A stretch of 64,000 nt of DNA from Myxococcaceae bacterium (GCA_016926755.1 JAFGNZ010000128.1:1-64000), one strand, 5' to 3'. Positions 1-64,000 are shown, counted from the stretch's first letter. Notes: generated from the letters alone by a model not told the origin. Numbers and translations: made by a program.

Positions 1-1487
<1,487 letters not shown>

Positions 1488-1636
1488 GGGGCAGGGAGGC
1501 TGTAGAAGGCTGTGGGCGGGCGCGCCCGGAAGGGGCATGCGCCCGGCGTGCGAGCGTTCGTAACCCCCGGATCTTCTTACGTCAACTGGGGAAACGGGGG
1601 GGTGTTGGCAGGATCGTCAGGCAGGAGGGAGAGAGG

Positions 1637-2386
1637 CTAGGCGACGCTCTTGGGACGCAGGGGTGCGGCGAGCCGCTCGGCCTCCGCGCCGGTGGGGCCC
1701 TCGGGGTCCTTCTCCCTGGCTTTCTCGAAGGCGGCGAGCGCCCCGTCACGGTCTCCCTTGAGCTTGAGGGCCACGCCCACGTTGAGGTGGGCGGCGGCGT
1801 TGTCCCGGTCCATGGCCAGGGCCTCGCGGAAGAGCACGAGCGCCTGGTCCACGTCGCCAGAGAGGAGCGCCTCCTTGCCCGCATGGACGCGCTTGTCCGC
1901 GTCGTTGACGAGCTCCACCTGGAGCACGCTGCTCCCCACCACGTTGGCGATGAGGGCGCGGAGGATGCCGCCCCAGTAGAAGGTGACGCCCTGGGCGGCG
2001 GCCACGGCGGCGAGCGGGAGATCCGGCAGGAGCTGCTTGCCGCGGAACTTGAAGCGGACCTTGGTGTAGCGGCCCTTGTTGGCCCAGTGGACGAGCTCGC
2101 CCTGGAGCTTCTTGAGGCCCTCTTCGATGCGCTTGGGGTCGATCTCGAAGGGCAGCGTGCGGCCCCCGGGCTCGCCGGCGGGCAGTGCCTTCTGGGTGGG
2201 CGGGGCCTCGATGGGCTCGACCTCCAGGACGGTGGACTCGGAGGCGGGGGCCGCACGGGCCGGCGCGGGCCTGCTGGGAGCCGCGCGGCGCTTCGCCTTT
2301 GCCGGAGGCCCGGGCCGCTTCGGGGCAGCGGGACGGGTGGCCTTCTTCTTCGCTGGGGCTTTGCCGCGGGGTGCTGTCTTCGCCAT
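1637..2386 (-). CDS. TPR protein with a basic, histone-H1-like N-terminal tail
   Basis: Unrecognised protein of 249 residues. Residues 1-48 are almost entirely Lys, Arg, Pro and Ala, like histone H1 or HU-type tails that bind nucleic acid. Residues 75-160 form a mixed alpha/beta region with FRGKQLLPDLPLAA, and residues 165-230 contain about two TPR helix pairs (GKEALLSGDVDQALVLFREA, then LNVGVALKLKGDRDGALAAF). There is no signal peptide or membrane segment, so it is probably cytoplasmic. It lies upstream of gyrA on the same strand with a 149-base gap. The codon usage is that of the surrounding genes. The function is unknown; binding DNA through the tail and a partner through the TPRs is inference. 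Confidence 0.8.
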   Translation of the reverse strand: MAKTAPRGKAPAKKKATRPAAPKRPGPPAKAKRRAAPSRPAPARAAPASESTVLEVEPIEAPPTQKALPAGEPGGRTLPFEIDPKRIEEGLKKLQGELVHWANKGRYTKVRFKFRGKQLLPDLPLAAVAAAQGVTFYWGGILRALIANVVGSSVLQVELVNDADKRVHAGKEALLSGDVDQALVLFREALAMDRDNAAAHLNVGVALKLKGDRDGALAAFEKAREKDPEGPTGAEAERLAAPLRPKSVA

Positions 2387-2454
2387 GGGTCTACTCTAAT
2401 CTAAGCCAGCCACGTCTACGACGCACCCGGCGAACCATTGCGGCCCCGGAGAGC

Positions 2455-3414
2455 TCAGGGCCACATGCCTTCCTGGATGGCCTGGTACATCAGCCCGGCG
2501 AGCACCTCCTGGCTCCGCTCCGGGCCCACCAGTGGCAGCGAGAGGTGCAACCGGAGGAACCTGTCGTCGAACACCGCCTGCGGCGCGCGCTTGCGCAGCT
2601 CCTCCGTGAGGATCTGGAGCGTGGCGAACTTCGTGGCGGCCCGGAGCGCTCCGAGCCCCACCATGCTCGTCCCCTCCGTGATGGCTGCCGTCATTCCGCC
2701 GCCGTACACCCACAGGAAGAGCTCCACGTGGTCTTCCTTGAGCTTCACCTCCTCTTTCACCCGCCTGCGACGAACCGGGTCGTAGTACTCCTCCTGCTGT
2801 GTCTCGACCGTGGTCGTCTTCCGCCGGCCTCGCACCAGCAGCCGGAGCTCCGCGTAGCGCGCCTGCTGGCGCTCTCCTTTCGCGCTCTCCACGGTCAAGG
2901 TCCGCTCGTCGAGGGTGAACCGCCGGACCTGCATCAGCCCCCGCCCCATCTGCGGCACCTCTCCGAGCACCGCCGAGAAGCCCTCGGCGATCAGCAGGTC
3001 GCGCAGCATCTCCGCCTCGAGCGCCGGGAGCCGCGCGAGGATGGAGGGTCGGGGCAGCGCCAGCCGCATCCGCACATCCGCGGGTGACAACCGCAGCAGC
3101 CGAGACAGCGCTGGCAGGGCCTCCTCCACGGAGAGCGGAGGCCGGGCGAGCGCCACGATCACCTGGGCCACCGCGTCAGGGAGCGGCGCCTGGGCGGGCT
3201 CGATCGGGCCCGATGGCATCCATCTGCGTCCCGCCGCCTGATCGAGGCGGGCGCGCAGCCGGGTGGCCTCCTTCCTCGTCTGCTCCAGGGCCTTCTCCAA
3301 CGCCGCCTGCTCGCGGACATGCTGCGCCCGCTGCTTGTCGAGCTGCGCTCGCGTCTGGCGCAGCTCCTCCTGGACCTCCCTCAGCTTGTCAGCCAGCGCG
3401 CGCGCCTCGCTCAT
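2455..3414 (-). CDS. Coiled-coil protein, downstream member of a paralogous pair
   Basis: About 319 residues. Residues 1-60 are a charged coiled coil rich in Gln, Arg, Glu and Lys. A conserved segment around 85-150 (ALPALSRLLRLSPADVRMRL, then ILARLPALEAEMLRDLLIAEGF) is followed by a beta-rich domain that ends in GLMYQAIQEGMWP. The start chosen is the ATG at 3414, which overlaps the stop of the upstream gene as ATGA; the opening MSEARALADKL then matches the paralogue's MSETRALRDKL. An in-frame GTG at 3420 is possible. The middle segment loosely resembles ribosomal L7/L12 C-terminal-like repeats, where a helical pair ends in a Gly-Phe turn. No function can be assigned. Confidence 0.82.
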   Translation of the reverse strand: MSEARALADKLREVQEELRQTRAQLDKQRAQHVREQAALEKALEQTRKEATRLRARLDQAAGRRWMPSGPIEPAQAPLPDAVAQVIVALARPPLSVEEALPALSRLLRLSPADVRMRLALPRPSILARLPALEAEMLRDLLIAEGFSAVLGEVPQMGRGLMQVRRFTLDERTLTVESAKGERQQARYAELRLLVRGRRKTTTVETQQEEYYDPVRRRRVKEEVKLKEDHVELFLWVYGGGMTAAITEGTSMVGLGALRAATKFATLQILTEELRKRAPQAVFDDRFLRLHLSLPLVGPERSQEVLAGLMYQAIQEGMWP

Positions 3415-4391
3415 GGCCACAGGCCCTCCTGGACCGCCTGGTCCAGCAGATCGGCGAACAGCTCATGGCTCCGCTCCTCCTCCACCAGCGGCAGGCTGAA
3501 GCGAGGGGCCTTCATGAACCGCTCGTCGATCACCACCTGCGGCGCGCGCCCGCGCAGCTCCTCCATCAGCCGTTGGAGGCTGTCGAAGCTGGAGAGCCCG
3601 CGCTGCGCCCCGAGGCCCGCGAAGCCCGTCTCCCGCGAGAAGGCCACTCGAACGCCCTCGCCGTAGGCCCACAAGAACTGCCCGTACTGTTCCTGCTTCG
3701 CCTCGACACCCATCATGACGAAGCCCGCGAGCTCCGCCTCGGCGCCCCGCTCCGCCCGAGCCTCCGTCGCGGCCTGGATTCGCCGGCCCCGTACCAGCAG
3801 GCGGAGTTCCGGGTAGAGCACCTGCTGGCGCTCGCCCCGGGTGCCGTCCAGCACCATCCCCCGCTCCTCGAGCGTGAACCGACGCACCGTCATCATCCCG
3901 CCACCCATGCGGGGAGGGACCTCCCTGCTCACCGTCACGAAGCCCTCGGCGCGCAGCGCCTCCTGAAGCGCCTCCACCTCGGAGAGCGCCACCCGCGCCA
4001 GGACGATGGGAGGCATCGCCGCGAGCCGGAGCCGCAGATCGACGGCCGACAGCCGCAGCACCCGCGAGAGCGCGGGGATGGCCCCCTCCATGGAGGCGGG
4101 CTGCCGCACGAGCGCGACCAGCGCGGTGCTCGTCGCCAGGGAGCGCTCCGGCAGGAGGGCCTCCAGGGATGCGGGGAGCGCTTCCAGCGGCAGCTCGTGC
4201 CCGAGGGTCTCCAGTTCCTGGAGGCGAACACCCAGCCTGGCCACCTCGCGCCGCGCTGCCTCCAGCTCCTCGCGCAAGGCCTCTTGCTCCCGCGCATGGT
4301 GTGCCCGCAGCTTCTCCAGGTGCGCCTTCGTCCGGCGCAGCTCCGCCTGGGTCTCCTCCAGCTTGTCGCGTAGAGCGCGGGTCTCGCTCAT
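3411..4391 (-). CDS. Coiled-coil protein, upstream member of a paralogous pair
   Basis: 326 residues from the ATG at 4391. It shares its whole architecture with the following gene: coiled coil at residues 1-60, the segment ALSRVLRLSAVDLRLRLAAM with the Gly-Phe turn near 140, then MMTVRRFTLEER and RGERQQVLYPELRLLVRGRR, ending DQAVQEGLWP. The corresponding parts of the partner read LMQVRRFTLDER and KGERQQARYAELRLLVRGRR, so this is a tandem duplication that has diverged. The 4-base stop/start overlap implies one transcript and coupled translation, possibly of a heteromeric complex. A longer frame extends upstream to 4712, but it would cross the neighbouring thioesterase gene and is rejected. Function unknown. 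Confidence 0.82.
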   Translation of the reverse strand: MSETRALRDKLEETQAELRRTKAHLEKLRAHHAREQEALREELEAARREVARLGVRLQELETLGHELPLEALPASLEALLPERSLATSTALVALVRQPASMEGAIPALSRVLRLSAVDLRLRLAAMPPIVLARVALSEVEALQEALRAEGFVTVSREVPPRMGGGMMTVRRFTLEERGMVLDGTRGERQQVLYPELRLLVRGRRIQAATEARAERGAEAELAGFVMMGVEAKQEQYGQFLWAYGEGVRVAFSRETGFAGLGAQRGLSSFDSLQRLMEELRGRAPQVVIDERFMKAPRFSLPLVEEERSHELFADLLDQAVQEGLWP

Positions 4392-4453
4392 CCCGCGCGT
4401 AGCGTATCGCGCCACGAGGCCCCGTGGCGCCCCCTGCTCCAGGCAGCGGCGGG

Positions 4454-5257
4454 TCAGCCGAGCACGGCGATGCACTGCCGGCACTGGGCCAGCAGCTCCC
4501 CCTCCTCGGTCCACAGCTCCTGGAGATCCTCGGCGAAGCCCTCGCCTGCCCACCGAGAGCACCCCGTGCGCAGGTAGTGTGCGCCGGGCTTGTCTCCCGG
4601 GCGTGGCAGCGCGTGGAAGAAGTGCACCGTGAAGTCCACGCTCGCCACGTTGCGAAACGCCTCCATCGCCGACAGGACCGAGGGCGGGTAGGCGTCCAGC
4701 AGCCCCACGCACAGCGCCGCGTCCAGCGCCAGCGGCGCTCCCCTCGGGCGGATCCAGCCTCCCACGCGCGGCTCTCCGCCCGAGTACGGCGCCGAGCCTA
4801 CGCAGAAGCGGTACTCGAAGAACTGGCAGAAGGTGGGCATGGGCGTCTCCTCGGGCACCATCCCCACCTCATGGGGAGGAGGGACCTCGGGGCGCTTCAA
4901 ATCGAAGTACGAGGCCCCGCCCGCGCGAGGAGTTCCGAAGGTGGCGCTGGCCACGGACACCACACCCGCCGCGTTCTCCACCCGCGCGGTGGCGTGGGTG
5001 ATGAGCTTCCCGGCCCGCTCGATGCGCACCCGCAAGTCCGCCTCGCCCTCGATCGCGGGCGCGCAGAAGTGCACGGTGAACGAGCGCACCGGGCGCCCGG
5101 GATCCGCCATCAGGTGCTCCATGGCGCGCAGGATCTGCCCCGACACCACGCCACCAAAGGCCCCGCGGCCCTGGTACCAGGGCGCGTCGAAGCGAGTGCG
5201 GTAGTGCCCCTGTCCCAGGGGCGTGATGTGGGTGGCGTCAAGGAAGGGCGCGGTCAT
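4454..5257 (-). CDS. Acyl-CoA thioesterase family protein (double hotdog fold)
   Basis: 267 residues, the size of TesB/PaaI-like double-hotdog thioesterases, which hydrolyse acyl-CoA esters. The N-terminal hotdog carries WYQGRGAFGGVVSGQILRAM and PVRSFTVHFCAPAIEGEADLRV (around residues 25-85), typical of this family. The C-terminal hotdog carries GGWIRPRGAPLALDAALCVGL and VASVDFTVHFFHALPRPGD. The family's catalytic Asp and Gln are hard to place without an alignment. The start is put at the ATG at 5257 because a longer frame (to 5350) would run into the 3' end of the upstream immunity gene. The substrate is unknown. It sits just downstream of the SitA6/SitI6 pair on the same strand, but it is probably an older, unrelated resident. 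Confidence 0.85.
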   Translation of the reverse strand: MTAPFLDATHITPLGQGHYRTRFDAPWYQGRGAFGGVVSGQILRAMEHLMADPGRPVRSFTVHFCAPAIEGEADLRVRIERAGKLITHATARVENAAGVVSVASATFGTPRAGGASYFDLKRPEVPPPHEVGMVPEETPMPTFCQFFEYRFCVGSAPYSGGEPRVGGWIRPRGAPLALDAALCVGLLDAYPPSVLSAMEAFRNVASVDFTVHFFHALPRPGDKPGAHYLRTGCSRWAGEGFAEDLQELWTEEGELLAQCRQCIAVLG

Positions 5258-5315
5258 GGTGCGAGGGGTACCACGATACCGGCCTGGAGGCAGGAGCGCG
5301 TTTGACCCAGGAGCC

Positions 5316-6038
5316 TCAGCGACGCGGGAGCTCGCGGAAGGCAATGTCATGCTCGTAGCCCAGCCGCTGCACCGCTTCCACGAAGCGCTCTGTGCAGATG
5401 ATCACCGTCAGGAAGTCCTCCAGCCGGAACAGGTCCAGGTCGCGGGGCAGTGAGTTCTCTTCCAGGATGAGGTCCGAAGGGAGCTTCCAGCCTTTGCGCT
5501 CACACTTCGTGCACGGCGCCGGACGGTCTATCGGCAGGCAATTCGGATGAACGCTGCCACGCGGCAGCAACTCCATCTCCAGCAACTCCGGCGGATTCTT
5601 CTTGCGGAAGCGCAGCTCCGTGCGGCACCCCTTCAGCCCATGCAGTCCCTCGGCTTGCAGGCGCTCCAGCGGCTCGCGCCTCATCAGCAAATTCCACGAA
5701 TGGGCCAGTACCAGTGGGCCAAACTCTCCCTGGGCTGAGCCCTTCATGGGACCGAAACCGGTCCCCGGCCAAAGGTGGACTCTGGGAGGCACCAAGGGAC
5801 GCACCTGTTCGCGCAGCCTCTCGAACTCGGTGTAGTCATCCTCCAGCCGAGCCGAGTACTTCTTCTGCTCTTGGGGCGGCAGGTGGGAGAGATCCACCGA
5901 GGGGTAGGCACCCGCGGCCATGGACCAGATCGCATGACACACCGGGCATTGCACACCGGGCAAGCCCCACTTGCGCTCGTCCGTGTGCCAGGGGGAGTAA
6001 CGCGGGTTCGGGACCTGCTTCAACATGTAGAATCTCAT
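5316..6038 (-). CDS. SitI6-type double-CXXC immunity protein
   Basis: 240 residues matching the Myxococcus paralogous family defined by two CXXC pairs; such proteins are described as SitI6-type immunity proteins that neutralise the lipoprotein toxin encoded next door. The motifs are CPVC at residues 31-34 and CTKC at 176-179, presumably forming one zinc site between N- and C-terminal halves. The N-terminus (MRFYMLKQVPNPRYSPWHTD) has the usual family opening. There is no signal peptide, so it should act in the cytoplasm of the recipient. It starts 9 bases after the stop of the toxin gene, which is the expected toxin-then-immunity order. Base composition is somewhat lower in GC than the flanks, fitting exchange between strains. 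Confidence 0.85.
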   Translation of the reverse strand: MRFYMLKQVPNPRYSPWHTDERKWGLPGVQCPVCHAIWSMAAGAYPSVDLSHLPPQEQKKYSARLEDDYTEFERLREQVRPLVPPRVHLWPGTGFGPMKGSAQGEFGPLVLAHSWNLLMRREPLERLQAEGLHGLKGCRTELRFRKKNPPELLEMELLPRGSVHPNCLPIDRPAPCTKCERKGWKLPSDLILEENSLPRDLDLFRLEDFLTVIICTERFVEAVQRLGYEHDIAFRELPRR

Positions 6039-6047
6039 GGAAGCTTC

Positions 6048-6764
6048 TCAATAACCCGAAGGCATCGGCCGAATAGGCTGACGCCAATATGGCACCACGG
6101 GTCCGAGCAGCTCGAACTCGTAGATGAGCTGGCCTGCATATCTGAAGATCTCATCCTTCGTCGCGCCAGGATTCTCGAAGATGAACTTGTCCCAGGCCGC
6201 ATTCCACGGGCCCCCTTTTGCTCCCCGGTGAATGCTCCGGTGCTTCTCCACCTCTAGCGGCATCGTGTACTCGTCGATGTTGATCTTCCTATTCGCAAAC
6301 CACTCCCTGAATGCCCTCGAGAAGATGTGGTGCTTCTCGTGCGGCTTTCTCCTCCGCGCCTCCTCGTCCGCCAGTTGTTGCTGCTGGCTCGGCAGCGGCG
6401 CTGGCCTCGGTCCCCACGGGATAATGAAGACAGGCCGCGACTTCCCTGGGAGTGGCTGCGCGCTGCCCCAGTACCTCTGTGCGCCCGGACTGCCCGGTAG
6501 CGTCCCCGTCGCCCCCCGAGCGAGCACGATCTGCCCCGCCGCCAGGTGACGGGCTACCTCCGCGCAGCGGTACAGCCCACACTGCTCGGCGCCACACAGC
6601 GCCAACAGGCTGTCTGCGTGCGCACACGCCTCTTCAAAGGAGAAGGCAACCTGCGCGACCGTTCCGCAGCCCGCGCTCTCACTCCCAGAGGGTTGCGGGG
6701 TCGCGCAGGCCGCCAGGGCACCGCACACCAGCAGCCGCGCCCACCGCCAGTAGAGATTGTTCAT
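6048..6764 (-). CDS. SitA6-type polymorphic toxin lipoprotein
   Basis: 238 residues. A lipoprotein signal ends in the lipobox LAAC (Cys20). The mature N-terminal half is Cys-rich (CGTVAQVAFSFEEACAHA, CGAEQCGLYRC), as in the Myxococcus paralogous lipoprotein family that includes the Sit toxins. Sit toxins are outer-membrane lipoproteins passed to siblings by TraA/TraB-dependent outer-membrane exchange, where they poison recipients lacking the matching immunity protein. The C-terminal domain (about residues 140-225) has HH at 145-146 followed by a second pair of histidines at 175 and 179, a layout like HNH/AHH nucleases. Nuclease activity is inference. The cognate double-CXXC gene follows immediately. 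TraA/TraB are not in this window. Confidence 0.82.
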   Translation of the reverse strand: MNNLYWRWARLLVCGALAACATPQPSGSESAGCGTVAQVAFSFEEACAHADSLLALCGAEQCGLYRCAEVARHLAAGQIVLARGATGTLPGSPGAQRYWGSAQPLPGKSRPVFIIPWGPRPAPLPSQQQQLADEEARRRKPHEKHHIFSRAFREWFANRKINIDEYTMPLEVEKHRSIHRGAKGGPWNAAWDKFIFENPGATKDEIFRYAGQLIYEFELLGPVVPYWRQPIRPMPSGY

Positions 6765-6849
6765 GGTGCCGCGAACCTAGCAAAGGCAAGCCGCGGCCAG
6801 CGCGCACCCGCAGCCCTCGGCAGGTGCGGCGCGGTGATGGCTCCCTGGC

Positions 6850-8034
6850 TCAGCCCAGGTGCTGCAGCAGCTTCTGCGCCTGCTCGCGCAGGCCGGGGTC
6901 CAACGTCGGCCCAGCGCCCAGCAGCTCCTGCACCAGCTCCTTCGCCCGCGCCGTGTCACCCAGCTTCACGCACGCCAGCGCCAGGTTGATCCGCGGCTCG
7001 GGGCGCTCCGGATCCCTCCGGTGCGCCTCCTCCAGCGCCTCCCGCGCCAGCTTCACCGCGTCCGGCACGTCCGGGATGCGCAGCAGCAGGTTGCCCAGGT
7101 TGTTGGCCGGGCCCCACGCCGAGGGATCCAGCTCCATGGCATCCCGCCACGCGGCGATGGCCCCTTCCAGGTTCGGCGGATCCATCGCCTCGAAGATCAT
7201 CGCCTCCACCGTGCGGCTCTGCACCGTGGCCTGCCCCTGCGAGGCCAGCGCGTGGCACAGCGCCAGCGCCTCCACCGCCTTGCCCTGCGCCATCCGGAAG
7301 CGCGCCAGGTTGGCGATCGCGCTCGGGTGGTTCGGCTGCGCCTTCGCCAGCTTCTCGGCCACCTGCACCGCGCCCGCGATGTCGTTCTTCCCCGCCAGCA
7401 CGTTGCTCAGCTGCTGCAGCATGGAGGGCTCGTCCGGGAACACCTTCAGGCCCTGGCGCAGGATGTCCTCCGCCGCGTCCAGCTCCCCGCCCGCCTGCAG
7501 CGCCACCGCGAACACCAGGTACGTGGGCACGTGCCCCGGGTTGAGCCGCAGCGACTTCTCCAGGTGATCGAAGGCCTCCTTCAGCTCGCTCAGCGCGAAC
7601 AGCACCCGCGCCAGCTGGAAGTGGTAGATGCCCATCTCCGGCTCGAGCTCCACCGCCTTCGCCAGCGCCTTGCGCGCCAGCTCGTTGTGCCCGGCCTCGG
7701 CCAGCATGAAGCCCACCCCGTACAGGGCCTCCGCCCGGGCCGGATCCTCCGACAGCTTCAGGTAGATCGCCCCCGCGGCTTCGATCTCGCCGCGCTGCAT
7801 GTGGAGCGCCGCGCGCACCAGCTGGGCATCCGCCTCGTCCGTCGGCGTGCCTCCCGCGGCCCTCTGCAAGAGCGCCTCCGCCCGGGCCTCGTCGCCCTCG
7901 AAGGCCGCCAGCTTCGCCAGGGCGAGCATGGCCCGGCGGTCCGCAGGGTCTTTCTGGAGTGCCGCCTCGGCCTCCGCACGCGCCTGCTGCAGATCACCCG
8001 ACTTCAGGAGTGCCTCAAAACGTGGAGTGCTCAT
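6850..8034 (-). CDS. Multi-TPR protein
   Basis: 394 residues built almost wholly of tetratricopeptide repeats. Clear units include LYGVGFMLAEAGHNELARKA, YHFQLARVLFALSELKEAFD and VFAVALQAGGELDAAEDILR, with further pairs near residues 10-50, 215-245 and 300-350. There is no signal peptide, membrane segment or added catalytic domain, so it is a cytoplasmic scaffold of unknown partner. The ATG at 8034 is preceded by low-scoring ribosome-binding sequence. It is 200 bases from the upstream gene on the same strand and 86 bases from the toxin gene downstream, and so is probably its own transcription unit. Confidence 0.85.
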   Translation of the reverse strand: MSTPRFEALLKSGDLQQARAEAEAALQKDPADRRAMLALAKLAAFEGDEARAEALLQRAAGGTPTDEADAQLVRAALHMQRGEIEAAGAIYLKLSEDPARAEALYGVGFMLAEAGHNELARKALAKAVELEPEMGIYHFQLARVLFALSELKEAFDHLEKSLRLNPGHVPTYLVFAVALQAGGELDAAEDILRQGLKVFPDEPSMLQQLSNVLAGKNDIAGAVQVAEKLAKAQPNHPSAIANLARFRMAQGKAVEALALCHALASQGQATVQSRTVEAMIFEAMDPPNLEGAIAAWRDAMELDPSAWGPANNLGNLLLRIPDVPDAVKLAREALEEAHRRDPERPEPRINLALACVKLGDTARAKELVQELLGAGPTLDPGLREQAQKLLQHLG

Positions 8035-8234
8035 TCATCCCAAATAGCAGAGAGTCCACTGATCAAGGAAGTGGACCCCTTCATTCAGGCCAGCCCTGGG
8101 GGCAAACCCCTTCCGCCCCCGCATAGCCAAAAGGGGCGGGTGACGCTGGCCGCGCCACTCCGCCCCTCCTGCTCCACCGGTGGGGGGCCGATCAGCTCAT
8201 CGCCGGACCGGACCCCACCCAGAGGACTTGCTCA

Positions 8235-9281
8235 TCACCAGCCGCTGAAGATCTTCTTCACGCCGTCGCCAATCGCCTTGCCGACGCTCTTCACGCCATC
8301 GGCGATCGCGTTGCCCACGTTCTTCACGCCCTCGGCGATCTTCGAGCCGGTGTTCTTGAAGAAGTCACCGACGCCCTTCACCACGTCCTTGGCGATCTGG
8401 ACGGGCTTGTTGAGGATGTTCTTGATGCCCTCGCCGATCTTCTTGAAGTTGATGTCGACGTTGAAGCCCAGCTTGAAGCCGATGCCGAGCGCCGCGCCCA
8501 GCTCGAAGCGCGCCTTGAAGCGGCCGTTCTCCAGCTTGGCGCTCGCCTTGGCCGAGACACCCAGGCCAGCCCAGGCCTCCGCGCTGCCGCCCACGCCGCC
8601 GTAGTCGCCGAAGCTCACCTTGCCGGAGGCACCCGCCCGGGCGCCGATGAAGGCGTCACCGCCGGCCTCGATGCCGTAGATGCCCTTGGAGGGATCGATC
8701 GTGAGGTCACCGGCCAGGTTCGCCTTGGCACCGACCCACGCGTGGGCCTGGCCCTCGGCGTACGCCGGCCCAAGCTTCGCCTTGAAGTCGGCCGCGGCGT
8801 CCAGCAGCGTCGCCTGCCCGTGCAGCTCGCCGTGCGCGTTGAGCTTGCCGTCCGCGAAGGTCACCGAGCCGCTGCCGCTCGCGGAGGCCTCGAGCAGGCT
8901 CAGCTTGTAGTTGCCGCCGATGTTCTCGTTGCCGTAGGTGCCCTGCTTGTTGAAGACCGAGACGCCCTTCTCGAAGCTCCCCTTCGCCAGCTCGTACCGG
9001 GGCAGCTTGCCGAGCAGGCCCGAGATCATCCCGCCCAGGCCGGAGGTGCCCAGCTTCGGGGTGTGCATCGGGCGGTCCACATCCCACGTCTTGCCGAAGG
9101 TGCGCGTGGAGTTCCCGGAGCGCTCGAACGAGTTCTGCAGCCGATCCGGGAGCCCGAACGGGAGCTTCTCCGGGGTAGCGGCAGGGTTCTTCTCAGGAGC
9201 CGCCGTGGTCGCCGGCTTGTCCTGCGTCAGGGAGCGATTGATGAGGCCAGACCCAGAGTTGTTCGTAGAGCGGACGGACAT
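8235..9281 (-). CDS. Unrecognised Gly/Ala-rich protein ending in synuclein-like 11-residue repeats
   Basis: 348 residues in three parts. Residues 1-75 are a disordered Ser/Asn/Pro-rich lead with no signal peptide. Residues 110-280 show a regular small-residue beta pattern (AHGELHGQATLL, AWVGAKANLAGDL, DAFIGARAGASGKVSFG, EAWAGLGVSAKASAKL). Residues 285-348 are an amphipathic helix with three exact 11-residue units: IAEGVKNVGNA (315-325), IADGVKSVGKA (326-336), and IGDGVKKIFSG (337-347). The period and the GVK core are like the lipid-binding repeats of synucleins and apolipoproteins. The start at 9281 has an ACGAGG ribosome site about nine bases upstream. I do not know the family. A membrane-binding, structural or pore-forming role is possible. 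Confidence 0.8.
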   Translation of the reverse strand: MSVRSTNNSGSGLINRSLTQDKPATTAAPEKNPAATPEKLPFGLPDRLQNSFERSGNSTRTFGKTWDVDRPMHTPKLGTSGLGGMISGLLGKLPRYELAKGSFEKGVSVFNKQGTYGNENIGGNYKLSLLEASASGSGSVTFADGKLNAHGELHGQATLLDAAADFKAKLGPAYAEGQAHAWVGAKANLAGDLTIDPSKGIYGIEAGGDAFIGARAGASGKVSFGDYGGVGGSAEAWAGLGVSAKASAKLENGRFKARFELGAALGIGFKLGFNVDINFKKIGEGIKNILNKPVQIAKDVVKGVGDFFKNTGSKIAEGVKNVGNAIADGVKSVGKAIGDGVKKIFSGW

Positions 9282-9406
9282 GACTTCAAACCTCGTAAGG
9301 AAGTGAGACGTTGCTTGATTATCGCACGGCCAGGTCGCCGGTTGCGTCTGATCCAGGATCTTTCCGTCACATTGCAGCCGCTCGGGTTCTCCCGCGCGGA
9401 GGCGAG

Positions 9407-9907
9407 CTACATGCGGGCCGCGAACCAGCGGGCGATGAGCTCCATGGAGAAGGCGACGATCAGGAGGATCCCCCCCACCGCGATGCGAGTAAAATCCACG
9501 GGATGGACACCGGGCTCCAGCACGGACTCGGTCGGATCACGTGGGTTGTAGGCGACCCGGACGCTCTGCCCGGGCAGGTAGCGCGCCAGGGTGGCCTGGG
9601 CCCGGGACTCGCTGCTGCTCTCTGTAGGCCCCAGGCGCACAACCGTCGAGCCGATGTGAACCCGGCCGACTGAATATTCGTAGTGAATCCGGGCCTCGTA
9701 GTGGATGCGGGTGCCGCCACCGGCCTCGGCGGGCACCGTCCGCTGGTGCTGGAGCTCCTCGGTGGAGACGACGGTCCCCGAGGCAGTGGGCCAGGCCTTG
9801 GAGCGGGCCGCGCGCCACACGTCCCGCAGCCCCGCACCGAGAAACACGAGGCCGGTGACAGCGAGCACCGCGCAGATGATGTGGAGGAGGATCCAGAGGA
9901 GCTGCAC
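9407..9907 (-). CDS. DUF3592-type membrane protein
   Basis: 166 residues with a transmembrane helix at about 5-28 (LLWILLHIICAVLAVTGLVF) and another at 140-162 (IAVGGILLIVAFSMELIARW). The intervening extracytoplasmic domain is beta-rich, with WPTASGTVVSTEE, IHYEYSVGRVHIGS and YLPGQSVRVAYNPRDP; this WP..G.V...Y.......V.V.Y.P.DP order is the signature of DUF3592 proteins. The family is widespread and has no established function. It begins 33 bases after the histidine-kinase gene that lies upstream on the same strand, so the two could be cotranscribed and the membrane protein could feed the soluble kinase, but nothing in the sequence proves a link. Confidence 0.85.
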   Translation of the reverse strand: MQLLWILLHIICAVLAVTGLVFLGAGLRDVWRAARSKAWPTASGTVVSTEELQHQRTVPAEAGGGTRIHYEARIHYEYSVGRVHIGSTVVRLGPTESSSESRAQATLARYLPGQSVRVAYNPRDPTESVLEPGVHPVDFTRIAVGGILLIVAFSMELIARWFAARM

Positions 9908-9940
9908 CCACCCAGCCTAGCAGACAGCTCCCCCGCCAGG

Positions 9941-12058
9941 TCACTCCTGCGCGGGCGGAGGCGGTGTGGGAGGGCGGCGCGGCAGCTCCACCGTGAAGGC
10001 CGAGCCCCGCCCCGGCGCGCTCGCCACGTGGATGCGACCGCCCATGGCATCCAGGATCTGCCGGACGATCCAGAGCCCCAGCCCGAAGCCGCTGAAGTGC
10101 CGCTCGCTGGCGAGCCGCTCGAAGCGCTGGAAGAGCCGGGCCTGGTCCTCCGCGGAGATGCCGATCCCCTGATCCCGTACCACCATGCGCGCCCACTGCT
10201 CGCCCGCCTCGAGGCGGACGTCGAGGTGTACATCAATGGGGTGGCCCTGCCCGTACTTGATGGCGTTGGACAGCAGGTTCTGGAGGATCTGCTCCACGCG
10301 CAGCCTGTCCCAGCACCCCACCACCGCCTGGGGGAGCGCCAGGCGCAGCTCACACCTGGCGCGAGAGAGGTCATCCGAGAAGCGAGGGACGAGCTCTCGC
10401 GTCAGCTCGGCGAGGTCCACCTCCTCGGGCTCCAGCCGGAGCTTGCCCGCGGTGATGCGGGAGATGTCGAGCAGCTCATGGACCAGCGTCTTCAGCCGGC
10501 GGATCTGCCGGCTCACGGCCTGGAGCTTCGCGTCCACGGTGTCCCGGGGGATGGTGCCGGAGGCCGAGTTTTGGAGCGCCCGCTGCAGCACCTGGACGTT
10601 CAGCCCCAGGGAGGTGAGCGGCGTGTTCAGCTCGTGGGAGGCCACGGAGAGGAACGAGTCCCGGGCGCGGATCGCCTCCTGGGCCTCCTTGTAGAGCAGC
10701 CCGTTGTCGAGGGACGTCGCCGCGCGCCGGGCGAGATCCTCCGCGAGCCGGACGTCCGCGTCCGTGTAGCAGCGGTGGGAGTCCGCGTAGGCGAGCGTGA
10801 GCGCCGCGAGCGTCCGCCCACGGCTGATCAGCGGGACGGAGATGAAGGACTTGACGCCGAGCGCTCGGGTGTCGCGGCGCCGCTCGGGGTCGGACAGCCC
10901 CTGGTCGATCAGCTCGTCGGTGAGGTGGGGGATGAACTCCGTGGTGCCGGTGCGCAGCACCTTCCCGATGCCGCCCGCGGCCTCCAGGGAGACGGGGTGC
11001 TTCGCGTTGAACTCCACCGCCTGCGCGATGCGCTCCGGCTCGATGTGCTCCACGACGACCCGGCGCACCTGCCCCTCGGGGGTGGCCTCGTCCACCGCGC
11101 ACCAGTCCGCGAGGACGGGGACGGCCAGCCGCGCCAGGTGGCGGAGGATCTCCTCGCGATCCAGGGACGCCGCCAGCACCTCGCTGGCCAGGGCCAGGAA
11201 GGCCGCGCGCTGCTCGGCCAGCCGCGTCTGCTCGTAGAGGCGCTCGGTGAACTCGGAGTACTCGGCGTGCTCGGCCTCCACGCGCTTCTGCTCCGTCACG
11301 TCCTTCTGCACGCAGAGCCAGTGCGGCTTGCCGCCGATGTGGAGCGCCGAGAGCCGCGCGGCCGTGCTGAACGGCGTCCCGTCCTTCTTGACGTTCTGGA
11401 ACTCGCCCTCCCAGCTCCCCTGCCGCCGCAGCCGCGCGATGAGCTCGCCGACCCGCCGGCGGCTCTCCTCGGGGGGATGGTCGTGCTGGATGCTGAGGTG
11501 CTGGCCCAGGAGCTCTCCCGAGGCATAGCCGAACATCTGGTCCTCGGCCGGGTTGGTGTAGACGATGATCCCCCGCTCGTCGGCCAGGGACACGCCCTCC
11601 GTCATGCTGTCGAGGATCCGCGTGTGCAGCAGCAGCGCCTCGGTCTGCAGCCTCTCGTCGGTGACTTCACGTGAGAACACGTAGAGGAGCTCACCGCGGC
11701 GGTAGAGCCGCTGCCGGAACCAGCGCCCCCACGGCTCGTAGAGGTGCTCGAACTCCTCCGCGCGCCCTGTCCCGACGACGCGCAGGAACGCCTCGTGGAA
11801 GCGGCCCCCCTCCGAGCCCGGGAAGACCTCCCAGATGACGCGGCCGAGCACCTCCTCCCGCTTCCTGCCGAAGAGCCGCTCCGTGGAGGGGTTGAGGTAG
11901 AGGTAGGTCGCGTCGCGCCGGAAGACGGCGACGCTCTCCTCCATCTGCTCGAAAAGTTCCGTGTCGATGTCCCCGTGCTCCGCGCGGAGCCGCTCTCGCC
12001 GGGCAGAGGCCTGACGGGCCAGGAGTTCCTCCGCGGAGGGTGGGATGGAACGCGCCAT
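9941..12058 (-). CDS. Cytoplasmic PAS-PAS-GAF sensor histidine kinase
   Basis: 705 residues with no membrane segment. Two PAS domains (about 35-135 and 145-265; TRILDSMTEGVSLADERGII opens the second, with VTEQKRVEAE as its PAC end) are followed by a GAF domain (about 300-455) and the transmitter. The phosphorylated histidine is in SFLSVASHELNTPLTSLG, followed by the N box VEQILQNLLSNAIKYG, the G1 box VRDQGIGISAEDQARLFQRF and the G2 region FSGFGLGLWIVRQIL. There is no attached receiver and no response-regulator gene next to it, so it is an orphan kinase of the kind abundant in myxobacteria. It ends in a Pro-rich tail. The signal is unknown. Confidence 0.93.
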   Translation of the reverse strand: MARSIPPSAEELLARQASARRERLRAEHGDIDTELFEQMEESVAVFRRDATYLYLNPSTERLFGRKREEVLGRVIWEVFPGSEGGRFHEAFLRVVGTGRAEEFEHLYEPWGRWFRQRLYRRGELLYVFSREVTDERLQTEALLLHTRILDSMTEGVSLADERGIIVYTNPAEDQMFGYASGELLGQHLSIQHDHPPEESRRRVGELIARLRRQGSWEGEFQNVKKDGTPFSTAARLSALHIGGKPHWLCVQKDVTEQKRVEAEHAEYSEFTERLYEQTRLAEQRAAFLALASEVLAASLDREEILRHLARLAVPVLADWCAVDEATPEGQVRRVVVEHIEPERIAQAVEFNAKHPVSLEAAGGIGKVLRTGTTEFIPHLTDELIDQGLSDPERRRDTRALGVKSFISVPLISRGRTLAALTLAYADSHRCYTDADVRLAEDLARRAATSLDNGLLYKEAQEAIRARDSFLSVASHELNTPLTSLGLNVQVLQRALQNSASGTIPRDTVDAKLQAVSRQIRRLKTLVHELLDISRITAGKLRLEPEEVDLAELTRELVPRFSDDLSRARCELRLALPQAVVGCWDRLRVEQILQNLLSNAIKYGQGHPIDVHLDVRLEAGEQWARMVVRDQGIGISAEDQARLFQRFERLASERHFSGFGLGLWIVRQILDAMGGRIHVASAPGRGSAFTVELPRRPPTPPPPAQE

Positions 12059-12168
12059 GGAAACCCCGCATCCTGCTCCAATCCACGAAAGGGCTCAGGC
12101 CCCCCCTGGCCCCTTCCTGCTCCCGAGTGTCGAACAGCGCACACGCTCTGGCCGTGCCGCCTCGGGGC

Positions 12169-12843
12169 TCACCCGGCCAGGCGCCAGTCGATGGGAGCCT
12201 GCCCGCGCGCCTCGAGCGCCGCGTTGATCTGGCTGAAGGGACGGCTGCCGAAGAAGCCATTGGAGGCGGACAGCGGAGAGGGGTGCGCCGACTCGACGAC
12301 GACGTGCCGCCGCGTGTCGATGAGCTTCTTCTTCTTGCGCGCGTACGCCCCCCACAGCAGGAACACCACCGGCTCCGGCTTCGCGCCCACCGCGCGGATG
12401 ACCGCGTCCGTGAACTCCTCCCAGCCGTGCCCCTCATGGCTGTTGGGCTCGCCGTCCCGCACCGTCAGCACCGCGTTCAGCAGCAGCACCCCCTGCCTCG
12501 CCCAGGGCACCAGCGAGCCGCTCGCCGGCGGCGGCAGCCCCACATCACTCTCCAGCTCCTTGAAGATGTTGACCAGGGAGCGCGGCAGCGGCACTCCCGG
12601 CCGCACCGAGAACGCCAGCCCGTGCGCCTGCCCCGGCCCGTGGTACGGGTCCTGCCCCAGCAGCAGCACCCGGACCCGCTCGTACGGCGTCAGCCGGAAC
12701 GCCGAGAAGAGCTCCTCCTCCGAGGGGTAGACGGTGTGCTCCCGCCGCTCCCGCGCCACGAAGCGCTCCAGCTCCTTGAACGAGGGCGCCTCCAGCGCCT
12801 CGCTCAGCACCTCGCGCCAGTCCTCCGGCAGGCTCTCCCGCAT
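12169..12843 (-). CDS. ung: Uracil-DNA glycosylase, family 1
   Basis: Removes uracil from DNA as the first step of base-excision repair. 224 residues, the usual family size. The catalytic water-activating motif GQDPYHGPGQAHGLAFSV, the specificity stretch VLLLNAVLTVRDGEPNSHEGHGWEEFTD, and the DNA-intercalation loop HPSPLSASNGFFGS are all intact. The start is taken at the ATG at 12843, which has a strong GGAGGG site 5-6 bases upstream; an in-frame ATG at 12870 lacks one. It is divergent from the chromate transporter, with about 140 bases between the starts that must hold both promoters. Confidence 0.95.
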   Translation of the reverse strand: MRESLPEDWREVLSEALEAPSFKELERFVARERREHTVYPSEEELFSAFRLTPYERVRVLLLGQDPYHGPGQAHGLAFSVRPGVPLPRSLVNIFKELESDVGLPPPASGSLVPWARQGVLLLNAVLTVRDGEPNSHEGHGWEEFTDAVIRAVGAKPEPVVFLLWGAYARKKKKLIDTRRHVVVESAHPSPLSASNGFFGSRPFSQINAALEARGQAPIDWRLAG

Positions 12844-12982
12844 GCACCCTCCCCTCTGCATCACATCCAAGCATGCCTACGTGACGGGTTGGGCGGAAAA
12901 CAACCGGGGCGTGGTTCGCTGCGGGAGGGTTGCATGCTCGTTGCTTTACGGGGGCCTTGGGAGCCAGCAGAGTGCAGATACC

Positions 12983-14212
12983 TTGAATCCTCCCGCGGCT
13001 CACGGCCTGGCGGAACCCGACGTCCGCATCCCCGCGGAGCCCCTGCCGCGGCTCTTCTGGCGCTTCCTGCGCTTCGGCCTCCTCGCCTGGGGCGGCCCCA
13101 TCGCACAGATCGCCATGATCCGCCAGGAGCTCGTCGAGGAGGAGAAGTGGGTCAGCCCTGCCCACTTCAACCGCGCCCTCGCCCTCTACCAGATCCTCCC
13201 GGGCCCCGAGGCCCATGAGCTGTGCGTCTACTTCGGCATGCTCGCCCGCGGCCGCGTGGGGGGCCTGCTGGCCGGCCTGGGCTTCATGCTCCCCGGCCTC
13301 CTCCTCATGCTCCTGTGCTCGTGGCTCTACGTCCGCATGGGGCTCGACTCGCCCTGGGTCAGGGCCGCGTTCACCACCGTCCAGGCCGCCGTGGCCGCCC
13401 TCATCGTCCGCGCCGTCCACCGCATTGGCAGCCACGCCTTCACCCACCCCGCCCTGCTCGCGCTGGCGCTGCTCGCCGCCGTGGCCCAGCTGCTCGGCGT
13501 GCCCTTCGCCCTCACCCTCGTCTGGGGGGGCCTCACCGCCATGCTGCTCCATGCCGGCTCACGCGCCGCGGCCCTCGGGCTCACCGCCGCGTGCGCCACC
13601 GCCGCGGGCCTGCTCCTCGCCCTGCTCCCCTCCGAGAGCGCCCCGCTCGCCGCCGCGGCCCCCACCGGGACACCTCCGAGCACCCTCTCGCTGCTCGGCT
13701 CCGGCCTGCGTACCGGCCTGCTCACCTTCGGCGGCGCCTACACGGCCATCCCCTTCCTTCAGCACGACGCGGTCGCCCGCGGCGGGTGGATGACCGATGC
13801 CCAGTTCCTGGACGGGCTCGCCCTGGGCGGCGTGCTCCCCTCGCCCCTCATCATCTTCGGCACCTTCGTGGGCTACCTCGGTGGCGGGCTGCCCGGCGCG
13901 CTGGTGATGACGGCCGGCATCTTCGCCCCCGCGTTCGGGATGACGCTGCTGGCCCATCACCCGCTGGAGCGGCTCCTGCACCACCCCCGCGCCCGCGTCT
14001 TCCTCGAGGGCCTCACCGCCGCCGTCGTGGGCCTCATCGCCGGCACCGCGCTCCCGCTGCTGCGCGCCGCCGTGGATGATGTGCTCACCGGGCTCGTCTT
14101 CGCCGCGGCCCTCGCCGCCCTCTACCTCTCCAAGGCCCGCCTGGCCCCCATGGCCGTCCTCGCCCTGGCGGCGCTGGGAGGGCTCGGGGTGCACGCGCTC
14201 GGCTGGGTCTAG
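12983..14212 (+). CDS. chrA: Chromate transporter, ChrA (CHR) family
   Basis: Inner-membrane protein of about 409 residues made of two homologous CHR halves. The first half has FLRFGLLAWGGPIAQIAMIRQELVEEEKWVS and the ILPGPEAHELCVYFG segment; the second has GLRTGLLTFGGAYTAIPFLQ and LPSPLIIFGTFVGYLGGGLPGA. Family members export chromate. This lineage of chromosomal ChrA proteins may have other anionic substrates, and no chrB or resistance cluster is nearby. There is no ATG near the expected N-terminus; the TTG at 12983 gives the normal length, and the in-frame GTG at 12911 is the alternative. Neither has a strong ribosome site. The C-terminus is a run of hydrophobic helices ending at HALGWV. 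Confidence 0.88.
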   Translation: MNPPAAHGLAEPDVRIPAEPLPRLFWRFLRFGLLAWGGPIAQIAMIRQELVEEEKWVSPAHFNRALALYQILPGPEAHELCVYFGMLARGRVGGLLAGLGFMLPGLLLMLLCSWLYVRMGLDSPWVRAAFTTVQAAVAALIVRAVHRIGSHAFTHPALLALALLAAVAQLLGVPFALTLVWGGLTAMLLHAGSRAAALGLTAACATAAGLLLALLPSESAPLAAAAPTGTPPSTLSLLGSGLRTGLLTFGGAYTAIPFLQHDAVARGGWMTDAQFLDGLALGGVLPSPLIIFGTFVGYLGGGLPGALVMTAGIFAPAFGMTLLAHHPLERLLHHPRARVFLEGLTAAVVGLIAGTALPLLRAAVDDVLTGLVFAAALAALYLSKARLAPMAVLALAALGGLGVHALGWV

Positions 14213-14290
14213 GTCGCCCCTCCCCCTACCAGGGGAGCGGCCCGCGGTTCTTGGGTTCGCGGCTCGGCTCGGGCTAGCCTGTGCTCCGCC

Positions 14291-16087
14291 ATGTCGATGT
14301 ACAACGAGTCACTCCGCGCCTTCCTGAAGCCGGTCCTCCAGTACCTGGACGATCCGACGGTGTCGGAGATCATGATCAACGGCCCGACGGACATCTGGAT
14401 CGAGTGCAAGGGCCGCCTGTTCAAGACGCAAGCCACCTTCTCCGAGGAAGGCCTGCTTGGCGCCGCTCGCAACATGGCGCAGTTCGTCGGCCGCGTCCTG
14501 AACGACGAGCGCCCGCGGCTGGACGCGCGCCTGCCCGACGGCAGCCGCATCCACGTGGTCATCCCGCCCATCGCCCGCCGGGGCACCACCATCTCCATCC
14601 GCAAGTTCTTCAAGGACAAGCTGACGATGGAGGCCCTCATCAAGTACCAGTCGATGACGAAGGAGATGGCGCGGCTCATCGACGCGGGCATCCACACCAA
14701 GCTCAACATGCTGGTGTCCGGCGGCACGGGCTCGGGCAAGACGACGCTGCTCAACATCGTCTCCTCGCTCATCCCCGACGACGAGCGCATCCTCACCATC
14801 GAGGACTCGGCGGAGCTGCAGCTCAACCAGTCCCACCTGGTGGCCTTCGAGAGCCGGCCGGCGGACAAGTTCGGCAAGGGCGCGGTGGACATGGGGGACT
14901 TGCTGCACTCGGCCCTGCGCCTGCGCCCGGACCGCATCGTCGTGGGCGAGGTGCGCGGCGGCGAGGCCTTCCACCTGATGCAGGCGATGAACACCGGCCA
15001 CGGTGGCTCGCTGGCCACCTGCCACGCCAACACCCCCACGGACACGCTGCGCCGCATCGAGTCGCTGTGCCTCATGTCCGCCGTGGAGCTGCCCATGGTG
15101 GCCGTACGCGCCCAGGTGGCCAGCGCCATCAACATGATCATCTGCTGCGAGCGCCTCCATGACGGCAGCCGCAAGACGACCGCCCTGTCCGAGGTGCTCC
15201 CGCTCAACGAGAAGGGCGACTACCGCACCCAGGACCTCTTCGTCTTCACCCCGGTGACGAAGGATGAGGAGGGCCACGTCCTCGGCTACCACGCGCCCAC
15301 CGGCGTCGTCCCCACCTTCGTCTCCAAGGCCCGCGCGTACGGCTTCACGGACCTGGACGAGTCCTTCTTCGATCCGGCCACCTACGGGCTGCCCCCGCCG
15401 CCGACCTTCCAGGTCGGCTCCTCGTACGAGGTGCGCTGGGCGCCCTCGCTCAAGCACCGCGAGCAGGGCCGGCCGGATCCCGCCGAGTTCAAGAAGCAGT
15501 GGCAGGACTTCGAGAAGAGGCTCCAGCAGGAGGCGCGCCAGGGCAAGAGCGCCGCGCCGGCGCCAGCTCCCGCCGCGCCGCCCGTGCAGGTGCAGGTGCC
15601 CGCGGCCGTCGCGAAGTCACCTCCGATCGCCTCCCGGCCCGCTCCGGCGCCCGTCGCGAAGGCTCCTCCCCCCACCCTCCGGCCCTCGTCGGAGGTCCTG
15701 TCGGACGAGGACAAGACGCCCCCGCCCACCCGCAACCCCTTCGCTCGCGACGGGGAGGACGAGCTCGGCGCCCCGTCCGATGCTCCCGCCTCCCACCCGG
15801 GCATGCCTCCCGTGGACGAGCCCAAGGTGGAGATCGCCGAGGATCTGCTCGCGGAGGCCGCCTCCTCCCGCCCCGCCTCCCCTCCCCCGCGGAGACCTGC
15901 TCCCGCCCCCGCCCCCGCGCGGCCGACCACCGGCTCAACCTCCGCGCGCCCGGCCCTGCAGCCTCGCCGCCCCGTGACAAACCCCTCCTCGCGCCCGGCC
16001 GTGACCGCCGAAGAGGACTATGGCAACGACTCGAACAACAACGAGAAGACCCAGATCCGCTCGCCCCCGGACCGGCAGCGCCGGTGA
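14291..16087 (+). CDS. CpaF/TadA-type secretion ATPase with a long disordered tail
   Basis: 598 residues. The first 340 are a complete CpaF-like type II/IV secretion ATPase: the N-terminal domain opens LDDPTVSEIMINGPTDIWIE, Walker A is GGTGSGKTTLLN near 144-155, the Asp-box is ILTIEDSAELQL, Walker B is LRPDRIVVGEVRGGEAFHLM, and the His-box is GHGGSLATCHANTP. Such ATPases power Tad pili. Residues beyond 400 are low-complexity Pro/Ala/Arg, with a charged end (EEDYGNDSNNNEKTQIR). No other tad genes (cpaB, cpaC, tadB, tadC, flp) occur nearby, so this is an orphan copy. In myxobacteria stand-alone CpaF-like proteins are common, and a role outside pili is possible. Confidence 0.9.
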   Translation: MSMYNESLRAFLKPVLQYLDDPTVSEIMINGPTDIWIECKGRLFKTQATFSEEGLLGAARNMAQFVGRVLNDERPRLDARLPDGSRIHVVIPPIARRGTTISIRKFFKDKLTMEALIKYQSMTKEMARLIDAGIHTKLNMLVSGGTGSGKTTLLNIVSSLIPDDERILTIEDSAELQLNQSHLVAFESRPADKFGKGAVDMGDLLHSALRLRPDRIVVGEVRGGEAFHLMQAMNTGHGGSLATCHANTPTDTLRRIESLCLMSAVELPMVAVRAQVASAINMIICCERLHDGSRKTTALSEVLPLNEKGDYRTQDLFVFTPVTKDEEGHVLGYHAPTGVVPTFVSKARAYGFTDLDESFFDPATYGLPPPPTFQVGSSYEVRWAPSLKHREQGRPDPAEFKKQWQDFEKRLQQEARQGKSAAPAPAPAAPPVQVQVPAAVAKSPPIASRPAPAPVAKAPPPTLRPSSEVLSDEDKTPPPTRNPFARDGEDELGAPSDAPASHPGMPPVDEPKVEIAEDLLAEAASSRPASPPPRRPAPAPAPARPTTGSTSARPALQPRRPVTNPSSRPAVTAEEDYGNDSNNNEKTQIRSPPDRQRR

Positions 16088-16130
16088 GCCTGGGCCCGTG
16101 TGCCCGGGGGCTCCTCGCCCCCCGCCTTTC

Positions 16131-16220
16131 CAACCCGACATAGTGGGTTGCTCTCCTACCACCCGTTGGTACAGGGAGAGTACCTGGACCCGACGCGGAG
16201 CGGCGCCAGGCGTGCTGGCG
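16131..16220 (+). other. Three tandem stem-loops between two genes
   Basis: The 201-base gap after the CpaF-like gene holds three hairpins in a row: CAACCC/GGGTTG (16131-16150), CTCTCCTACC pairing with GGTA and GGAGAG around a small bulge (16151-16180), and CGCCAG/CTGGCG with loop GCGTG (16204-16220). None is followed by a T run, so they are not classic intrinsic terminators. They could be leader structure for the next gene, whose start is 69 bases on, or processing sites. Read by eye only. Confidence 0.35.
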
Positions 16221-16288
16221 TCGCGGTGCGCGCCACGCAGCAGCGTCACGACCTTGCTCAAGTGGCAACATGAGGAGAAAGTCGCCCC

Positions 16289-17281
16289 GTGCTGACACCC
16301 CTCCTCGCTACCTTGGTCCTGCTCAGTCAGGCTCCCGCCTCGCCAGATGAGCCCATCACCGTGCTGATCGCTCCCCCGGATACGGCGGGTGTGCCAGGGC
16401 ACGTCGTGGAGTTCGCGCAGGAGCACGTCTCCGAGCAGATCCGGGCCAAGGGCCTCACGGTGATCCGGATGAAGGACTTCCTCAGGAAGTTCCCCTCCGC
16501 CAGGCGCCGGGCGCTGCTGCGCTGCAAGCGCACCGAGCTGAAGTGCCTCACCGCGCTGGGCGAGGCGGCCCAGAGCGAGGTGGTGCTGGTGGCGGAGCTG
16601 CTGAAGCGGACGGATGGCTTTCGCGTGGGCACCAAGGTGTACAAGACGACCGATGGCGGGCTGGTGGCGGAGCACCTCATCCCCGGCGTCCGCGAGGAAG
16701 GGGTGCTGGACGCGCTCAGCCAGTCCCTGGACGTGGTGGTGCCCAAGGTGCGCAGTGAGCTGCGCCCCTCGGCCCCCCCGCCGCCCACCGAGGTGCCGCC
16801 GACGGAAGTCACCCCGCCGCCGGTGACCGAGGCGCCTCCCGAGGTTCCCCCGGAGGTGACGCCTCCCAAGGTGAAGCCTCCCGAGGTGACGCCCCCGCCC
16901 ACGGAGGAGACGCCCGTGGTGAAGCCAGAGCCTCCCAAGCCTCCCGAGCCGCCGGGCCGGCCCTGGGCGTGGGTGCCCGGCGCGGGCGGCGTCGTCCTGG
17001 CAGGCGCGGGGACATACTTCTATCTCGAGGCGAAGAAGGACTACGACAAGCTGAACGCGCAGCCCGACCCCAGTGCCCCGCTGATCAATGGAGAGGATGT
17101 CGCCAGTGCTGGTCGGCGGAAGCAGACCCTGAGCAGGGTGGCCTTCGGGCTCGGCGCGGCGGGGATCGTGACAAGCGTGGTGCTCTACCTGCTGCCCACG
17201 AAGCAGCCGCCCCCGGTCACCCCCTCGGTATCCGTGGGCCCCGGTGGGGGCATGGTGGGCGTAGGCGGAACGTTCCCGTGA
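16289..17281 (+). CDS. Exported Pro-rich protein with a C-terminal membrane segment
   Basis: 330 residues from a GTG at 16289, with GAGGAG about 11 bases upstream. An N-terminal hydrophobic signal (LLATLVLLSQAPA) precedes an alpha/beta domain (about 25-155) with ITVLIAPPDTAGVPGHVVEF and VVLVAELLKRTDGFRVGTKVY, a layout like small periplasmic domains that act on cell-envelope structures. Residues 160-225 are Pro/Glu/Val repeats such as EVTPPPVTEAPPEVPPEVTP, a rigid spacer. A hydrophobic segment lies near 230-250 and another near 285-305. I do not recognise the family. It sits 8 bases before the next gene, which carries its own AGGAG site, so the two are likely cotranscribed. Confidence 0.8.
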   Translation: MLTPLLATLVLLSQAPASPDEPITVLIAPPDTAGVPGHVVEFAQEHVSEQIRAKGLTVIRMKDFLRKFPSARRRALLRCKRTELKCLTALGEAAQSEVVLVAELLKRTDGFRVGTKVYKTTDGGLVAEHLIPGVREEGVLDALSQSLDVVVPKVRSELRPSAPPPPTEVPPTEVTPPPVTEAPPEVPPEVTPPKVKPPEVTPPPTEETPVVKPEPPKPPEPPGRPWAWVPGAGGVVLAGAGTYFYLEAKKDYDKLNAQPDPSAPLINGEDVASAGRRKQTLSRVAFGLGAAGIVTSVVLYLLPTKQPPPVTPSVSVGPGGGMVGVGGTFP

Positions 17282-17289
17282 GGAGATCT

Positions 17290-18930
17290 ATGCTGAAGAC
17301 CTGGAAACAGCGCCTCTGCTTTGCAGCGCTCTTGGGCGGCTCGTTCACTGTCGGCTGCCTCGACTTCGGCACAGCGCTGGAGAACTGCAAGACGAACGAC
17401 CGCTGTGCAGTCGTCACGACATGCGAAATCGAAGACGAGAACGATCAGCCCGACGATGGCTTCAAGGACTTGAACTGTGACGGCGTGGACGGCATAGCCA
17501 ACCAAGGCCTCTTCGTCGACCCCGTGGGCGGGAGCGATACCAACCCAGGCAACAAGGATTTGCCGTTGAAGACGATCCGGGCTGCCCTGGAGCTGCTGCG
17601 CGCGGACGCGGGCTCGGGCATCACCGCGCTGTATCTCGCTCAGGGCACCTATGATGAGGATCAGCTCGTCCTGGACAAGCCTGTGTCGCTGTACGGCGCC
17701 TATGGCGGGCTGTCTCGCAACTGGCAGCGCAAGGAGGAATACATCACCCACCTGGATGGTGGCGCCAGCGGCTTCGTGGTCTCGGGGCTCGGGGATGACG
17801 CGGGTGTGCGGATGGAGTGGCTGACCATCACCTCCGCGAATCCGACGAACCCCGGCACCCCCTCCATTGCGATGCGCGTCCTCGGGACTCAAGGCCTGCG
17901 GCTGAACAACACGACGCTCGTCGCCGGAAAGGGCGCGCCCGGGGCTCCAGGCTCCGACGGTGCCGACGGAGGGAATGGACCTGATGGAGGATCCGGGTCC
18001 GACGCCGTACAAGCTTCGGGGGGTGGAGGCGGTCAAAGCCCCACGCACCTGTGTAGAAGCGAGGACCGCTCCGGCGGAGATGGACAGAGCGGTCGCCTGT
18101 ACACTGCCGGCGCGACAGGCTACGCCGGTCAACCTGATCCCCCAGGGACTCCCGGAGGTGACGGCGGGACTGCTGGCATCGTCGCTGGCACGGGGCCATA
18201 CACTTGCGGTGGCGGTGCTGGCCAGGAGGGATACCCGGGTGCCCACGGGGCGGGCGGCGACGCAGGGACCGGGGGCATGGGAATGGGCAGGCTCCTCGCA
18301 GGGATGTGGCTCGCCAACCAGAGCGGCTCCACAGGCGAGCCCGGCGCCGCTGGAGCAGGTGGAGGTGGCGGCGGGAGTGGAGGCGGCTGCCCTCAGCCTC
18401 CTGGCATCACCGGCGATACGGCCAAAGGTGGCGGAAGCGGAGCAGGGGGTGGAGGTGGCTGCGGCGGCACTGAAGGTCAGGGCGGCGGCGGCGGCGGTGC
18501 CTCCATCGCGCTGCTGCTGAGCGACGCCACGGTGAGCTTCGGGAAGGTGACGCTCGTGACGAAGGGGGGCGGCCTGGGCGGCCAGGGTGGCAACGGCGGA
18601 CCCGGCGGTGTGGGCGGCCTGGGCGGCCTCGGAGGCCAGGGCGGCGAGATCAATGACGCCCGGGTCGATGGCAAGCTCTACACCACCACTGGCGGCACCG
18701 GTGGAAAGGGCGGCAACGGCGGCAATGGCGGCCCCGGTGGATCCGGAGGCGGCGGCGGTGGCGGGCCCTCCGTCGGTGTTTGGTGCTCGGACGGTGGCGT
18801 CATCACTACCGAGGGAGTTACCATTACGGAGGGGCTGGGCCCGGCGGGCGGCGGCGGCCCGAGCGCTGGCAACACAGGCGCTCCCGGCCAGGTGATCCGC
18901 TACCAGGGCTGCGTGCCCTCCCCTCCCTAG
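17290..18930 (+). CDS. Gly-rich surface lipoprotein with a DUF1565-like domain
   Basis: 546 residues. The start at 17290 has a perfect AGGAG site five bases upstream. The signal ends in VGC (Cys20), suggesting a lipoprotein. Residues 70-215 look like the start of a right-handed beta-helix (FVDPVGGSDTNPGNKDLPLKTI, then ALYLAQGTYDEDQLVLDKPV), the DUF1565 pattern. From about residue 217 to 515 the protein is nearly all Gly with Ala, Asp, Ser and Pro, first as collagen-like GAPGAPGSDGADGGNG, then as pure GGN/GGQ/GGP runs, interrupted by short beta segments. It ends GAPGQVIRYQGCVPSPP, a capping strand. Six or more cysteines could form disulphides. Likely a cell-surface or matrix protein; function unknown. 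Confidence 0.85.
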   Translation: MLKTWKQRLCFAALLGGSFTVGCLDFGTALENCKTNDRCAVVTTCEIEDENDQPDDGFKDLNCDGVDGIANQGLFVDPVGGSDTNPGNKDLPLKTIRAALELLRADAGSGITALYLAQGTYDEDQLVLDKPVSLYGAYGGLSRNWQRKEEYITHLDGGASGFVVSGLGDDAGVRMEWLTITSANPTNPGTPSIAMRVLGTQGLRLNNTTLVAGKGAPGAPGSDGADGGNGPDGGSGSDAVQASGGGGGQSPTHLCRSEDRSGGDGQSGRLYTAGATGYAGQPDPPGTPGGDGGTAGIVAGTGPYTCGGGAGQEGYPGAHGAGGDAGTGGMGMGRLLAGMWLANQSGSTGEPGAAGAGGGGGGSGGGCPQPPGITGDTAKGGGSGAGGGGGCGGTEGQGGGGGGASIALLLSDATVSFGKVTLVTKGGGLGGQGGNGGPGGVGGLGGLGGQGGEINDARVDGKLYTTTGGTGGKGGNGGNGGPGGSGGGGGGGPSVGVWCSDGGVITTEGVTITEGLGPAGGGGPSAGNTGAPGQVIRYQGCVPSPP

Positions 18931-19065
18931 CGTCCATCCCCAGGGGACTACCTGCCAGGGGGGTTGGACGGCCATGCCGCGACGCCTGTCTGCCGGTCTG
19001 CTTCCCTGGAGACGACAGATCGGCGACAGTCCCGCAGTCTGCTAGGCTGCGAGCCCTGCGTACCG

Positions 19066-21057
19066 ATGGCCTCCGCGCGCACGTGTGAAACCTGTGGTCT
19101 CGAAGTTCCTCCCGGCGCCGGCGTGTGCCCTCGGGACGGGACCGTGATCCTCTCGTCTTTCACGGCCCAGGATGACGAGGAGACCCAGATCGAAATCCGC
19201 CGCAACGGCTGGGGTGATGAGCCCCCCTCGCGGGGCAAGGCCGCCCCGTTCGCCTGGGGCGAGGAGCCGCCACCCCGCAGTCAGTCCGCGGGGGACTCAC
19301 ACGCAACCACACCCCCATCGCAGCTGTGGGGAGAGGAACCGCCCACGAGGGATCCGCTCATCGGCATGAAGCTGGGCGAGTACGAGCTGCGCTCGCGCAT
19401 TGGCGTGGGCGGCATGGGCTTCGTCTACGACGGCATCCAGCCGCTCATCGGCAAGCGCGTGGCGGTGAAGGTGCTGCGGCCGGAGCTGGCGCAGGCGCCC
19501 GAGCAGGTGGCCCGGCTGCTGGCCGAGGCCCGCGCCGTGAACGCCATCCGCCACCGCGGCATCATCGACATCTTCGGCTTCGGGCAGGTGCCGGACGGGC
19601 GGCAGTACATCGTCATGGAGTTCCTGGATGGGCAGCCGCTGGATGCCTATCTGGCGGAGAAGAGCCGGCTGCCGCCCACCGAGGCGCTCTCCCTGCTCGA
19701 TGAAGTGCTGGCCGCGCTGGGGGCCGCGCACGGGGCGGGCGTGGTGCACCGCGACCTGAAGCCCAGCAACATCTTCCTGGTGCGCGAGCCGGGCGGCACG
19801 CGCTACGTGAAGCTGCTGGACTTCGGCCTGGCCAAGCAGGGCCAGAGCGGGGCGGCCGGGCGCACCGCGCAGACGCGCACGGACATGGTGGTGGGCACGC
19901 CCGAGTACATGGCGCCGGAGCAGGCCCGCGGCCAGGCCGTGGGGCCGATGACGGACCTGTACGCCATGGGCGTCGTCACCTTCGAGATGGTCACCGGCCG
20001 GCTGCCCTTCATCGGCACCTCGCCGGTGGACCTGCTGATGAAGCACGTGGACGCGCGGCCGCCGCGCCCCTCGGAGTTCATCCCCGAGCTGCCACCCGCG
20101 CTGGATGCCTTCATCCTCCAGATGTTGACGAAGGACCCGGAGGCGCGCCCCGGCTCCGCGGACGCCCTGCGCCAGCAGCTCCACCGGCTGCGCCGCACGA
20201 TGCTGCGGCCCACGCGCGCCCAGGCCATCCCCAATGGCCTCGCCGGCGCCGCCAACCGGGCGCCCGCGCCTGCGTCAGAGGGGCCCGCCGCCGAGCCGGC
20301 CCACCTGGAGACGCCCAGCACCGAGGAGTCCACCACCGTCGTCGTCGCCCCGCTCTCCCCGCCCAAGGGTACGCCAGTGGCCCCGGCCCTCTCCGAGCCC
20401 ACCACCGCGCCCAATGATGCGGTGAGGGCGGATGATACGGCCTCGCGCCGGCCCACCACGCCAGTGCCCGCGCACGAGCTCTCCCCCGCGGAGGTCCGCG
20501 CCGCGGGAGTGAGCTCGCCCCTGCGGCGGCTGCTCCCCGTGCTGGTAGGCGGCGCGGCGCTGCTGGCGGCCGCCGGCGTGCTGCTGCTCCGGAGCGGAAA
20601 CTCCCCCACCCCGGACGAGAAGCCTCCAGTCGTCACCCACCCGCCCGCGCCCACGCCGCCCGCGCCCCAGGCGAATCAGGCGCCCCCGCCGGCCCCGCAG
20701 GTGACGCCTCCGCCCGCCCCCACTCCGGCCACGCCCGTCGAGCCCGAGCGCGGCAAGGCCGTGGCCCAGCCCGAGTCTCCGAAGCAACCCCCCGTGGTGA
20801 AGAACCACAACCGCCCCAACAACTCCAGCGCCGGCGGCCCCAGCCAGGCGGAGCTGCTGGACACCATCAGCCGGCTCGAGCGGGACATGCAGGCCTACAT
20901 CGCCGGCGGGCAGATCCAGCCCCATCACCGGGATGCGGCGCGCAACATGCTCGGGAAGATTCGCGTCGACGCGCGCTCGGCGGACCGGGCGGAGGACCGC
21001 CGCAAGGTGCTGGATCTGATCAAGCTCTGGGAGCGGACGTACCTGAAGCGCAAGTAG
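19066..21057 (+). CDS. Hanks-type Ser/Thr protein kinase with zinc-ribbon lead and membrane anchor
   Basis: 663 residues from the ATG at 19066; a start 34 codons upstream would add an unrelated stretch. It opens with a zinc-ribbon-like CETCGLEVPPGAGVCPRDGT common in myxobacterial kinases. A kinase domain (about 105-360) has the Gly loop IGVGGMGFVYDG, the ATP Lys in RVAVKVLRPE, the catalytic HRDLKPSNIF, DFGLAK, and the APEQ activation end. Residues 370-490 are a low-complexity linker, followed by a transmembrane helix (LLPVLVGGAALLAAAGVLLL) and a Pro-rich stretch. The end (SQAELLDTISRLERDMQAYI) is a helical extracytoplasmic domain. All catalytic residues are present, so it should be active and membrane-bound; ligand and substrates are unknown. 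Confidence 0.93.
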   Translation: MASARTCETCGLEVPPGAGVCPRDGTVILSSFTAQDDEETQIEIRRNGWGDEPPSRGKAAPFAWGEEPPPRSQSAGDSHATTPPSQLWGEEPPTRDPLIGMKLGEYELRSRIGVGGMGFVYDGIQPLIGKRVAVKVLRPELAQAPEQVARLLAEARAVNAIRHRGIIDIFGFGQVPDGRQYIVMEFLDGQPLDAYLAEKSRLPPTEALSLLDEVLAALGAAHGAGVVHRDLKPSNIFLVREPGGTRYVKLLDFGLAKQGQSGAAGRTAQTRTDMVVGTPEYMAPEQARGQAVGPMTDLYAMGVVTFEMVTGRLPFIGTSPVDLLMKHVDARPPRPSEFIPELPPALDAFILQMLTKDPEARPGSADALRQQLHRLRRTMLRPTRAQAIPNGLAGAANRAPAPASEGPAAEPAHLETPSTEESTTVVVAPLSPPKGTPVAPALSEPTTAPNDAVRADDTASRRPTTPVPAHELSPAEVRAAGVSSPLRRLLPVLVGGAALLAAAGVLLLRSGNSPTPDEKPPVVTHPPAPTPPAPQANQAPPPAPQVTPPPAPTPATPVEPERGKAVAQPESPKQPPVVKNHNRPNNSSAGGPSQAELLDTISRLERDMQAYIAGGQIQPHHRDAARNMLGKIRVDARSADRAEDRRKVLDLIKLWERTYLKRK

Positions 21058-21060
21058 GTG

Positions 21061-21083
21061 GAGGCGCCCCGCGGCGTCGCCTC
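21061..21083. terminator. Possible shared hairpin between convergent genes
   Basis: The 24-base gap between the kinase gene and the opposing gene contains GAGGCG and CGCCTC separated by 11 bases, able to fold in either transcript. No T run follows on either side, so intrinsic termination is uncertain. Confidence 0.22.
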
Positions 21084-21858
21084 ACCTGCGCTGGGTGCAG
21101 AACACCGGCTGCGCCATGGCGTTGTGCACCTTCTCCGGGCTGAGGAGCTCCTCGCCCGCGGTGTACTTCAGGATCAGATCCCGGTTCTGCTTCATGACGA
21201 CGGCGTTCTGGCACGTCCTGAGATCGTCGTAGTAGCCGTACGGCGGCAGCGCGAGCTGCAGCTCCGCGAGCTCCGAGAGCGAGAGCTTGTCCAGCTCCTT
21301 GCCGAAGAGCTTGTAGGCGGCGTCCTCCACGCCCACCACGCCCCGCTCGAACTGGATGATGGCCAGGTCATACGCGATGAGCTGATCCTTCTGGAGGAAG
21401 GCGTGGAGCTTGTTCGCGGCCACCGCCAGCTCCGTCTCGTTGCGCACCCCCAGCTTCCAGGCGATGCGCATGGCCAGCAGGGCCTCGCAGCCACCATCCC
21501 CCGGGGGCTGGCCTCCAATGGTCACCCCGGAGAAGAGCCGCCAGGCCCACGCCACCCCGTCCTCGCGCGGCGTCTGGAAGAACTTCGGGCACCCCATCTG
21601 CGTGATGTAGATGGCGACCAGATCCTTGGGCAGCCGGGTGAAGTCCGGGCGGTTGAACGTGATGGGCCGCTCCGGCTTCACGAACATGCCGGACACCAGG
21701 CTCATCCGCTCGCCCTCGATGGAGTGCTTGAGCAGCTTCTCGATGTCGAACTCGCTCTCCATCGGAGGCAGCTTGCTCGAGGTGTAGAGGTAGGACAGGG
21801 GCATGAGCACCCCGGCCAGGCCCAACAGGAACAGCACGATCCAGAAGATGCCTTTCAC
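21082..21858 (-). CDS. Membrane-anchored GT51-like protein that has lost the catalytic motifs
   Basis: 258 residues from a GTG at 21858 with a strong GGGGAG site just upstream. A membrane anchor at 4-24 is followed by a region that lines up in order with peptidoglycan glycosyltransferase (GT51, the PBP1 family). ITQMGCPKFFQTPREDGVAW (85-104) stands where the family has ED..F..H.G, GGCEALLAM (122-130) where it has GGSTITQQ, then LAVAANKLHAFLQKDQLIAYDLAI where it has RK..E...A and K..IL..YLN, and GVEDAAYKLFGKELDKLSL (176-194) for the closing motif. The catalytic Glu of motif 1 is not evident. Probably a pseudoenzyme or regulator of wall synthesis, by inference. Confidence 0.75.
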   Translation of the reverse strand: MKGIFWIVLFLLGLAGVLMPLSYLYTSSKLPPMESEFDIEKLLKHSIEGERMSLVSGMFVKPERPITFNRPDFTRLPKDLVAIYITQMGCPKFFQTPREDGVAWAWRLFSGVTIGGQPPGDGGCEALLAMRIAWKLGVRNETELAVAANKLHAFLQKDQLIAYDLAIIQFERGVVGVEDAAYKLFGKELDKLSLSELAELQLALPPYGYYDDLRTCQNAVVMKQNRDLILKYTAGEELLSPEKVHNAMAQPVFCTQRR

Positions 21859-21915
21859 GCTCCCCAGGCTACCAGGGCGACGGGGGATGCGCTCGCGGGT
21901 TAAAACTCCAGGGAC

Positions 21916-22608
21916 ATGACGCAATGGTACCCGGCCACCCTGCTGGCCCGCTCGCCTGCCGCGGATGGACTGACGGACCTGATGCTCGATCTCTCGAAGA
22001 CACCGCTGAGAGAGAGCCACCAGCGCCCGGGCCAGTACGTCCACCTGCGCCTGCCCGGCCTGGAAGAGGGGCTGTTCGCCATCGCCTCCGCGCCGGGCTC
22101 TTCCGGGCGGTGGGATCTGCTGATGAAGCTGGGAAGCCCGCTGACCGATTCCCTGCTCCACCTGCCCCTGGGCGAGCAGGTGGAGGTGAGCCGGCCGGAG
22201 GGGCGCGGCTTCCCGCTGGAGCAGGCCCGGGGCAGGGATCTGCTCCTGTTCGCCACCGGCTCTGGCATCTCTCCCATCCGCTCCGTCATCGAGAGCATCC
22301 GCCAGGAGCGCGGCGCGTATGGGCGGGTGATGCTGTACTTCGGCGTGCGCACGCCCAGCGCCTTCGCCTACTCGCGGGACTTCGAGGCCTGGGAGCAGGC
22401 GGGCATCCGCGTCATTCGCACGGTGAGCCAGCCCGGCGCCAGTGGCTGGCAGGGCCTCACCGGCTACGTGCAGGCACACCTGGCCGAGGAGCCCCTCGCG
22501 CCCGGCACGCTGGCCTTCGTGTGCGGCCAGCAGGAGATGGCGCGGGGCGTCATGGCCGCGCTCCACGAGCGCGGGGTGCCCGAGAGCGCCATCCTGCAGA
22601 ACTTCTAG
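21916..22608 (+). CDS. FNR-type flavin oxidoreductase
   Basis: 230 residues of the ferredoxin-NADP reductase fold. The FAD part (about 1-105) has RPGQYVHLRL and LFAIASAPG, which replaces the family's RxYS motif with FAIAS. The NAD(P) part opens LLLFATGSGISPIRSVIESI and ends VFVCGQQEMARGVMAALHER and AILQNF, close to the usual C-terminal aromatic residue. No iron-sulphur or cytochrome domain is attached, so an external partner must supply or receive electrons. It is divergent from the GT51-like gene with 57 bases between starts, and convergent with the WD40 gene with no gap at all. The redox partner is unknown. Confidence 0.88.
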   Translation: MTQWYPATLLARSPAADGLTDLMLDLSKTPLRESHQRPGQYVHLRLPGLEEGLFAIASAPGSSGRWDLLMKLGSPLTDSLLHLPLGEQVEVSRPEGRGFPLEQARGRDLLLFATGSGISPIRSVIESIRQERGAYGRVMLYFGVRTPSAFAYSRDFEAWEQAGIRVIRTVSQPGASGWQGLTGYVQAHLAEEPLAPGTLAFVCGQQEMARGVMAALHERGVPESAILQNF

Positions 22609-24204
22609 TCAGCGCCGCTCCACCCCAGGCGAGGCGTAGCGCACGTGGAAGAGCGCCGCGGCCGGATCGCTCTCTTGATCTCCAATGGCGTTCTGCGGCG
22701 TCCACGCGGCCACGCCCACCCAGCGCCCGTCCGGGCTGAAGCGCACCCGGCGCACGGACCAGCCGAACGTCCGCTCACCCTGGGTCAGGTCCTGCCCTTC
22801 GGTGAAGACGAACAGGCGCTTGTCCCAGCCGCCAGTGGCCAGTGAGCGGCCATCCGGGGAGATGCTGGCGGTGGACACCACGCCCCGGTGGACGGACCAC
22901 TTCTGGAGAATCCTGCCCGAGGCGGCCTCCACCAGCGCGCCCGCGTTGAAGGGGCCGGTGGGCTCCTCGATCTCCTTCTTCTCCCGCTCGTACACGGCGC
23001 GCGTGCGCTCGGCCTTCTCCTGCGAGAAGGCGAGGCCCAGGCGCTGCCCCTTCGCATCCAGGGTGACGTCGTTGACGTGGCCCTCGAAGGCGAAGTCCGC
23101 CCGGGGCGCCAGCGTCAGGCCTCGCAGCTCCGCGCCCGTGGGCACCCCCTCCTTCGCGGCGAGGATGGCCTCCTGGGTGGACTCGTCGAAGGTGACGTCG
23201 AATTGCTCGGTGAAGGGGGTGCCCAGCACGCCCTGCGAGCCGGTGGGCACGCACACGTCGCATACCGCGAGGTCCACCCCGCCCACCAGCAGGGACTTGA
23301 AGCGCAGGGATTGGCCCCGCGCCAGCTTCGCCACGGTGTTGCCCAGCGGCGTGGGCACCGTCACGGTGTCCTTCAGGAAGGCCACGTCGATGCCGGCCCG
23401 CGTGGCTGTCTCCGTGTTGAGGATGATGGCCGGGGCGCGCTTGTCCAGCGCGAACGTCGCCTGCGCCTCGTCGTTGACGGCACCGCGCACCACGGTGAAG
23501 CCGCCGCGTCGCTCGAAGCGCACCCGGGCCTGGTCCGGCCGCAGCGCCTCCTCGTGGGTGCCCCACACGCGCACGTGCTTGTCCCAGCTCCCCGAGTACA
23601 GCGTCCCGTCCGCCGCGAAGGCCAGCGCGCTCACCCGGTCCGCGTGGATGCGAGCCTCGAAGACGAAGGCGAGCTTCGGCACGGTGAAGATGGAGACGAG
23701 CCCCCGCGCGCTGCCCACCACCACATAGCGGCCGCTCGGATGGAAGGCCACCGCGGTGAGCGGCTCCTCCGTGAGCGCGCCGCCCTTCGGCTCGCCGGTG
23801 GCGCCGTCGAAGAGGCGCACCTGCCCGTCATGTCCCCCCGTGGCCAGCAGCGCGCCGTCCGCCGAGAAGGCCACCGCCTCCAGGTCCGCCTCATACGGGT
23901 TGACGTCCCTGTCGGAGATGAGCGCCGGCGGCGTGCCCAGCGTCCACAGCGCGAGCTGGTAGGACTTCGCGCCCAGGTGCGTGTACGCCACGCGCGAGCT
24001 GTCCGGCGAGAAGGCGATCGCCCAGACGAAGTCCTTGTTGTTGAGCAGCGGCCCCTCCTCCAACCCCTTCACCTCGCCCGCCAGGTAGCCCCCGGGCGTC
24101 TCGGCCAGGCGCGAGAGCGTGTCCGCCGGCAGCGCCGGAGCATGAGCACAGCCCCCCCCGAGCGCCAGCACCCCGGCGAGCACGAGGCGCGCGTACCCCC
24201 TCAT
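22609..24204 (-). CDS. WD40-type lipoprotein with an embedded retropepsin-like domain
   Basis: 531 residues. Lipoprotein signal ends GGGC (Cys19). WD40-like blades run from about residue 55 to 215 (WAIAFSPDSSRVAYTHLG, VAFSADGALLATGGHDGQVR, LYSGSWDKHVRVWG) and resume from about 370 to 525 (TASISPDGRSLATGGWDKRL). Between them, residues 225-345 look like an aspartic-protease (retropepsin-like) domain: GGFTVVRGAVNDEAQATFAL, then LDKRAPAIILNT where an active enzyme has DTGA, and GVLGTPFTEQFDVTFD for the second hydrophobic-Gly motif. Asp254 is kept but the following Thr-Gly is not, so it is probably inactive and may bind a partner. It shares a 4-base ATGA overlap with the upstream LpoA-like gene. 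Confidence 0.85.
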   Translation of the reverse strand: MRGYARLVLAGVLALGGGCAHAPALPADTLSRLAETPGGYLAGEVKGLEEGPLLNNKDFVWAIAFSPDSSRVAYTHLGAKSYQLALWTLGTPPALISDRDVNPYEADLEAVAFSADGALLATGGHDGQVRLFDGATGEPKGGALTEEPLTAVAFHPSGRYVVVGSARGLVSIFTVPKLAFVFEARIHADRVSALAFAADGTLYSGSWDKHVRVWGTHEEALRPDQARVRFERRGGFTVVRGAVNDEAQATFALDKRAPAIILNTETATRAGIDVAFLKDTVTVPTPLGNTVAKLARGQSLRFKSLLVGGVDLAVCDVCVPTGSQGVLGTPFTEQFDVTFDESTQEAILAAKEGVPTGAELRGLTLAPRADFAFEGHVNDVTLDAKGQRLGLAFSQEKAERTRAVYEREKKEIEEPTGPFNAGALVEAASGRILQKWSVHRGVVSTASISPDGRSLATGGWDKRLFVFTEGQDLTQGERTFGWSVRRVRFSPDGRWVGVAAWTPQNAIGDQESDPAAALFHVRYASPGVERR

Positions 24205-26339
24205 GAGCCCGAGCCCCCCGCCGCCAGATCCTCCGGCTTCAGCTCCTTCACGCCTCGGCTCTCCACGGACAGCAGGAAGAGCGGCTTGACGGCCTCGCGC
24301 TGCTCATTGAAGGAGGTGCGGCCCGTGGCGCCCTCGAAGTTCTTGAGGTTGGAGAGCGCGTCCCGAAGCTCGCCGCGGGTGCGCGGGCGCTGCTTCTCGA
24401 TGATCTGCCGCAGCATCAGCGCCGAGTCGTAGCCGATGGCCTCCAGCAGCCCCGGATCCTTGTCGATGTCCTTGTAAGCATCTCGGAAGGCGTTGACGAA
24501 CCTGCGCGTGGCCGGGCGCTGCGAGTCGATGAAGAAGCCGTCCACGTACACCGAGCAGGTGACGAACTTGCCGCCGCGCTCCACCAGCTCCGGCAGCCCC
24601 GAGCGGCCCTTGGGGCTGCTCCACGTGTTGCTGCCCAGCAGCGTCACCGTCTTGAGATCCCGCTTGCCCGTCGTCTTGCGGATGCGCTCCAGATCCCTCG
24701 GATCACACGCGTTGGTGATGATGTCCTCCACCGCGAGCGCCGGGCCAATCAGGCTCACGCGCGTCCAGTCGTCCGGGATGAAGATGGCGTCGAAGTCCAC
24801 CACCGGCTCCAGGCCGCTCTTCAGCTTGTCGATGGCCTTGCGCCGGCGGAAGGCGTCCTGGTCGCTGGCGTTGATCTCGCGCACGCCCTCCATGTAGTCG
24901 AGCCGATCCTCCAGGTAGTAGCGGCCCACGAGCTTCTTGGCCTCGGCGGTGAACGTCGTCTGGTCGTGCGCGTAGCGCTCCGCGCCGCGGATGACGCCGC
25001 CGCGCTCCAGCACCTCGTCCCAGAAGCCGTTGGCCATCTCCACGCCGTAGGAGAGGTTCGGGTAGAGCACCGCGAAGCGCTTGAAGCCGCGCACGTTCAC
25101 CGCGTAGTCCGCCATGGCCTCGGCCTGGGCGGAGTTGGTGAGCATGTTGCGGAAGACGTGGGGGCCGATCTGCGTGATGCCCTCCACGCGCGTCATCGTC
25201 AGCAGCGGCACCTGCAGCTCCTCGGCCACCAGCGCGGCGCGGCGGGAGTCCTCCGGCAGCAGCGGCCCCAGCACGGCGATGGCGCCCTCGTCGAAGGCGA
25301 GCTGCTCCATCGCCTGGCCGGCCACCATCACCTCGCCCTGCGTGTCCTTGATGATCAGCTCCACGTCGCTGCCGTTGAGCGCCAGCTGCACTCCGCGCAG
25401 CACCGCCTCGCCAATGGGCTTGTAGCGGCCCGACATGGGCAGCAGCACCCCCACCGTCTTCGGGCTCACCTCCACGCGGCGGGTGGCGCGGGCCAGCAGC
25501 TCGCTGGCCTGTCCGGCGAAGGGGTGGTCGGGGGTCTCCCGGAGGAAGCGCTGGAGCGTCTCCTCCAGCCGCGTCCAGTCGCGCAGGTGGTAGTAGATGC
25601 GCGCCAGCTTGAAGGTGAGCACGGGCCAGGCCGGGTGGCGCGGTGACAGCGCCTCCGCCACGCGGGCCACGTCCACGAAGGCCGCGCGCCCTTCCACCAG
25701 CTTCTCCACCCGGGCCACCGCCGCCGCCTGGGCCTCGGGCGTCTTCGCGCCTCCGGCCAGCTCCACTCTGATGTCGAGCGCCTCACCGAAGAGGCCCGCC
25801 CCTTCCGCGGCGAGAGCGGCGTCCTGGAGGAAGCTGTCCCGCTCGGCGCCCTCCGCCCCCGCGGCGAGGCTGAAGAACAGCTGGTAGGCCTCCCGGTAAT
25901 CACCCACCTCCATCGCGCAGAGGGCCAGCTTGTACTTGGCGTCCTTCGCCTCCCGGAAGAGCGGGTTCTCGAAGAGCAGCTCCTTGAAGGCCTTTCGCGC
26001 GTTGGGGTAGTCCCCGGCCTCGAAGTAGAGGACGCCGGCGCGGTAGAGCGCCTCCTGGCTCGCGGTGGTGCCCGGGTAGTCCCTGCGCACCGTGAGGAGC
26101 ACCTCGGCCGCCTGCTTCTTGTCCGGGGCCCGCGCCGCCGTCTCGATGGCCTGGGCGAGCGCCGCGTCCGCCGCCGCGTCCTGCCGCGCCTCGACGGCCG
26201 GCTGTGTCGGGAACGGCTCCTTGTCGGGCGGCTCGCCGGTACCTCCTCCCCTCACGGGAGTCGTCGTCTTGGGACAGGCGGTCAACAGCAGCGCCAGCGC
26301 CAGCCCCAGGGCACGGCGCGAGGTGGAGAGGGCTTCCAT
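24201..26339 (-). CDS. LpoA-like lipoprotein: TPR repeats plus periplasmic receptor fold
   Basis: 712 residues from the ATG at 26339. Lipobox LLTAC (Cys22). Residues 55-300 are TPR-like helices (YRAGVLYFEAGDYPNARKAF, AYQLFFSLAAGAEGAERDSF). From about 315 to the end there is a type I periplasmic receptor fold, with VGVLLPMSGRYKPIGEAVLR and VELIIKDTQGEVMVAGQAME as in LpoA and branched-chain amino-acid receptors. LpoA activates PBP1A from the outer membrane; this architecture matches, though the two-part layout also occurs in general ligand-binding lipoproteins. Its stop overlaps the start of the WD40 lipoprotein by 4 bases, indicating one operon of two exported lipoproteins. A degenerate GT51-like protein lies nearby, but on a separate unit. 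Confidence 0.88.
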   Translation of the reverse strand: MEALSTSRRALGLALALLLTACPKTTTPVRGGGTGEPPDKEPFPTQPAVEARQDAAADAALAQAIETAARAPDKKQAAEVLLTVRRDYPGTTASQEALYRAGVLYFEAGDYPNARKAFKELLFENPLFREAKDAKYKLALCAMEVGDYREAYQLFFSLAAGAEGAERDSFLQDAALAAEGAGLFGEALDIRVELAGGAKTPEAQAAAVARVEKLVEGRAAFVDVARVAEALSPRHPAWPVLTFKLARIYYHLRDWTRLEETLQRFLRETPDHPFAGQASELLARATRRVEVSPKTVGVLLPMSGRYKPIGEAVLRGVQLALNGSDVELIIKDTQGEVMVAGQAMEQLAFDEGAIAVLGPLLPEDSRRAALVAEELQVPLLTMTRVEGITQIGPHVFRNMLTNSAQAEAMADYAVNVRGFKRFAVLYPNLSYGVEMANGFWDEVLERGGVIRGAERYAHDQTTFTAEAKKLVGRYYLEDRLDYMEGVREINASDQDAFRRRKAIDKLKSGLEPVVDFDAIFIPDDWTRVSLIGPALAVEDIITNACDPRDLERIRKTTGKRDLKTVTLLGSNTWSSPKGRSGLPELVERGGKFVTCSVYVDGFFIDSQRPATRRFVNAFRDAYKDIDKDPGLLEAIGYDSALMLRQIIEKQRPRTRGELRDALSNLKNFEGATGRTSFNEQREAVKPLFLLSVESRGVKELKPEDLAAGGSGS

Positions 26340-26390
26340 GGTGGGGGGGTGCATAGCAGTGAGGGTGCGCCTCCGTCGACAATCGAGCGG

Positions 26391-26404
26391 CCGGAACATT
26401 CCGG
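26391..26404. repeat. Short palindrome upstream of the LpoA-like gene
   Basis: CCGGAA CA TTCCGG, a 6-base inverted repeat 52-65 bases upstream of the LpoA-like gene start and within the 174-base gap that also contains the 3' end of the kinase-fusion gene. It is positioned like an operator. It is not followed by a T run, so it is not a convincing terminator. Confidence 0.3.
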
Positions 26405-26513
26405 GGAAGACGTCTGGCGCATGCAGCGCGCGTGCCCGCCCCAAGTCCCCGAGACTCCGAGGGTCTGGCGCGGCGGGACGTGGGTGCCCGACCACGCCCG
26501 CGGCCCCGAGGGC

Positions 26514-29500
26514 TCAGCCCGCCACGGCCGCCGCCGAGCGCCGGGGCTGGAGGGCGCGGCGCACCTTGGCCGCGAGCACGTCCGGGTTCACCGGATAGGT
26601 GAGGACGTCATCCGCCCCGGCATCGAGCCCTGCCTCCACCATGCCCGGATCCTCCGGCGGGGCGAGGATGAAGAGGGGCAGCTCGGCGGTGGGCGCGGCG
26701 GAGCGCAGCGAGCGGGTGAGCGAGGCCGCCTCCCCGTCCGGCAGGCGCGCGGCCACCACCAGCGCGTGGGCGCCTGCTGCCAGCAGCTCCCGGATGCGAG
26801 CGACCGAGTCGGCGAGCAGCACTCGGATTCCATCCGCGAGGAAGCGCGCCTGCACGGTGGCGGAGCGCGCCGGGTCCGGCTCGGCCAGGACGATGGTGGG
26901 AGAGGCGCTGTCACCGAGCACCAGCTCGGCCACCTCGGCGGCCAGGGCCTCCAGGGCATTGGCGGGCACCCGGCCCTCCTCCCGCAAGCGGACGAGCGCG
27001 CGCGAGGCGGTGTCCGGCGTGGGAGAGGCCGTGCCGACCGCCTCCATCAGCGCGGTGGCGGCGCTGAGCGCCAGGGCCGCGCGGCTGGGGTGCGGCGCCG
27101 GTGCCTTCCCCTCCGCGCACGCGCTGATGACGGAGGACAGCTCTCCCGCATCCCGGCCCACCAGCGCGCGCACCGCCTCGCATGCGGGCCGGACGAACGT
27201 CTCCTTGCCCTCGAGGCGTGACGCGCAAGCCATGGCATACGCCGCGGCCGAGGCCCGCTCCGCCTCCGCCCGCCCCGCGCCGAGCCGGATCGCCACGCGC
27301 CGGGCCAGCCGGGCCAGCGCCGCGCCCTGGACACCCGCCCCCCCCAGGGCGGCCAGGGCCGCGTCCAGCACCCGGGCGTGCAGCCGCGCCGCGCGCGCCA
27401 GCGGGCCCGCCTCGCCGCCGAGCGCCTCCGCCAGCGAGGGCAGCACGCGCACCTCCATCGTGGGCGCCGCCGCCAGCAGCCGCGCCACCACCGCCGGGGT
27501 GTCCGAGATCGTGTCGCCCGCGACGAGCGCCACCTCGATACCGCCCAGCGCCACCGCGCGCTCGGCGTCCGCGCTGGAGCTGCCGGCCGCCGCCACGCCC
27601 TGCCGCGAGAAGAGGCGCACGGCCGCCTCCCGCTGCTCCACGTCGTCCGCCACCACGAGCAGCGTGCGCGCCAGCGAGCGCGGCGGGGGGCGCGTGGGCT
27701 GGGGCGCCGGCTCCGGGGGCTTCGGTGGAGCCCTCTCGGCCACCGGCGCCGGGGCCATGAAGGAGGCCTCGTCGAGCACCCGCTCGCGGGTGCCGGTGTG
27801 CTTGTCCGCGAAGGGCATCACGCCGGGCTGCGTCTCGGCGGCGCTCACCTTCATCAGGTTGGCCCAGTCCGGCCCTACCGTCGGCTCATCCCCCCGATAG
27901 AAGCGGTTGATGGTGCGGCGGATGGCGCCCTCGCTGGCGAGCAGGCCGCGCACGGCGTAGCCGGTGCGGAACTGGAGCTCGTCCAGGCGCTCCAGGTTCT
28001 GCGGCTCGCGCATGGCGCAGTACAGCTCCTTGCCCTGGAGGGTAAGAGGGACGGCCTCGAAGCGCTCGGCGTGCTCCAGCGGCAGCAACGACAGCAGCGG
28101 CGTGGGCACCGGCAGCGCGCGGAGCTGGTGCTCGGCGATGAAGGGGATGCCGAGCTGCTCGCTGATGGCGGCCACCAGCTCCTCGTCCGTGACGAGGCCC
28201 TCGGCCACGAGCCGCTCCCCCAGCTTGCCCCCCTCGCGCCGCTGCCGCTCGAGCATGCCCCTCAGCTGCGCCTCCGTGAGCTTGCCCGCGGACAGCAGCA
28301 GCTCTCCCAGCGGGCGCCGCACCACCGGACGCGGGCGCAGCGCGGCGAGCTGGAGGATCTGCGCGGACGCGGAGCGCGGCGGGAGCGCGATGCGGCGCGA
28401 GGGCTCCGGGCAGCCCTGAGGCACCGGGACCGGGGTGAGGCGACGCCCCGGCTCCGGGCTCCCCGCCGGGCCCAGCGGCGACGGCAGGGACGGGCGCTGC
28501 AGCTCCGAGCGGGAGTGGGTGCGGATGGCCACCGTCTTCGCCCCGGACATCACCGGCGCGGTGGCCGGTACCGGCGGGCTGACAGGAGCCGGCGTCAGCT
28601 TCGGCAAGGCGGCGCGCTGCGGCACCGGCCAGGTCGTCGAGCGCGAGGGCGCGCCGCGCGTCCCAGCGGGAGGAGAGCCCCCCTCCGCGCCGAGCCGGAT
28701 CTCCTCGCCGCGCGTCTCCACCGTCCCCCCGCCCTCCAGCGGCGAGCGCCGGGAAGGGAAGCTGCGCGCGAAGAGCCGGGCCACGTCCTGCGGGCCCACG
28801 CGCAGGCGGTGATCGAAGAGGAAGTTCTGCAGCGCATCGGACAAGTCGCGCGCGCGCTGGAAGCGGGACACCGGATCCGGGGCCAGGGCGCGGGTGACGA
28901 TGCTCCACAGCGGCGCGGGCACGCCCGGCACGGGCGCCACCGTCTTCACGTCGAAGGAGGAGATGTCGCGCAGGATCTGGAAGTAGTCCGGCCCGCAGAA
29001 GAGCTGCTGGCCCGAGAGCAGCTCGTACAGCAGCAGCCCCAGGAGGAACAGGTCCGCGCGCTGATCCACCGCGGCGCCGCGCACCTGCTCCGGGGCGAGG
29101 TAACCCACCTTGCCCTTCACCACGCCCACCTCGGTGCCCGTCTGCACGTTGGCGGCCTTGGCGATGCCGAAGTCGGCGAGCTTCACCTCGCCCGCGGCGG
29201 CGATCATCACGTTGGAGGGGTTGATGTCGCGGTGGATGATGTTGAGCGGCCGGCCCGCCCCGTCGAGCTTCTCGTGGGCGTAGGCCAGGCCCTCGGCCAC
29301 CTGCTGGACGATGAAGCACACCTCGCGCAGGCCCAGGGGCACCTGCTGGGCGGAGGCGGCACGCTGGAGGGCGCGGAGGTTCTCTCCATCCACGAACTCC
29401 ATCACCATGTAGTACTGGCCACGCACGCACCCCAGATCGAACACCTGGACGACGTTGGCGTGCTGCAGCGAGACGGTCAGCTTCGCCTCGCGCAGGAACA

Positions 29501-29651
29501 GCTCGATGAATTCCTTGTCCTGCGCGAGCGAGGGCAGCACGCGCTTGACCGCGACAGGCTTCTCGAAGCCCTCGGCTCCGAGCACCTTCGCGAGGAAGAC
29601 TTCCGCCATGCCCCCTGCGGCCAGCTTGCGGATGAGTCGGTAGGTGGCCAC
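26514..29651 (-). CDS. Ser/Thr kinase fused to MshEN and pseudo-receiver domains
   Basis: 1045 residues from the GTG at 29651 (GGGGAG site five bases upstream). Order: kinase domain (about 1-265; Lys36, HRDINPSN at 140-147, DFGIAKA at 160-166); low-complexity linker; MshEN-type GspE N-terminal module at about 460-600 (RPLGELLLSAGKLTEAQLRG, LGERLVAEGLVTDEELVAAI, NRFYRG); a first receiver-like domain near 665; an Ala-rich helical region; and a second receiver-like domain near 920-1035 (TIVLAEPDPARSATVQARFL). Both receivers lack the usual acceptor Asp (ALVVAARLPDGEA has Ala). MshEN modules bind cyclic di-GMP in other proteins, so this may join that signal to Ser/Thr phosphorylation. No membrane segment, so soluble. 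Confidence 0.88.
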   Translation of the reverse strand: MATYRLIRKLAAGGMAEVFLAKVLGAEGFEKPVAVKRVLPSLAQDKEFIELFLREAKLTVSLQHANVVQVFDLGCVRGQYYMVMEFVDGENLRALQRAASAQQVPLGLREVCFIVQQVAEGLAYAHEKLDGAGRPLNIIHRDINPSNVMIAAAGEVKLADFGIAKAANVQTGTEVGVVKGKVGYLAPEQVRGAAVDQRADLFLLGLLLYELLSGQQLFCGPDYFQILRDISSFDVKTVAPVPGVPAPLWSIVTRALAPDPVSRFQRARDLSDALQNFLFDHRLRVGPQDVARLFARSFPSRRSPLEGGGTVETRGEEIRLGAEGGSPPAGTRGAPSRSTTWPVPQRAALPKLTPAPVSPPVPATAPVMSGAKTVAIRTHSRSELQRPSLPSPLGPAGSPEPGRRLTPVPVPQGCPEPSRRIALPPRSASAQILQLAALRPRPVVRRPLGELLLSAGKLTEAQLRGMLERQRREGGKLGERLVAEGLVTDEELVAAISEQLGIPFIAEHQLRALPVPTPLLSLLPLEHAERFEAVPLTLQGKELYCAMREPQNLERLDELQFRTGYAVRGLLASEGAIRRTINRFYRGDEPTVGPDWANLMKVSAAETQPGVMPFADKHTGTRERVLDEASFMAPAPVAERAPPKPPEPAPQPTRPPPRSLARTLLVVADDVEQREAAVRLFSRQGVAAAGSSSADAERAVALGGIEVALVAGDTISDTPAVVARLLAAAPTMEVRVLPSLAEALGGEAGPLARAARLHARVLDAALAALGGAGVQGAALARLARRVAIRLGAGRAEAERASAAAYAMACASRLEGKETFVRPACEAVRALVGRDAGELSSVISACAEGKAPAPHPSRAALALSAATALMEAVGTASPTPDTASRALVRLREEGRVPANALEALAAEVAELVLGDSASPTIVLAEPDPARSATVQARFLADGIRVLLADSVARIRELLAAGAHALVVAARLPDGEAASLTRSLRSAAPTAELPLFILAPPEDPGMVEAGLDAGADDVLTYPVNPDVLAAKVRRALQPRRSAAAVAG

Positions 29652-29871
29652 GTGAACTCCCCCCAACCGGGTGTGGTGGGAGCCCAGATGTGCACGGCCG
29701 ATCGGAATAGTGAGTGCCTGCTCGCCAGGATCCTCTCGAACGTCGGATCGCGGGCACTCGGGCGCGCCCCGGGCACATGAAGCGTCGAAGGTTGAGCAGG
29801 CACACGCCCACCGTGGAGGTAGGCAGGGCTACACAGAGGTGCTCACGGCGCGCGCACCGCGCCAGCCCTGG

Positions 29872-31002
29872 CTAGCCGAACAGCTCCTTCACCTTGTCGA
29901 AGAAGGTCTTGGACTGCGGGTGGCTCTCCTCGCCCGACAGCTCCGCGAACTTCTCCAGCAGCTCGCGCTGCCTGGCGGACAGCTCCGTGGGCGTCTCGAT
30001 GATGACGCGCACGTGCTGATCCCCGCGCTGCTGGCTGTGCAGGTGCGGGATGCCCTTGCCCTTGAGCCGGAACACCTTGCCGGACTGCGTGCCCGCCGGC
30101 ACCGTCATCTTCACCTTCCCGTCCAGCGTGGGCACGTCGATCTTCGCCCCCAGCGCCGCCTGCGTGAAGGAGATGGGCACCTCGCAGAACACCTCGTAGT
30201 CCTCGCGCTGGAAGAGCGGGTGCTCGCGGACGATCACCGTCACGTACAAGTCCCCGGCCTGGCCGCCGCGATCACCCGGCTCGCCCATGCCCGAAAGGCG
30301 CACCCGCGTCCCGTTGTCCACGCCGGCGGGGATGGCCACCTCGATCACTTCCTCGGAGGGCACCTTGCCCGAGCCGCGGCAGCGCGAGCACGGATCCGGG
30401 ATGACGGCGCCCGTGCCGTTGCAGTCGCCGCACGTGCGAGACACCGCGAAGAAGCCCTGCGTGAAGCGCACCTCGCCCACGCCGCCGCAGGTGCCGCACG
30501 GCTTGGGGGGCATGCCGCTCTTGCTGCCCGAGCCGCTGCACGTCTCACACTTCTTGGGGCGCGGGATGGGGACCTTGGGGCGGCAGCCGAACGCCGCCTC
30601 CTCGAAGGAGATCTCCAGGTTGTAGCGCAGGTCCGCGCCCCGGCCCGGGCCACCTCGGCCGCGCCCGCGCCCTCCGCCGCCGAAGATCTCGCCGAAGATG
30701 TCCCCGAAGATGTCGTTGATGTTGACGCCTTGGAAGCCGCCGAAGCCCTCGAAGCCGGAGCTCCCAGCCCCCGCATGGCCGAAGCGGTCATACCGGGAGC
30801 GGCGCTCGGGATCGCTGAGCACCTCGTAGGCCTCGGAGGCCTCCTTGAACTTCTCCTCGGCCTCCTTGTTCCCCGGGTTGCGGTCCGGGTGGTACTGCAG
30901 CGCCACCTTCCGGAAGGCGCTCTTCAGCTCCTGAGGGCTGACGTTCTTCTGGACGCCGAGAATTTCGTAGTAGTCCCGCTTCTGTCCCGCCGCCGCTGGC
31001 AT
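29872..31002 (-). CDS. dnaJ: Chaperone DnaJ
   Basis: 376 residues, the standard type I DnaJ length. J domain with [20 protein letters not shown] and the HPD motif in [14 protein letters not shown]; a Gly/Phe-rich region ([22 protein letters not shown]); four zinc motifs [24 protein letters not shown] and CSRCRGSG; then the two beta-domain substrate-binding halves and a C-terminal dimerisation helix ([18 protein letters not shown]). It stimulates DnaK ATP hydrolysis and delivers unfolded clients. dnaK and grpE are not adjacent, so this is a separate dnaJ locus; myxobacteria carry several. An inverted repeat brackets its upstream region. Confidence 0.97.
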
Positions 31003-31011
31003 CGCGTCAAA

Positions 31012-31092
31012 CCCCTGGATTTATTAGCCTTTTCAACCCGCGTAGAATCTTGATCCACTATAACGCAGGGTTCGCGGGCAGCAATCCAGGGG
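31012..31092. repeat. 10-base inverted repeat bracketing the dnaJ promoter region
   Basis: CCCCTGGATT at 31012-31021 and its exact reverse complement AATCCAGGGG at 31083-31092, 61 bases apart, lying 10-90 bases upstream of the dnaJ start. The core between them holds the best promoter-like sequence. The arms are not of the CIRCE type (TTAGCACTC). Confidence 0.5.
31057..31084 (-). promoter_or_regulatory. Possible dnaJ promoter
   Basis: On the minus strand TTGCTG (31079-31084), a 16-base gap, then TATAGT (31057-31062), five of six matches to the -10 consensus; the -35 is weak. The distance to the dnaJ ATG is about 55 bases. Read by eye; no start-site data. Confidence 0.3.
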
Positions 31093-31113
31093 CGTGAGCG
31101 GACAGGGAGCCGG

Positions 31114-31560
31114 CTAGACCATCCAGATGCGGTTCACGGTGAGCTCCATGCGGGCCAGCCGGCGCTTGAGGGCCTGGTCCACCGAGCCGCTGGCCACCCA
31201 CTTGGGCACCACGAAGTGCAGCTCCGCGGTGTAGAGCTTGGCGGCGCTGGCCAGCAGGCTCCAGCGGTTCTCGGCGAGAGGATCCTCCACCAGCTCCGGG
31301 GTGACGATCTCGAGGATGATCGGCGTGCGATTCGAGTCCGTCTGCCGGCAGGTGAAGTCAGGCCGGTGGTCTTCGATGGTTCCCGAGAGGACAGGCGGCG
31401 GCATGAAGCCAGGGAGCCGGGCTTTGATGTCCGTGTAGCCGATTGTCCGGAAGTACTCAGCCATGAGCCAGAGGAGCCGCCGCCGCTCCTCGTCCTCCAC
31501 CACCGGCTCACAGCCGGGACTGAACAGCGCTTCTTTCTGGTTCGTGTCGTTGATGTCCAT
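31114..31560 (-). CDS. Small protein, possible restriction-nuclease fold
   Basis: About 148 residues from the ATG at 31560; an in-frame GTG at 31584 is less likely because no ribosome site precedes it. Residues 20-45 are helical (EDEERRRLLWLMAEYFRTIG). PDFTC and, after a 10-residue spacer, IILEIVTPEL recall the PD...(D/E)xK core of restriction-like nucleases, with Thr in place of the last Lys. A following helix-strand unit (YTAELHFVVPKWVASGSVDQ) fits the same fold. It is divergent from the ABC transporter gene. The assignment is tentative; a domain-only regulator or anti-phage protein is also possible. Confidence 0.6.
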   Translation of the reverse strand: MDINDTNQKEALFSPGCEPVVEDEERRRLLWLMAEYFRTIGYTDIKARLPGFMPPPVLSGTIEDHRPDFTCRQTDSNRTPIILEIVTPELVEDPLAENRWSLLASAAKLYTAELHFVVPKWVASGSVDQALKRRLARMELTVNRIWMV

Positions 31561-31672
31561 GGCTCCCGAAAAGCTGTCCGCCACAGAGGCCTACAGCAAC
31601 GATCGGGCCAGCGTGCGCTGGCCGGCAGGCCGCGGGACGAGCAAGGGAGCCGAGGCAGCGGACTGAAGCACC

Positions 31673-33475
31673 TTGGCCCTGGCGCGGCGCGGTGAGAGAG
31701 TCCGCGCCTCCGTGGCCCCCCGTCCCTCTGCGCACGTCTACCGCCGCCTGCTGGGCTATCTGCGCCCCTACTGGCGGCTGCTCGTCGCGGGCCTGGGCGC
31801 CTCCCTGCTCGCCGCGGCGGCCACCTCCGCGTACGCGTGGCTGGTGGGGCCGCTGCTGCGCGCCGTGCTCACCGGAGAGGCCATCACCCTGGCTGGCCTG
31901 AGCCTGCCGCCGGAGGAGATGCTGCGCCGGCTGCCGCTGCTGGTGGTGGCGGTGGCCGCGGTGAAGGCCACGGCCCAGTTCCTCCAGGGTGGGTGGATGC
32001 AGCGGCTGGGCCAGCGGGTGATGGCGGATCTGCGCGGCTTCTTCTACTCCCGGCTGCTCGCCCAGCCGCCGGCCTTCTTCGAGCGGCGGCACTCCGGCGA
32101 GCTGCTCTCGCGCTTCACCGCGGACGTGCCGCTGGTGGAGTTCTCCGTCACGCAGGCCCTGTCCTCCTATGTAAAGGACGGCATGCAGATCCTCGCGCTG
32201 CTCGTCACCTGCGCGCTGATCGACGCGAAGCTGTCCCTGCTCACCTTCGTGGTGATGCCGGCCACGGTGCTGCCGGTGACGCGCTTCGCGCGCTCGCTGA
32301 AGAAGGTGGCCACCCGCTCGCAGGCGAGCCTGGGCGCGCTCACCTCCCTCACCGCCGAGCAGCTCCAGAACCTGCCGGTGGTGCAGGCCTACGGCGGGGT
32401 GCCTCGGGCGCTGAGCACCTTCGACGCGGAGGCCGAGCGCTACCTGGGGGAGATGCGCCGCTCGCTCTTCCTGCGCGGCGCCTTCAGCCCCACGGTGGAG
32501 ATGCTGGGCATCGTCGGCGTGGCGCTGGTGGTGATGTGGGGCGCGCGCGCGGTGGCGGCCGAGCCCGCGCTGGCCGGGCGCCTGCTCTCCTTCATCGCCG
32601 CGGCGCTGCTGCTCTACCAGCCGGTGAAGTCGCTCAGCGGCACGCTCTCGCAGGTGCTCACCGGGCTGGTGGCCGCCGAGCGCCTCTTCTCCATCGCCGA
32701 CGAGCCGGCCCCGCCGGACGAGGGCAGACAGGCCGGGCCGCTGGCGAAGGCGCTGGTGCTCGAGGAGGTGCGCGCCACCTACCCGGACGGCCGCGAGGGG
32801 CTGCGGGGGGTGAGCCTCACCGTGCCGGCGGGCGCGCGGGTGGCGCTGGTGGGGGCCTCGGGCGCGGGGAAGACGACGCTCTTCTCGGTGCTGCTCGGCT
32901 TCCTGCCCACGAGCGGCGGCGCGGTGCGCTGGGATGACGTGCCGCTGCCGGAGCTGAAGCCCTCCAGCGTGCGCGCGCAGATGGCGTGGGTGCCGCAGGA
33001 GCCCGTCCTCTTCTCCGGCACCGTGCGCCACAACCTGCTGCTGGGCCGCCCGGAGGCCAGCGACGCCGAGCTGTGGGAGGCGCTGGTGCTGGCGCACGCG
33101 GAGGACTTCGTGCGCGCGCTGCCCGGCGCCCTGGACGAGCCGGTGGGCGAGCGCGGCTCACGGCTCTCCGGCGGACAGCGGCAGCGGCTGGCCCTGGCGC
33201 GCGCCTTCCTGCGCCGCCCCTCGCTGCTGCTGCTGGACGAGCCCACCAGCGCCCTGGACGCCGCCAGCGAGGCCGCGGTGGGCGCGGGGCTGGCCGAGCT
33301 GATGAAGGGCCGCACGGTGCTCGTCATCGCTCACCGGCTCTCCACGGTGCGGGACGCGGACCTCATCCTCGTGCTGGATGCGGGCCGGGTGGTGGAGTCC
33401 GGCACCCACGCGCAGCTGGTGGCCCGCCAGGGCCGCTACGCGCAGCTCCTGGGAGAGGGCGCCGTCGCCGCCTGA
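31673..33475 (+). CDS. ABC exporter, MsbA-like half-transporter
   Basis: About 600 residues with the export layout: six membrane helices (LLVAGLGASLLAAAATSAYA, LPLLVVAVAAVKATAQFLQG and others) and an ATPase domain from about 360 with Walker A GASGAGKTTLFS, Q loop WVPQEPVLFSGTV, signature LSGGQRQRLALARAFLR, Walker B LLLLDEPTSALDAASE and H loop VIAHRLSTVRDADLI. Such homodimers flip lipids, peptides or drugs to the outer leaflet. The substrate is unknown; MsbA-type lipid A export is one option, but waaA/lpxK-type genes are not next to it. The start at 31673 is a TTG; a GTG at 31712 is an alternative with GAGAGAG upstream. Confidence 0.92.
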   Translation: MALARRGERVRASVAPRPSAHVYRRLLGYLRPYWRLLVAGLGASLLAAAATSAYAWLVGPLLRAVLTGEAITLAGLSLPPEEMLRRLPLLVVAVAAVKATAQFLQGGWMQRLGQRVMADLRGFFYSRLLAQPPAFFERRHSGELLSRFTADVPLVEFSVTQALSSYVKDGMQILALLVTCALIDAKLSLLTFVVMPATVLPVTRFARSLKKVATRSQASLGALTSLTAEQLQNLPVVQAYGGVPRALSTFDAEAERYLGEMRRSLFLRGAFSPTVEMLGIVGVALVVMWGARAVAAEPALAGRLLSFIAAALLLYQPVKSLSGTLSQVLTGLVAAERLFSIADEPAPPDEGRQAGPLAKALVLEEVRATYPDGREGLRGVSLTVPAGARVALVGASGAGKTTLFSVLLGFLPTSGGAVRWDDVPLPELKPSSVRAQMAWVPQEPVLFSGTVRHNLLLGRPEASDAELWEALVLAHAEDFVRALPGALDEPVGERGSRLSGGQRQRLALARAFLRRPSLLLLDEPTSALDAASEAAVGAGLAELMKGRTVLVIAHRLSTVRDADLILVLDAGRVVESGTHAQLVARQGRYAQLLGEGAVAA

Positions 33476-33530
33476 GCCCCGCTGCCGCGCGCTTGCGTCC
33501 TGCCCCTGGCTTTGCCAGCGTCCCCTCGGC

Positions 33531-33911
33531 ATGTCGCGCGAGCCCGCCCCGCTCAACCTCAACACGCTGCTGCTGATCCCCGCACTGCTCCTGGCGGCCG
33601 TGGCGTGCTGGGCTGTCGCGACGCGTCAACTCCCGCTCGCCGCGGCGGCCACCCTCACGCTGTTGCTGGTCCCCATCATCTTCCGGCTGGTGACGCGCAC
33701 CTGGTACCGCGGGCTGGTGCTGCGCGGGCTGGGCCTGTTCATCCTCGGCTTCCACGTGCCGATGTTCATCCTTGGATTCTTCGCGCGCGCCAACATCGGC
33801 TGCGCGCCGGGCAAGTGCTTGGCACTGGTCATCCTGGGCGCGCTCCTGGGCCCCATCGTGGGCCTGCTGTTCACAGTCGTTTACTGGCTGGTCGGTCGGC
33901 CTCCAGTCTGA
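33531..33911 (+). CDS. Small inner-membrane protein
   Basis: 126 residues from the ATG at 33531, with four predicted membrane helices (LLLIPALLLAAVACWAVATR, AATLTLLLVPIIFRLV, LVLRGLGLFILGFHVPMFIL, LALVILGALLGPIVGLLFTV). One segment contains two Cys (GCAPGKC). No family is recognised. It lies between the ABC exporter and the following membrane protein on the same strand, with 55- and 37-base gaps, and may be part of the same envelope-related unit. Confidence 0.72.
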   Translation: MSREPAPLNLNTLLLIPALLLAAVACWAVATRQLPLAAAATLTLLLVPIIFRLVTRTWYRGLVLRGLGLFILGFHVPMFILGFFARANIGCAPGKCLALVILGALLGPIVGLLFTVVYWLVGRPPV

Positions 33912-33948
33912 GTTCCCGGGGTTGGCAGCGGTACCTAGTTTCCCGGAA

Positions 33949-35964
33949 ATGCTTGTTACCGCCAGACCCAGCCTCGCCCCCGGTGTGGTTGCGGCCGCTA
34001 CCGCGCCGATGACCGTCCTGTTCTCCTCCTGGCTGTTGATCCACCAGGCCGGGGGCCTGGATGAGCTGGCCCGGGTGACGGGCTCGGCGGGGGCCTTCTC
34101 CACCCTCGTCCTGCTGTCCGGGCTGGTGGAGCTGTCCTTCCTGACGCTGATGATCTGCCACCTCGGCATGGGGCGCCTGGTGCCGCTGCCGGTGATGCTG
34201 GGCATGGCCACACTGCCGTGGACGGTGGGGCTGCTGGGCAGCGAGGTCGTCGTGAACCGCGTGGTGGCGATCCTGGCGGAGCTGGACGCCGCGGACGCGC
34301 GCAGCGCGCTGGCGCTGGGGGTGGGAGAGGCCATGGCCTCAAGGATGCTGGGCGCGTGGATGAGCGCGACGCTGCTGACGGGCCTCGGGCTGGGGCTGGC
34401 GACGGTCGGAGCCACCGGGGTGGGCGCGTGGCACTGCGCGCACCGCGGCTCCACGACCAGCCTGCTCTTCGGTGTCCTCGTGGCCTTCGCGCTGGCGACC
34501 ATTGCCCTGGTGGGCGCGCTGGAGGCCCACCAGCTCTTCGATGCGCTCATGCGGGTGGCCCACGCCCCCCTCTCCGCGCGCGCCCGCCTCCTGTATGACG
34601 CGACCGAGGGCATGACGGACCTGCGGTCGCTCCGTTACACCTGCATGGCCCTGCTCGCCACCCTGGGCGTGATGTTCTTCGCCTGGCAGGCCCGCCGGCG
34701 CGCGCGCCCTGCCCAGGGGTGGATGGGGAGCGCCTTCCTCGCGGCCGCCGTCACCTCCCTGCTGCTGCTCGATGCCCACCCGATGAGCACCGCCACCGCG
34801 GGCGCGCGCTCCGCGGGGCTCGGCCCCTTCCTGCTCCCCGCCGACTTCGAGGCCCTCGAGGCTCCCCGCGCCTCCAGGCCCCTCTCGCTCATGACGCTCG
34901 CCACCCTGGAGGGGCTCACGTCCGCGGAGGGAGCCCGCCTCCCCTGGAGTGCACCGCCCGAGGCGCTCGCCGAGGCGCTCTCCTCCTCGCTTCGCTCCCG
35001 GGGCGCGCGCGCCACCGTCAAGGAGCTCACCCCAGAGCCCGTGCTGCCGTTGCTGGTGGACGCCCGGCTCTCCGGGGCCACCGCCCGTCGCCTCCTGGAG
35101 GCGAGCACCCACGCCGGCGCGCACTCCGTGGAGCTGGTGGGCAGACAGCCGCATACGGCCAGCCCGGCGCAGCTGCACCAGCTCCAGGCCCGAGCGCCTC
35201 TCTTTCCCATGCTCGTGGCGCAGCCGGGGACGCTGAAGCTGCTGCTGCCCTCGGCGCTGGCGAAGGGCGTCATCCCCGGCTGGCGGGCCCGCTTCGAGCG
35301 CGGTGACACGCTGAGCCTCTCGCGCGCGAGCGGTGGCGACGTCCTCACCCTCTCCCTGCACGCCTCGCTCGCGGAGGTGCCGGACGTCCTCGCCGGCACG
35401 TTCGTCGGGCTGGAGCTCTCGGAGGAGATCTCCCTGAGGGAGCTGAGCGCCGCGGCCGAGGTGCTCGGCGTGGCGGGGGCCTCTCCCGTGGTGCTGTACG
35501 AGCCGAGTTCCCTCACGGCCCGGCCCGCCGACGGCGGCACGGATGCCCTGTGGAGCGCTCCCGCCTCCGGGCCCCTCGCGCCCGGGCTCCTCCATCGGCT
35601 GGTAGAGGGCCAACACCATGTGCTGGAGGCGTTCCAGGAGGCGCAGGAGGAGGCCCGGCGCGCGCGGGAGCCCCACCAGGCGCGCCCCTTGGAGTTCGCT
35701 CAGAGGATCGAGGCGAACAGCACGATGGCGGCGATCAAGCCCAGGCCGAAGACCACCAGGGTCACCACACCCTCATATCTTCTGGACGACTGGGGCACCT
35801 TCGGCGCCGCGTCCCGAGGAGACTCCCTCGCCTCGGAGGAGGCCTGCGCCGGGGCCGCGGAGGGCTCCCGAGGCCGCTCGGCGGAGTGGGTGACGATGGA
35901 GGCCTCCCGGAGCTCCAGGCCCTCTCGCGCCAGCGCGAGCACCCGCTTCATGTGGAGTATGTAA
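33949..35964 (+). CDS. Polytopic membrane protein with a C-terminal soluble domain; 3' end overlaps the next gene
   Basis: 671 residues from the ATG at 33949. The first 290 hold about seven membrane helices (PMTVLFSSWLLIHQAGG, TLVLLSGLVELSFLTLMICH, SLLFGVLVAFALATIALVGA and others) with a short motif GLGLGLATVGATG. Residues 330-580 are a soluble alpha/beta domain (LLVDARLSGATARRLLEAST, VELVGRQPH). The frame stays open 265 bases into the opposing gene; the last ~88 residues are the reverse of that gene's sequence and look random, so the true end is probably near 35700. A lost stop codon or a frameshift is likely. I do not recognise the family. Confidence 0.7.
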   Translation: MLVTARPSLAPGVVAAATAPMTVLFSSWLLIHQAGGLDELARVTGSAGAFSTLVLLSGLVELSFLTLMICHLGMGRLVPLPVMLGMATLPWTVGLLGSEVVVNRVVAILAELDAADARSALALGVGEAMASRMLGAWMSATLLTGLGLGLATVGATGVGAWHCAHRGSTTSLLFGVLVAFALATIALVGALEAHQLFDALMRVAHAPLSARARLLYDATEGMTDLRSLRYTCMALLATLGVMFFAWQARRRARPAQGWMGSAFLAAAVTSLLLLDAHPMSTATAGARSAGLGPFLLPADFEALEAPRASRPLSLMTLATLEGLTSAEGARLPWSAPPEALAEALSSSLRSRGARATVKELTPEPVLPLLVDARLSGATARRLLEASTHAGAHSVELVGRQPHTASPAQLHQLQARAPLFPMLVAQPGTLKLLLPSALAKGVIPGWRARFERGDTLSLSRASGGDVLTLSLHASLAEVPDVLAGTFVGLELSEEISLRELSAAAEVLGVAGASPVVLYEPSSLTARPADGGTDALWSAPASGPLAPGLLHRLVEGQHHVLEAFQEAQEEARRAREPHQARPLEFAQRIEANSTMAAIKPRPKTTRVTTPSYLLDDWGTFGAASRGDSLASEEACAGAAEGSRGRSAEWVTMEASRSSRPSRASASTRFMWSM

Positions 35965-36323
35965 CGGTCCCCCCCCTCGTAGGTGGCCAGCGCCAGCGCG
36001 GCCCGCATGAGCCGGAAGGGCACCAGCTGCGGATCGGTCTTGATGATGGCGGCGGCCGGGTTCGCCTTCGAGCCCCCCTCGTGCTCCACCCGCCCGGTGC
36101 ACAGCCCTTCGCCGCTCGTCCATACGTAGTGGTCGTCCAGCAGCGTCAGCTCCTGGCGCTGCACCCGGCCATCCGGATCCACGAGCGACAACAGCTCCGC
36201 CCCCTGGGCACACATGTGCCAGACCGAGCGCTGCCCGTTGTCCCCAGGGGGCCCCTCCACGGCCCGCACCCGGTAGAGCGCCTGCACCGCGGTCTTCAGC
36301 TTCTCTGGTGAGGGGGTGTCCAT
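35700..36323 (-). CDS. Protein with C-terminal membrane anchor
   Basis: 207 residues. The N-terminal domain (1-125) is soluble, with VWHMCAQGAELLSLVDPDGR and LTLLDDHYVWTSGEGLCTG, and a short helix MHMKRVLALAREGLELREAS. Residues 145-180 are a disordered Ser/Pro/Ala linker; the end is a membrane helix (GVVTLVVFGLGLIAAIVLFA) that makes it a tail-anchored protein. It is divergent from the gene at 36388 with 64 bases between starts, and convergent with the membrane protein upstream, whose frame runs into this gene. Function unknown. Confidence 0.78.
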   Translation of the reverse strand: MDTPSPEKLKTAVQALYRVRAVEGPPGDNGQRSVWHMCAQGAELLSLVDPDGRVQRQELTLLDDHYVWTSGEGLCTGRVEHEGGSKANPAAAIIKTDPQLVPFRLMRAALALATYEGGDRYILHMKRVLALAREGLELREASIVTHSAERPREPSAAPAQASSEARESPRDAAPKVPQSSRRYEGVVTLVVFGLGLIAAIVLFASIL

Positions 36324-36387
36324 CCCGCGGCGAAGCCTAGCATGCGCGCGTGCGTCCTCCCGCCGCCGAGGCTAGCGTTCGAGCGCC

Positions 36388-37152
36388 ATGAGCCGCTCAC
36401 GGGGAAGAGGTACCGACTTCATCCACCACTTCGAGGGCGCGCAGGCGCTCGACGGGCTGCTGGAGCTGTCCGGCAGCACCTGCACCACCGCCGAGGTGCT
36501 CGCGCGCATGCGCGCCGCCCAGGCCGAGGGCAAGCCGCGCGACGCGGTCATCCCCGGCCTCTTCCCCGGCGAGCCCCGCTTCCCCTCGCCCGAGCTCGCC
36601 CGCCAGCTCTTCCAGAACCTGCTGGGGCTCTGGGAGCTGGTGGAGGAGGGCGTGCCGGTGCGACTGGACGAGGGGCCTCGGCCCCCGCGCCCCAAGAAGG
36701 TGAAGCCCGTGCGCCCGTCCCCCTTTGCCCCAGGCGAGCCCGGGGGCGAATTCGTGGAGGCCGCCTGGCGTTACCTGGAAGACGACGAGAAGGAGCGCAC
36801 GCGGCGGGAGCACGCCTTCGAAAACCGGCAGGATGCGCTGCTGGGCGCGCTTGACGGCGCGGGGCTCACGGACGAAGGATATGTCGTAGCCCGCCACCTG
36901 CTCTTCGAACTTCACGCCATGTTGGAGCTGGGCTGGCCGCCCGGGCTTGCCAGTGTGGACCCGGCGGTGCTGGAGAGGGAGGACACGGAGGCTCCGCCGG
37001 TGCCCCAAGCCCTCACCGCTTACGCGGAGGAAGCGCTGTTCGAGGCGGAGCAGGACGAGGAGCGCCCCCTCTCTGCCGAGGAGCTCGCGCGGGTACGCAC
37101 CCTGGTGCGACGTGGGCTGGCGGGGCTGTGGCGCGCCCGGAAGGGGAGTTGA
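36388..37152 (+). CDS. Conserved hypothetical protein, first gene of an ECF sigma unit
   Basis: 254 residues, soluble, Glu- and Ala-rich with several helices. It opens MSRSRGRGTDFIHHFEGAQA, then LDGLLELSGSTCTTAEVLAR and FPSPELARQLFQNLLGLWEL; a Pro/Lys stretch lies near 100-115 (PRPPRPKKVKPVRPSPFAP). No zinc motif, membrane segment or known domain. It stops 3 bases before the next gene, so it is cotranscribed with 37156 and probably with the sigma factor. It may be an unrecognised partner of the sigma factor, but anti-sigma features are not visible. Confidence 0.75.
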   Translation: MSRSRGRGTDFIHHFEGAQALDGLLELSGSTCTTAEVLARMRAAQAEGKPRDAVIPGLFPGEPRFPSPELARQLFQNLLGLWELVEEGVPVRLDEGPRPPRPKKVKPVRPSPFAPGEPGGEFVEAAWRYLEDDEKERTRREHAFENRQDALLGALDGAGLTDEGYVVARHLLFELHAMLELGWPPGLASVDPAVLEREDTEAPPVPQALTAYAEEALFEAEQDEERPLSAEELARVRTLVRRGLAGLWRARKGS

Positions 37153-37155
37153 CGG

Positions 37156-37716
37156 ATGGCACGAGACAAGGACGACAACGACGGCGGCGGATTCTCCGGC
37201 AAGCGCAACAAGAGCTGGCGCGAGATCGACGCGATGCGTGGCAAGAGCAAGAGCCACTCGCGTCATGACGATCCGGCCCAGCAGCGCATCGAGCGCAGCG
37301 CCTCCTACCAGAAGTACAAGGCGGCCGCGGACGCGCTCTTCACCGGCGGAGAGCTGCCGCAGGGGCTGGCCGAGAAGTTCGACCCCGAGGGCAAGCGCAA
37401 GACGCAGAAGCAGGCCCTCCAGAAGCTGCAGCAGGCCGAGTCGCGCCAGGCCTGGGTGCAGGGCGTCATCGAGTACCTGGAGAAGTACCCGGAGCTGCCC
37501 GAGGACGCCTACTTCCTGGACAGCCTGCTGGACCACCCGCGCGAGCGCATCGCGGACAAGGCCCTGGCGAAGCTGGAGGCCCTGGAGGCCGAGGGCAAGC
37601 TGAAGACGAAGGTGCCCAAGAGCCTGGACGAGCGCCTCAAGTCCATCCAGATCACCAGCATGGATCCGGAGATGCAGGGCCGAGCCAAGGCGCTGCGCGA
37701 GAAGCTCAAGGCCTGA
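37156..37716 (+). CDS. Charged helical protein, second gene of the ECF sigma unit
   Basis: 186 residues, strongly charged and largely helical after a disordered lead (MARDKDDNDGGGFSGKRNKS). Helices include YQKYKAAADALFTGGELPQG, KQALQKLQQAESRQAWVQGV and KALAKLEALEAEGKLKTKVP. No membrane segment or known motif. It starts 3 bases after the preceding gene and ends 17 bases before the sigma-factor gene. A similar protein is found beside such genes in other myxobacteria as I recall, but no function is known to me. Confidence 0.78.
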   Translation: MARDKDDNDGGGFSGKRNKSWREIDAMRGKSKSHSRHDDPAQQRIERSASYQKYKAAADALFTGGELPQGLAEKFDPEGKRKTQKQALQKLQQAESRQAWVQGVIEYLEKYPELPEDAYFLDSLLDHPRERIADKALAKLEALEAEGKLKTKVPKSLDERLKSIQITSMDPEMQGRAKALREKLKA

Positions 37717-37733
37717 GCGGGCCTGTCCGAGCC

Positions 37734-38360
37734 ATGACTCCTCAAGAGCGCGAAGAGCTGGAGCGCGAGGTCCGCCGCCTGTGCGCGCAGGGTGAGCACG
37801 CCCGCGCCGCCGAGACGGCCATCCGCGGGTACGGCCCCGAGATCCTGGGGGTCCTCGTCGCCACGCACCGGGAGGAGGAGACCGCGGACGAGATCTTCGC
37901 CCAGTGGAGCGAGCGGCTCTGGCGAGGGATGGGCGGCTTCACCTGGTCCTGCGCGCTGCGCACGTGGGCGCACACCCTGGCGCGCAACGCCTCGATCAGC
38001 TTCCAGCGGCACGAGCGTTACAGGGGGCGGCTGCACCCGCCCATGCCGGGCTCGGAGGCGCTCTCTCGGATTGCCGAGAAGGTGCGCACGGAGACGCGGC
38101 CCTACCTGCGCACGGAGGCCAAGAGCAAGCTGGCCGCGCTGCGCGACAGCCTGCCCCCGGAGGACCGGACGCTCCTGGTGCTGCGCATCGACAAGGGCCT
38201 GGAGTGGAAGGATCTGGCGCGGGTGATGCTCGGCGAGGAGGCCGAGCTCTCCGAGGCGCAGCTCACCAAGGAGTCCCAGCGGCTGCGCAAGCGCTTCCAG
38301 CTCCTCAAGGATCGGCTGGTGGAGCAGGGCCGCCGCGAAGGCCTGTTCTCCCAGGAGTGA
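37734..38360 (+). CDS. ECF-type RNA polymerase sigma factor
   Basis: 208 residues with sigma regions 2 and 4 only. Region 2 is about 30-95 (GYGPEILGVLVATHREEETA, then FAQWSERLWRGMGGFTWSCA and LRTWAHTLARNASISFQRHE). Region 4 is about 140-200 (LPPEDRTLLVLRIDKGLEWK, then the helix-turn-helix ending QRLRKRFQLLKDRLVEQ). Region 2 has been stretched and the usual ..DA.D..Q..F is replaced by ETADEIFAQWSERL. It would direct RNA polymerase to a small regulon. No anti-sigma factor with a membrane helix follows; the two upstream genes are the only likely partners. Confidence 0.85.
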   Translation: MTPQEREELEREVRRLCAQGEHARAAETAIRGYGPEILGVLVATHREEETADEIFAQWSERLWRGMGGFTWSCALRTWAHTLARNASISFQRHERYRGRLHPPMPGSEALSRIAEKVRTETRPYLRTEAKSKLAALRDSLPPEDRTLLVLRIDKGLEWKDLARVMLGEEAELSEAQLTKESQRLRKRFQLLKDRLVEQGRREGLFSQE

Positions 38361-38394
38361 GTCCTCAGCTGTTATTGATTGTTATCAGCCCCTC

Positions 38395-38417
38395 GGTGTG
38401 CTGCGCACCTTTGTGTT
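38395..38417 (+). terminator. Possible terminator after the sigma-factor unit
   Basis: GGTGTG CTG CGCACC (38395-38409), with one G-T pair, followed by TTTGTGTT. It lies about 35 bases after the sigma-factor stop and well upstream of the prenyltransferase gene, so it could separate the two units. Stem short; by eye only. Confidence 0.35.
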
Positions 38418-38467
38418 CATTGCTGGAATTGTCGCACGCACCGTTGGCCTCATGACACACCACTGGT

Positions 38468-38487
38468 GAGCCTCGGCAACGAGGCTC
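38468..38487 (+). other. Perfect 8-base hairpin with a GCAA tetraloop
   Basis: GAGCCTCG GCAA CGAGGCTC. The loop is a GNRA tetraloop, a feature of folded RNA. No T run follows, so it is not a plain terminator. It sits 111 bases upstream of the prenyltransferase start, within a comparatively AT-rich 237-base gap that also contains GTAACATAAT (38541-38550) with a -10-like CATAAT, but no matching -35. Confidence 0.45.
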
Positions 38488-38597
38488 CTTGTCGGGCCAC
38501 ACTACCCATCAGCTCCCCTAGACTTCGCCCAACACATGAGGTAACATAATTTTCCATCCACAACGTCACTCCGTGCTCTCTGAAAGGAAATCAAACA

Positions 38598-40364
38598 GTG
38601 GAAATGCTCAGGGACAGGGAAGTCGAACGCTTGGCAGATGTCTCACGTGCGCTGGGGTTCGATGAGGCTGTAACGCGGTCAATGAAACAGGTCTTCCTGG
38701 CGTTGTCAGAGAGCTGGGACGCGCTCCCGGCGGGTGCCACTCCGCCATGGCCCTCGGACGTGTGTGATGACCACTCGCCCTATGAGGTCTCCGTGGCGCT
38801 CGACGAGCGGGGGCCTCAGCTGCGCGTGCTGGTAGAGCCCATGGATGCGCCGCCCTCGCTCTCCGCCAACCTCGCGGCGAGCATGCGCCTGCACAAGAAG
38901 CTCGAGCAGAACCTCGTCCAGAACCTCGTCGTCGACCTCCGCCGGCTGCGCGCGCTGGAGGACCTGCTGCTGCCGCCGGAGATCAAAGGCCGGTTCGCGG
39001 CCTGGTACGCGGCGGCGTTCGACCGGGAGCGGGCGCCGAGCCTCAAGGGGTACTTCAACCTCGGGGTGCAAGGCCCGGCGCGCGCGCCGCAGATCGCCGA
39101 GGAGGCGCTGCACCGGCTCGGCTTCCACAAGGCCTGGCCTACCATGGCCAGGATCCTGGGGCGCCGGGAAGTGGGCGCCGAGGAGCTCGTCTACTTCGCG
39201 CTCGACCTGGCTCCTGGCGAAGGCGCGCGGGCGAAGCTCTACTTCCGCCATCACTCCCCGACCGCGGCCTTCCTCGACGAGGTGGCCTCGGTGGCGCGCT
39301 ACCACCAGCCGGGATTCGTCGCCGAGTTCTGCCGCAAGCTCTCCGGCGGCGGGGAGGGGCCCTACACCTCCAAGGGGCCCGTGACATGCTTCAGCTTCAC
39401 GGATCCGTCCGATGCGCGTCCCACGGCCGCGACGGCCTACTTCCCCCTGTCCCACCATGCGCGCGACGATGCGGAGGCCCGGGAGCGGATCACCCACTAC
39501 CTCCAAGCTCAAGGTCTGGACACCACGCCCTATCTGAGGACGCTCGAGGCACTTGCCCGTCGCCCCTTGGAGGCCGGCACGGGCATGCACACCTATGCCG
39601 CGGTGCGGTGGCAGGGCAAGCCCCGGGTGACCGTCTACTTCTCACCGGAGATCTATGGGACGCAGCCGCGGCTCGAGACCCACGTGGCGGAGGGGACGCG
39701 CCCGGCGACGGCCATCGTCGACTACTTCGAGGAGCACTCCGTCGCGGACCACCCCTTCTTCGCGAGGATGCGCCGTGAGCCGGTGCGCCTCGAGGTGCTG
39801 GCTCGCATCCTGGCCAACTTCCGCGTGGGCATCACCCGGGAGTTCCCGCGTCGGCTGGCCTGGCTCACCGCCCGAGCCCCGGATGACGCCATCCGCTGCG
39901 TGCTGGCGAAGCAGCTCAATGATGAGATGGGGGATGGCGACTTCAAGCGCGCCCACCGCGGGATGTTCGAGCGGATGTTCGGGGTGCTCACGCCCTGGGC
40001 TCCGCAGGAGACGGACGAGGTGCTCGCGCCGGGCCGCGCGCTCGGCGAGGTGCTGGAGCGCTGCTACGTGACAGCCGAGCCGTACGAAGGGGTGGGCGCC
40101 AGCCTGGTGGTCGAGGTCTACGGCAAGCAGGTGGACTCGTACATCGCGGACCAGTTCCGCCGCCAGGACCAGATTCCCCCCTCGAAGCTCGACTGGCTGC
40201 ACCTCCATGAGAACCTGGAGGTGGAGCACGCGAGCGAGTCCCTGGACGTCGCGCGCCTCATCCCCCCCGGCCCGGCCACTGAAGCCGCCTGGAGAGGGGC
40301 CAAGGCAGTCGCCACCGCGTCGCGCACCTTCTTCGACACGCTGTACCGCCAGTGCTACCTGTGA
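38598..40364 (+). CDS. Fusion: ABBA/DMATS-type prenyltransferase plus haem-oxygenase-like oxidase
   Basis: 588 residues from the GTG at 38598 (AAAGGAAA about ten bases upstream). Residues 20-357 match aromatic prenyltransferases of the DMATS type, which transfer a prenyl group from its diphosphate to an indole or other aromatic: CDDHSPYEVSVAL with Glu63, diphosphate-binding Arg76 (LRVLVEP), and the strand motifs LKGYFNLG (150-152), AKLYFRHH (213-215) and RVTVYFSPEIYG (343-347). Residues 370-588 match the iron-containing redox enzyme family of the haem-oxygenase-like di-iron oxidases: candidate ligands are Glu443 and His453 in NDEMGDGDFKRAH, Glu506, and Glu541/His544 with neighbours in HLHENLEVEH. 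The substrate is unknown. Probably a tailoring enzyme that prenylates and then oxidises a small molecule. Confidence 0.85.
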   Translation: MEMLRDREVERLADVSRALGFDEAVTRSMKQVFLALSESWDALPAGATPPWPSDVCDDHSPYEVSVALDERGPQLRVLVEPMDAPPSLSANLAASMRLHKKLEQNLVQNLVVDLRRLRALEDLLLPPEIKGRFAAWYAAAFDRERAPSLKGYFNLGVQGPARAPQIAEEALHRLGFHKAWPTMARILGRREVGAEELVYFALDLAPGEGARAKLYFRHHSPTAAFLDEVASVARYHQPGFVAEFCRKLSGGGEGPYTSKGPVTCFSFTDPSDARPTAATAYFPLSHHARDDAEARERITHYLQAQGLDTTPYLRTLEALARRPLEAGTGMHTYAAVRWQGKPRVTVYFSPEIYGTQPRLETHVAEGTRPATAIVDYFEEHSVADHPFFARMRREPVRLEVLARILANFRVGITREFPRRLAWLTARAPDDAIRCVLAKQLNDEMGDGDFKRAHRGMFERMFGVLTPWAPQETDEVLAPGRALGEVLERCYVTAEPYEGVGASLVVEVYGKQVDSYIADQFRRQDQIPPSKLDWLHLHENLEVEHASESLDVARLIPPGPATEAAWRGAKAVATASRTFFDTLYRQCYL

Positions 40365-41428
40365 TCGACCTTCGCGGCCAACCGGTGCCGTGCACGGCGG
40401 CCACCCTCCAGCTCCTGACCTGCGCGCCGCTGCTGGGCTCGGTGCTCGGCGCGGCGCTGGACGTTCAGCTCTTTGATCATCTGGCGGCACGTCCGCTCGG
40501 GGCCGAGGAGCTGGCCGCCCGAGCGGGCCTCTCCGTGGAGGGCACGCGGCGCCTCCTCACGGCGCTCGTGGCGCTCGGGCTCATCGAACAGCTGGAGGGC
40601 CCGCGCTTCCGCAACGGTGCCCTGGCCGCGGCGGCGCTCACCCGTGAGGGGGAGGACTCGCTCGTGCCACTCCTCCTCCACCAGCGCCGCCACGTTGACT
40701 CGCTCTTCGCGCACCTGGGCCAGGCGGTGCGTACGGGCCAGACGCAGTTGGAGCACTGGCCCTTCGTCGACCCCTCGCGCCCCGCCGGGGACCCTTACAC
40801 GGAGCTGGCCCGGCGCCCCGAAGAATATGCGCTCCTCATGCGAGCCATGGACATCGCCAGTCGTGGGGTGGGGCGGCTCCTCGCGGAGCAGGTCGACTTC
40901 ACCCAGGTCCGCCGGCTCGTGGACCTCGGCGGGGGTGGAGGCCAGATGGCCCTGGAGCTGGCGCAGGCGGTGCCACATCTGTCCATCGAGCTCGTCGACA
41001 CGCCCCCCGCGCGGGCCTACGCCTCCGAGCGCATTGCGCGCGCCGGGCTGGCCGGGCGCATCCGCTGCACGACGGCGGACCTGCGCTCGGAGCTGGCTGG
41101 CACCCTGGAGCCGGCTGACGTCATCCTCATGTCGGGGGTGCTGAGTGACTTCGTGGCAGCGGAGCGCGCGCGCATCCTCGCACGGGTCGTCTCTCTGCTG
41201 CGCCCGGGGGGCCTGCTGCTCATCAGTGAGACGCTGTTCCGCTCCGAGCGCAAGGGGCCGTTGCTGCCTGCGCTCCTGTCGCTGTTCATGCTGCTCAGCA
41301 CGGGGGGCGACAACTTCACCCCGGAGGAGATGAAGGAGATGCTCCTCGCGGCAGGCCTGGTGGACATCCGCTTCTTCTTCAACGGAGAGCGCGGCCTGCG
41401 AGATCTGACCGTGGCCCAGCGCCCGTAA
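40361..41428 (+). CDS. SAM-dependent O-methyltransferase (COMT-type)
   Basis: 355 residues. The start chosen is the GTG at 40361, which overlaps the stop of the prenyltransferase gene as GTGA; a GTG at 40352 is the alternative. The N-terminal winged helix (about 25-95: LLGSVLGAALDVQLFDHLAA, LAARAGLSVEGTRRLLTALV) is the dimerisation domain typical of plant-like COMT and polyketide O-methyltransferases. The SAM site is VDLGGGGGQMALELAQAVP (187-205), with the acidic loop ELVDTPPA and the post-motif PGGLLLISETLF. It should methylate a hydroxyl (or amine) of the product made by the upstream fusion enzyme. Coupled translation indicates one pathway. No polyketide or peptide synthetase is in the window. 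Confidence 0.88.
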   Translation: MIDLRGQPVPCTAATLQLLTCAPLLGSVLGAALDVQLFDHLAARPLGAEELAARAGLSVEGTRRLLTALVALGLIEQLEGPRFRNGALAAAALTREGEDSLVPLLLHQRRHVDSLFAHLGQAVRTGQTQLEHWPFVDPSRPAGDPYTELARRPEEYALLMRAMDIASRGVGRLLAEQVDFTQVRRLVDLGGGGGQMALELAQAVPHLSIELVDTPPARAYASERIARAGLAGRIRCTTADLRSELAGTLEPADVILMSGVLSDFVAAERARILARVVSLLRPGGLLLISETLFRSERKGPLLPALLSLFMLLSTGGDNFTPEEMKEMLLAAGLVDIRFFFNGERGLRDLTVAQRP

Positions 41429-41446
41429 GGCGCGATCGCTGCCCAC

Positions 41447-44400
41447 TCAGCTCCGCGGCACCGTCATGGACGGCGTCATGATGGCCGCCAGCCGCGCTGG
41501 AGCGCGGACGAGCTGGCCGGCCGCCCACGCCTCGGACTGGCTCATCAGCGCCCTCCCCTCGTCTCCCCCCATCACCTCGCCGCGGCGACGCTGGATGAAG
41601 GCCGCCATCGGGGCCATGGAGTGCGCTCGCGCCCCCTCCTCCGCCACCGAGAGCCACCGGAGCGCCTCCGCATCGTCCCCCTTCCGGCGCGCCACGGCCG
41701 CGCGGAGGAGCGCGCCCATGGGGGCCTCCGCCCAGCTCACACCCTCGCTCTCCAGGGCCTTCGCGGCGCGGAGGGTCTCCCGCAGCACGGCTCCCTCTCC
41801 ACGAGGCTCGGCCGCCAGCAACGCCAGCGCTCCCCAGTACCGGGCCTCGACGCGGAACGCCTGCACGCGCATCAACCCGGAGCGCCACAGCAGGAAGCGC
41901 CTGCCGCGGATGATCTCCAGGGCGCGCGGGCCTTCTCCCAGGTAGAGCGCGATTCGCACCTGCGCCGCGGACTCCCGGTAGTGCTGCAGGTGGTAGCTCC
42001 GCTGTGTCCACGCCCTCATGGCCACGCGCAGCGTCTCCCGCGCACGCGCGGGCTCATCCGCCGCCAGGTGCACGAAGTAGTCGCTGGTGAGCCGCACCAT
42101 CGTCTCGCAGTGGAGGTTGCCCCGCTCGCGGGCATCCTCGAGCAGTGAGCGCACCAGCGCGGTGAGCTGCTGGAGCTCTCCGAGCTGCCACAGGCATGCG
42201 GCCTGCTGGGTGCGCGCCAGGTCCAGCTCCCACGGTACTCCCGCGCAGCGCTCCTGCAGGAGCGTCGCGGCCTCGCGCAGGAGCGCCTCGGCCTTGCGGT
42301 AGTCCCCCCGCGTCATCGTGTGCACCCCTGTCACGATCAGGCTCAGCCCGATGGCGTGGGGGTGAGACGCCTGCTCCGCGAGCTCCCGCGCCGCGCGCAG
42401 GAGGCGCTCCACCCGCTCACCCCTCCGCGCGCCCAGCAACGAGCGGGAGAAGGCGTGGATGGCCAGCGCTCGGGAGATCCGGTAGGGCTCTCCCGCCCGC
42501 AGCGCCAGGAGCATGTGGCGCGTCTGGAAGTCCGCGGAGCGGATGGGGTTGGTGATGCCCAGCCCCATCGCCGCCGCCCAGCAGGTATCAATCCGCCGCA
42601 GCGTGTCCTCAGGCAGCTCCGCGGCGGACCTGGGCTTGAAGCCGAGCCCCCGCACCTTCAGCCAGAGCTGGCGCGCGGCCAGCGAGAGCAGCGCGCCCAG
42701 AGACGTGGAGGGCTGCGAGAGCCCCGCCTCCCGCAGGACACGCGCGAGGGCCTGGAGCCCCTCCTCCGTATATCCCCCGAGCAGGAGCTGCTCCATGGCC
42801 TGCCGCCGGTGCACGAGCGCGCGATCGGGCACGACGGCCTCCGCCACCTGGAGGTGCGCCTCCGCCGCCTCCCGAGGCCGCCCCGCGCTGGTGAGCGCCT
42901 CGCCCAGCCGGGCCTTGAGCGCATGAGCCTCCTCGGAAGCCAGGGTCCCCGTCTCCAGCGCCGCGCGGTAGAGCCGGGCCGCGCGATCGAAGGCCAGCAC
43001 CTCGTGAGCGCGCGTGGCGGCCTGGACGGCGTAGCGCGCGGACTTCGGCAGCTCCCCCGCCTCACGGAAGTGGAAGACGAGCTGCTCCAGCTCCGCGCGC
43101 CCCGACTCCTCCAGCACCTGGGCGAGCCCCCGGTGGTGCCCCCGACGAACCTCGGGCGCCAGCCGGGTGAGCACCGCCTCCCGGATGCGATCGTGGTACA
43201 GCAACAGCTCCTCGCGCCCCTCCACCCGCCGGACCCGCAGGAGCTGCCCCGCCCTCAAGAGGGCCAGCGCCTGGAGCTCCTCCTCTCCTCCCGCCGCGCC
43301 CGAGGCCACGCGCGAAGCGCTCGTGCGCGGCAAGGGCTGTCCCGCCACGGAGATCACCTCCAGGAGCCGCCGCGCCGACTCGGGCAGCCGCCGCAGGCGC
43401 GCCTGGATGACCGCATCCAACCCCATCGGCAGGCCCTCGGGCGTGGCGCCCTCCGCGACCGGGGGCCGCGGCTGTCCTGTCTCCTGGAGGTACCGGGCCA
43501 GCTCCGTGAGGAAGAACGGGCTGCCCCGCCCCTCCGAGGCCAGCGCCGGAGCCGGTGAGCGCCGCTCCGCGCTCGCGCCGAGCAGCGTCCTCATGAGCGC
43601 CTCCGACTCGCTCCCCTCCAGCTCGCCCACCTCCACGTCGTGCACCACGAGGCGGGTGTAGGGCTCCGCGCGCAGCGCCTGAAGGAAGGCCGACAGCGCC
43701 GGGCTCGTCTCCACCTCGTCCTGGCGATACGAGGCGATCAGCAACAGGGCCGGCACATACGGCGGGCGCAGCACCTCCAGCAGCAGGGCCACGCTATCGA
43801 GGTCACCCCACTGGATGTCGTCGATGAAGAGCACCAGGGGCCCACGCTGGGCGAGCCCCACGAGCAGCTCCCTCAGCGCCCAGGCGCCCCGCCGCCGGAG
43901 CTGGGCCGGATCCGCTGCCTCGACACGGCTCGCCACCGGCGAGCCAGGCAGCTGCCCGAGCACTGGGAAGAGCCTCGCCAGGGCGCCGAGATCCGGAGGG
44001 AGCAGCGGCTCCAGCTCCGCGCGCGGCATCCGCCGGAGGTGGCGGTAGAGCGCGTCCACGAGGCTGTCGAGCAGCTTGTACGGAACGGACTCCTGCTCGA
44101 AGCACCGCCCCGAGAGCACCACCCGCGCCTCTCCCGCGCGCTCGGGCTGAAGCCCCTCGAGGAAGTGGTGCGCCAGCGCGCTCTTGCCCATGCCCGAAGG
44201 CCCGTGGAGGAGCGCGACCGCCGTGCTCCCCGCGCGGACCTCCGTGAGCGCCTGCTCGAGCCGCCGCAGCTGGGCCCCACGCCCGACAAAGGCCGTGCGC
44301 AAGGAGGAGGGCCGCTCCCCCAGCGCTGGGCGGGCCTCGGATCGCGTCAGCCGCTCCAGCACCTCGGCGCCCGAGGGGCGCTGCTCGGGGACAGGCGCGA

Positions 44401-45238
44401 GCAGCTCCAGACACAGCGCCTCCAGATCCTCCGGGATGCCCGACACGAGCGTGCCAGGTGGCGGCGGAGGCGCGGCGGCGGGCGCCTTGATGTCCGGCGG
44501 TCTCCCCGCCAGCGCCTCGTAGAGCATCACCCCGACGGAGTACCAGTCCGCCGCGGGCCCCACCGGTCGCGCCGCGGCCTGCTCGGGGGCCATGTACCGC
44601 GGCGTGCCCGCGCCCTTGCCCTCCTGGAGCCCCGCCTCCAGGTCCGTCACCAGGCCGAAGTCGAGCAGGACCACCCGCCCGCTCTCGGCCACCATCACGT
44701 TGGACGGCTTGATGTCCCGGTGCAGCTTCCCCGCGCCATGGAGGAAGAGCAGCCCCTCGGCGAGCTGCCGGAGCGCGGCGCGCAGCCGCTGCTCGTCGAA
44801 CGGAGGCCCTCCCGCGCCGGGCACGCGCACCGCCTCCAGGAAGGAGCACCCCCGGATCAGCTCCAGCGTGAAGAACCACTGCTCCCCGTCCGAGTGCAGC
44901 TCGTAGAACTGCACGAGGTTCGGGTGAGCCATGCCCGTGAGCGTGCGGAACTCCTGCTTGAAGAACAGGAGCGCCTGCGGATCCCTGCGGCGCATCAGCT
45001 TGAGCGCCACCGCCGCGTTGCGCTCGCGATCATGAGCCTCGAAGACGGCGCCGAAGGCCCCGGCGCCCAGCTGGCGCTGGAGGACGAACCGCTCGGAGCT
45101 CCAGCCTCGAAAGAGCTCGATCTTGCCCGGCACCACGGTGTCGGAGGGCCCCTCCACGGGCGCATCCGAGACGTGGGCCAGCTCTCGCAGGAACGCGAGC
45201 GTCGAGGCACCATCCTTCGAGGCATCGTCCGCGCTCAT
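41447..45238 (-). CDS. Giant Ser/Thr kinase with ATPase and TPR domains
   Basis: 1263 residues, the layout of PknK-like regulators. Kinase domain (about 45-305) with LGAGAFGAVFEAHD, Lys78 in VALKLMRRRD, HRDIKPSNVMV, DFGLVTD and APEQA. An AAA-type ATPase follows from about 315 (Walker A GPSGMGKSALAHHFLEGL, Walker B LVLFIDDIQWGDLDSVALLL, sensor LLIASYRQDE), then a winged-helix and helical region and TPR repeats to the C-terminus (RYAVQAATRAHEVLAFDRAA, VTGVHTMTRGDYRKAEALLR). No membrane segment, so cytoplasmic. It has the architecture of STAND signalling proteins that open on ligand binding. Convergent with the methyltransferase gene (18-base gap). Confidence 0.93.
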   Translation of the reverse strand: MSADDASKDGASTLAFLRELAHVSDAPVEGPSDTVVPGKIELFRGWSSERFVLQRQLGAGAFGAVFEAHDRERNAAVALKLMRRRDPQALLFFKQEFRTLTGMAHPNLVQFYELHSDGEQWFFTLELIRGCSFLEAVRVPGAGGPPFDEQRLRAALRQLAEGLLFLHGAGKLHRDIKPSNVMVAESGRVVLLDFGLVTDLEAGLQEGKGAGTPRYMAPEQAAARPVGPAADWYSVGVMLYEALAGRPPDIKAPAAAPPPPPGTLVSGIPEDLEALCLELLAPVPEQRPSGAEVLERLTRSEARPALGERPSSLRTAFVGRGAQLRRLEQALTEVRAGSTAVALLHGPSGMGKSALAHHFLEGLQPERAGEARVVLSGRCFEQESVPYKLLDSLVDALYRHLRRMPRAELEPLLPPDLGALARLFPVLGQLPGSPVASRVEAADPAQLRRRGAWALRELLVGLAQRGPLVLFIDDIQWGDLDSVALLLEVLRPPYVPALLLIASYRQDEVETSPALSAFLQALRAEPYTRLVVHDVEVGELEGSESEALMRTLLGASAERRSPAPALASEGRGSPFFLTELARYLQETGQPRPPVAEGATPEGLPMGLDAVIQARLRRLPESARRLLEVISVAGQPLPRTSASRVASGAAGGEEELQALALLRAGQLLRVRRVEGREELLLYHDRIREAVLTRLAPEVRRGHHRGLAQVLEESGRAELEQLVFHFREAGELPKSARYAVQAATRAHEVLAFDRAARLYRAALETGTLASEEAHALKARLGEALTSAGRPREAAEAHLQVAEAVVPDRALVHRRQAMEQLLLGGYTEEGLQALARVLREAGLSQPSTSLGALLSLAARQLWLKVRGLGFKPRSAAELPEDTLRRIDTCWAAAMGLGITNPIRSADFQTRHMLLALRAGEPYRISRALAIHAFSRSLLGARRGERVERLLRAARELAEQASHPHAIGLSLIVTGVHTMTRGDYRKAEALLREAATLLQERCAGVPWELDLARTQQAACLWQLGELQQLTALVRSLLEDARERGNLHCETMVRLTSDYFVHLAADEPARARETLRVAMRAWTQRSYHLQHYRESAAQVRIALYLGEGPRALEIIRGRRFLLWRSGLMRVQAFRVEARYWGALALLAAEPRGEGAVLRETLRAAKALESEGVSWAEAPMGALLRAAVARRKGDDAEALRWLSVAEEGARAHSMAPMAAFIQRRRGEVMGGDEGRALMSQSEAWAAGQLVRAPARLAAIMTPSMTVPRS

Positions 45239-45278
45239 GCCCCGAGCCTACTCCGCCGGGCAGACAGCGAGGAGAGGG

Positions 45279-48200
45279 TCAGCGGTTGATGACGAACCCG
45301 CAGGCCGAGTCGAGCACCACCTTCGCGCCCGACAGCGCGTTCATCAGCCGCTCGTAGTGCGTGCGCTCCGCGTCCAGCTGCGCCTCCAGCGCCTCGGCGG
45401 CCAGCCCCTGGTGCCCCAGCGACAGCTTCATCCGCTCCAGCGTGGCATCACGCTCGGCCTCGAGGGCCTTCTTCGCCTTCGCCGCGAGCTTGCCCAGCTC
45501 CGCCTCGGCCGCCTTCTGCCCCACCGGCACCGCCGCGTCCACGAAGGCGCCGATGCCCGGGAAGGCCCGCGACACCTCGTCTCCCTTGAGCGCGCGCCCG
45601 TCCGCCTCCAGCACCGGCAGCAGGCTCGCGTCCGCCTTCGGTCCGCCCGGCCCCTCCGCCACCGCCACATGCAGCAGCGTGCGCTCCAGGAAGCGCGCGA
45701 GCTGACGGCTCGGCACGCGGGCGCCCGGCGAGGTGTCCTCGGGCTCGGGCAGCTGCACGTGGTAGAGCAGCTCCAGCCCGCGCGCCTTGAGCGGCCCGCG
45801 CTTCTCCAGGAAGCGGAACCCGCTGCGCCCGTAAGGCCCGTCCCGCAGGAAGCCGAACAGCGCCTCCACCAGCGAGTGCCCCGTGGCGAAGTACTCCAGC
45901 TCCTCGGCCTCCACCGCCGTGTCGCGCCAGAAGGTGCCCAGCACCGTCCGGTCCTCCATCACGTCCAGGCCCGGCAGCCCCTCCACGTTGAGCGCGTGGC
46001 CGAAGTGGAACGCGCACTGGAAGGCCTCCACCTCCTCGTCCGTGTCCACCCGGATGCCCACCCGCTTCGCCAGCTCGGTGACGGACTCCTCCAGCCGCTC
46101 GTCCAAGTCCCTCGCCACGCTCCAGAGCCCATCCTCCAGCGACGGCTCCTCCTCCTCGTCCGCCTCGATGCCCATGCGCGCCTGCGCCCGCGCCACCAGC
46201 CGCGCCACCGCCGGCTTGTCGAAGGAGCGCACGTCCAGCAGCGGATCATACGCGCGCTTCACCTGCGCCCGCGCCCCCTCCACCTTCGCCTTCAGCTCCG
46301 CCGCGTACGCCACCCGCGCCTCGCGCGGCAGCAGCGCCAGCTCGGCCAGCCGGTCCTCCACCTCCTCCAGCACCGCGTCCAGCCCGCCCACCGTCTCGCC
46401 GAAGACGCCCACCGCGTCCGCCAGCAGCATCAGCACGTCCGAGGCCAGCGTGCCCGCCGGATCGAACACGTGGATCTCCACCGGCTTCGTCTGCCCGATG
46501 CGATCCAGGCGGCCGATGCGCTGCTCCACGGTGGCGGGGCTCCACGGCAAGTCGTAGTGCACCAAGTGGTGCGAGAACTGGAAGTTGCGGCCCTCGCCGC
46601 CCACCTCCGTGCACACCAGCACCCGCGGGCCCTCGGGATCTCGGAAGCGCGCCACCTGCCTGTCCCGCTCCACCAGCGGCAGATCGCCGTGGTAGCCCAG
46701 CGCCTCGATGCCCTCGCGCCCCAGCTCCGCCTGGAGCGCCTCCAGCGTGTCGCGGCTCTCGGTGAAGACCAGCACCTTGGCGGTGGCCTCCGAGGCCCAG
46801 ATGCCGCGCAGCACGCCCAGGAACGCCAGGAACTTCGCGTCCCTCGCGGGGAGCTTGAGGTTCGCGGCCTTGAGGACCGGGTTGGCGCCCACCGCGCCCG
46901 CGAACGCCGCGGGGCTGGACTCCAGCCGGCGCAGCACGTTGGCCAGGGGCGCGCCGCGCAGGCTCGAGCCCGCCAGCGCCGCCAGGGCCGCGTCCCGCGT
47001 CTTCAGCTCCTCGGCGGAGAGCTTCACGGGGTGACGGTGCAGGCGCCGGGTGGAGAAGCCGCCCACCACCGCGCGCCGGTTGCGCACCAGCCGATCGGAC
47101 AGGCTGTACGTCTCCGCCAGGTGCTCCAGCAGCGCCTCGCGATCCTTGAGCGCCTGGAGCTTCGCGTCCCCGGGGAAGCGCTTCGCCAGCGCCTTCACCG
47201 CCGCCGCGGGCGCGGTGCCCTCCAGCAGCGCGCGCACCGCGCCGGACAGCTCCTCCTGCCGGGCCAGGCGCTCCTCGAAGCCCTTCACCGTGGGCGCGCT
47301 GGCCGCGTCGATCAGGGTGAGCAGCCCGTGGTACTCGGCTGGATCCAGCTGCATGGGCGTGGCGGTGAGCAGCAGCAGGCCCCAGCAGTTGCCCGCCAGC
47401 CCCTGGGCGGCCTCGAAGGCCTTCTCGCCCTTGAGGTGGTGCGCCTCGTCGATGATGACCAGATCCCAGAACGCGTCCTCCTGGGCCACGGCGCGCCGGT
47501 GCTCCTCGGAGCGCGCGAGCAGCTCCAGGCTCGTCACCACCAGCGGGAAGCGCGCCCACGGGGAGCCCTCGGGCTGCTCCTTGAGGGACTGCGCGTACCG
47601 GTCCGAGTCCATCAGCGTGAAGAGCTGGTTGAACTTGTGGAACAGCTCCACCAGCCACTGCACGGTGAGGTGGCTGGGCGCCACCACCAGCACGCGCCGC
47701 GCCAGGCCCGACAGCCGCAGGGCGCTGAACACCATGCCCGCCTCGATCGTCTTGCCCAGGCCCACCTCGTCGGCCAGCACGAAGCGCGGGCGGCGCGCGG
47801 ACAGCACCCGCTGCACCACCCCCACCTGGTGCGGCTTCACCATCACCCGGCTGGCCAGCAGCGCGCCCAACGCATCACAGCGGCGCTCATCGTCCAGCAC
47901 CAGCGCCTGCTTGCGCAGCACGAAGGCCTTGGCGTCCCCCACCCGGCCCTCGCGCAGCGTGGCCAGCAGATCCGAGCGCGGCGGCAGCGCGCGCACCTCG
48001 GACTCGGGCATCTCGTCCTCCTCGCCCGTGTCCTCGTAGCGGATGACGTAGCGGCGCAGGCCTCGGCCGCCGGGCTCCTCGCGCACCACGCTGGCCCGCC
48101 GGCCCTTGGCGGTGACGATGGGCTCACCGGCCGGCAGCGCGTACGGCACCAGCGCGCCGCCCTTGGTGGACACCAGCACTGGCGCATCCTCCCGAGCAGG

Positions 48201-48311
48201 GAAGAAGACGACCGCCTTGGCGCCTCCCTCCTGCAGCAGGGCCAGGTGCCCCACGCCCCACTCGGGCTGCGGGAGATAACGGACCTTGAGACCTTCGACG
48301 AGTGGCGGCAT
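45279..48311 (-). CDS. RapA-like SNF2 helicase
   Basis: 1010 residues from the ATG at 48311; a longer frame to 48494 would extend into intergenic DNA. SNF2-family helicase with Q/Walker A region HQVGVVQRVLS..RPRFVLADEVGLGKTIEAGM, DEAH box VIIDEAHHLKGEKAFEAA, TATPMQLDPAEYHGLLTLI, and motifs V-VI GRNFQFSHHLVHYDLPWSPA and QRIGRLDRIGQTKPVEI. This is the RapA/HepA subgroup that recycles RNA polymerase from stalled complexes; the length fits (about 970 in E. coli). The N-terminal tandem Tudor-like part (residues 1-130) and the helical C-terminus (LGKLAAKAKKALEAERDATL) complete it. A hairpin (48331-48361) precedes the start codon. Confidence 0.93.
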   Translation of the reverse strand: MPPLVEGLKVRYLPQPEWGVGHLALLQEGGAKAVVFFPAREDAPVLVSTKGGALVPYALPAGEPIVTAKGRRASVVREEPGGRGLRRYVIRYEDTGEEDEMPESEVRALPPRSDLLATLREGRVGDAKAFVLRKQALVLDDERRCDALGALLASRVMVKPHQVGVVQRVLSARRPRFVLADEVGLGKTIEAGMVFSALRLSGLARRVLVVAPSHLTVQWLVELFHKFNQLFTLMDSDRYAQSLKEQPEGSPWARFPLVVTSLELLARSEEHRRAVAQEDAFWDLVIIDEAHHLKGEKAFEAAQGLAGNCWGLLLLTATPMQLDPAEYHGLLTLIDAASAPTVKGFEERLARQEELSGAVRALLEGTAPAAAVKALAKRFPGDAKLQALKDREALLEHLAETYSLSDRLVRNRRAVVGGFSTRRLHRHPVKLSAEELKTRDAALAALAGSSLRGAPLANVLRRLESSPAAFAGAVGANPVLKAANLKLPARDAKFLAFLGVLRGIWASEATAKVLVFTESRDTLEALQAELGREGIEALGYHGDLPLVERDRQVARFRDPEGPRVLVCTEVGGEGRNFQFSHHLVHYDLPWSPATVEQRIGRLDRIGQTKPVEIHVFDPAGTLASDVLMLLADAVGVFGETVGGLDAVLEEVEDRLAELALLPREARVAYAAELKAKVEGARAQVKRAYDPLLDVRSFDKPAVARLVARAQARMGIEADEEEEPSLEDGLWSVARDLDERLEESVTELAKRVGIRVDTDEEVEAFQCAFHFGHALNVEGLPGLDVMEDRTVLGTFWRDTAVEAEELEYFATGHSLVEALFGFLRDGPYGRSGFRFLEKRGPLKARGLELLYHVQLPEPEDTSPGARVPSRQLARFLERTLLHVAVAEGPGGPKADASLLPVLEADGRALKGDEVSRAFPGIGAFVDAAVPVGQKAAEAELGKLAAKAKKALEAERDATLERMKLSLGHQGLAAEALEAQLDAERTHYERLMNALSGAKVVLDSACGFVINR

Positions 48312-48330
48312 GGGCGATCGGATCAGGGGG

Positions 48331-48361
48331 CCGGAGTGAGGGGCTCGCCTCTTAACTCCGG
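48331..48361 (-). other. Long hairpin just upstream of the helicase start
   Basis: CCGGAGT and ACTCCGG form the outer stem, GAGG and CCTC the inner stem around GGCTCG. It lies 20-50 bases upstream of the helicase ATG, so it would be in the leader mRNA; its base could shield the ribosome site. There is no T run. Confidence 0.4.
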
Positions 48362-48581
48362 GCAGGCGGGAAGGCCATCCCTCTGCGCCAGGCCCCTGCC
48401 CGCCCGAGGCCTCCACACCGCGAGCCCACCCGCACTGACCTACTGAGTCAACCGAGCGGGCTCCCGGAACGGCCGCGCTTGGGGCCGAACCCATCGCTGA
48501 AATTCAAGAACTTCGTGTTCCGAGCGGCATCCTCCCATCCCCCCCTCTGGGGCGGGGCTCAGCGCCTCCCACCGCCCCTCA

Positions 48582-48598
48582 TTCTCATTTTATGAGAA
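48582..48598. repeat. Palindrome TTCTCAT-TTT-ATGAGAA with a nearby repeated half
   Basis: A 17-base perfect palindrome (7-base arms). Its left part plus flank, ATTCTCATTTT, recurs at 48682-48692, overlapping the candidate -10 of the cytochrome operon. Position and spacing fit a regulator binding site; the regulator is unknown. Confidence 0.45.
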
Positions 48599-48656
48599 GA
48601 AGGATGCCTTCCTGGAGCGCCGATGGTCCATTTTCCACATAAAAATTTCTTAACTG

Positions 48657-48686
48657 TTGAACTGTTCTGCCTGAAACGGATATTCT
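48657..48686 (+). promoter_or_regulatory. Possible promoter of the cytochrome-FIST-kinase operon
   Basis: TTGAAC (48657-48662), an 18-base gap, then TATTCT (48681-48686). Each box matches four of six consensus bases. It would give a leader of about 140 bases before the ATG at 48830, containing the two hairpins described next. Confidence 0.28.
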
Positions 48687-48743
48687 CATTTTGGCTCTTG
48701 TTTGCCTCTTCCAGATAAACCAGGAAAAGGCGATTCTCTAGTC

Positions 48744-48808
48744 CTCTCTGAGAGTTCAGAGAGAACAGGGGAACATACTCACAGGCCGAGGTGCCTTCTC
48801 CACCTCGG
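48744..48808 (+). other. Two leader hairpins before the multihaem cytochrome gene
   Basis: CTCTCTGA GAGT TCAGAGAG (48744-48763) and CCGAGGTG CCTTCTC CACCTCGG (48786-48808), each with an 8-base perfect stem. The second ends 22 bases before the ATG, with the AAGGAGGGG site in between, so it could tune access to the ribosome site. No match to the GEMM cyclic di-GMP riboswitch core was seen. Confidence 0.42.
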
Positions 48809-48829
48809 CTATCGCAAGGAGGGGCCACC

Positions 48830-50662
48830 ATGCGTGAGGCGAATGCACCTGCGGCAACGAAGCGCGAGACCACTCAGTGGGTGGGGTCGCCAGGCGTAGG
48901 GCTCCTACTCATCGCCCTCGCGAGCCTGGTGGCCGCCTGTGGTGGGCCCGAAGAGCTCGGCTCCTCGGCCGAGTTGGACGCTCAGTCCCAGCCCATGCAT
49001 GGCGACGAGCGGCGGCCCAGGCCCCCGCCGGGCGGCAGCGTGATCGGCGTGGCCCTGGACGTGGACAACGGCAACGGCACGCCGCTGCGCATCCGGGCCG
49101 GCCAGTCCTTCTACATCAACCAGATCGACCTGCGCGCCAGCGTGGATGCCACGCAGGATGAGGGCATGGACGGGCTGCGCACCCGGGGTGACTTCGCCGG
49201 CCTGGGCTGGGGCGGCGTGCGGCAGATCGAGCAGTCGTTCGATCTGCTCCCCGGGCCCACCGGCTTCAAGCGCCGCCGCTTCTACCGGGACGCGGCGTGG
49301 ATGGACGTGCCCAGCTTCTTCACCGTGGAGCCGGTGGACGCCCGCGGCCGCCCCACGGGCCTGCCCATCGTCCTGAGCGCCGGCTCCAACGGCAGGCGCC
49401 GCGACAGCGATGACTTCTTCGTCCGCCGCTTCCGCGCCATCCAGTGGACGAATGACTGCGCCAACCCCACCGACGCGGGCTGCGCCGCCGCGCAAGACTT
49501 CAAGGCGGAGGCGCTGGTGGAGCTGCGCTATGCCCGCACCCCGGCCAAGGACAAGCTGCTCACGCTCAGCCCGCGCACCACCCAGCTGCGCCTGCGCTGG
49601 TCGCTGCGCCCAGCCGCCCCCTACACCATCCCCGTGGAGCAGGTGGCCGCCCCCTCGTTCGACTACGGCTTCTCCATCGACGTGGCCACCCTGACTCCAC
49701 CCCAGGCGGATGGCACCTACGCTCCCGGTACGGCTGTGAGCTTCCAGCTCACCTTGAAGGACGGCTCCGGCCAGCGGCTCCACCCACAGGGCTCTCTGCC
49801 GACGTATAATGAAGTCGCCTTCGGCCCGAACGAGGCGGGCATCCAGTACTACCGGGCGTTCTTCGATCCCTCGGCGACGTACTACCGCAGGAAGCACCGC
49901 GAGCGCATGCTGATCACGCAGATCGTCGGGCCGGCCCAGCAGGTCCAGCCCATCCGCTCCGTCCTCCAGCTGGAGGACTTCCTGGGTCCCAACGACGTGC
50001 AGACCACCGCCACGTTCGAGCGCGACGGCCTCTTCTCCCAGGTGCAGCTCTTCCCGCCGGGCAATGATCTCTTCGGCGGCGCGTTCGATCCGACGCACGC
50101 CGGCTGGGCTGCCCCCGTCAGCGACACGTGGACCTTCGAGCTGCCGGCCAACGCCCAGCCGGGCACCTACCTGGTCACGGTGAAGGGCCGCCGCACCTAT
50201 CTGGGCGAGGACATCCCCTACAGCCGCACCATCGAAATCCAGGTGGGCACCGCGCAGCGCACCGAGCCCGCCCTCACCACCGGCCCCTGCAACACCTGCC
50301 ACAGCCAGGGCGGCGAGCTGGCCAACGTGCTGCACGGCAACGACAACCGCGCCGCGTGCGCCGGCTGCCACGCGCCCCTGGCCTTCGAGCTGGAGGGCCC
50401 CATCTTCGTGCGCGTGCACTTCATCCACTCGCGCTCGGACCGGTTTGACGCCTCGCTGGCCCAGTGCAGCAAGTGCCACCTGACGAAGGAGAGCACCCAG
50501 CGCACCAGCAAGGCCGCCTGCCTCTCCTGCCACAAGAGCTATCCGGACTGGCACGTGCAGCGTTTCGGCCCCATTGAAAACATGTACGTGGGCGGTAGCC
50601 AAGAGTCCTTCCAGCAGTGCACCGGAAGCTGCCACACTACACACCCGCAGAGCGGCCTCTAG
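48830..50662 (+). CDS. Multihaem cytochrome c lipoprotein
   Basis: 610 residues from the ATG at 48830 with a strong AAGGAGGGG site. Lipoprotein signal ends VAAC (LIALASLVAACGGPEELGSS). Residues 45-480 are a beta-rich region with repeats (VIGVALDVDNGNGTPLRIRA, FSIDVATLTPPQADGTYAPG) and no haem motif. The C-terminal 130 carry haem sites: CNTCH, CAGCH, CSKCH and CLSCH, with one atypical CTGSCH (three residues between the cysteines). Outer-membrane lipoproteins of this kind move electrons across the envelope. It is the first of a tight run of five genes and so may be the redox sensor or the output of the regulatory genes behind it. Confidence 0.9.
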   Translation: MREANAPAATKRETTQWVGSPGVGLLLIALASLVAACGGPEELGSSAELDAQSQPMHGDERRPRPPPGGSVIGVALDVDNGNGTPLRIRAGQSFYINQIDLRASVDATQDEGMDGLRTRGDFAGLGWGGVRQIEQSFDLLPGPTGFKRRRFYRDAAWMDVPSFFTVEPVDARGRPTGLPIVLSAGSNGRRRDSDDFFVRRFRAIQWTNDCANPTDAGCAAAQDFKAEALVELRYARTPAKDKLLTLSPRTTQLRLRWSLRPAAPYTIPVEQVAAPSFDYGFSIDVATLTPPQADGTYAPGTAVSFQLTLKDGSGQRLHPQGSLPTYNEVAFGPNEAGIQYYRAFFDPSATYYRRKHRERMLITQIVGPAQQVQPIRSVLQLEDFLGPNDVQTTATFERDGLFSQVQLFPPGNDLFGGAFDPTHAGWAAPVSDTWTFELPANAQPGTYLVTVKGRRTYLGEDIPYSRTIEIQVGTAQRTEPALTTGPCNTCHSQGGELANVLHGNDNRAACAGCHAPLAFELEGPIFVRVHFIHSRSDRFDASLAQCSKCHLTKESTQRTSKAACLSCHKSYPDWHVQRFGPIENMYVGGSQESFQQCTGSCHTTHPQSGL

Positions 50663-50689
50663 CCGCCCTCGCTTCCGGGGAGGTCCTCC

Positions 50690-51847
50690 ATGGCACAAGT
50701 GAAGATGCAGTCGGCTCGAACCACTGAGAAGGAGCCGAATGCGGCCGCGGAGGACCTGATGAAGCAGCTGGGGGGCACCACCCCCAAGCTGGTGCTGATG
50801 TTCGCCTCGTATGATCGCGATCAGCTGGCGCTCAACCGCGCCGTGCGCGAGCGGCTGCCCAAGGGCACCCGCCTGGTGGGCGCCACCACCGCGGGAGAGC
50901 TGGACAACAACGGCATCTACTCCGGCTCCGTGGTGCTGGGCGCCCTCTACGGCGACTTTGACGTGGGGCTGGGCCTGGGCACCGGCCTGACCGCTGACGC
51001 CGTGGCCGCCGGCGCCAGCGCCATCAAGAAGGCGTGCGACGACCTGGGCGTGCGCCAGTCGGATCTGGATCCGCGCAAGTACGTGGGCCTCGTGATCGAC
51101 GACGGCCTGCGCTACAAGAAGGAAGAGCTGCTGCTGGGCATCCTCGAGAAGAACCAGACGCTGGTGCTCGTGGGCGGCGGCGCCTGCGCCACCGAGAACC
51201 CGGAGATGAAGACCGCCGTCCTCCACGTGGATGGCGAGGTGGCCAGCGACGCGGTGCTCGTGACCCTCTTCCGCACCAACGCCCCCTTCGCCGCGCTGCG
51301 CTCACACTGGTACCTCCCCACCGGCGAGCGGCTCACCATCACCAAGGTGGACGAGACGCACACGCGCGCCCTGGAGATCGACGGCCAGCCGGCCGCCCTG
51401 CGCTACGCCGAGCTGCTCGGGTGCCGGCCGGACGAGCTGGAGTTCATCAAGCCCAAGGGCTTCGCCGTGCGCCCGACCGCCCTCCGGGTGGGCCGCGAGT
51501 ACTTCATCCGCAGCGCCTGGAAGCCCCTCGAGGACAACTCCATCCTCTTCGCCAACCTCCTGGAGGAGAACTCCGAGCTGGAGCTGATGAAGATCGGCGA
51601 CATGGCCGGGATGACCAAGGCCTTCTTCGTCGAGGAGCTCCCCAAGCGAGTGCAGAACCCCCAGGCCACCCTGTTGTTTCACTGCAGCGGCCGCGCGGCG
51701 TTCGCGACTGCCACGGGCAAGCTGGAGGAGCTGGCCCAGACCTTGCGCTTCGCGCCCATGGCGGCTGGAATGAATGTGCACTTCGAGATCTACTCGGGGT
51801 TCCACATCAACACCACGCTGACCGTGCTGGCGTTCGGATCCAACTAG
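50690..51847 (+). CDS. FIST-domain sensor protein
   Basis: 385 residues with the two-part FIST layout. The N-terminal FIST domain (about 20-210) has LVLMFASYDRDQLALNRAVR, GATTAGELDNNGIYSGSVVLG and LGLGTGLTADAVAAGASAIK; the C-terminal domain runs from about 220 (DETHTRALEIDGQPAALRYA, then the end HFEIYSGFHINTTLTVLAFG). FIST is a ligand-binding module found beside histidine kinases in bacteria, proposed to sense small molecules such as amino acids. It starts 27 bases after the cytochrome gene and its TAG stop touches the ATG of the hybrid kinase (no gap), so sensor and kinase are made together. Confidence 0.9.
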   Translation: MAQVKMQSARTTEKEPNAAAEDLMKQLGGTTPKLVLMFASYDRDQLALNRAVRERLPKGTRLVGATTAGELDNNGIYSGSVVLGALYGDFDVGLGLGTGLTADAVAAGASAIKKACDDLGVRQSDLDPRKYVGLVIDDGLRYKKEELLLGILEKNQTLVLVGGGACATENPEMKTAVLHVDGEVASDAVLVTLFRTNAPFAALRSHWYLPTGERLTITKVDETHTRALEIDGQPAALRYAELLGCRPDELEFIKPKGFAVRPTALRVGREYFIRSAWKPLEDNSILFANLLEENSELELMKIGDMAGMTKAFFVEELPKRVQNPQATLLFHCSGRAAFATATGKLEELAQTLRFAPMAAGMNVHFEIYSGFHINTTLTVLAFGSN

Positions 51848-54766
51848 ATGAGCCCCCACCCCGCTTCCTCCACCGAGAGCACTGGCCACCGCATCCTCCT
51901 CATCACCAGCGAGCGCGAGACCGAGCAGGTCACCAACGCACTGCGCCGGGTCTCGCCCCAGGCGACCACGGAGCGCATCACGAGCGCCGAGGCGCTCGCC
52001 GAGGCCCTGGGCAAGCCGTGGGTGCTGGCGGTGGTCGGCATTGAGCAACAGGCGCTGCCGCTGGCGGCGATCCAGTCGGCGTGGCAGGCGCGGGGCAGCG
52101 CCACGCCCTTCCTCGTGCTGTCGCGCCAGTGGAGCGACGAGACGCTGGCGGCGGCCATGCAGGCCGGGGCCAGTGACTACCTCACCGAGGAGCAGCTGGG
52201 GCGGCTGGGGCTGCTGCTCCACCGCGAGCAGCAGGTCCGCGCCGAGCAGGGCCGGGAGCTGCGCCAGGCCAACTGGCTGCTCAACAACATCATCGACGGC
52301 CTGCCCTTCATCCTCTTCGTGAAGGACGCCAAGGAGCTGCGGCTCCAGGTGGTGAACAAGCTGCTCGCCGACTCCTTCCAGGTCACCAAGGAGTGGCTGC
52401 TCGGCAAGCGGGATCACGACTACTTCCCTCCGGAGCAGGCCACCGCGTTCATCGCGGATGATCGCGAGATCATCGCCACCCGGCGCGTCAGGCAGTTCGA
52501 GGAGGTGGCGCGCGTCGTCAATGAGGATCGCCTGTTCTGCACCCGGAAGATCCCCCTCACGGACGAGACCGGCGAGGTCCACTACGTGATGGGCGTCACC
52601 GAGGACATCACCGAGCGCCGGCAGAACGAGGAGCGGCTGCGCGCGTCCAAGGCGGAGCTGGAGGCGGCCAACAAGAAGCTGGCCGAGAGCATCGAGGAGG
52701 TCAAGCGCACCAAGTCCATCTCCGCCCGCTCGCTGGCCAGCTACCAGCAGCGCGCGCTGCAGATGGAGATCATCCGCCAGCAGAACGAGGACCTGGACCG
52801 GCTGGCCACGGAGCTGGCCATCGCCAAGCGCAACGAGGAGGAGCGCGCGCGCGAGGCGGAGGCCGCCGCCCGGCTCAAGAGCGAGTTCCTGGCCAACTTC
52901 AGCCATGAGATCCGCACCCCGCTCAACGGCATCATCGGCTACTGCGATCTGCTGATGCGCGAGGAGGGCAGCCGGCTCACCGCGCACGGCCGCAGGGACT
53001 TGAACGTCGTCAAGACGAACGCCAAGACGCTGCTGGCGCTCATCAACGACATCCTGGATCTGTCGAAGATCGAGGCGGGCCGGGTGGAGGTGGTGAGCGA
53101 GCGCGTGGACGTGCAGGAGCTGGCCGAGGAGTGCCTGGCCACGGTGCGCGAGTACCTCAAGGGCCGGGACGTCGCGCTCACGCTGAACATCGAGGAGCCG
53201 GCGCGCTACCTGAACACGGACGCGCTGAAGCTGCGGCAGATCATGCTCAACCTCTTGAGCAACGCCGCCAAGTTCACCGAGTCCGGCGAGGTGGCGCTGG
53301 GGGCGAGGGCCGAGGGCAACGAGATGGTCATGACGGTGGAGGACACCGGCGTGGGCATCCCGAGCGATCAGCTGCCCTTCATCTTCGAGAAGTTCCGCCA
53401 GGTGGACGGCTCCACCACGCGCAAGGTGGGCGGCACGGGCCTGGGGCTGGCCATCGTCCGCGAGCTGAGCAAGGTGCTGGGCGGCAACGTCAGCGTCACC
53501 AGCGTGCTGGGCCGCGGCACCACCTTCACGGTGCGCCTTGCGGGCGTGCTGGAGAACGAGGCGCCGGCCGCGGTCGCGCAGCAGCAGGCGCAGCACGTCG
53601 CGGTGGAGGAGGTGGCGGCGAAGCTGGCGCCCCTGGCGGCCGGCAGCACGGTGCTGGTGGTGGATGATGATCTGCTCATGCAGCAGCTGGTGCTGGGCCA
53701 GCTGGAGCCCGCCGGCTTCAAGGTGGTGCCCGCCGAGGACGGGGTGAACGCCCTGCGGCTGGCGCGCGAGCTCAAGCCCCAGGCCATCCTCCTGGACATC
53801 CACCTGCCCCGGCTGGACGGCTGGTCCGTGCTCAGCCAGCTCAAGAGCGAGCCGACGCTGTCCCACATCCCCGTCATCCTCGTCTCCGTGGAGGAGCAGC
53901 GCGCGCGGGGCTTCTCGCTGGGCGCGTGCGAGTACCTGGTCAAGCCGGTGGAGCCGGACCGGCTGGTGGAGGTGGTGACGCGCACCCTGGGCACCCAGGC
54001 CCTGGCCAGCGGCGAGGTGCTGGTGGTGGACGACGACGCCGGCACGCGCGAGCTCGTCAGCCGCAGCCTGCGCCGCGCCGGCTTCTCCACCTCCGAGGCC
54101 CACAGCGGCGAGGACGCGCTGCTCAAGGCGCGCGTCTCCCCGCCCATCCTGGTGGTGCTGGACCTGATGATGCCCAACCTCGACGGCTTCGAGGTGCTGC
54201 GGCGCCTGCGCTCGGAGAACCTCCACATGCCCGTGGTGGTGCTCACCGGCAAGGACCTCACCGCCGAGGAGCAGCGCACCCTGCGCGACGGCCTGATCGC
54301 CTTCGTGCGCAAGGGCGGCCACGCGATCGACGACGTCATCGGCCAGGCGAAGACCCTGCTGCTCCAGAAGCGCGCGGCCGCCAGCAGCCGCCCGCCTCGC
54401 ATCCTCTACGTGGAGGACAACCCCCAGAACCGCGACATCGTCCGGCGCTACCTCGGCAACAACTACGAGCTGCTGGAGGCCGAGGATGGTGAGCACGGGC
54501 TGGAGCGCGCCCAGCGCGACACGCCGGACCTGGTGTTGATGGACCTGTCCCTGCCGCGCCTGGATGGCTGGGAGGCCACCCGGCGCCTGCGCGCGCTGCC
54601 GGCCGCCGTCGCCACGGTCCCCGTCATCGCCGTCACCGCCCACGCCGGCCGCGAGTACCAGGACAAGGCCCTGGCCGCCGGCTGCGACGCCTACCTGACC
54701 AAGCCCCTCGACCGCGATCAGCTCCTGGACACCATCCGCAAGCACCTGGGGAAGAGCCATGGCTGA
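51848..54766 (+). CDS. Hybrid histidine kinase: pseudo-receiver, PAS, kinase and three receivers
   Basis: 972 residues, no membrane segment. The order is an N-terminal receiver-like fold (about 15-130) lacking the acceptor Asp ([10 protein letters not shown]), a PAS domain (about 140-265, ending [16 protein letters not shown]), the histidine motif [20 protein letters not shown], the N box [16 protein letters not shown], and [20 protein letters not shown] with [14 protein letters not shown]. Three receivers follow: [16 protein letters not shown] near 640, [16 protein letters not shown] near 770, and [16 protein letters not shown] near 895. All three have the Asp, so it can act as a phosphorelay hub. 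It overlaps the next response regulator by 8 bases. The FIST protein is the likely input. Confidence 0.94.
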
Positions 54767-55154
54767 AGGGAAGCTCCGCGTCCTGGTCGTGGATGACGAC
54801 CCGGACCTCCTGGACCTGGTGGCGCGCTCGCTGCGCGCCGAGGGCTTCGAGGTGGAGACGCACTTCTCCGCGCTGGGGGTCCCCTCCCGCATCCAGGACA
54901 CCCTCCCGGATGTCGTCCTCATCGACGTGAACTTCCCCTCCCTCAAGGGGGACAAGGTCGTCTCGCTGGCGCGCTCCCAGGCGCCGGCCGGCACCAAGTT
55001 CGTCCTCTATTCGGCCTCGGATGAGTCCCAGCTGCGCTCGCTGGCCATGGCCTCGGGCGCGGACGGCTACCTCTCCAAGAACGTCCAGGGCGCCGAGCTC
55101 GCGCGGAAGCTCGAGTCCTTCCGCCACAAGCGGCCCGCGCCCGTGCCCGTCTGA
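54759..55154 (+). CDS. Single-domain response regulator (CheY-like)
   Basis: 131 residues, one receiver domain and no output. Acidic pocket VLVVDDDPDLL, acceptor Asp in VVLIDVNFPSL, the conserved Ser/Thr position in FVLYSASDESQ, and Lys in YLSKNVQGAEL. It overlaps the hybrid kinase gene by 8 bases and is followed 12 bases later by an aminotransferase-fold gene. It is a close paralogue of the regulator at 57294 (GDKVVSLARSQAPAGTKFVL against GDKVLSLARAQAPLGTKFIL). It probably takes phosphate from the kinase and acts through protein contact. Confidence 0.93.
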   Translation: MAEGKLRVLVVDDDPDLLDLVARSLRAEGFEVETHFSALGVPSRIQDTLPDVVLIDVNFPSLKGDKVVSLARSQAPAGTKFVLYSASDESQLRSLAMASGADGYLSKNVQGAELARKLESFRHKRPAPVPV

Positions 55155-55166
55155 GCGCCACCGGAC

Positions 55167-56309
55167 ATGGACACGACGCTCACGGCGGTGCGGGCCGAGT
55201 TTCCCCTGCTGGACAAGTGCACCTACCTCAACAGCAACGCCACGGGCGCGTACCCGCGCGGCATGGAGGCGGTGCTCCAGCGCTACGCGCAGACGCTGCA
55301 GAACTGGCGGGACGAGGTGTGGGAGGGCTGGTGGGCGGACTGGCTCGGCTACGCGGACGCGGTGGCCCGCTTCCTGGGCGCGCCGGCCGGCTCCGTGGCG
55401 ACGGACGCCAACCTCTCCTCGCTGCTGGGGCGGCTGGCCACCTGCTTTGACTACCAGGGTGAGCGCCGCCGCGTGGTGATGACGGAGCTGGAGTTCCCCA
55501 CCGTCCCCTTCATCTGGAGGGGCTTCGGGCGCTACGGCGCGGACGCGGTGGTGGTGCCCTCCGAGGGCGGGCGGATGGACGAGGAGCGGCTGTGCGCGGC
55601 GATTGACGAGCGCACGCTGCTGGTCAGCGTCTCCCACGCCAGCTTCGCCACCGGCGCGCTCTTGGACCTGGAGCCGGTGGTGAAGCGCGCGCGCGCGGTG
55701 GGGGCGCTGGTGGCGGTGGACGCCTACCAGTCGGTGGGCACCGTCCCCATCGACGTGGAGGCGCTGGGCGTGGACTTCCTGCTGGGGGGCGCGCACAAGT
55801 GGATGTGCGGCTCCATGGAGAGCGCCTTCCTGTACGTGCGCCCGGCGCTGCTGCCCACGCTGCGGCCGGCGGCCACCGGGTGGTTCGCCGGGGAGCAACC
55901 GCACACCTTCGAGCCAGCGCGCGACTGGGCGCCCACGGCGCGCAGGATGACGAGCGGCACGCCGGCGGTGCTGCCCGCGCAGCTCTCGCAGGTGGGGTTG
56001 GACCTGCTGGCCCGGGTGGGGATGCCCACCATCCGCGCGCACTCGCTGCGGTGCACGGCGCGGGTGATGGCGCGCGCGGACGACGCGGGCCTCACGGTGG
56101 TGACGCCGCGGCAGGAGGCGCGGCGCGGCGGCGTGGTGGCGCTGCGCTTCCCCGGGGACGCGGAGGTGACGCGCCGGCTCGTCGCCCGCGGCTTCATCTG
56201 CAGCTACCGGGGCGCGCTGCGCGTGGCGCCGCACTTCTACAACACGCTGGAGGAAGTGGACCGCTTCATGGACGCCCTGGAGGCCGAGGCTCGCGGGGAG
56301 AAGGCCTGA
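55167..56309 (+). CDS. Class V aminotransferase-fold PLP enzyme
   Basis: 380 residues of the NifS/SufS/kynureninase fold. PLP lysine in LGGAHKWMCGSMES, the Asp that holds the cofactor in VAVDAYQSVGTVPID, and the phosphate region SVATDANLSSLLGRLATCF. Family members include cysteine desulphurases, isopenicillin N epimerase and kynureninases; it lacks an obvious catalytic Cys loop, so an amine-processing or epimerase role is more likely than sulphur transfer. It is the last gene of the cytochrome/FIST/kinase run, 12 bases after the response regulator. Its substrate is unknown; in context it could make or break down the signal seen by the FIST protein. Confidence 0.88.
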   Translation: MDTTLTAVRAEFPLLDKCTYLNSNATGAYPRGMEAVLQRYAQTLQNWRDEVWEGWWADWLGYADAVARFLGAPAGSVATDANLSSLLGRLATCFDYQGERRRVVMTELEFPTVPFIWRGFGRYGADAVVVPSEGGRMDEERLCAAIDERTLLVSVSHASFATGALLDLEPVVKRARAVGALVAVDAYQSVGTVPIDVEALGVDFLLGGAHKWMCGSMESAFLYVRPALLPTLRPAATGWFAGEQPHTFEPARDWAPTARRMTSGTPAVLPAQLSQVGLDLLARVGMPTIRAHSLRCTARVMARADDAGLTVVTPRQEARRGGVVALRFPGDAEVTRRLVARGFICSYRGALRVAPHFYNTLEEVDRFMDALEAEARGEKA

Positions 56310-56351
56310 AAGCCACTGTCCCCAGGTGCGAGGAGCCGCCCTCGAGCGGGC

Positions 56352-57026
56352 TCAGACGTGGGCGGGGCGCTCCACCCCGAGCTGGCAGGCGAGCATCGCC
56401 ATCTGCGTGCGGTTCTCCACGTCCAGTTTCCGATAGATGCTCGTGATGTGCGCCTTCACCGTGCGCTCGGTGATGTTGAGGCACACGGAGATCTTCAGGT
56501 TGTCCGCCCCCGAGGCGATATAGCCGAGCACCTCGCGCTCTCGCGCCGTGAGCCGCGCCAGGGCCCCGCGCGACGGCTGCGCGTCCTCCAGCACCATGGG
56601 GCTGGGGAACAGCTCCGGGGGCACCAGGCGCTCGCCGCGCGCCACCCGGTCCACCGCCTCGAGCAGCTGCGCGCTGCCCACGGTCCGCTTGCACAGGTAG
56701 CCGGCGGCCCCGGCCCGGAAGCAGCGCTCCACCTGCGCCACGTCCCGGTTCGCCGACAGCACGAGCGGACGGACGTGCGGATGGAAGTCATGCAGGAGCT
56801 CCACCGCCCGGAGCCCATCGAAGGCGTCCTGGCTGTCCGCCTGCTCCAGCTTCAGGTCCACGACTGCTACATCCGGCTGCTGTTGCCGCATGCTCGCCAG
56901 GAAGTCCTCCACGCGCGAGCACCTCGCCACCACCTCGATTCCAGCATTCTCGAAGAGCGCGACAAGGCTCTCGAGGACGATCTGCTGATCTTCCAGAATG
57001 CCCACACGAATGGATCCGGTTCCCAT
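56352..57026 (-). CDS. NarL/LuxR-type response regulator
   Basis: 224 residues. Receiver domain (about 6-125) with VGILEDQQIVLESLVALFEN, acceptor Asp in PDVAVVDLKLEQADS, and Lys in GYLCKRTVGSA. LuxR helix-turn-helix domain (about 155-215) with LARLTAREREVLGYIASGAD, LKISVCLNITERTVKAHITS and IYRKLDVENRTQMAMLA. It is a DNA-binding transcription factor, convergent with the aminotransferase gene (42-base gap) and divergent from the response regulator at 57294. Its cognate kinase could be the nearby hybrid kinase, by inference. Confidence 0.94.
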   Translation of the reverse strand: MGTGSIRVGILEDQQIVLESLVALFENAGIEVVARCSRVEDFLASMRQQQPDVAVVDLKLEQADSQDAFDGLRAVELLHDFHPHVRPLVLSANRDVAQVERCFRAGAAGYLCKRTVGSAQLLEAVDRVARGERLVPPELFPSPMVLEDAQPSRGALARLTAREREVLGYIASGADNLKISVCLNITERTVKAHITSIYRKLDVENRTQMAMLACQLGVERPAHV

Positions 57027-57142
57027 GGCTCACGGCAATCTAGGGATGGCCCTCTGGGAAGCAAAGGCGCCCCCCCCGCTGCTCCTCTCAATTCCCGTAC
57101 TCACGGACAGCTCTGCCAGGACTATCCGTCGATTCAATGAAT

Positions 57143-57235
57143 AACCGTGTTGAGCGCTTCACTGCTTTATGCGGAGAAGCCTGCTCGCCTGTCCTGATTC
57201 AGCAGGTTCCTACACGCCCCCCCTTCAACACGGTT
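57143..57235 (+). other. Nested inverted-repeat leader upstream of a response regulator
   Basis: An 11-base perfect pair, AACCGTGTTGA (57143-57153) and TCAACACGGTT (57225-57235), encloses GCTTC/GAAGC (57156-57160, 57176-57180) and CCTGCT/AGCAGG (57180-57185, 57201-57206; sharing one base). This is a branched RNA fold in the region 58-150 bases before the ATG at 57294. A 5' leader regulator, small RNA or protein-binding site are all possible. Stems were paired by eye; no energy was computed. Confidence 0.42.
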
Positions 57236-57293
57236 GCCAGAGGAGGCCATAATCCGGCTGTCTATCTCGACAACCCTGCCCCCTGGGGGAACC

Positions 57294-57722
57294 ATGTCGG
57301 AAACCAAGATCCGCGTCCTCGTCGTTGACGACGACCAGGATCAGCTCGTGCTCGCTGAACGTTCACTCTCCTCTTACGGCTTCGATGTGCGCACGCACCG
57401 CTCGTCCCTGGGCGTGTCCAACCTGGTGCGCTCGGCGGCGCCGGACCTGGTGCTGCTGGACGTGAACATCCCCGCGCTGAGCGGGGACAAGGTGCTGTCG
57501 CTGGCGCGCGCGCAGGCGCCGCTGGGCACCAAGTTCATCCTCTACTCGGCCTCGGACGAGTCCAAGCTGCGCTCGCTGGCGCTGTCCTCCGGCGCGGACG
57601 GCTACATCTCCAAGAGCGTGCAGGGCGCTGATCTGGCCAAGAAGCTGACGGACCTCTACAAGCGCGGCCGCACGGCGACGGGCCCGACGTCCAGCACCTC
57701 CAACCAGGCGATCAACAAGTAG
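57294..57722 (+). CDS. Single-domain response regulator, paralogue of the operon's regulator
   Basis: 142 residues from the ATG at 57294. Receiver with VLVVDDDQDQL, acceptor Asp in LVLLDVNIPALSGDKV, YSASDESKL and Lys in YISKSVQGADLAKK. It is very similar throughout to the regulator at 54759, with a 20-residue Thr/Ser-rich tail (RTATGPTSSTSNQAINK). It has no output domain. A nested inverted-repeat leader precedes it. Its 3' end overlaps the opposing DUF2254 gene by 67 bases. It probably competes for, or shares, phosphate from the nearby hybrid kinase. Confidence 0.92.
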   Translation: MSETKIRVLVVDDDQDQLVLAERSLSSYGFDVRTHRSSLGVSNLVRSAAPDLVLLDVNIPALSGDKVLSLARAQAPLGTKFILYSASDESKLRSLALSSGADGYISKSVQGADLAKKLTDLYKRGRTATGPTSSTSNQAINK

Positions 57723-58363
57723 CCGGTGCCTGGAGGGCCAGGCCCTCCTCGATGGATGGGGGGCGCGGGCAGCTCCTCCGGGTGCTGCCCCATCCGTTGG
57801 AGCTGCTGCCAGTGCTCCAGGATGCGCTGAGCGTCACGCTCGCGCTCGCGAGCCAGGCGCGAGGCCTGGTACACCTCGCGGCCGCACCGCACGAGCGCCA
57901 GGCGCAGGGGCTCGCGCTCCTCCACGCTCGCCAGCTGCGCGAGCACCTCCAGGAAGCGGATGAGCACGCGCGGCTGCGAGGCGGCGGCGAGGAAGATCCC
58001 CAGCATGCGCTGCGTGATGGGATCCGACAGGAAGCGGCGCAACAGCCGCGGCGTGTACTGCGAGGCCGCGAGCTGCACCGTCACCATCGTCATGGAGGCC
58101 GCCACCGCCACGATGGTGGCCAGCGCCGCCGCCATGGCGATGAGCACCTCGCGGCTGCTGCTCGCGGTGCTTGGAATGTACTCTTCGAGCCAGAAGCCCC
58201 GCAGCACGCGGCCCAGCCCCGGCCCGCTCCGCTCCAGCGCCGGCAGCACCACGCCGAGCGCAATCCCCGCGCTCACGAAGAGGAAGGGCCGAAACCACAG
58301 GCTGGACCACAGGTGCGTCCACAGCTTGGCGATCCGCGGCGACATCCCTCCGAAGCTAGACAT
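57656..58363 (-). CDS. Internally deleted DUF2254-type membrane protein
   Basis: 235 residues where DUF2254 proteins normally have about 420. The N-terminal helices (LWFRPFLFVSAGIALGVVLP, EVLIAMAAALATIVAVAASM) and the landmark QLAASQYTPRLLRRFLSDPI with TQRMLGIFLAA are normal. The chain then jumps to what is usually the C-terminal helical part (SQPRVLIRFLEVLAQLASVE, REPLRLALVRCGREVYQASR), so the middle membrane and soluble segments are missing. Only one clean join is visible, suggesting an in-frame deletion. The last 20 residues (LLIAWLEVLDVGPVAVRPRL) are the reverse of the overlapping response regulator gene, so the original stop is probably lost too. Confidence 0.78.
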   Translation of the reverse strand: MSSFGGMSPRIAKLWTHLWSSLWFRPFLFVSAGIALGVVLPALERSGPGLGRVLRGFWLEEYIPSTASSSREVLIAMAAALATIVAVAASMTMVTVQLAASQYTPRLLRRFLSDPITQRMLGIFLAAASQPRVLIRFLEVLAQLASVEEREPLRLALVRCGREVYQASRLARERERDAQRILEHWQQLQRMGQHPEELPAPPIHRGGPGPPGTGYLLIAWLEVLDVGPVAVRPRL

Positions 58364-58467
58364 GCACACGGACCCGCAGGACCCCCGCTCGAGCACAGGC
58401 AGGCGGCCAGCCGCCCCAGCCCCGCGCAGCCGGAGTGCCCGTGGCGCGACACGCGCCGGGCCAGGGT

Positions 58468-59772
58468 TCAGGTCAGCAGCTCCGCCAGCTCCTGGTAGAC
58501 GCGGCGGAAGTCGCCCTGGGCGGCGATGAGGCGCAGGTTCTGCGTCAGCCCTCCGGTCGAGCGGAAGAACATCACCGCCTCGGGCGGCGGGCGGATCTTC
58601 AGGAAGCGGGCCGCGTTCCGCGCGAAGTGCCGCTTCAGGTCGCGGCTGATCTCGCACGCGGCGAAGTCGTACGCGTGCGAGCGCATGGGGCGCCCGGCGA
58701 TGTGGAGCACCTCGCGTAGGAGCGGCTCGGCCTGCGCGGCGGGCAGCTCCAGGGTGAAGCCCAGCTCCCGGCACAGGGCGAGCAGGTCGATGTGCTCCAG
58801 CCTCACGGCCTGGAGGAACATGCGGCGGTTGGCGGCCACGAAGGGCTCGGAGAAGCGCTTGATGGAGCCGAAGTCCATCAGCCCCAGCCGCCCGTCCTTC
58901 ATCACCATGAAGTTGCCCGGGTGCGGATCGGCGTGGATCTCCCCGGCTTGGAAGAAGGGCCCGTAGATGGCGCGGAGGAGCTGGCGCGCCACGCGGAAGC
59001 GCGCCTCGGGGGGCGGCTCCGTCACCACCCAGTCCTTGAGCGTCTGGCCCTCCAGGAGCTCCAGCGTCAGCACGCGGCCGGAGGTGCGCTCGGGGATGAC
59101 GTCCGGCACCTTGAGCTCCGGCAGCCGGGCCGTGCTCCGGGCGAAGCCTTCGCACAGCCGGGCCTCGCGGCGGTAGTCCAGCTCCAGCAGCAGCTCCTCG
59201 CGCAGCTCCTGGAAGTAGGCGGTGCCCTCGGCCACCTGGGCGGCCCTGGAGACGGTCTTCACCACCAGGCCCAGGTTGTCCAGGTCGCCGCTGAGGGAGT
59301 CGGCGACGCCGGGGTACTGGACCTTGACGGCCACCGCCCGCCCATCCTGCAGGACGGCGCGGTGCACCTGTCCCAGCGAGGCGGCGGCCAGCGGCTGCGG
59401 GGAGAACTCGCGGAAGAGGGCCTCGGGCGGGCCGCCCAGCTCCTCGTGGAGCACGCGGGCCACGGCCTCATAGGGCATTGCGGGGGCCTGGTTCTGCAGG
59501 CGGGCGAGCACCTGTCGCACCTCGGGGGTGAGCAGGTCCGGATCCATGGAGACGGCCTGGCCGAACTTCATGGCGGCGCCCTTGAGGTCCCCCAGGGTGG
59601 CGACGAGCTTCTCGGCCATGCCCTTGCTCATCAGGCTGGAGTCCTGACCGGCGAGGCGCCGGGCGCTGTTCTTGAGCACGTCCGCGCCGAGCTGCGCGGA
59701 GAGCCCCGCCAGCTTGCGCAGCCGGGTGAAGCGCCCCTGGGGTGGGAGCTTGTCGTCGGGTTCGGAGGACAT
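58468..59772 (-). CDS. ABC1/UbiB-type atypical kinase
   Basis: 434 residues of the AarF/UbiB/ADCK family, which support quinone biosynthesis in other bacteria. The family hallmark KxGQ is in LKGAAMKFGQAVSMDP, the Ala-rich loop AAASLGQVHRAV replaces the usual Gly-rich loop, the invariant Lys is in VAVKVQYPGV, and catalytic residues are in EIHADPHPGNFMV and LMDFGSIKR. There is no clear membrane anchor at the C-terminus (unlike UbiB). No ubi or men genes are nearby. The gene lies in a row of minus-strand kinase genes, but it is a different fold from them. Confidence 0.93.
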   Translation of the reverse strand: MSSEPDDKLPPQGRFTRLRKLAGLSAQLGADVLKNSARRLAGQDSSLMSKGMAEKLVATLGDLKGAAMKFGQAVSMDPDLLTPEVRQVLARLQNQAPAMPYEAVARVLHEELGGPPEALFREFSPQPLAAASLGQVHRAVLQDGRAVAVKVQYPGVADSLSGDLDNLGLVVKTVSRAAQVAEGTAYFQELREELLLELDYRREARLCEGFARSTARLPELKVPDVIPERTSGRVLTLELLEGQTLKDWVVTEPPPEARFRVARQLLRAIYGPFFQAGEIHADPHPGNFMVMKDGRLGLMDFGSIKRFSEPFVAANRRMFLQAVRLEHIDLLALCRELGFTLELPAAQAEPLLREVLHIAGRPMRSHAYDFAACEISRDLKRHFARNAARFLKIRPPPEAVMFFRSTGGLTQNLRLIAAQGDFRRVYQELAELLT

Positions 59773-59862
59773 GGGACCGGGAGGATTAACGAGGAGGCGG
59801 CGCCCGGACGCAAGCCACCCCTGGGCCAGGCGTAGGAGCGCCGAGCCGCCGGGGCAGCGGGT

Positions 59863-60990
59863 TCAATGGCGCAGCGGGCGCTGCGCGCGGAGCGCCGTGG
59901 GGATCGGCTCGTGGCTCGTCTGCACCTCGCCGTGCTCTCGCGCCGCCATGGCCAGCACGTCCCTGAGCTCTGCCACCACCTCCGCGGGCCCGTAGCGCCC
60001 ATGGGACGTGGCGAGGGAATGGCGAAGCTCATCCCTCATGACGGCGGCCGTCGCGTAGCGCTCGTGGGGAGGGACACGCAGCGCGCGTGCCATCACCTGA
60101 CGCAGCGGGGCGGGGACGTGTGCCGCGGCGCGCTCCACGTCCGCGGGATGGAGCCGTGTGGCGATGGCCGCCAGCTCCGCCGGATCCGTCCAGCCCGGCT
60201 CCTCCGCGCGGAGCCTGCCGTGCAGCTCCGCGAACAGGCCCACCAACGGAGCCCGAGCGGCCTGTTCGGGTGGGTAATAGGGGTGCTGGAAGGTGAGGAG
60301 CTCCATCAAGATCAACCCCAGGGAGAAGACATCGGCGCGCGCGTCCGGCGGCTCCAGCCGCAACACCTCGGGGGCCGCATAGGCCACATCCCCCTTCAGC
60401 ATCGGGCCATCGGTGCGGGGCCGCTCAGGGGCCGCCGTCAGCGCGGCGCCGAAGTCGCCGAGCTTCACCGCGCCGCTCGCGCTCAGGAGGATGTTGCGAG
60501 GGCTGACGTCCCGGTGGACGAGCTGGAGCGGGTGGCCGTGCTCATCCGTCCGCGTGTGCGCGTAGTGGAGCGCGTCGGCGATCTCGGCGGCGACGTACGC
60601 GGCGAAGGGCGCGGACACGGGCTGATGCCGTCGGGCCGCCTTGTTCACGACGCGATCGAGCGACAGGCCCTCCACGTACTCCATCACCAGGTGGGGGCGG
60701 CCGTCATGGACGGCCACCTCCAGCACGCGCGTGATGGCCGGATGGCGCAGCGTGAGGCCGAGCCGGGCCTCCTCCAGCAACCGGAGCCGCGCGCTGCGGT
60801 CCTTCGAGTCGTGCAGCCGCTTGATGAGGACCTGCTCCTGGAGGCGCTCCTGCAGGTGGTAGCGCGTGGCGAGGAAGATGGAAGCGGGGCCGCGCGTGGC
60901 GAGCTCACGGACGAACGCGTAGGTGAAGGCGCCCGCCTTGAAACCGGGCGGCACGTTCTCGGCGGGCTCCGTGGTGGGCTGACGGGACAT
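59863..60990 (-). CDS. Soluble Hanks-type Ser/Thr kinase
   Basis: 375 residues from the ATG at 60990, with GAGGAG about seven bases upstream; the longer frame to 61080 has no support. The domain is preceded by a short lead and has ATRGPASIFLATRY in place of a classic Gly loop, Lys in EQVLIKRLHD, HRDVSPRNILL as catalytic loop (Asp and Asn kept), DFGAAL, and APEVLRLEPPDARADVFSLG. The C-terminal 60 residues are helical with no membrane segment. The degenerate Gly loop suggests reduced activity or unusual nucleotide binding. It is 90 bases from the UbiB-type kinase on the same strand. Confidence 0.9.
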   Translation of the reverse strand: MSRQPTTEPAENVPPGFKAGAFTYAFVRELATRGPASIFLATRYHLQERLQEQVLIKRLHDSKDRSARLRLLEEARLGLTLRHPAITRVLEVAVHDGRPHLVMEYVEGLSLDRVVNKAARRHQPVSAPFAAYVAAEIADALHYAHTRTDEHGHPLQLVHRDVSPRNILLSASGAVKLGDFGAALTAAPERPRTDGPMLKGDVAYAAPEVLRLEPPDARADVFSLGLILMELLTFQHPYYPPEQAARAPLVGLFAELHGRLRAEEPGWTDPAELAAIATRLHPADVERAAAHVPAPLRQVMARALRVPPHERYATAAVMRDELRHSLATSHGRYGPAEVVAELRDVLAMAAREHGEVQTSHEPIPTALRAQRPLRH

Positions 60991-61115
60991 GCGTGTGCTC
61001 CTCGGGTGAACACGGCACCGGCCGTGGGCGGTGGCAGGGGGCGGCCTACGTCTCCGGTCTGCCCCTGATTTCTCACCCATAGGGTAGCACGAAGACCCAG
61101 GCAGGCGCGAGGTGG

Positions 61116-63065
61116 CTACTCGGCGAACGTGTAGACGAACCGCGCGACCCCTTTGTTGCCATCAACCTTGAAGGCGTCCGCCGTGGAGCCGGGTTGCTTC
61201 TCTATCCCGGTCTCGTTCGTCTGACGCACGACCGCGCAGATGGGGACACGTGGTTTGTCTGGAGCCTGGAGTTCTCGATAACGAATGTAGAAAAACTCCC
61301 CCCCGCTGGGCAGCACCTCGCCAAACAGGAGAGAATCCTCGGGAACAGCGGGGTGACCAGAATCATCCACCGTGCTGACGATCGGTCCGGCGCGGAAGGT
61401 GGGATCATCTATGTAACCGGAGCTGGCGTCGATGAGTACTCCCACTTCCACGCTGGGCATGATCTTCAGCCGCTGCATGCTCTCCGTGGCGACCAGGGGA
61501 CATTCCTTGACGTCGGGGCGCACGGGCGCACTCGGGCAGCCCGCGGCGGTGGCAGCTACACCGGCCGCGCACAGGGTGTTCCGCACGGACTTGGAGACAC
61601 TCCTGGAGGGGGTTGTGGCTGCAGCCTGACCGGCACGGGGGCGCTGGGATGTCTTCACGGTGCTGTCTTCCTTGAGGGGGCTGGCGTCGGTGGACACCAG
61701 GGTGGGAGGAGGGGCAGTAGGGGCCTTGAGCAGGGGTGGCTGAGGGGCGGCCGGTGATTGCGGGGAGACGGTGGGTGGAGTATCCGGCGCTTCAGCGGGC
61801 GGAGAGGGCAGAGTGGTGGCTGGCTCCGAGGAAAGGAGGCTGAGTGGCGCGGTGGAGAGCCAGGACCATGCAGCCCCCCCTATCGCCACCAGGGCGGACA
61901 ACAGCACGGCAGAGGCGGTCGCGCGACGCAGGGCCGGGCGCCACACGCCAGGTTGGGCAGGCAGCAGCTCATCCCTGCGGCGCGCCACCGCCTCACGTCT
62001 CGCCACCTCCTCACCCTGCTCCTGCCGGATGAGGTGCTTGATCTGCGTCTCCGGATCCTCCGCTGCTGGCCCATCTCCCGGCGTAGGCGCCTGGGTGGTG
62101 GCCTTCTCCAGAGGGCGTGGCTCGCGGGGCGCATACACGGGGGCATCCCAGTCCCCTTCCGTGAGCGCCTTCTCCAGGGCCTCGCACAGCGCGTACCCGT
62201 CCTTGGGGCGGCTCCCAGGCTCCTTGGCGAGCAGCCGCATCACCACCCGGCTGAGCGCCCCCGGAACGCGCGGGTTGAGCAGCCGCGGGGGCACAGGCCT
62301 TCGCCACACCACCCACTGCTTGAAGTCCACGCCCCCAAGGCGGGCCGGGAAGGGCAAGACCTCGGTCAGCAGCAGGTAGAGCATCACGCCCACCGCATAC
62401 CAATCATCCGCCGGCTGGAAGGAGTAGGGAGTCCCATCCGCGCGCAGGGAGAAGCTCAACGCCTCTGGACTGCGGAAGTCCGGCGTGCCAGGTGGCAAGC
62501 CCTCTTGGGTCAAAGAGGGACTGCCCTCCGCATTCCCCGCGCCGAAGTCCACCAGGAAGGGCTCACTGTCCACCTCTCGTACCAGGACATTGTCCGGCTT
62601 CACGTCCCGGTGCATCACGCCGGCCTCGTGCGCGGCCTGCAGCGCCCGCACCACCTTCTGGAAGAGGCGCACGAGGTGGCGCAGCGAGGGGTTGTGCTGG
62701 CGTGCCCAGGTCAGCAGCGTGGAGCCCTCCACCCACTCCAGCACCACATAGTGCAGGCCCGTCTCGGGATCCTCCCAGCGCCCGTGGGCCACCACCCGCA
62801 CCACGTTGGGGTGCGCCGCCTGGAGCAACAACCGCACCTCTCGCACGGCGCGCTCATCCGCCTGCCTGGGTGTTCCCGGCGGGTACAGGCTGAACTTCAG
62901 CGCGTAGAGCCGCCCCGGGTGGAGGATGCTCTCCACGAGCCACACGCTGCCGTAGCCACCCGAGACCAGGTGGCGTACCAGCCGGAAGCCGTTCACCTCT
63001 GTCCCTGGGGGCAGGAGATTGGGGTGTACCCCGATGCCTGGGGAGAGAGGGTGTCCTTCCGTCAT
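61116..63065 (-). CDS. Membrane-anchored Ser/Thr kinase with a beta-rich C-terminal domain
   Basis: 649 residues. Kinase domain (about 25-290) with VSGGYGSVWLVE, Lys in YALKFSLYP, HRDVKPDNVLV, DFGAGNAEG and SPEALSF. A Pro/Ala/Thr linker then a membrane helix (ATASAVLLSALVAIGGAAWSW near 380-400), a long disordered Pro/Ser stretch, and a C-terminal domain (about 500-649) with a Cys-containing hydrophobic patch (LCAAGVAATAAGCPSAPVRP) and beta strands (VGVLIDASSGYIDD, GEFFYIRYRELQ, GVARFVYTFAE). It begins at the ATG overlapping the stop of the DUF2381-type gene by 4 bases, so kinase and that protein are cotranscribed and coupled. Confidence 0.9.
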   Translation of the reverse strand: MTEGHPLSPGIGVHPNLLPPGTEVNGFRLVRHLVSGGYGSVWLVESILHPGRLYALKFSLYPPGTPRQADERAVREVRLLLQAAHPNVVRVVAHGRWEDPETGLHYVVLEWVEGSTLLTWARQHNPSLRHLVRLFQKVVRALQAAHEAGVMHRDVKPDNVLVREVDSEPFLVDFGAGNAEGSPSLTQEGLPPGTPDFRSPEALSFSLRADGTPYSFQPADDWYAVGVMLYLLLTEVLPFPARLGGVDFKQWVVWRRPVPPRLLNPRVPGALSRVVMRLLAKEPGSRPKDGYALCEALEKALTEGDWDAPVYAPREPRPLEKATTQAPTPGDGPAAEDPETQIKHLIRQEQGEEVARREAVARRRDELLPAQPGVWRPALRRATASAVLLSALVAIGGAAWSWLSTAPLSLLSSEPATTLPSPPAEAPDTPPTVSPQSPAAPQPPLLKAPTAPPPTLVSTDASPLKEDSTVKTSQRPRAGQAAATTPSRSVSKSVRNTLCAAGVAATAAGCPSAPVRPDVKECPLVATESMQRLKIMPSVEVGVLIDASSGYIDDPTFRAGPIVSTVDDSGHPAVPEDSLLFGEVLPSGGEFFYIRYRELQAPDKPRVPICAVVRQTNETGIEKQPGSTADAFKVDGNKGVARFVYTFAE

Positions 63066-64000
63066 TGCTCACCTCCGGCTCGGCACTTCCCGCGACCCAC
63101 GCAGAGGGCGATCATGTTCCGTTTCCCTCCCTGCTCCATCACCTCCAGGATGTAGAGAGAGGGTGGCTTGTCCGGCAGCGCCTCGGGCGCCTCCCACTCC
63201 ACCACGAGACGCGCCGTGTCGTTTTTGTTCAGCAAGGCTCCCTCCACCAGGCGCGCACTGAGCACTGGCACGGGCGTGGCGTTCCGCGTCAGCGTCACTT
63301 CCCCGGGAGCCCAGGGCTGTGTGGAGTTTGCCACCATCTTCAGTTCCATCTCCAACGCCATGCGCCCGCGCGCCATGTAGAGGCGTGCTGCGCTGCAGCG
63401 CAAGTCTCGAGGCAGCTTCCATCCACGCATCGGGAGGGGGATGGCGCGCACGCCACCCTCGGTGAGCCTTCCCGCGGCCACCAACGCGGTCAGGCTCCCG
63501 CCCTCTGCGCGCAGCGCTGCAATCTCCGCATCCTTGCGCGCCAGCTCCGCGTCCTTGGCCGCGGACCGGGCCCGCTCCGCCTCGAGGGCTTCCTGACAGG
63601 TGCCACCCGAGCGGGGGCCTCGGTACACTTCCACGAGTGACTCCGCCCGCGTGGGGTCCACGATGAACACCAGGAGCACGCCCTCGGGGGGCTGGCCGTC
63701 GGCGAACCGCACCTCCAGCCGCAGCCGCGCTCCTTCCTTCAACCCGGCTCCTGGCAGGAGCGTCAGCGTATCCTCCGCCACCGCCACGCGCTGGAATCCC
63801 AGCGCGCGCCCCTCACGCGCCACGGCAACCGGGTCCAGCTTCGCGTCGAACAACAAAGTGATGGGGCGCCCGGGCGCTACCCACACCTCCAACTCGTTCA
63901 GGGAGGGCGACACCTCGAGCTGGCGCACGGGTGGCGCGGTCGCGTCGACGCGTGGCTGCGCCACGGCGGGTAGTCCCGCGAGGGGAATGAGTAGCCAGAC
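63062..64000 (-). CDS. DUF2381-type exported protein (5' end outside the window)
   Basis: 313 codons; the frame is open to the right edge, so the true start lies beyond 64000. The visible N-terminus is the end of a signal peptide (LLIPLAGLPAVAQPRV) with a plausible AVA cleavage site. The body matches the Myxococcus paralogous DUF2381 family: EVSPSLNELEVWVAPGRPIT, a coiled coil at about residues 140-170 (EALEAERARSAAKDAELARK), and VVEWEAPEALPDKPPSLYIL near the end. The family occurs in many copies and often sits beside a Ser/Thr kinase gene, as here with a 4-base overlap, so it may be the exported partner of the kinase's outer domain. Function unknown. Confidence 0.85.
   Translation of the reverse strand, partial: VWLLIPLAGLPAVAQPRVDATAPPVRQLEVSPSLNELEVWVAPGRPITLLFDAKLDPVAVAREGRALGFQRVAVAEDTLTLLPGAGLKEGARLRLEVRFADGQPPEGVLLVFIVDPTRAESLVEVYRGPRSGGTCQEALEAERARSAAKDAELARKDAEIAALRAEGGSLTALVAAGRLTEGGVRAIPLPMRGWKLPRDLRCSAARLYMARGRMALEMELKMVANSTQPWAPGEVTLTRNATPVPVLSARLVEGALLNKNDTARLVVEWEAPEALPDKPPSLYILEVMEQGGKRNMIALCVGRGKCRAGGEQ

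Follow-up and report, generated by a model that had tools for sequence, protein, structure and literature searches.

The window analysed here, a stretch of 64,000 nucleotides from a Myxococcaceae bacterium (GCA_016926755.1, JAFGNZ010000128.1:1-64000), carries on its plus strand, at positions 38598-40364, a single open frame with a GTG start, whose product of 588 amino acids is a DMATS tryptophan prenyltransferase joined to a haem-oxygenase-like di-iron oxidase (HDO). The DMATS-type aromatic prenyltransferase domain comprises residues 1-357 (38598-39668, +; recognised by Pfam, phmmer, alignment and structure comparison) and is followed by an inter-domain linker of low confidence in the AlphaFold model (residues 357-367; 39666-39698, +) and by the HDO domain (residues 368-588; 39699-40361, +; Pfam, alignment, profile and structure comparison), the stop codon occupying 40362-40364 (+). 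Upstream lies an AT-rich gap (38361-38597, no strand assigned), presumably the promoter and leader region, whose 237 bp have a GC content of 52.7% as against 70.7% for the window and belong to the lowest 0.3% of 237-bp stretches. Downstream, a gene for a SAM-dependent O-methyltransferase (40361-41428, +; PF00891 and PF08100) begins with GTG 40361 inside a 4-base GTGA overlap with the stop of the fusion gene; this start is backed by the sequence of relatives, the longest open reading frame beginning at 40352. No polyketide or peptide synthetase was found among the long open reading frames near the unit. With regard to the gap, the overlapping start and the missing synthetases, our results agree with an earlier sequence-only reading of the window. 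Since the dN/dS values between the window and the related locus L030 are low (approximately 0.46 for the DMATS half, 0.26 for the HDO half and 0.28 for the methyltransferase), the fusion gene and the methyltransferase gene both look to be under purifying selection; between these two fusions, conservation is higher in the HDO half (84%) than in the DMATS half (66%).

The N-terminal half had been described as a DMATS-type domain with KxY motifs, and this was borne out. Pfam Trp_DMAT (PF11991) matches residues 48-308 (E 1e-13; 51.9 bits, cut-off 25), a phmmer search against solved structures finds a DMATS-type prenyltransferase over residues 44-361 (E 3.5e-47), and the two motifs, K150/Y152 and K213/Y215, are invariant in the family. 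TIGR03429 is also matched (E 2e-32), yet with a score of 112.8 it stays under the NCBI cut-off of 163.85. In the alignment of the ten ligand-complete fusions, E63, R76, K150, Y152, R211, K213, Y215 and Y347 are invariant, and their roles in the active site are presumably those generally assigned in FgaPT2-type enzymes. The structures closest to residues 1-360 are those of tryptophan prenyltransferases, namely 6-DMATS (6zrx, Z 44.4), PriB, CymD and IptA, and the fold compares with bacterial indole and tryptophan prenyltransferases at Z 38-44. Because the close solved relatives are all tryptophan or indole prenyltransferases, we infer that L-tryptophan is probably the first substrate.

The C-terminal half likewise turned out to be the haem-oxygenase-like oxidase that had been proposed. 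Pfam Haem_oxygenas_2 matches residues 412-573 (E 2e-15; 57.3 bits, cut-off 28.9), and a 3H/3C ligand set, E443, H453, E506, H537, E541 and H544, is invariant in all ten ligand-complete fusions and aligns with CADD, HrmI and BesC; the three ligands named beforehand, His453, Glu506 and His544, are among them. A 3H/3C ligand set and a motif of the HX3EX2H type are family-defining features of HDOs (PMC13108848, PMC11611611), and core helix 3 of the HDO half in the window has the motif HX3EX2H; there is no conserved extra glutamate, and the set looks to be 3H/3C. An AlphaFold2 model, for which the ten fusion sequences served as input, reached a pLDDT of 88.6 and a pTM of 0.88; it is confident around the predicted metal ligands, its sole weak segment being the linker (pLDDT <50 at 357-365). 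Residues 368-588 of this model adopt the seven-helix HDO fold and match HrmI (Z 24.3), CADD (Z 22.5) and BesC (Z 20.1), and when a profile is built from the ten HDO domains, its best sequence relatives are BesC (E 1e-6), CADD, HrmI and the p-aminobenzoate synthase 9pj4. As the top structural match is an N-oxygenase, the HDO half might N-oxygenate the amino group of prenyl-tryptophan to an oxime- or nitro-type product and thereby replace the flavin monooxygenase of the Type B actinomycete clusters, through which 5-dimethylallyl-tryptophan is converted to 5-dimethylallylindole-3-acetonitrile (PMC3617294). However, CADD and BesC match nearly as well as HrmI, the substrate group of HrmI is the side-chain amine of lysine, and the conserved kynureninase-type partner described below would be left unexplained, all of which makes such a reaction improbable.

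The fusion is no singleton: searching for others, as had been recommended, raised the count to at least 11 genes, and these come from two phyla, being found in Myxococcota and one cyanobacterium. Full-length, ligand-complete fusions are found, apart from the window, at nine loci and are 34-72% identical to that of the window: L030 (genome G066), L031 (G063), L033 (G097, a congener of the window genome), L048 (the cyanobacterium Chamaesiphon), L049, L050 (Kofleriaceae), L051 (Polyangiaceae) as well as L103 and L104 (both G202). In an eleventh fusion (L051:5624-7501), the HDO half is degenerate and has lost its ligand motifs. An artefact of sequencing that joined two frames is thereby ruled out, ten loci carrying the same fusion. 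Only one fusion was present among the 386 cyanobacteria searched, none in the 396 Actinomycetota genomes and none in the plasmid records searched. In the DMATS tree, the window clusters with L030, L031 and L032 (support 100/100) and the deeper branches are not resolved; L032, from a congener, lies inside this clade and has lost its HDO half. With regard to genus groups, the window genome belongs together with G100, and G063, G064 and G066 form another. Whether the DMATS-HDO1 fusion arose only once was considered as well, and a single clade was weakly rejected (AU p 0.035) for a group that had been picked after the tree was seen, in a tree whose backbone is unresolved.

The methyltransferase is found in four of the ten ligand-complete fusion loci. 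Its Methyltransf_2 domain scores 92.6 bits (E 3e-26, cut-off 22.3) and its dimerisation domain 41 bits (E 2e-10, cut-off 25.6). Hydroxyindole O-methyltransferase and SibL are among the nearest solved relatives, but enzymes with other substrates score equally well, and homology therefore does not decide the acceptor.

A more constant companion of the fusion is a kynureninase-like PLP enzyme (KYN), whose gene lies directly downstream in eight of the ten ligand-complete loci and is absent from this position in the window. At L030 and L031, a KYN gene of 381 amino acids stands between the fusion and the methyltransferase, and at L051 the methyltransferase (41% identity) also follows KYN. The copies are 47-59% identical to that of L030 across families and phyla, the L031 copy being near-identical, and at L030, L031, L049, L050 and L051, five out of six loci examined for this, KYN starts in a 4-bp ATGA or GTGA overlap. 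An equivalent overlap links the fusion straight to the methyltransferase in the window, as if KYN had been excised. An intact KYN orthologue was sought elsewhere in the window's genome, and nothing above 38% identity was found. The closest solved structure to KYN is the kynureninase 1qz9 (E 5e-35), the Pfam domain KYNU_C (PF22580) is present (47.1 bits, cut-off 27), and the PLP lysine as well as the arginines R350 and R356 are conserved. The NCBI equivalog model for kynureninase, TIGR01814, gives 89.9 bits, below its cut-off of 246.4, and the protein is for this reason called kynureninase-like here; it may be a different class-V PLP lyase, to judge by these scores. Lyases of the kynureninase family need an alpha-amino acid. 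Together with the tryptophan prenyltransferases as nearest solved relatives, this makes free indole, which had been named besides tryptophan as a probable acceptor, the less likely of the two, while tryptophan itself stays likely.

At L033, KYN is missing, and the cluster contains an FAD-linked oxidase and a P450 instead. Such surroundings would suit an HDO half that alters the prenyl chain, one example being desaturation to the kind of diene known from myxobacterial indiacens. Desaturations by HDOs are known from a side reaction of PolF and from MboA (PMC13108848), and indiacen B of Sandaracinus contains a modified isoprene unit at indole C4 (PMC4660955). Other DMATS loci, however, have a separate FAD-linked oxidase able to carry out this step, and KYN would again find no explanation; we regard chemistry on the prenyl chain as very improbable.

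While the coupled methyltransferase fits the compact unit proposed by the sequence-only reading, this description missed not only the core partner KYN but also a linked operon further downstream. This module (50690-56309) lies 9-15 kb downstream of the unit in the window and consists, on the plus strand, of a FIST-domain sensor (50690-51847) with a putative functional link to the unit, a hybrid histidine kinase (51848-54766), a response regulator (54759-55154) and a further kynureninase-like PLP enzyme, KYNw (55167-56309), which is 37% identical to KYN from the sister operons. At L050 and L051, homologues of the trio of sensor, kinase and regulator (FIST 47-61%, kinase 61-63% identity) adjoin the DMATS-HDO-KYN operons at a distance of 42-144 bp; at L049, FIST alone is found about 3 kb from the fusion operon, followed by the contig end, and in G063 and G066 the trio is about 31 kb away from the unit. 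The trio was rejected as a fusion-specific marker, the FIST gene being present in 65 of 195 Myxococcota genomes, and in this family trio and KYN-like gene are widespread without DMATS.

In the loci checked of G099, G097, G100, G101, G085 and G073, the gene order is FIST, kinase, regulator, a gene resembling that of the haem dioxygenase tryptophan 2,3-dioxygenase (TDO), and KYNw; among these genomes, G097 has a distant fusion at another locus (L033), and in G099 DMATS occurs without the HDO half. A KYNw homologue adjoins a TDO gene also at L173. In the window there is no TDO-like gene between regulator and KYNw, only 12 bases separating them, and the distance from FIST to KYNw, taken from the listed positions, is 4.5 kb compared with 5.6-6.6 kb in approximately two dozen genomes. 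The single TDO match of the window genome is on another contig, and most other genomes searched likewise keep TDO elsewhere. The module can be read as a tryptophan-to-anthranilate module, in which the DMATS-HDO fusion would occupy the position held by TDO in relatives; the absence of TDO beside the trio in the window is one event only. The joint absence of TDO and KYNw in G063 and G066 was discarded as support, as this genus group is generally without KYNw beside the trio (it was found there in none of its searched genomes).

Independently, a second kind of HDO has been joined to DMATS. In two DMATS paralogues of the window genome, L028 and L029, and in others from relatives, the N-terminal domain matches AetD (profile E 2.7e-25) and has lost the ligands of core helix 3; the AlphaFold model of L028, whose neighbourhood includes both a tryptophanase and a StyA-like enzyme, is weak (pLDDT 71, pTM 0.55). 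At L042, a ligand-complete AetD-type domain precedes DMATS, at L034 and L035 such a ligand-complete domain is placed after it, and at L032, L037, L041, L051 and L057 the AetD-type HDO is a separate gene in the neighbourhood. The family profile of these domains (HDO2) finds AetD at E 7.5e-59, and the family has the features that define the AetD subfamily; the ligand positions of L041 (D76, H79, E140, H172, E176 and H179) are identical to the published residue numbers of AetD (PMC11611611). The HDO of the window was rejected as an AetD homologue, its profile not recovering AetD at E up to 1, and in helix 1 its spacing E443..H453 differs from the D-x2-H of the AetD subfamily. There are thus two HDO subfamilies joined to DMATS, the AetD type in both orders, which suggests that the direct handover of prenyl-tryptophan is advantageous. 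That a second HDO subfamily is joined to DMATS also supports, though it does not prove, prenyl-tryptophan as the putative substrate of the HDO half in the window.

AetD, a nitrile synthase acting on dibromo-tryptophan, and SktA are HDOs that oxidise substituted tryptophans (PMC11611611, PMC13108848), and they yield a nitrile and skatole, respectively. They offer a model in which the HDO half oxidises the side chain of prenyl-tryptophan and leaves the ring intact, so that KYN would act on, for instance, a beta-hydroxylated amino acid. Both are the only tryptophan HDOs that we found described (PMC13108848), such chemistry is plausible in this group given that relatives have AetD homologues joined to DMATS or encoded next to it, and the window HDO looks to be 3H/3C, the class in which substrates have been observed to ligate Fe1. 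Nevertheless, the window HDO stands outside the AetD subfamily by profile and helix-1 spacing, and a nitrile or skatole would provide KYN with no amino-acid substrate; we consider oxidation of the side chain rather unlikely.

Based on the gene order and the families of the partners, we think it somewhat probable that the fusion both makes and oxidises prenyl-tryptophan, and that a kynureninase-type lyase and then the methyltransferase act on the product. The DMATS half would prenylate L-tryptophan on its indole ring, with the diphosphate of a dimethylallyl or related group as donor, and the prenyl-tryptophan would pass to the 3H/3C di-iron half to be oxidised with O2. The oxidised alpha-amino acid would be cleaved by a kynureninase-type PLP enzyme, which in the relatives would be the KYN of the operon itself and in the window genome probably the linked homologue KYNw (55167-56309), and the co-translated methyltransferase would finally O-methylate the small aromatic product. 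This pathway is weakened by the score of KYN below the equivalog cut-off, by L033 with its missing KYN, by the TDO genes kept elsewhere, by the wide occurrence of trio and KYN-like gene without DMATS and by the single event behind the TDO absence in the window.

The leading proposal for its oxidative step is that the HDO half takes over the role of TDO as a non-haem counterpart and opens the indole ring of prenyl-tryptophan, feeding a dedicated kynureninase, which would release a prenylated product of the anthranilate type and alanine. Ring opening is favoured because it would explain both the kynureninase-like partner and the replacement of TDO. It is weakened by the fact that none of the characterised HDOs in a 2026 review opens an indole ring (PMC13108848) and that we saw no formamidase gene next to the operons; we put it forward tentatively, as possible rather than probable.

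Only about a dozen of more than 10,000 HDOs have an established function (PMC13108848), and it is difficult to predict from its sequence what an HDO acts on. The covalent link with a tryptophan prenyltransferase gives a clue to the substrate of this subfamily, the gene order at the fusion loci indicates the next enzyme, and fusion and kynureninase-type neighbour together suggest that tryptophan is turned into prenylated small molecules by a route not yet described. Both halves are of known kinds, but the reaction could be new. In the open-access literature searched, we met with no account of DMATS fused to either HDO family, which is in line with the sequence-only reading, to which no described protein joining the two domains was known.

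Compared with known systems, residues 1-360 share their fold with 6-DMATS (6zrx/6zry), PriB, CymD and IptA (Z 41-44, 30-32% identity), and conserved catalytic positions are common to the DMATS half and bacterial tryptophan prenyltransferases; these structures, however, have approximately 340-400 residues, lack an oxidase domain and match only this part of the protein. The second half has the HDO fold in common with HrmI, CADD and BesC, and shares with these as well as with UndA and SznF the 3H/3C ligands and a core helix 3 motif of the HX3E/DX2H type, but none of them is joined to a prenyltransferase, SznF being set apart from other characterised HDOs by an extra (cupin) domain (PMC13108848). 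AetD and SktA act on ring-substituted L-tryptophan, and AetD homologues are joined to or lie beside DMATS in related myxobacteria, whereas the HDO of the window belongs to another subfamily. Pairs of TDO and kynureninase genes resemble the fusion loci in the kynureninase-like partner and the FIST, kinase and regulator genes nearby, but have a haem dioxygenase where the fusion systems have a di-iron oxidase joined to a prenyltransferase. In actinomycetes, two types of DMATS cluster have been described (PMC3617294), in which the prenyltransferase is accompanied by a tryptophanase (Type A) or by a flavin monooxygenase (Type B); neither gene is present beside the fusion gene of the window, and the unit falls under neither definition. 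As in these clusters, a tryptophan prenyltransferase is found together with one enzyme that would process prenyl-tryptophan, but here this role would fall to a di-iron oxidase that is fused to the prenyltransferase and usually accompanied by a kynureninase-like lyase; if our interpretation is true, this would constitute a third type and a third way of processing prenyl-tryptophan, possibly with a non-haem substitute for the textbook haem dioxygenase.

Tryptophan prenyltransferase (DMATS) genes fused to a haem-oxygenase-like di-iron oxidase (HDO) of the type of the nitrile synthase AetD, a subfamily other than that of the window's fusion, occur with complete metal ligands in both domain orders: the oxidase is C-terminal in two DMATS loci (L034:8835-10661 and L035:9021-10847) and precedes the DMATS in a third (L042:2725-4518). 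At L051 (5624-8241), the metal ligands are missing from the HDO half fused to the DMATS, and a free-standing AetD-type gene with all its ligands comes next; a similar pattern is seen at L041. It is as if the inactive fused copy at these two loci recruited the active free one.

The window's own genome also carries, within L028 (G000:C103, 3439-11788), a single gene in which a degenerate AetD-type domain lies N-terminal to the DMATS; L036 and L041 are arranged similarly. Most DMATS genes with such a degenerate domain are adjoined by small PilZ-domain genes (L028:11447-11788, with homologues at L029, L032, L036, L038, L040 and L041). A conserved protein of about 200 amino acids, encoded in the vicinity of DMATS genes (L036:12339-12941; homologues at L028, L032 and L041, weak at L057), has no Pfam match. 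FAD-linked oxidases recur beside DMATS genes (L032, L033, L051, L053, L057, L058), the one at L033 being cytokinin-dehydrogenase-like.

Immediately 5' of the AT-rich gap before the window's fusion-methyltransferase unit, on the same strand, lies the gene for a divergent sigma-70-region-2 protein (37734-38360; Pfam score just under the cut-off). A tryptophan 2,3-dioxygenase-like gene between the response regulator and the kynureninase-like gene is absent from the window (54759-55167) and present in six checked relatives.

Within the L028 region (3439-11788), and similarly at L036 and L041, a tryptophanase, a styrene-monooxygenase-like enzyme and a P450 are encoded near the fused gene; these enzyme types resemble those of the aetokthonotoxin pathway, with a prenyltransferase in place of the halogenase.
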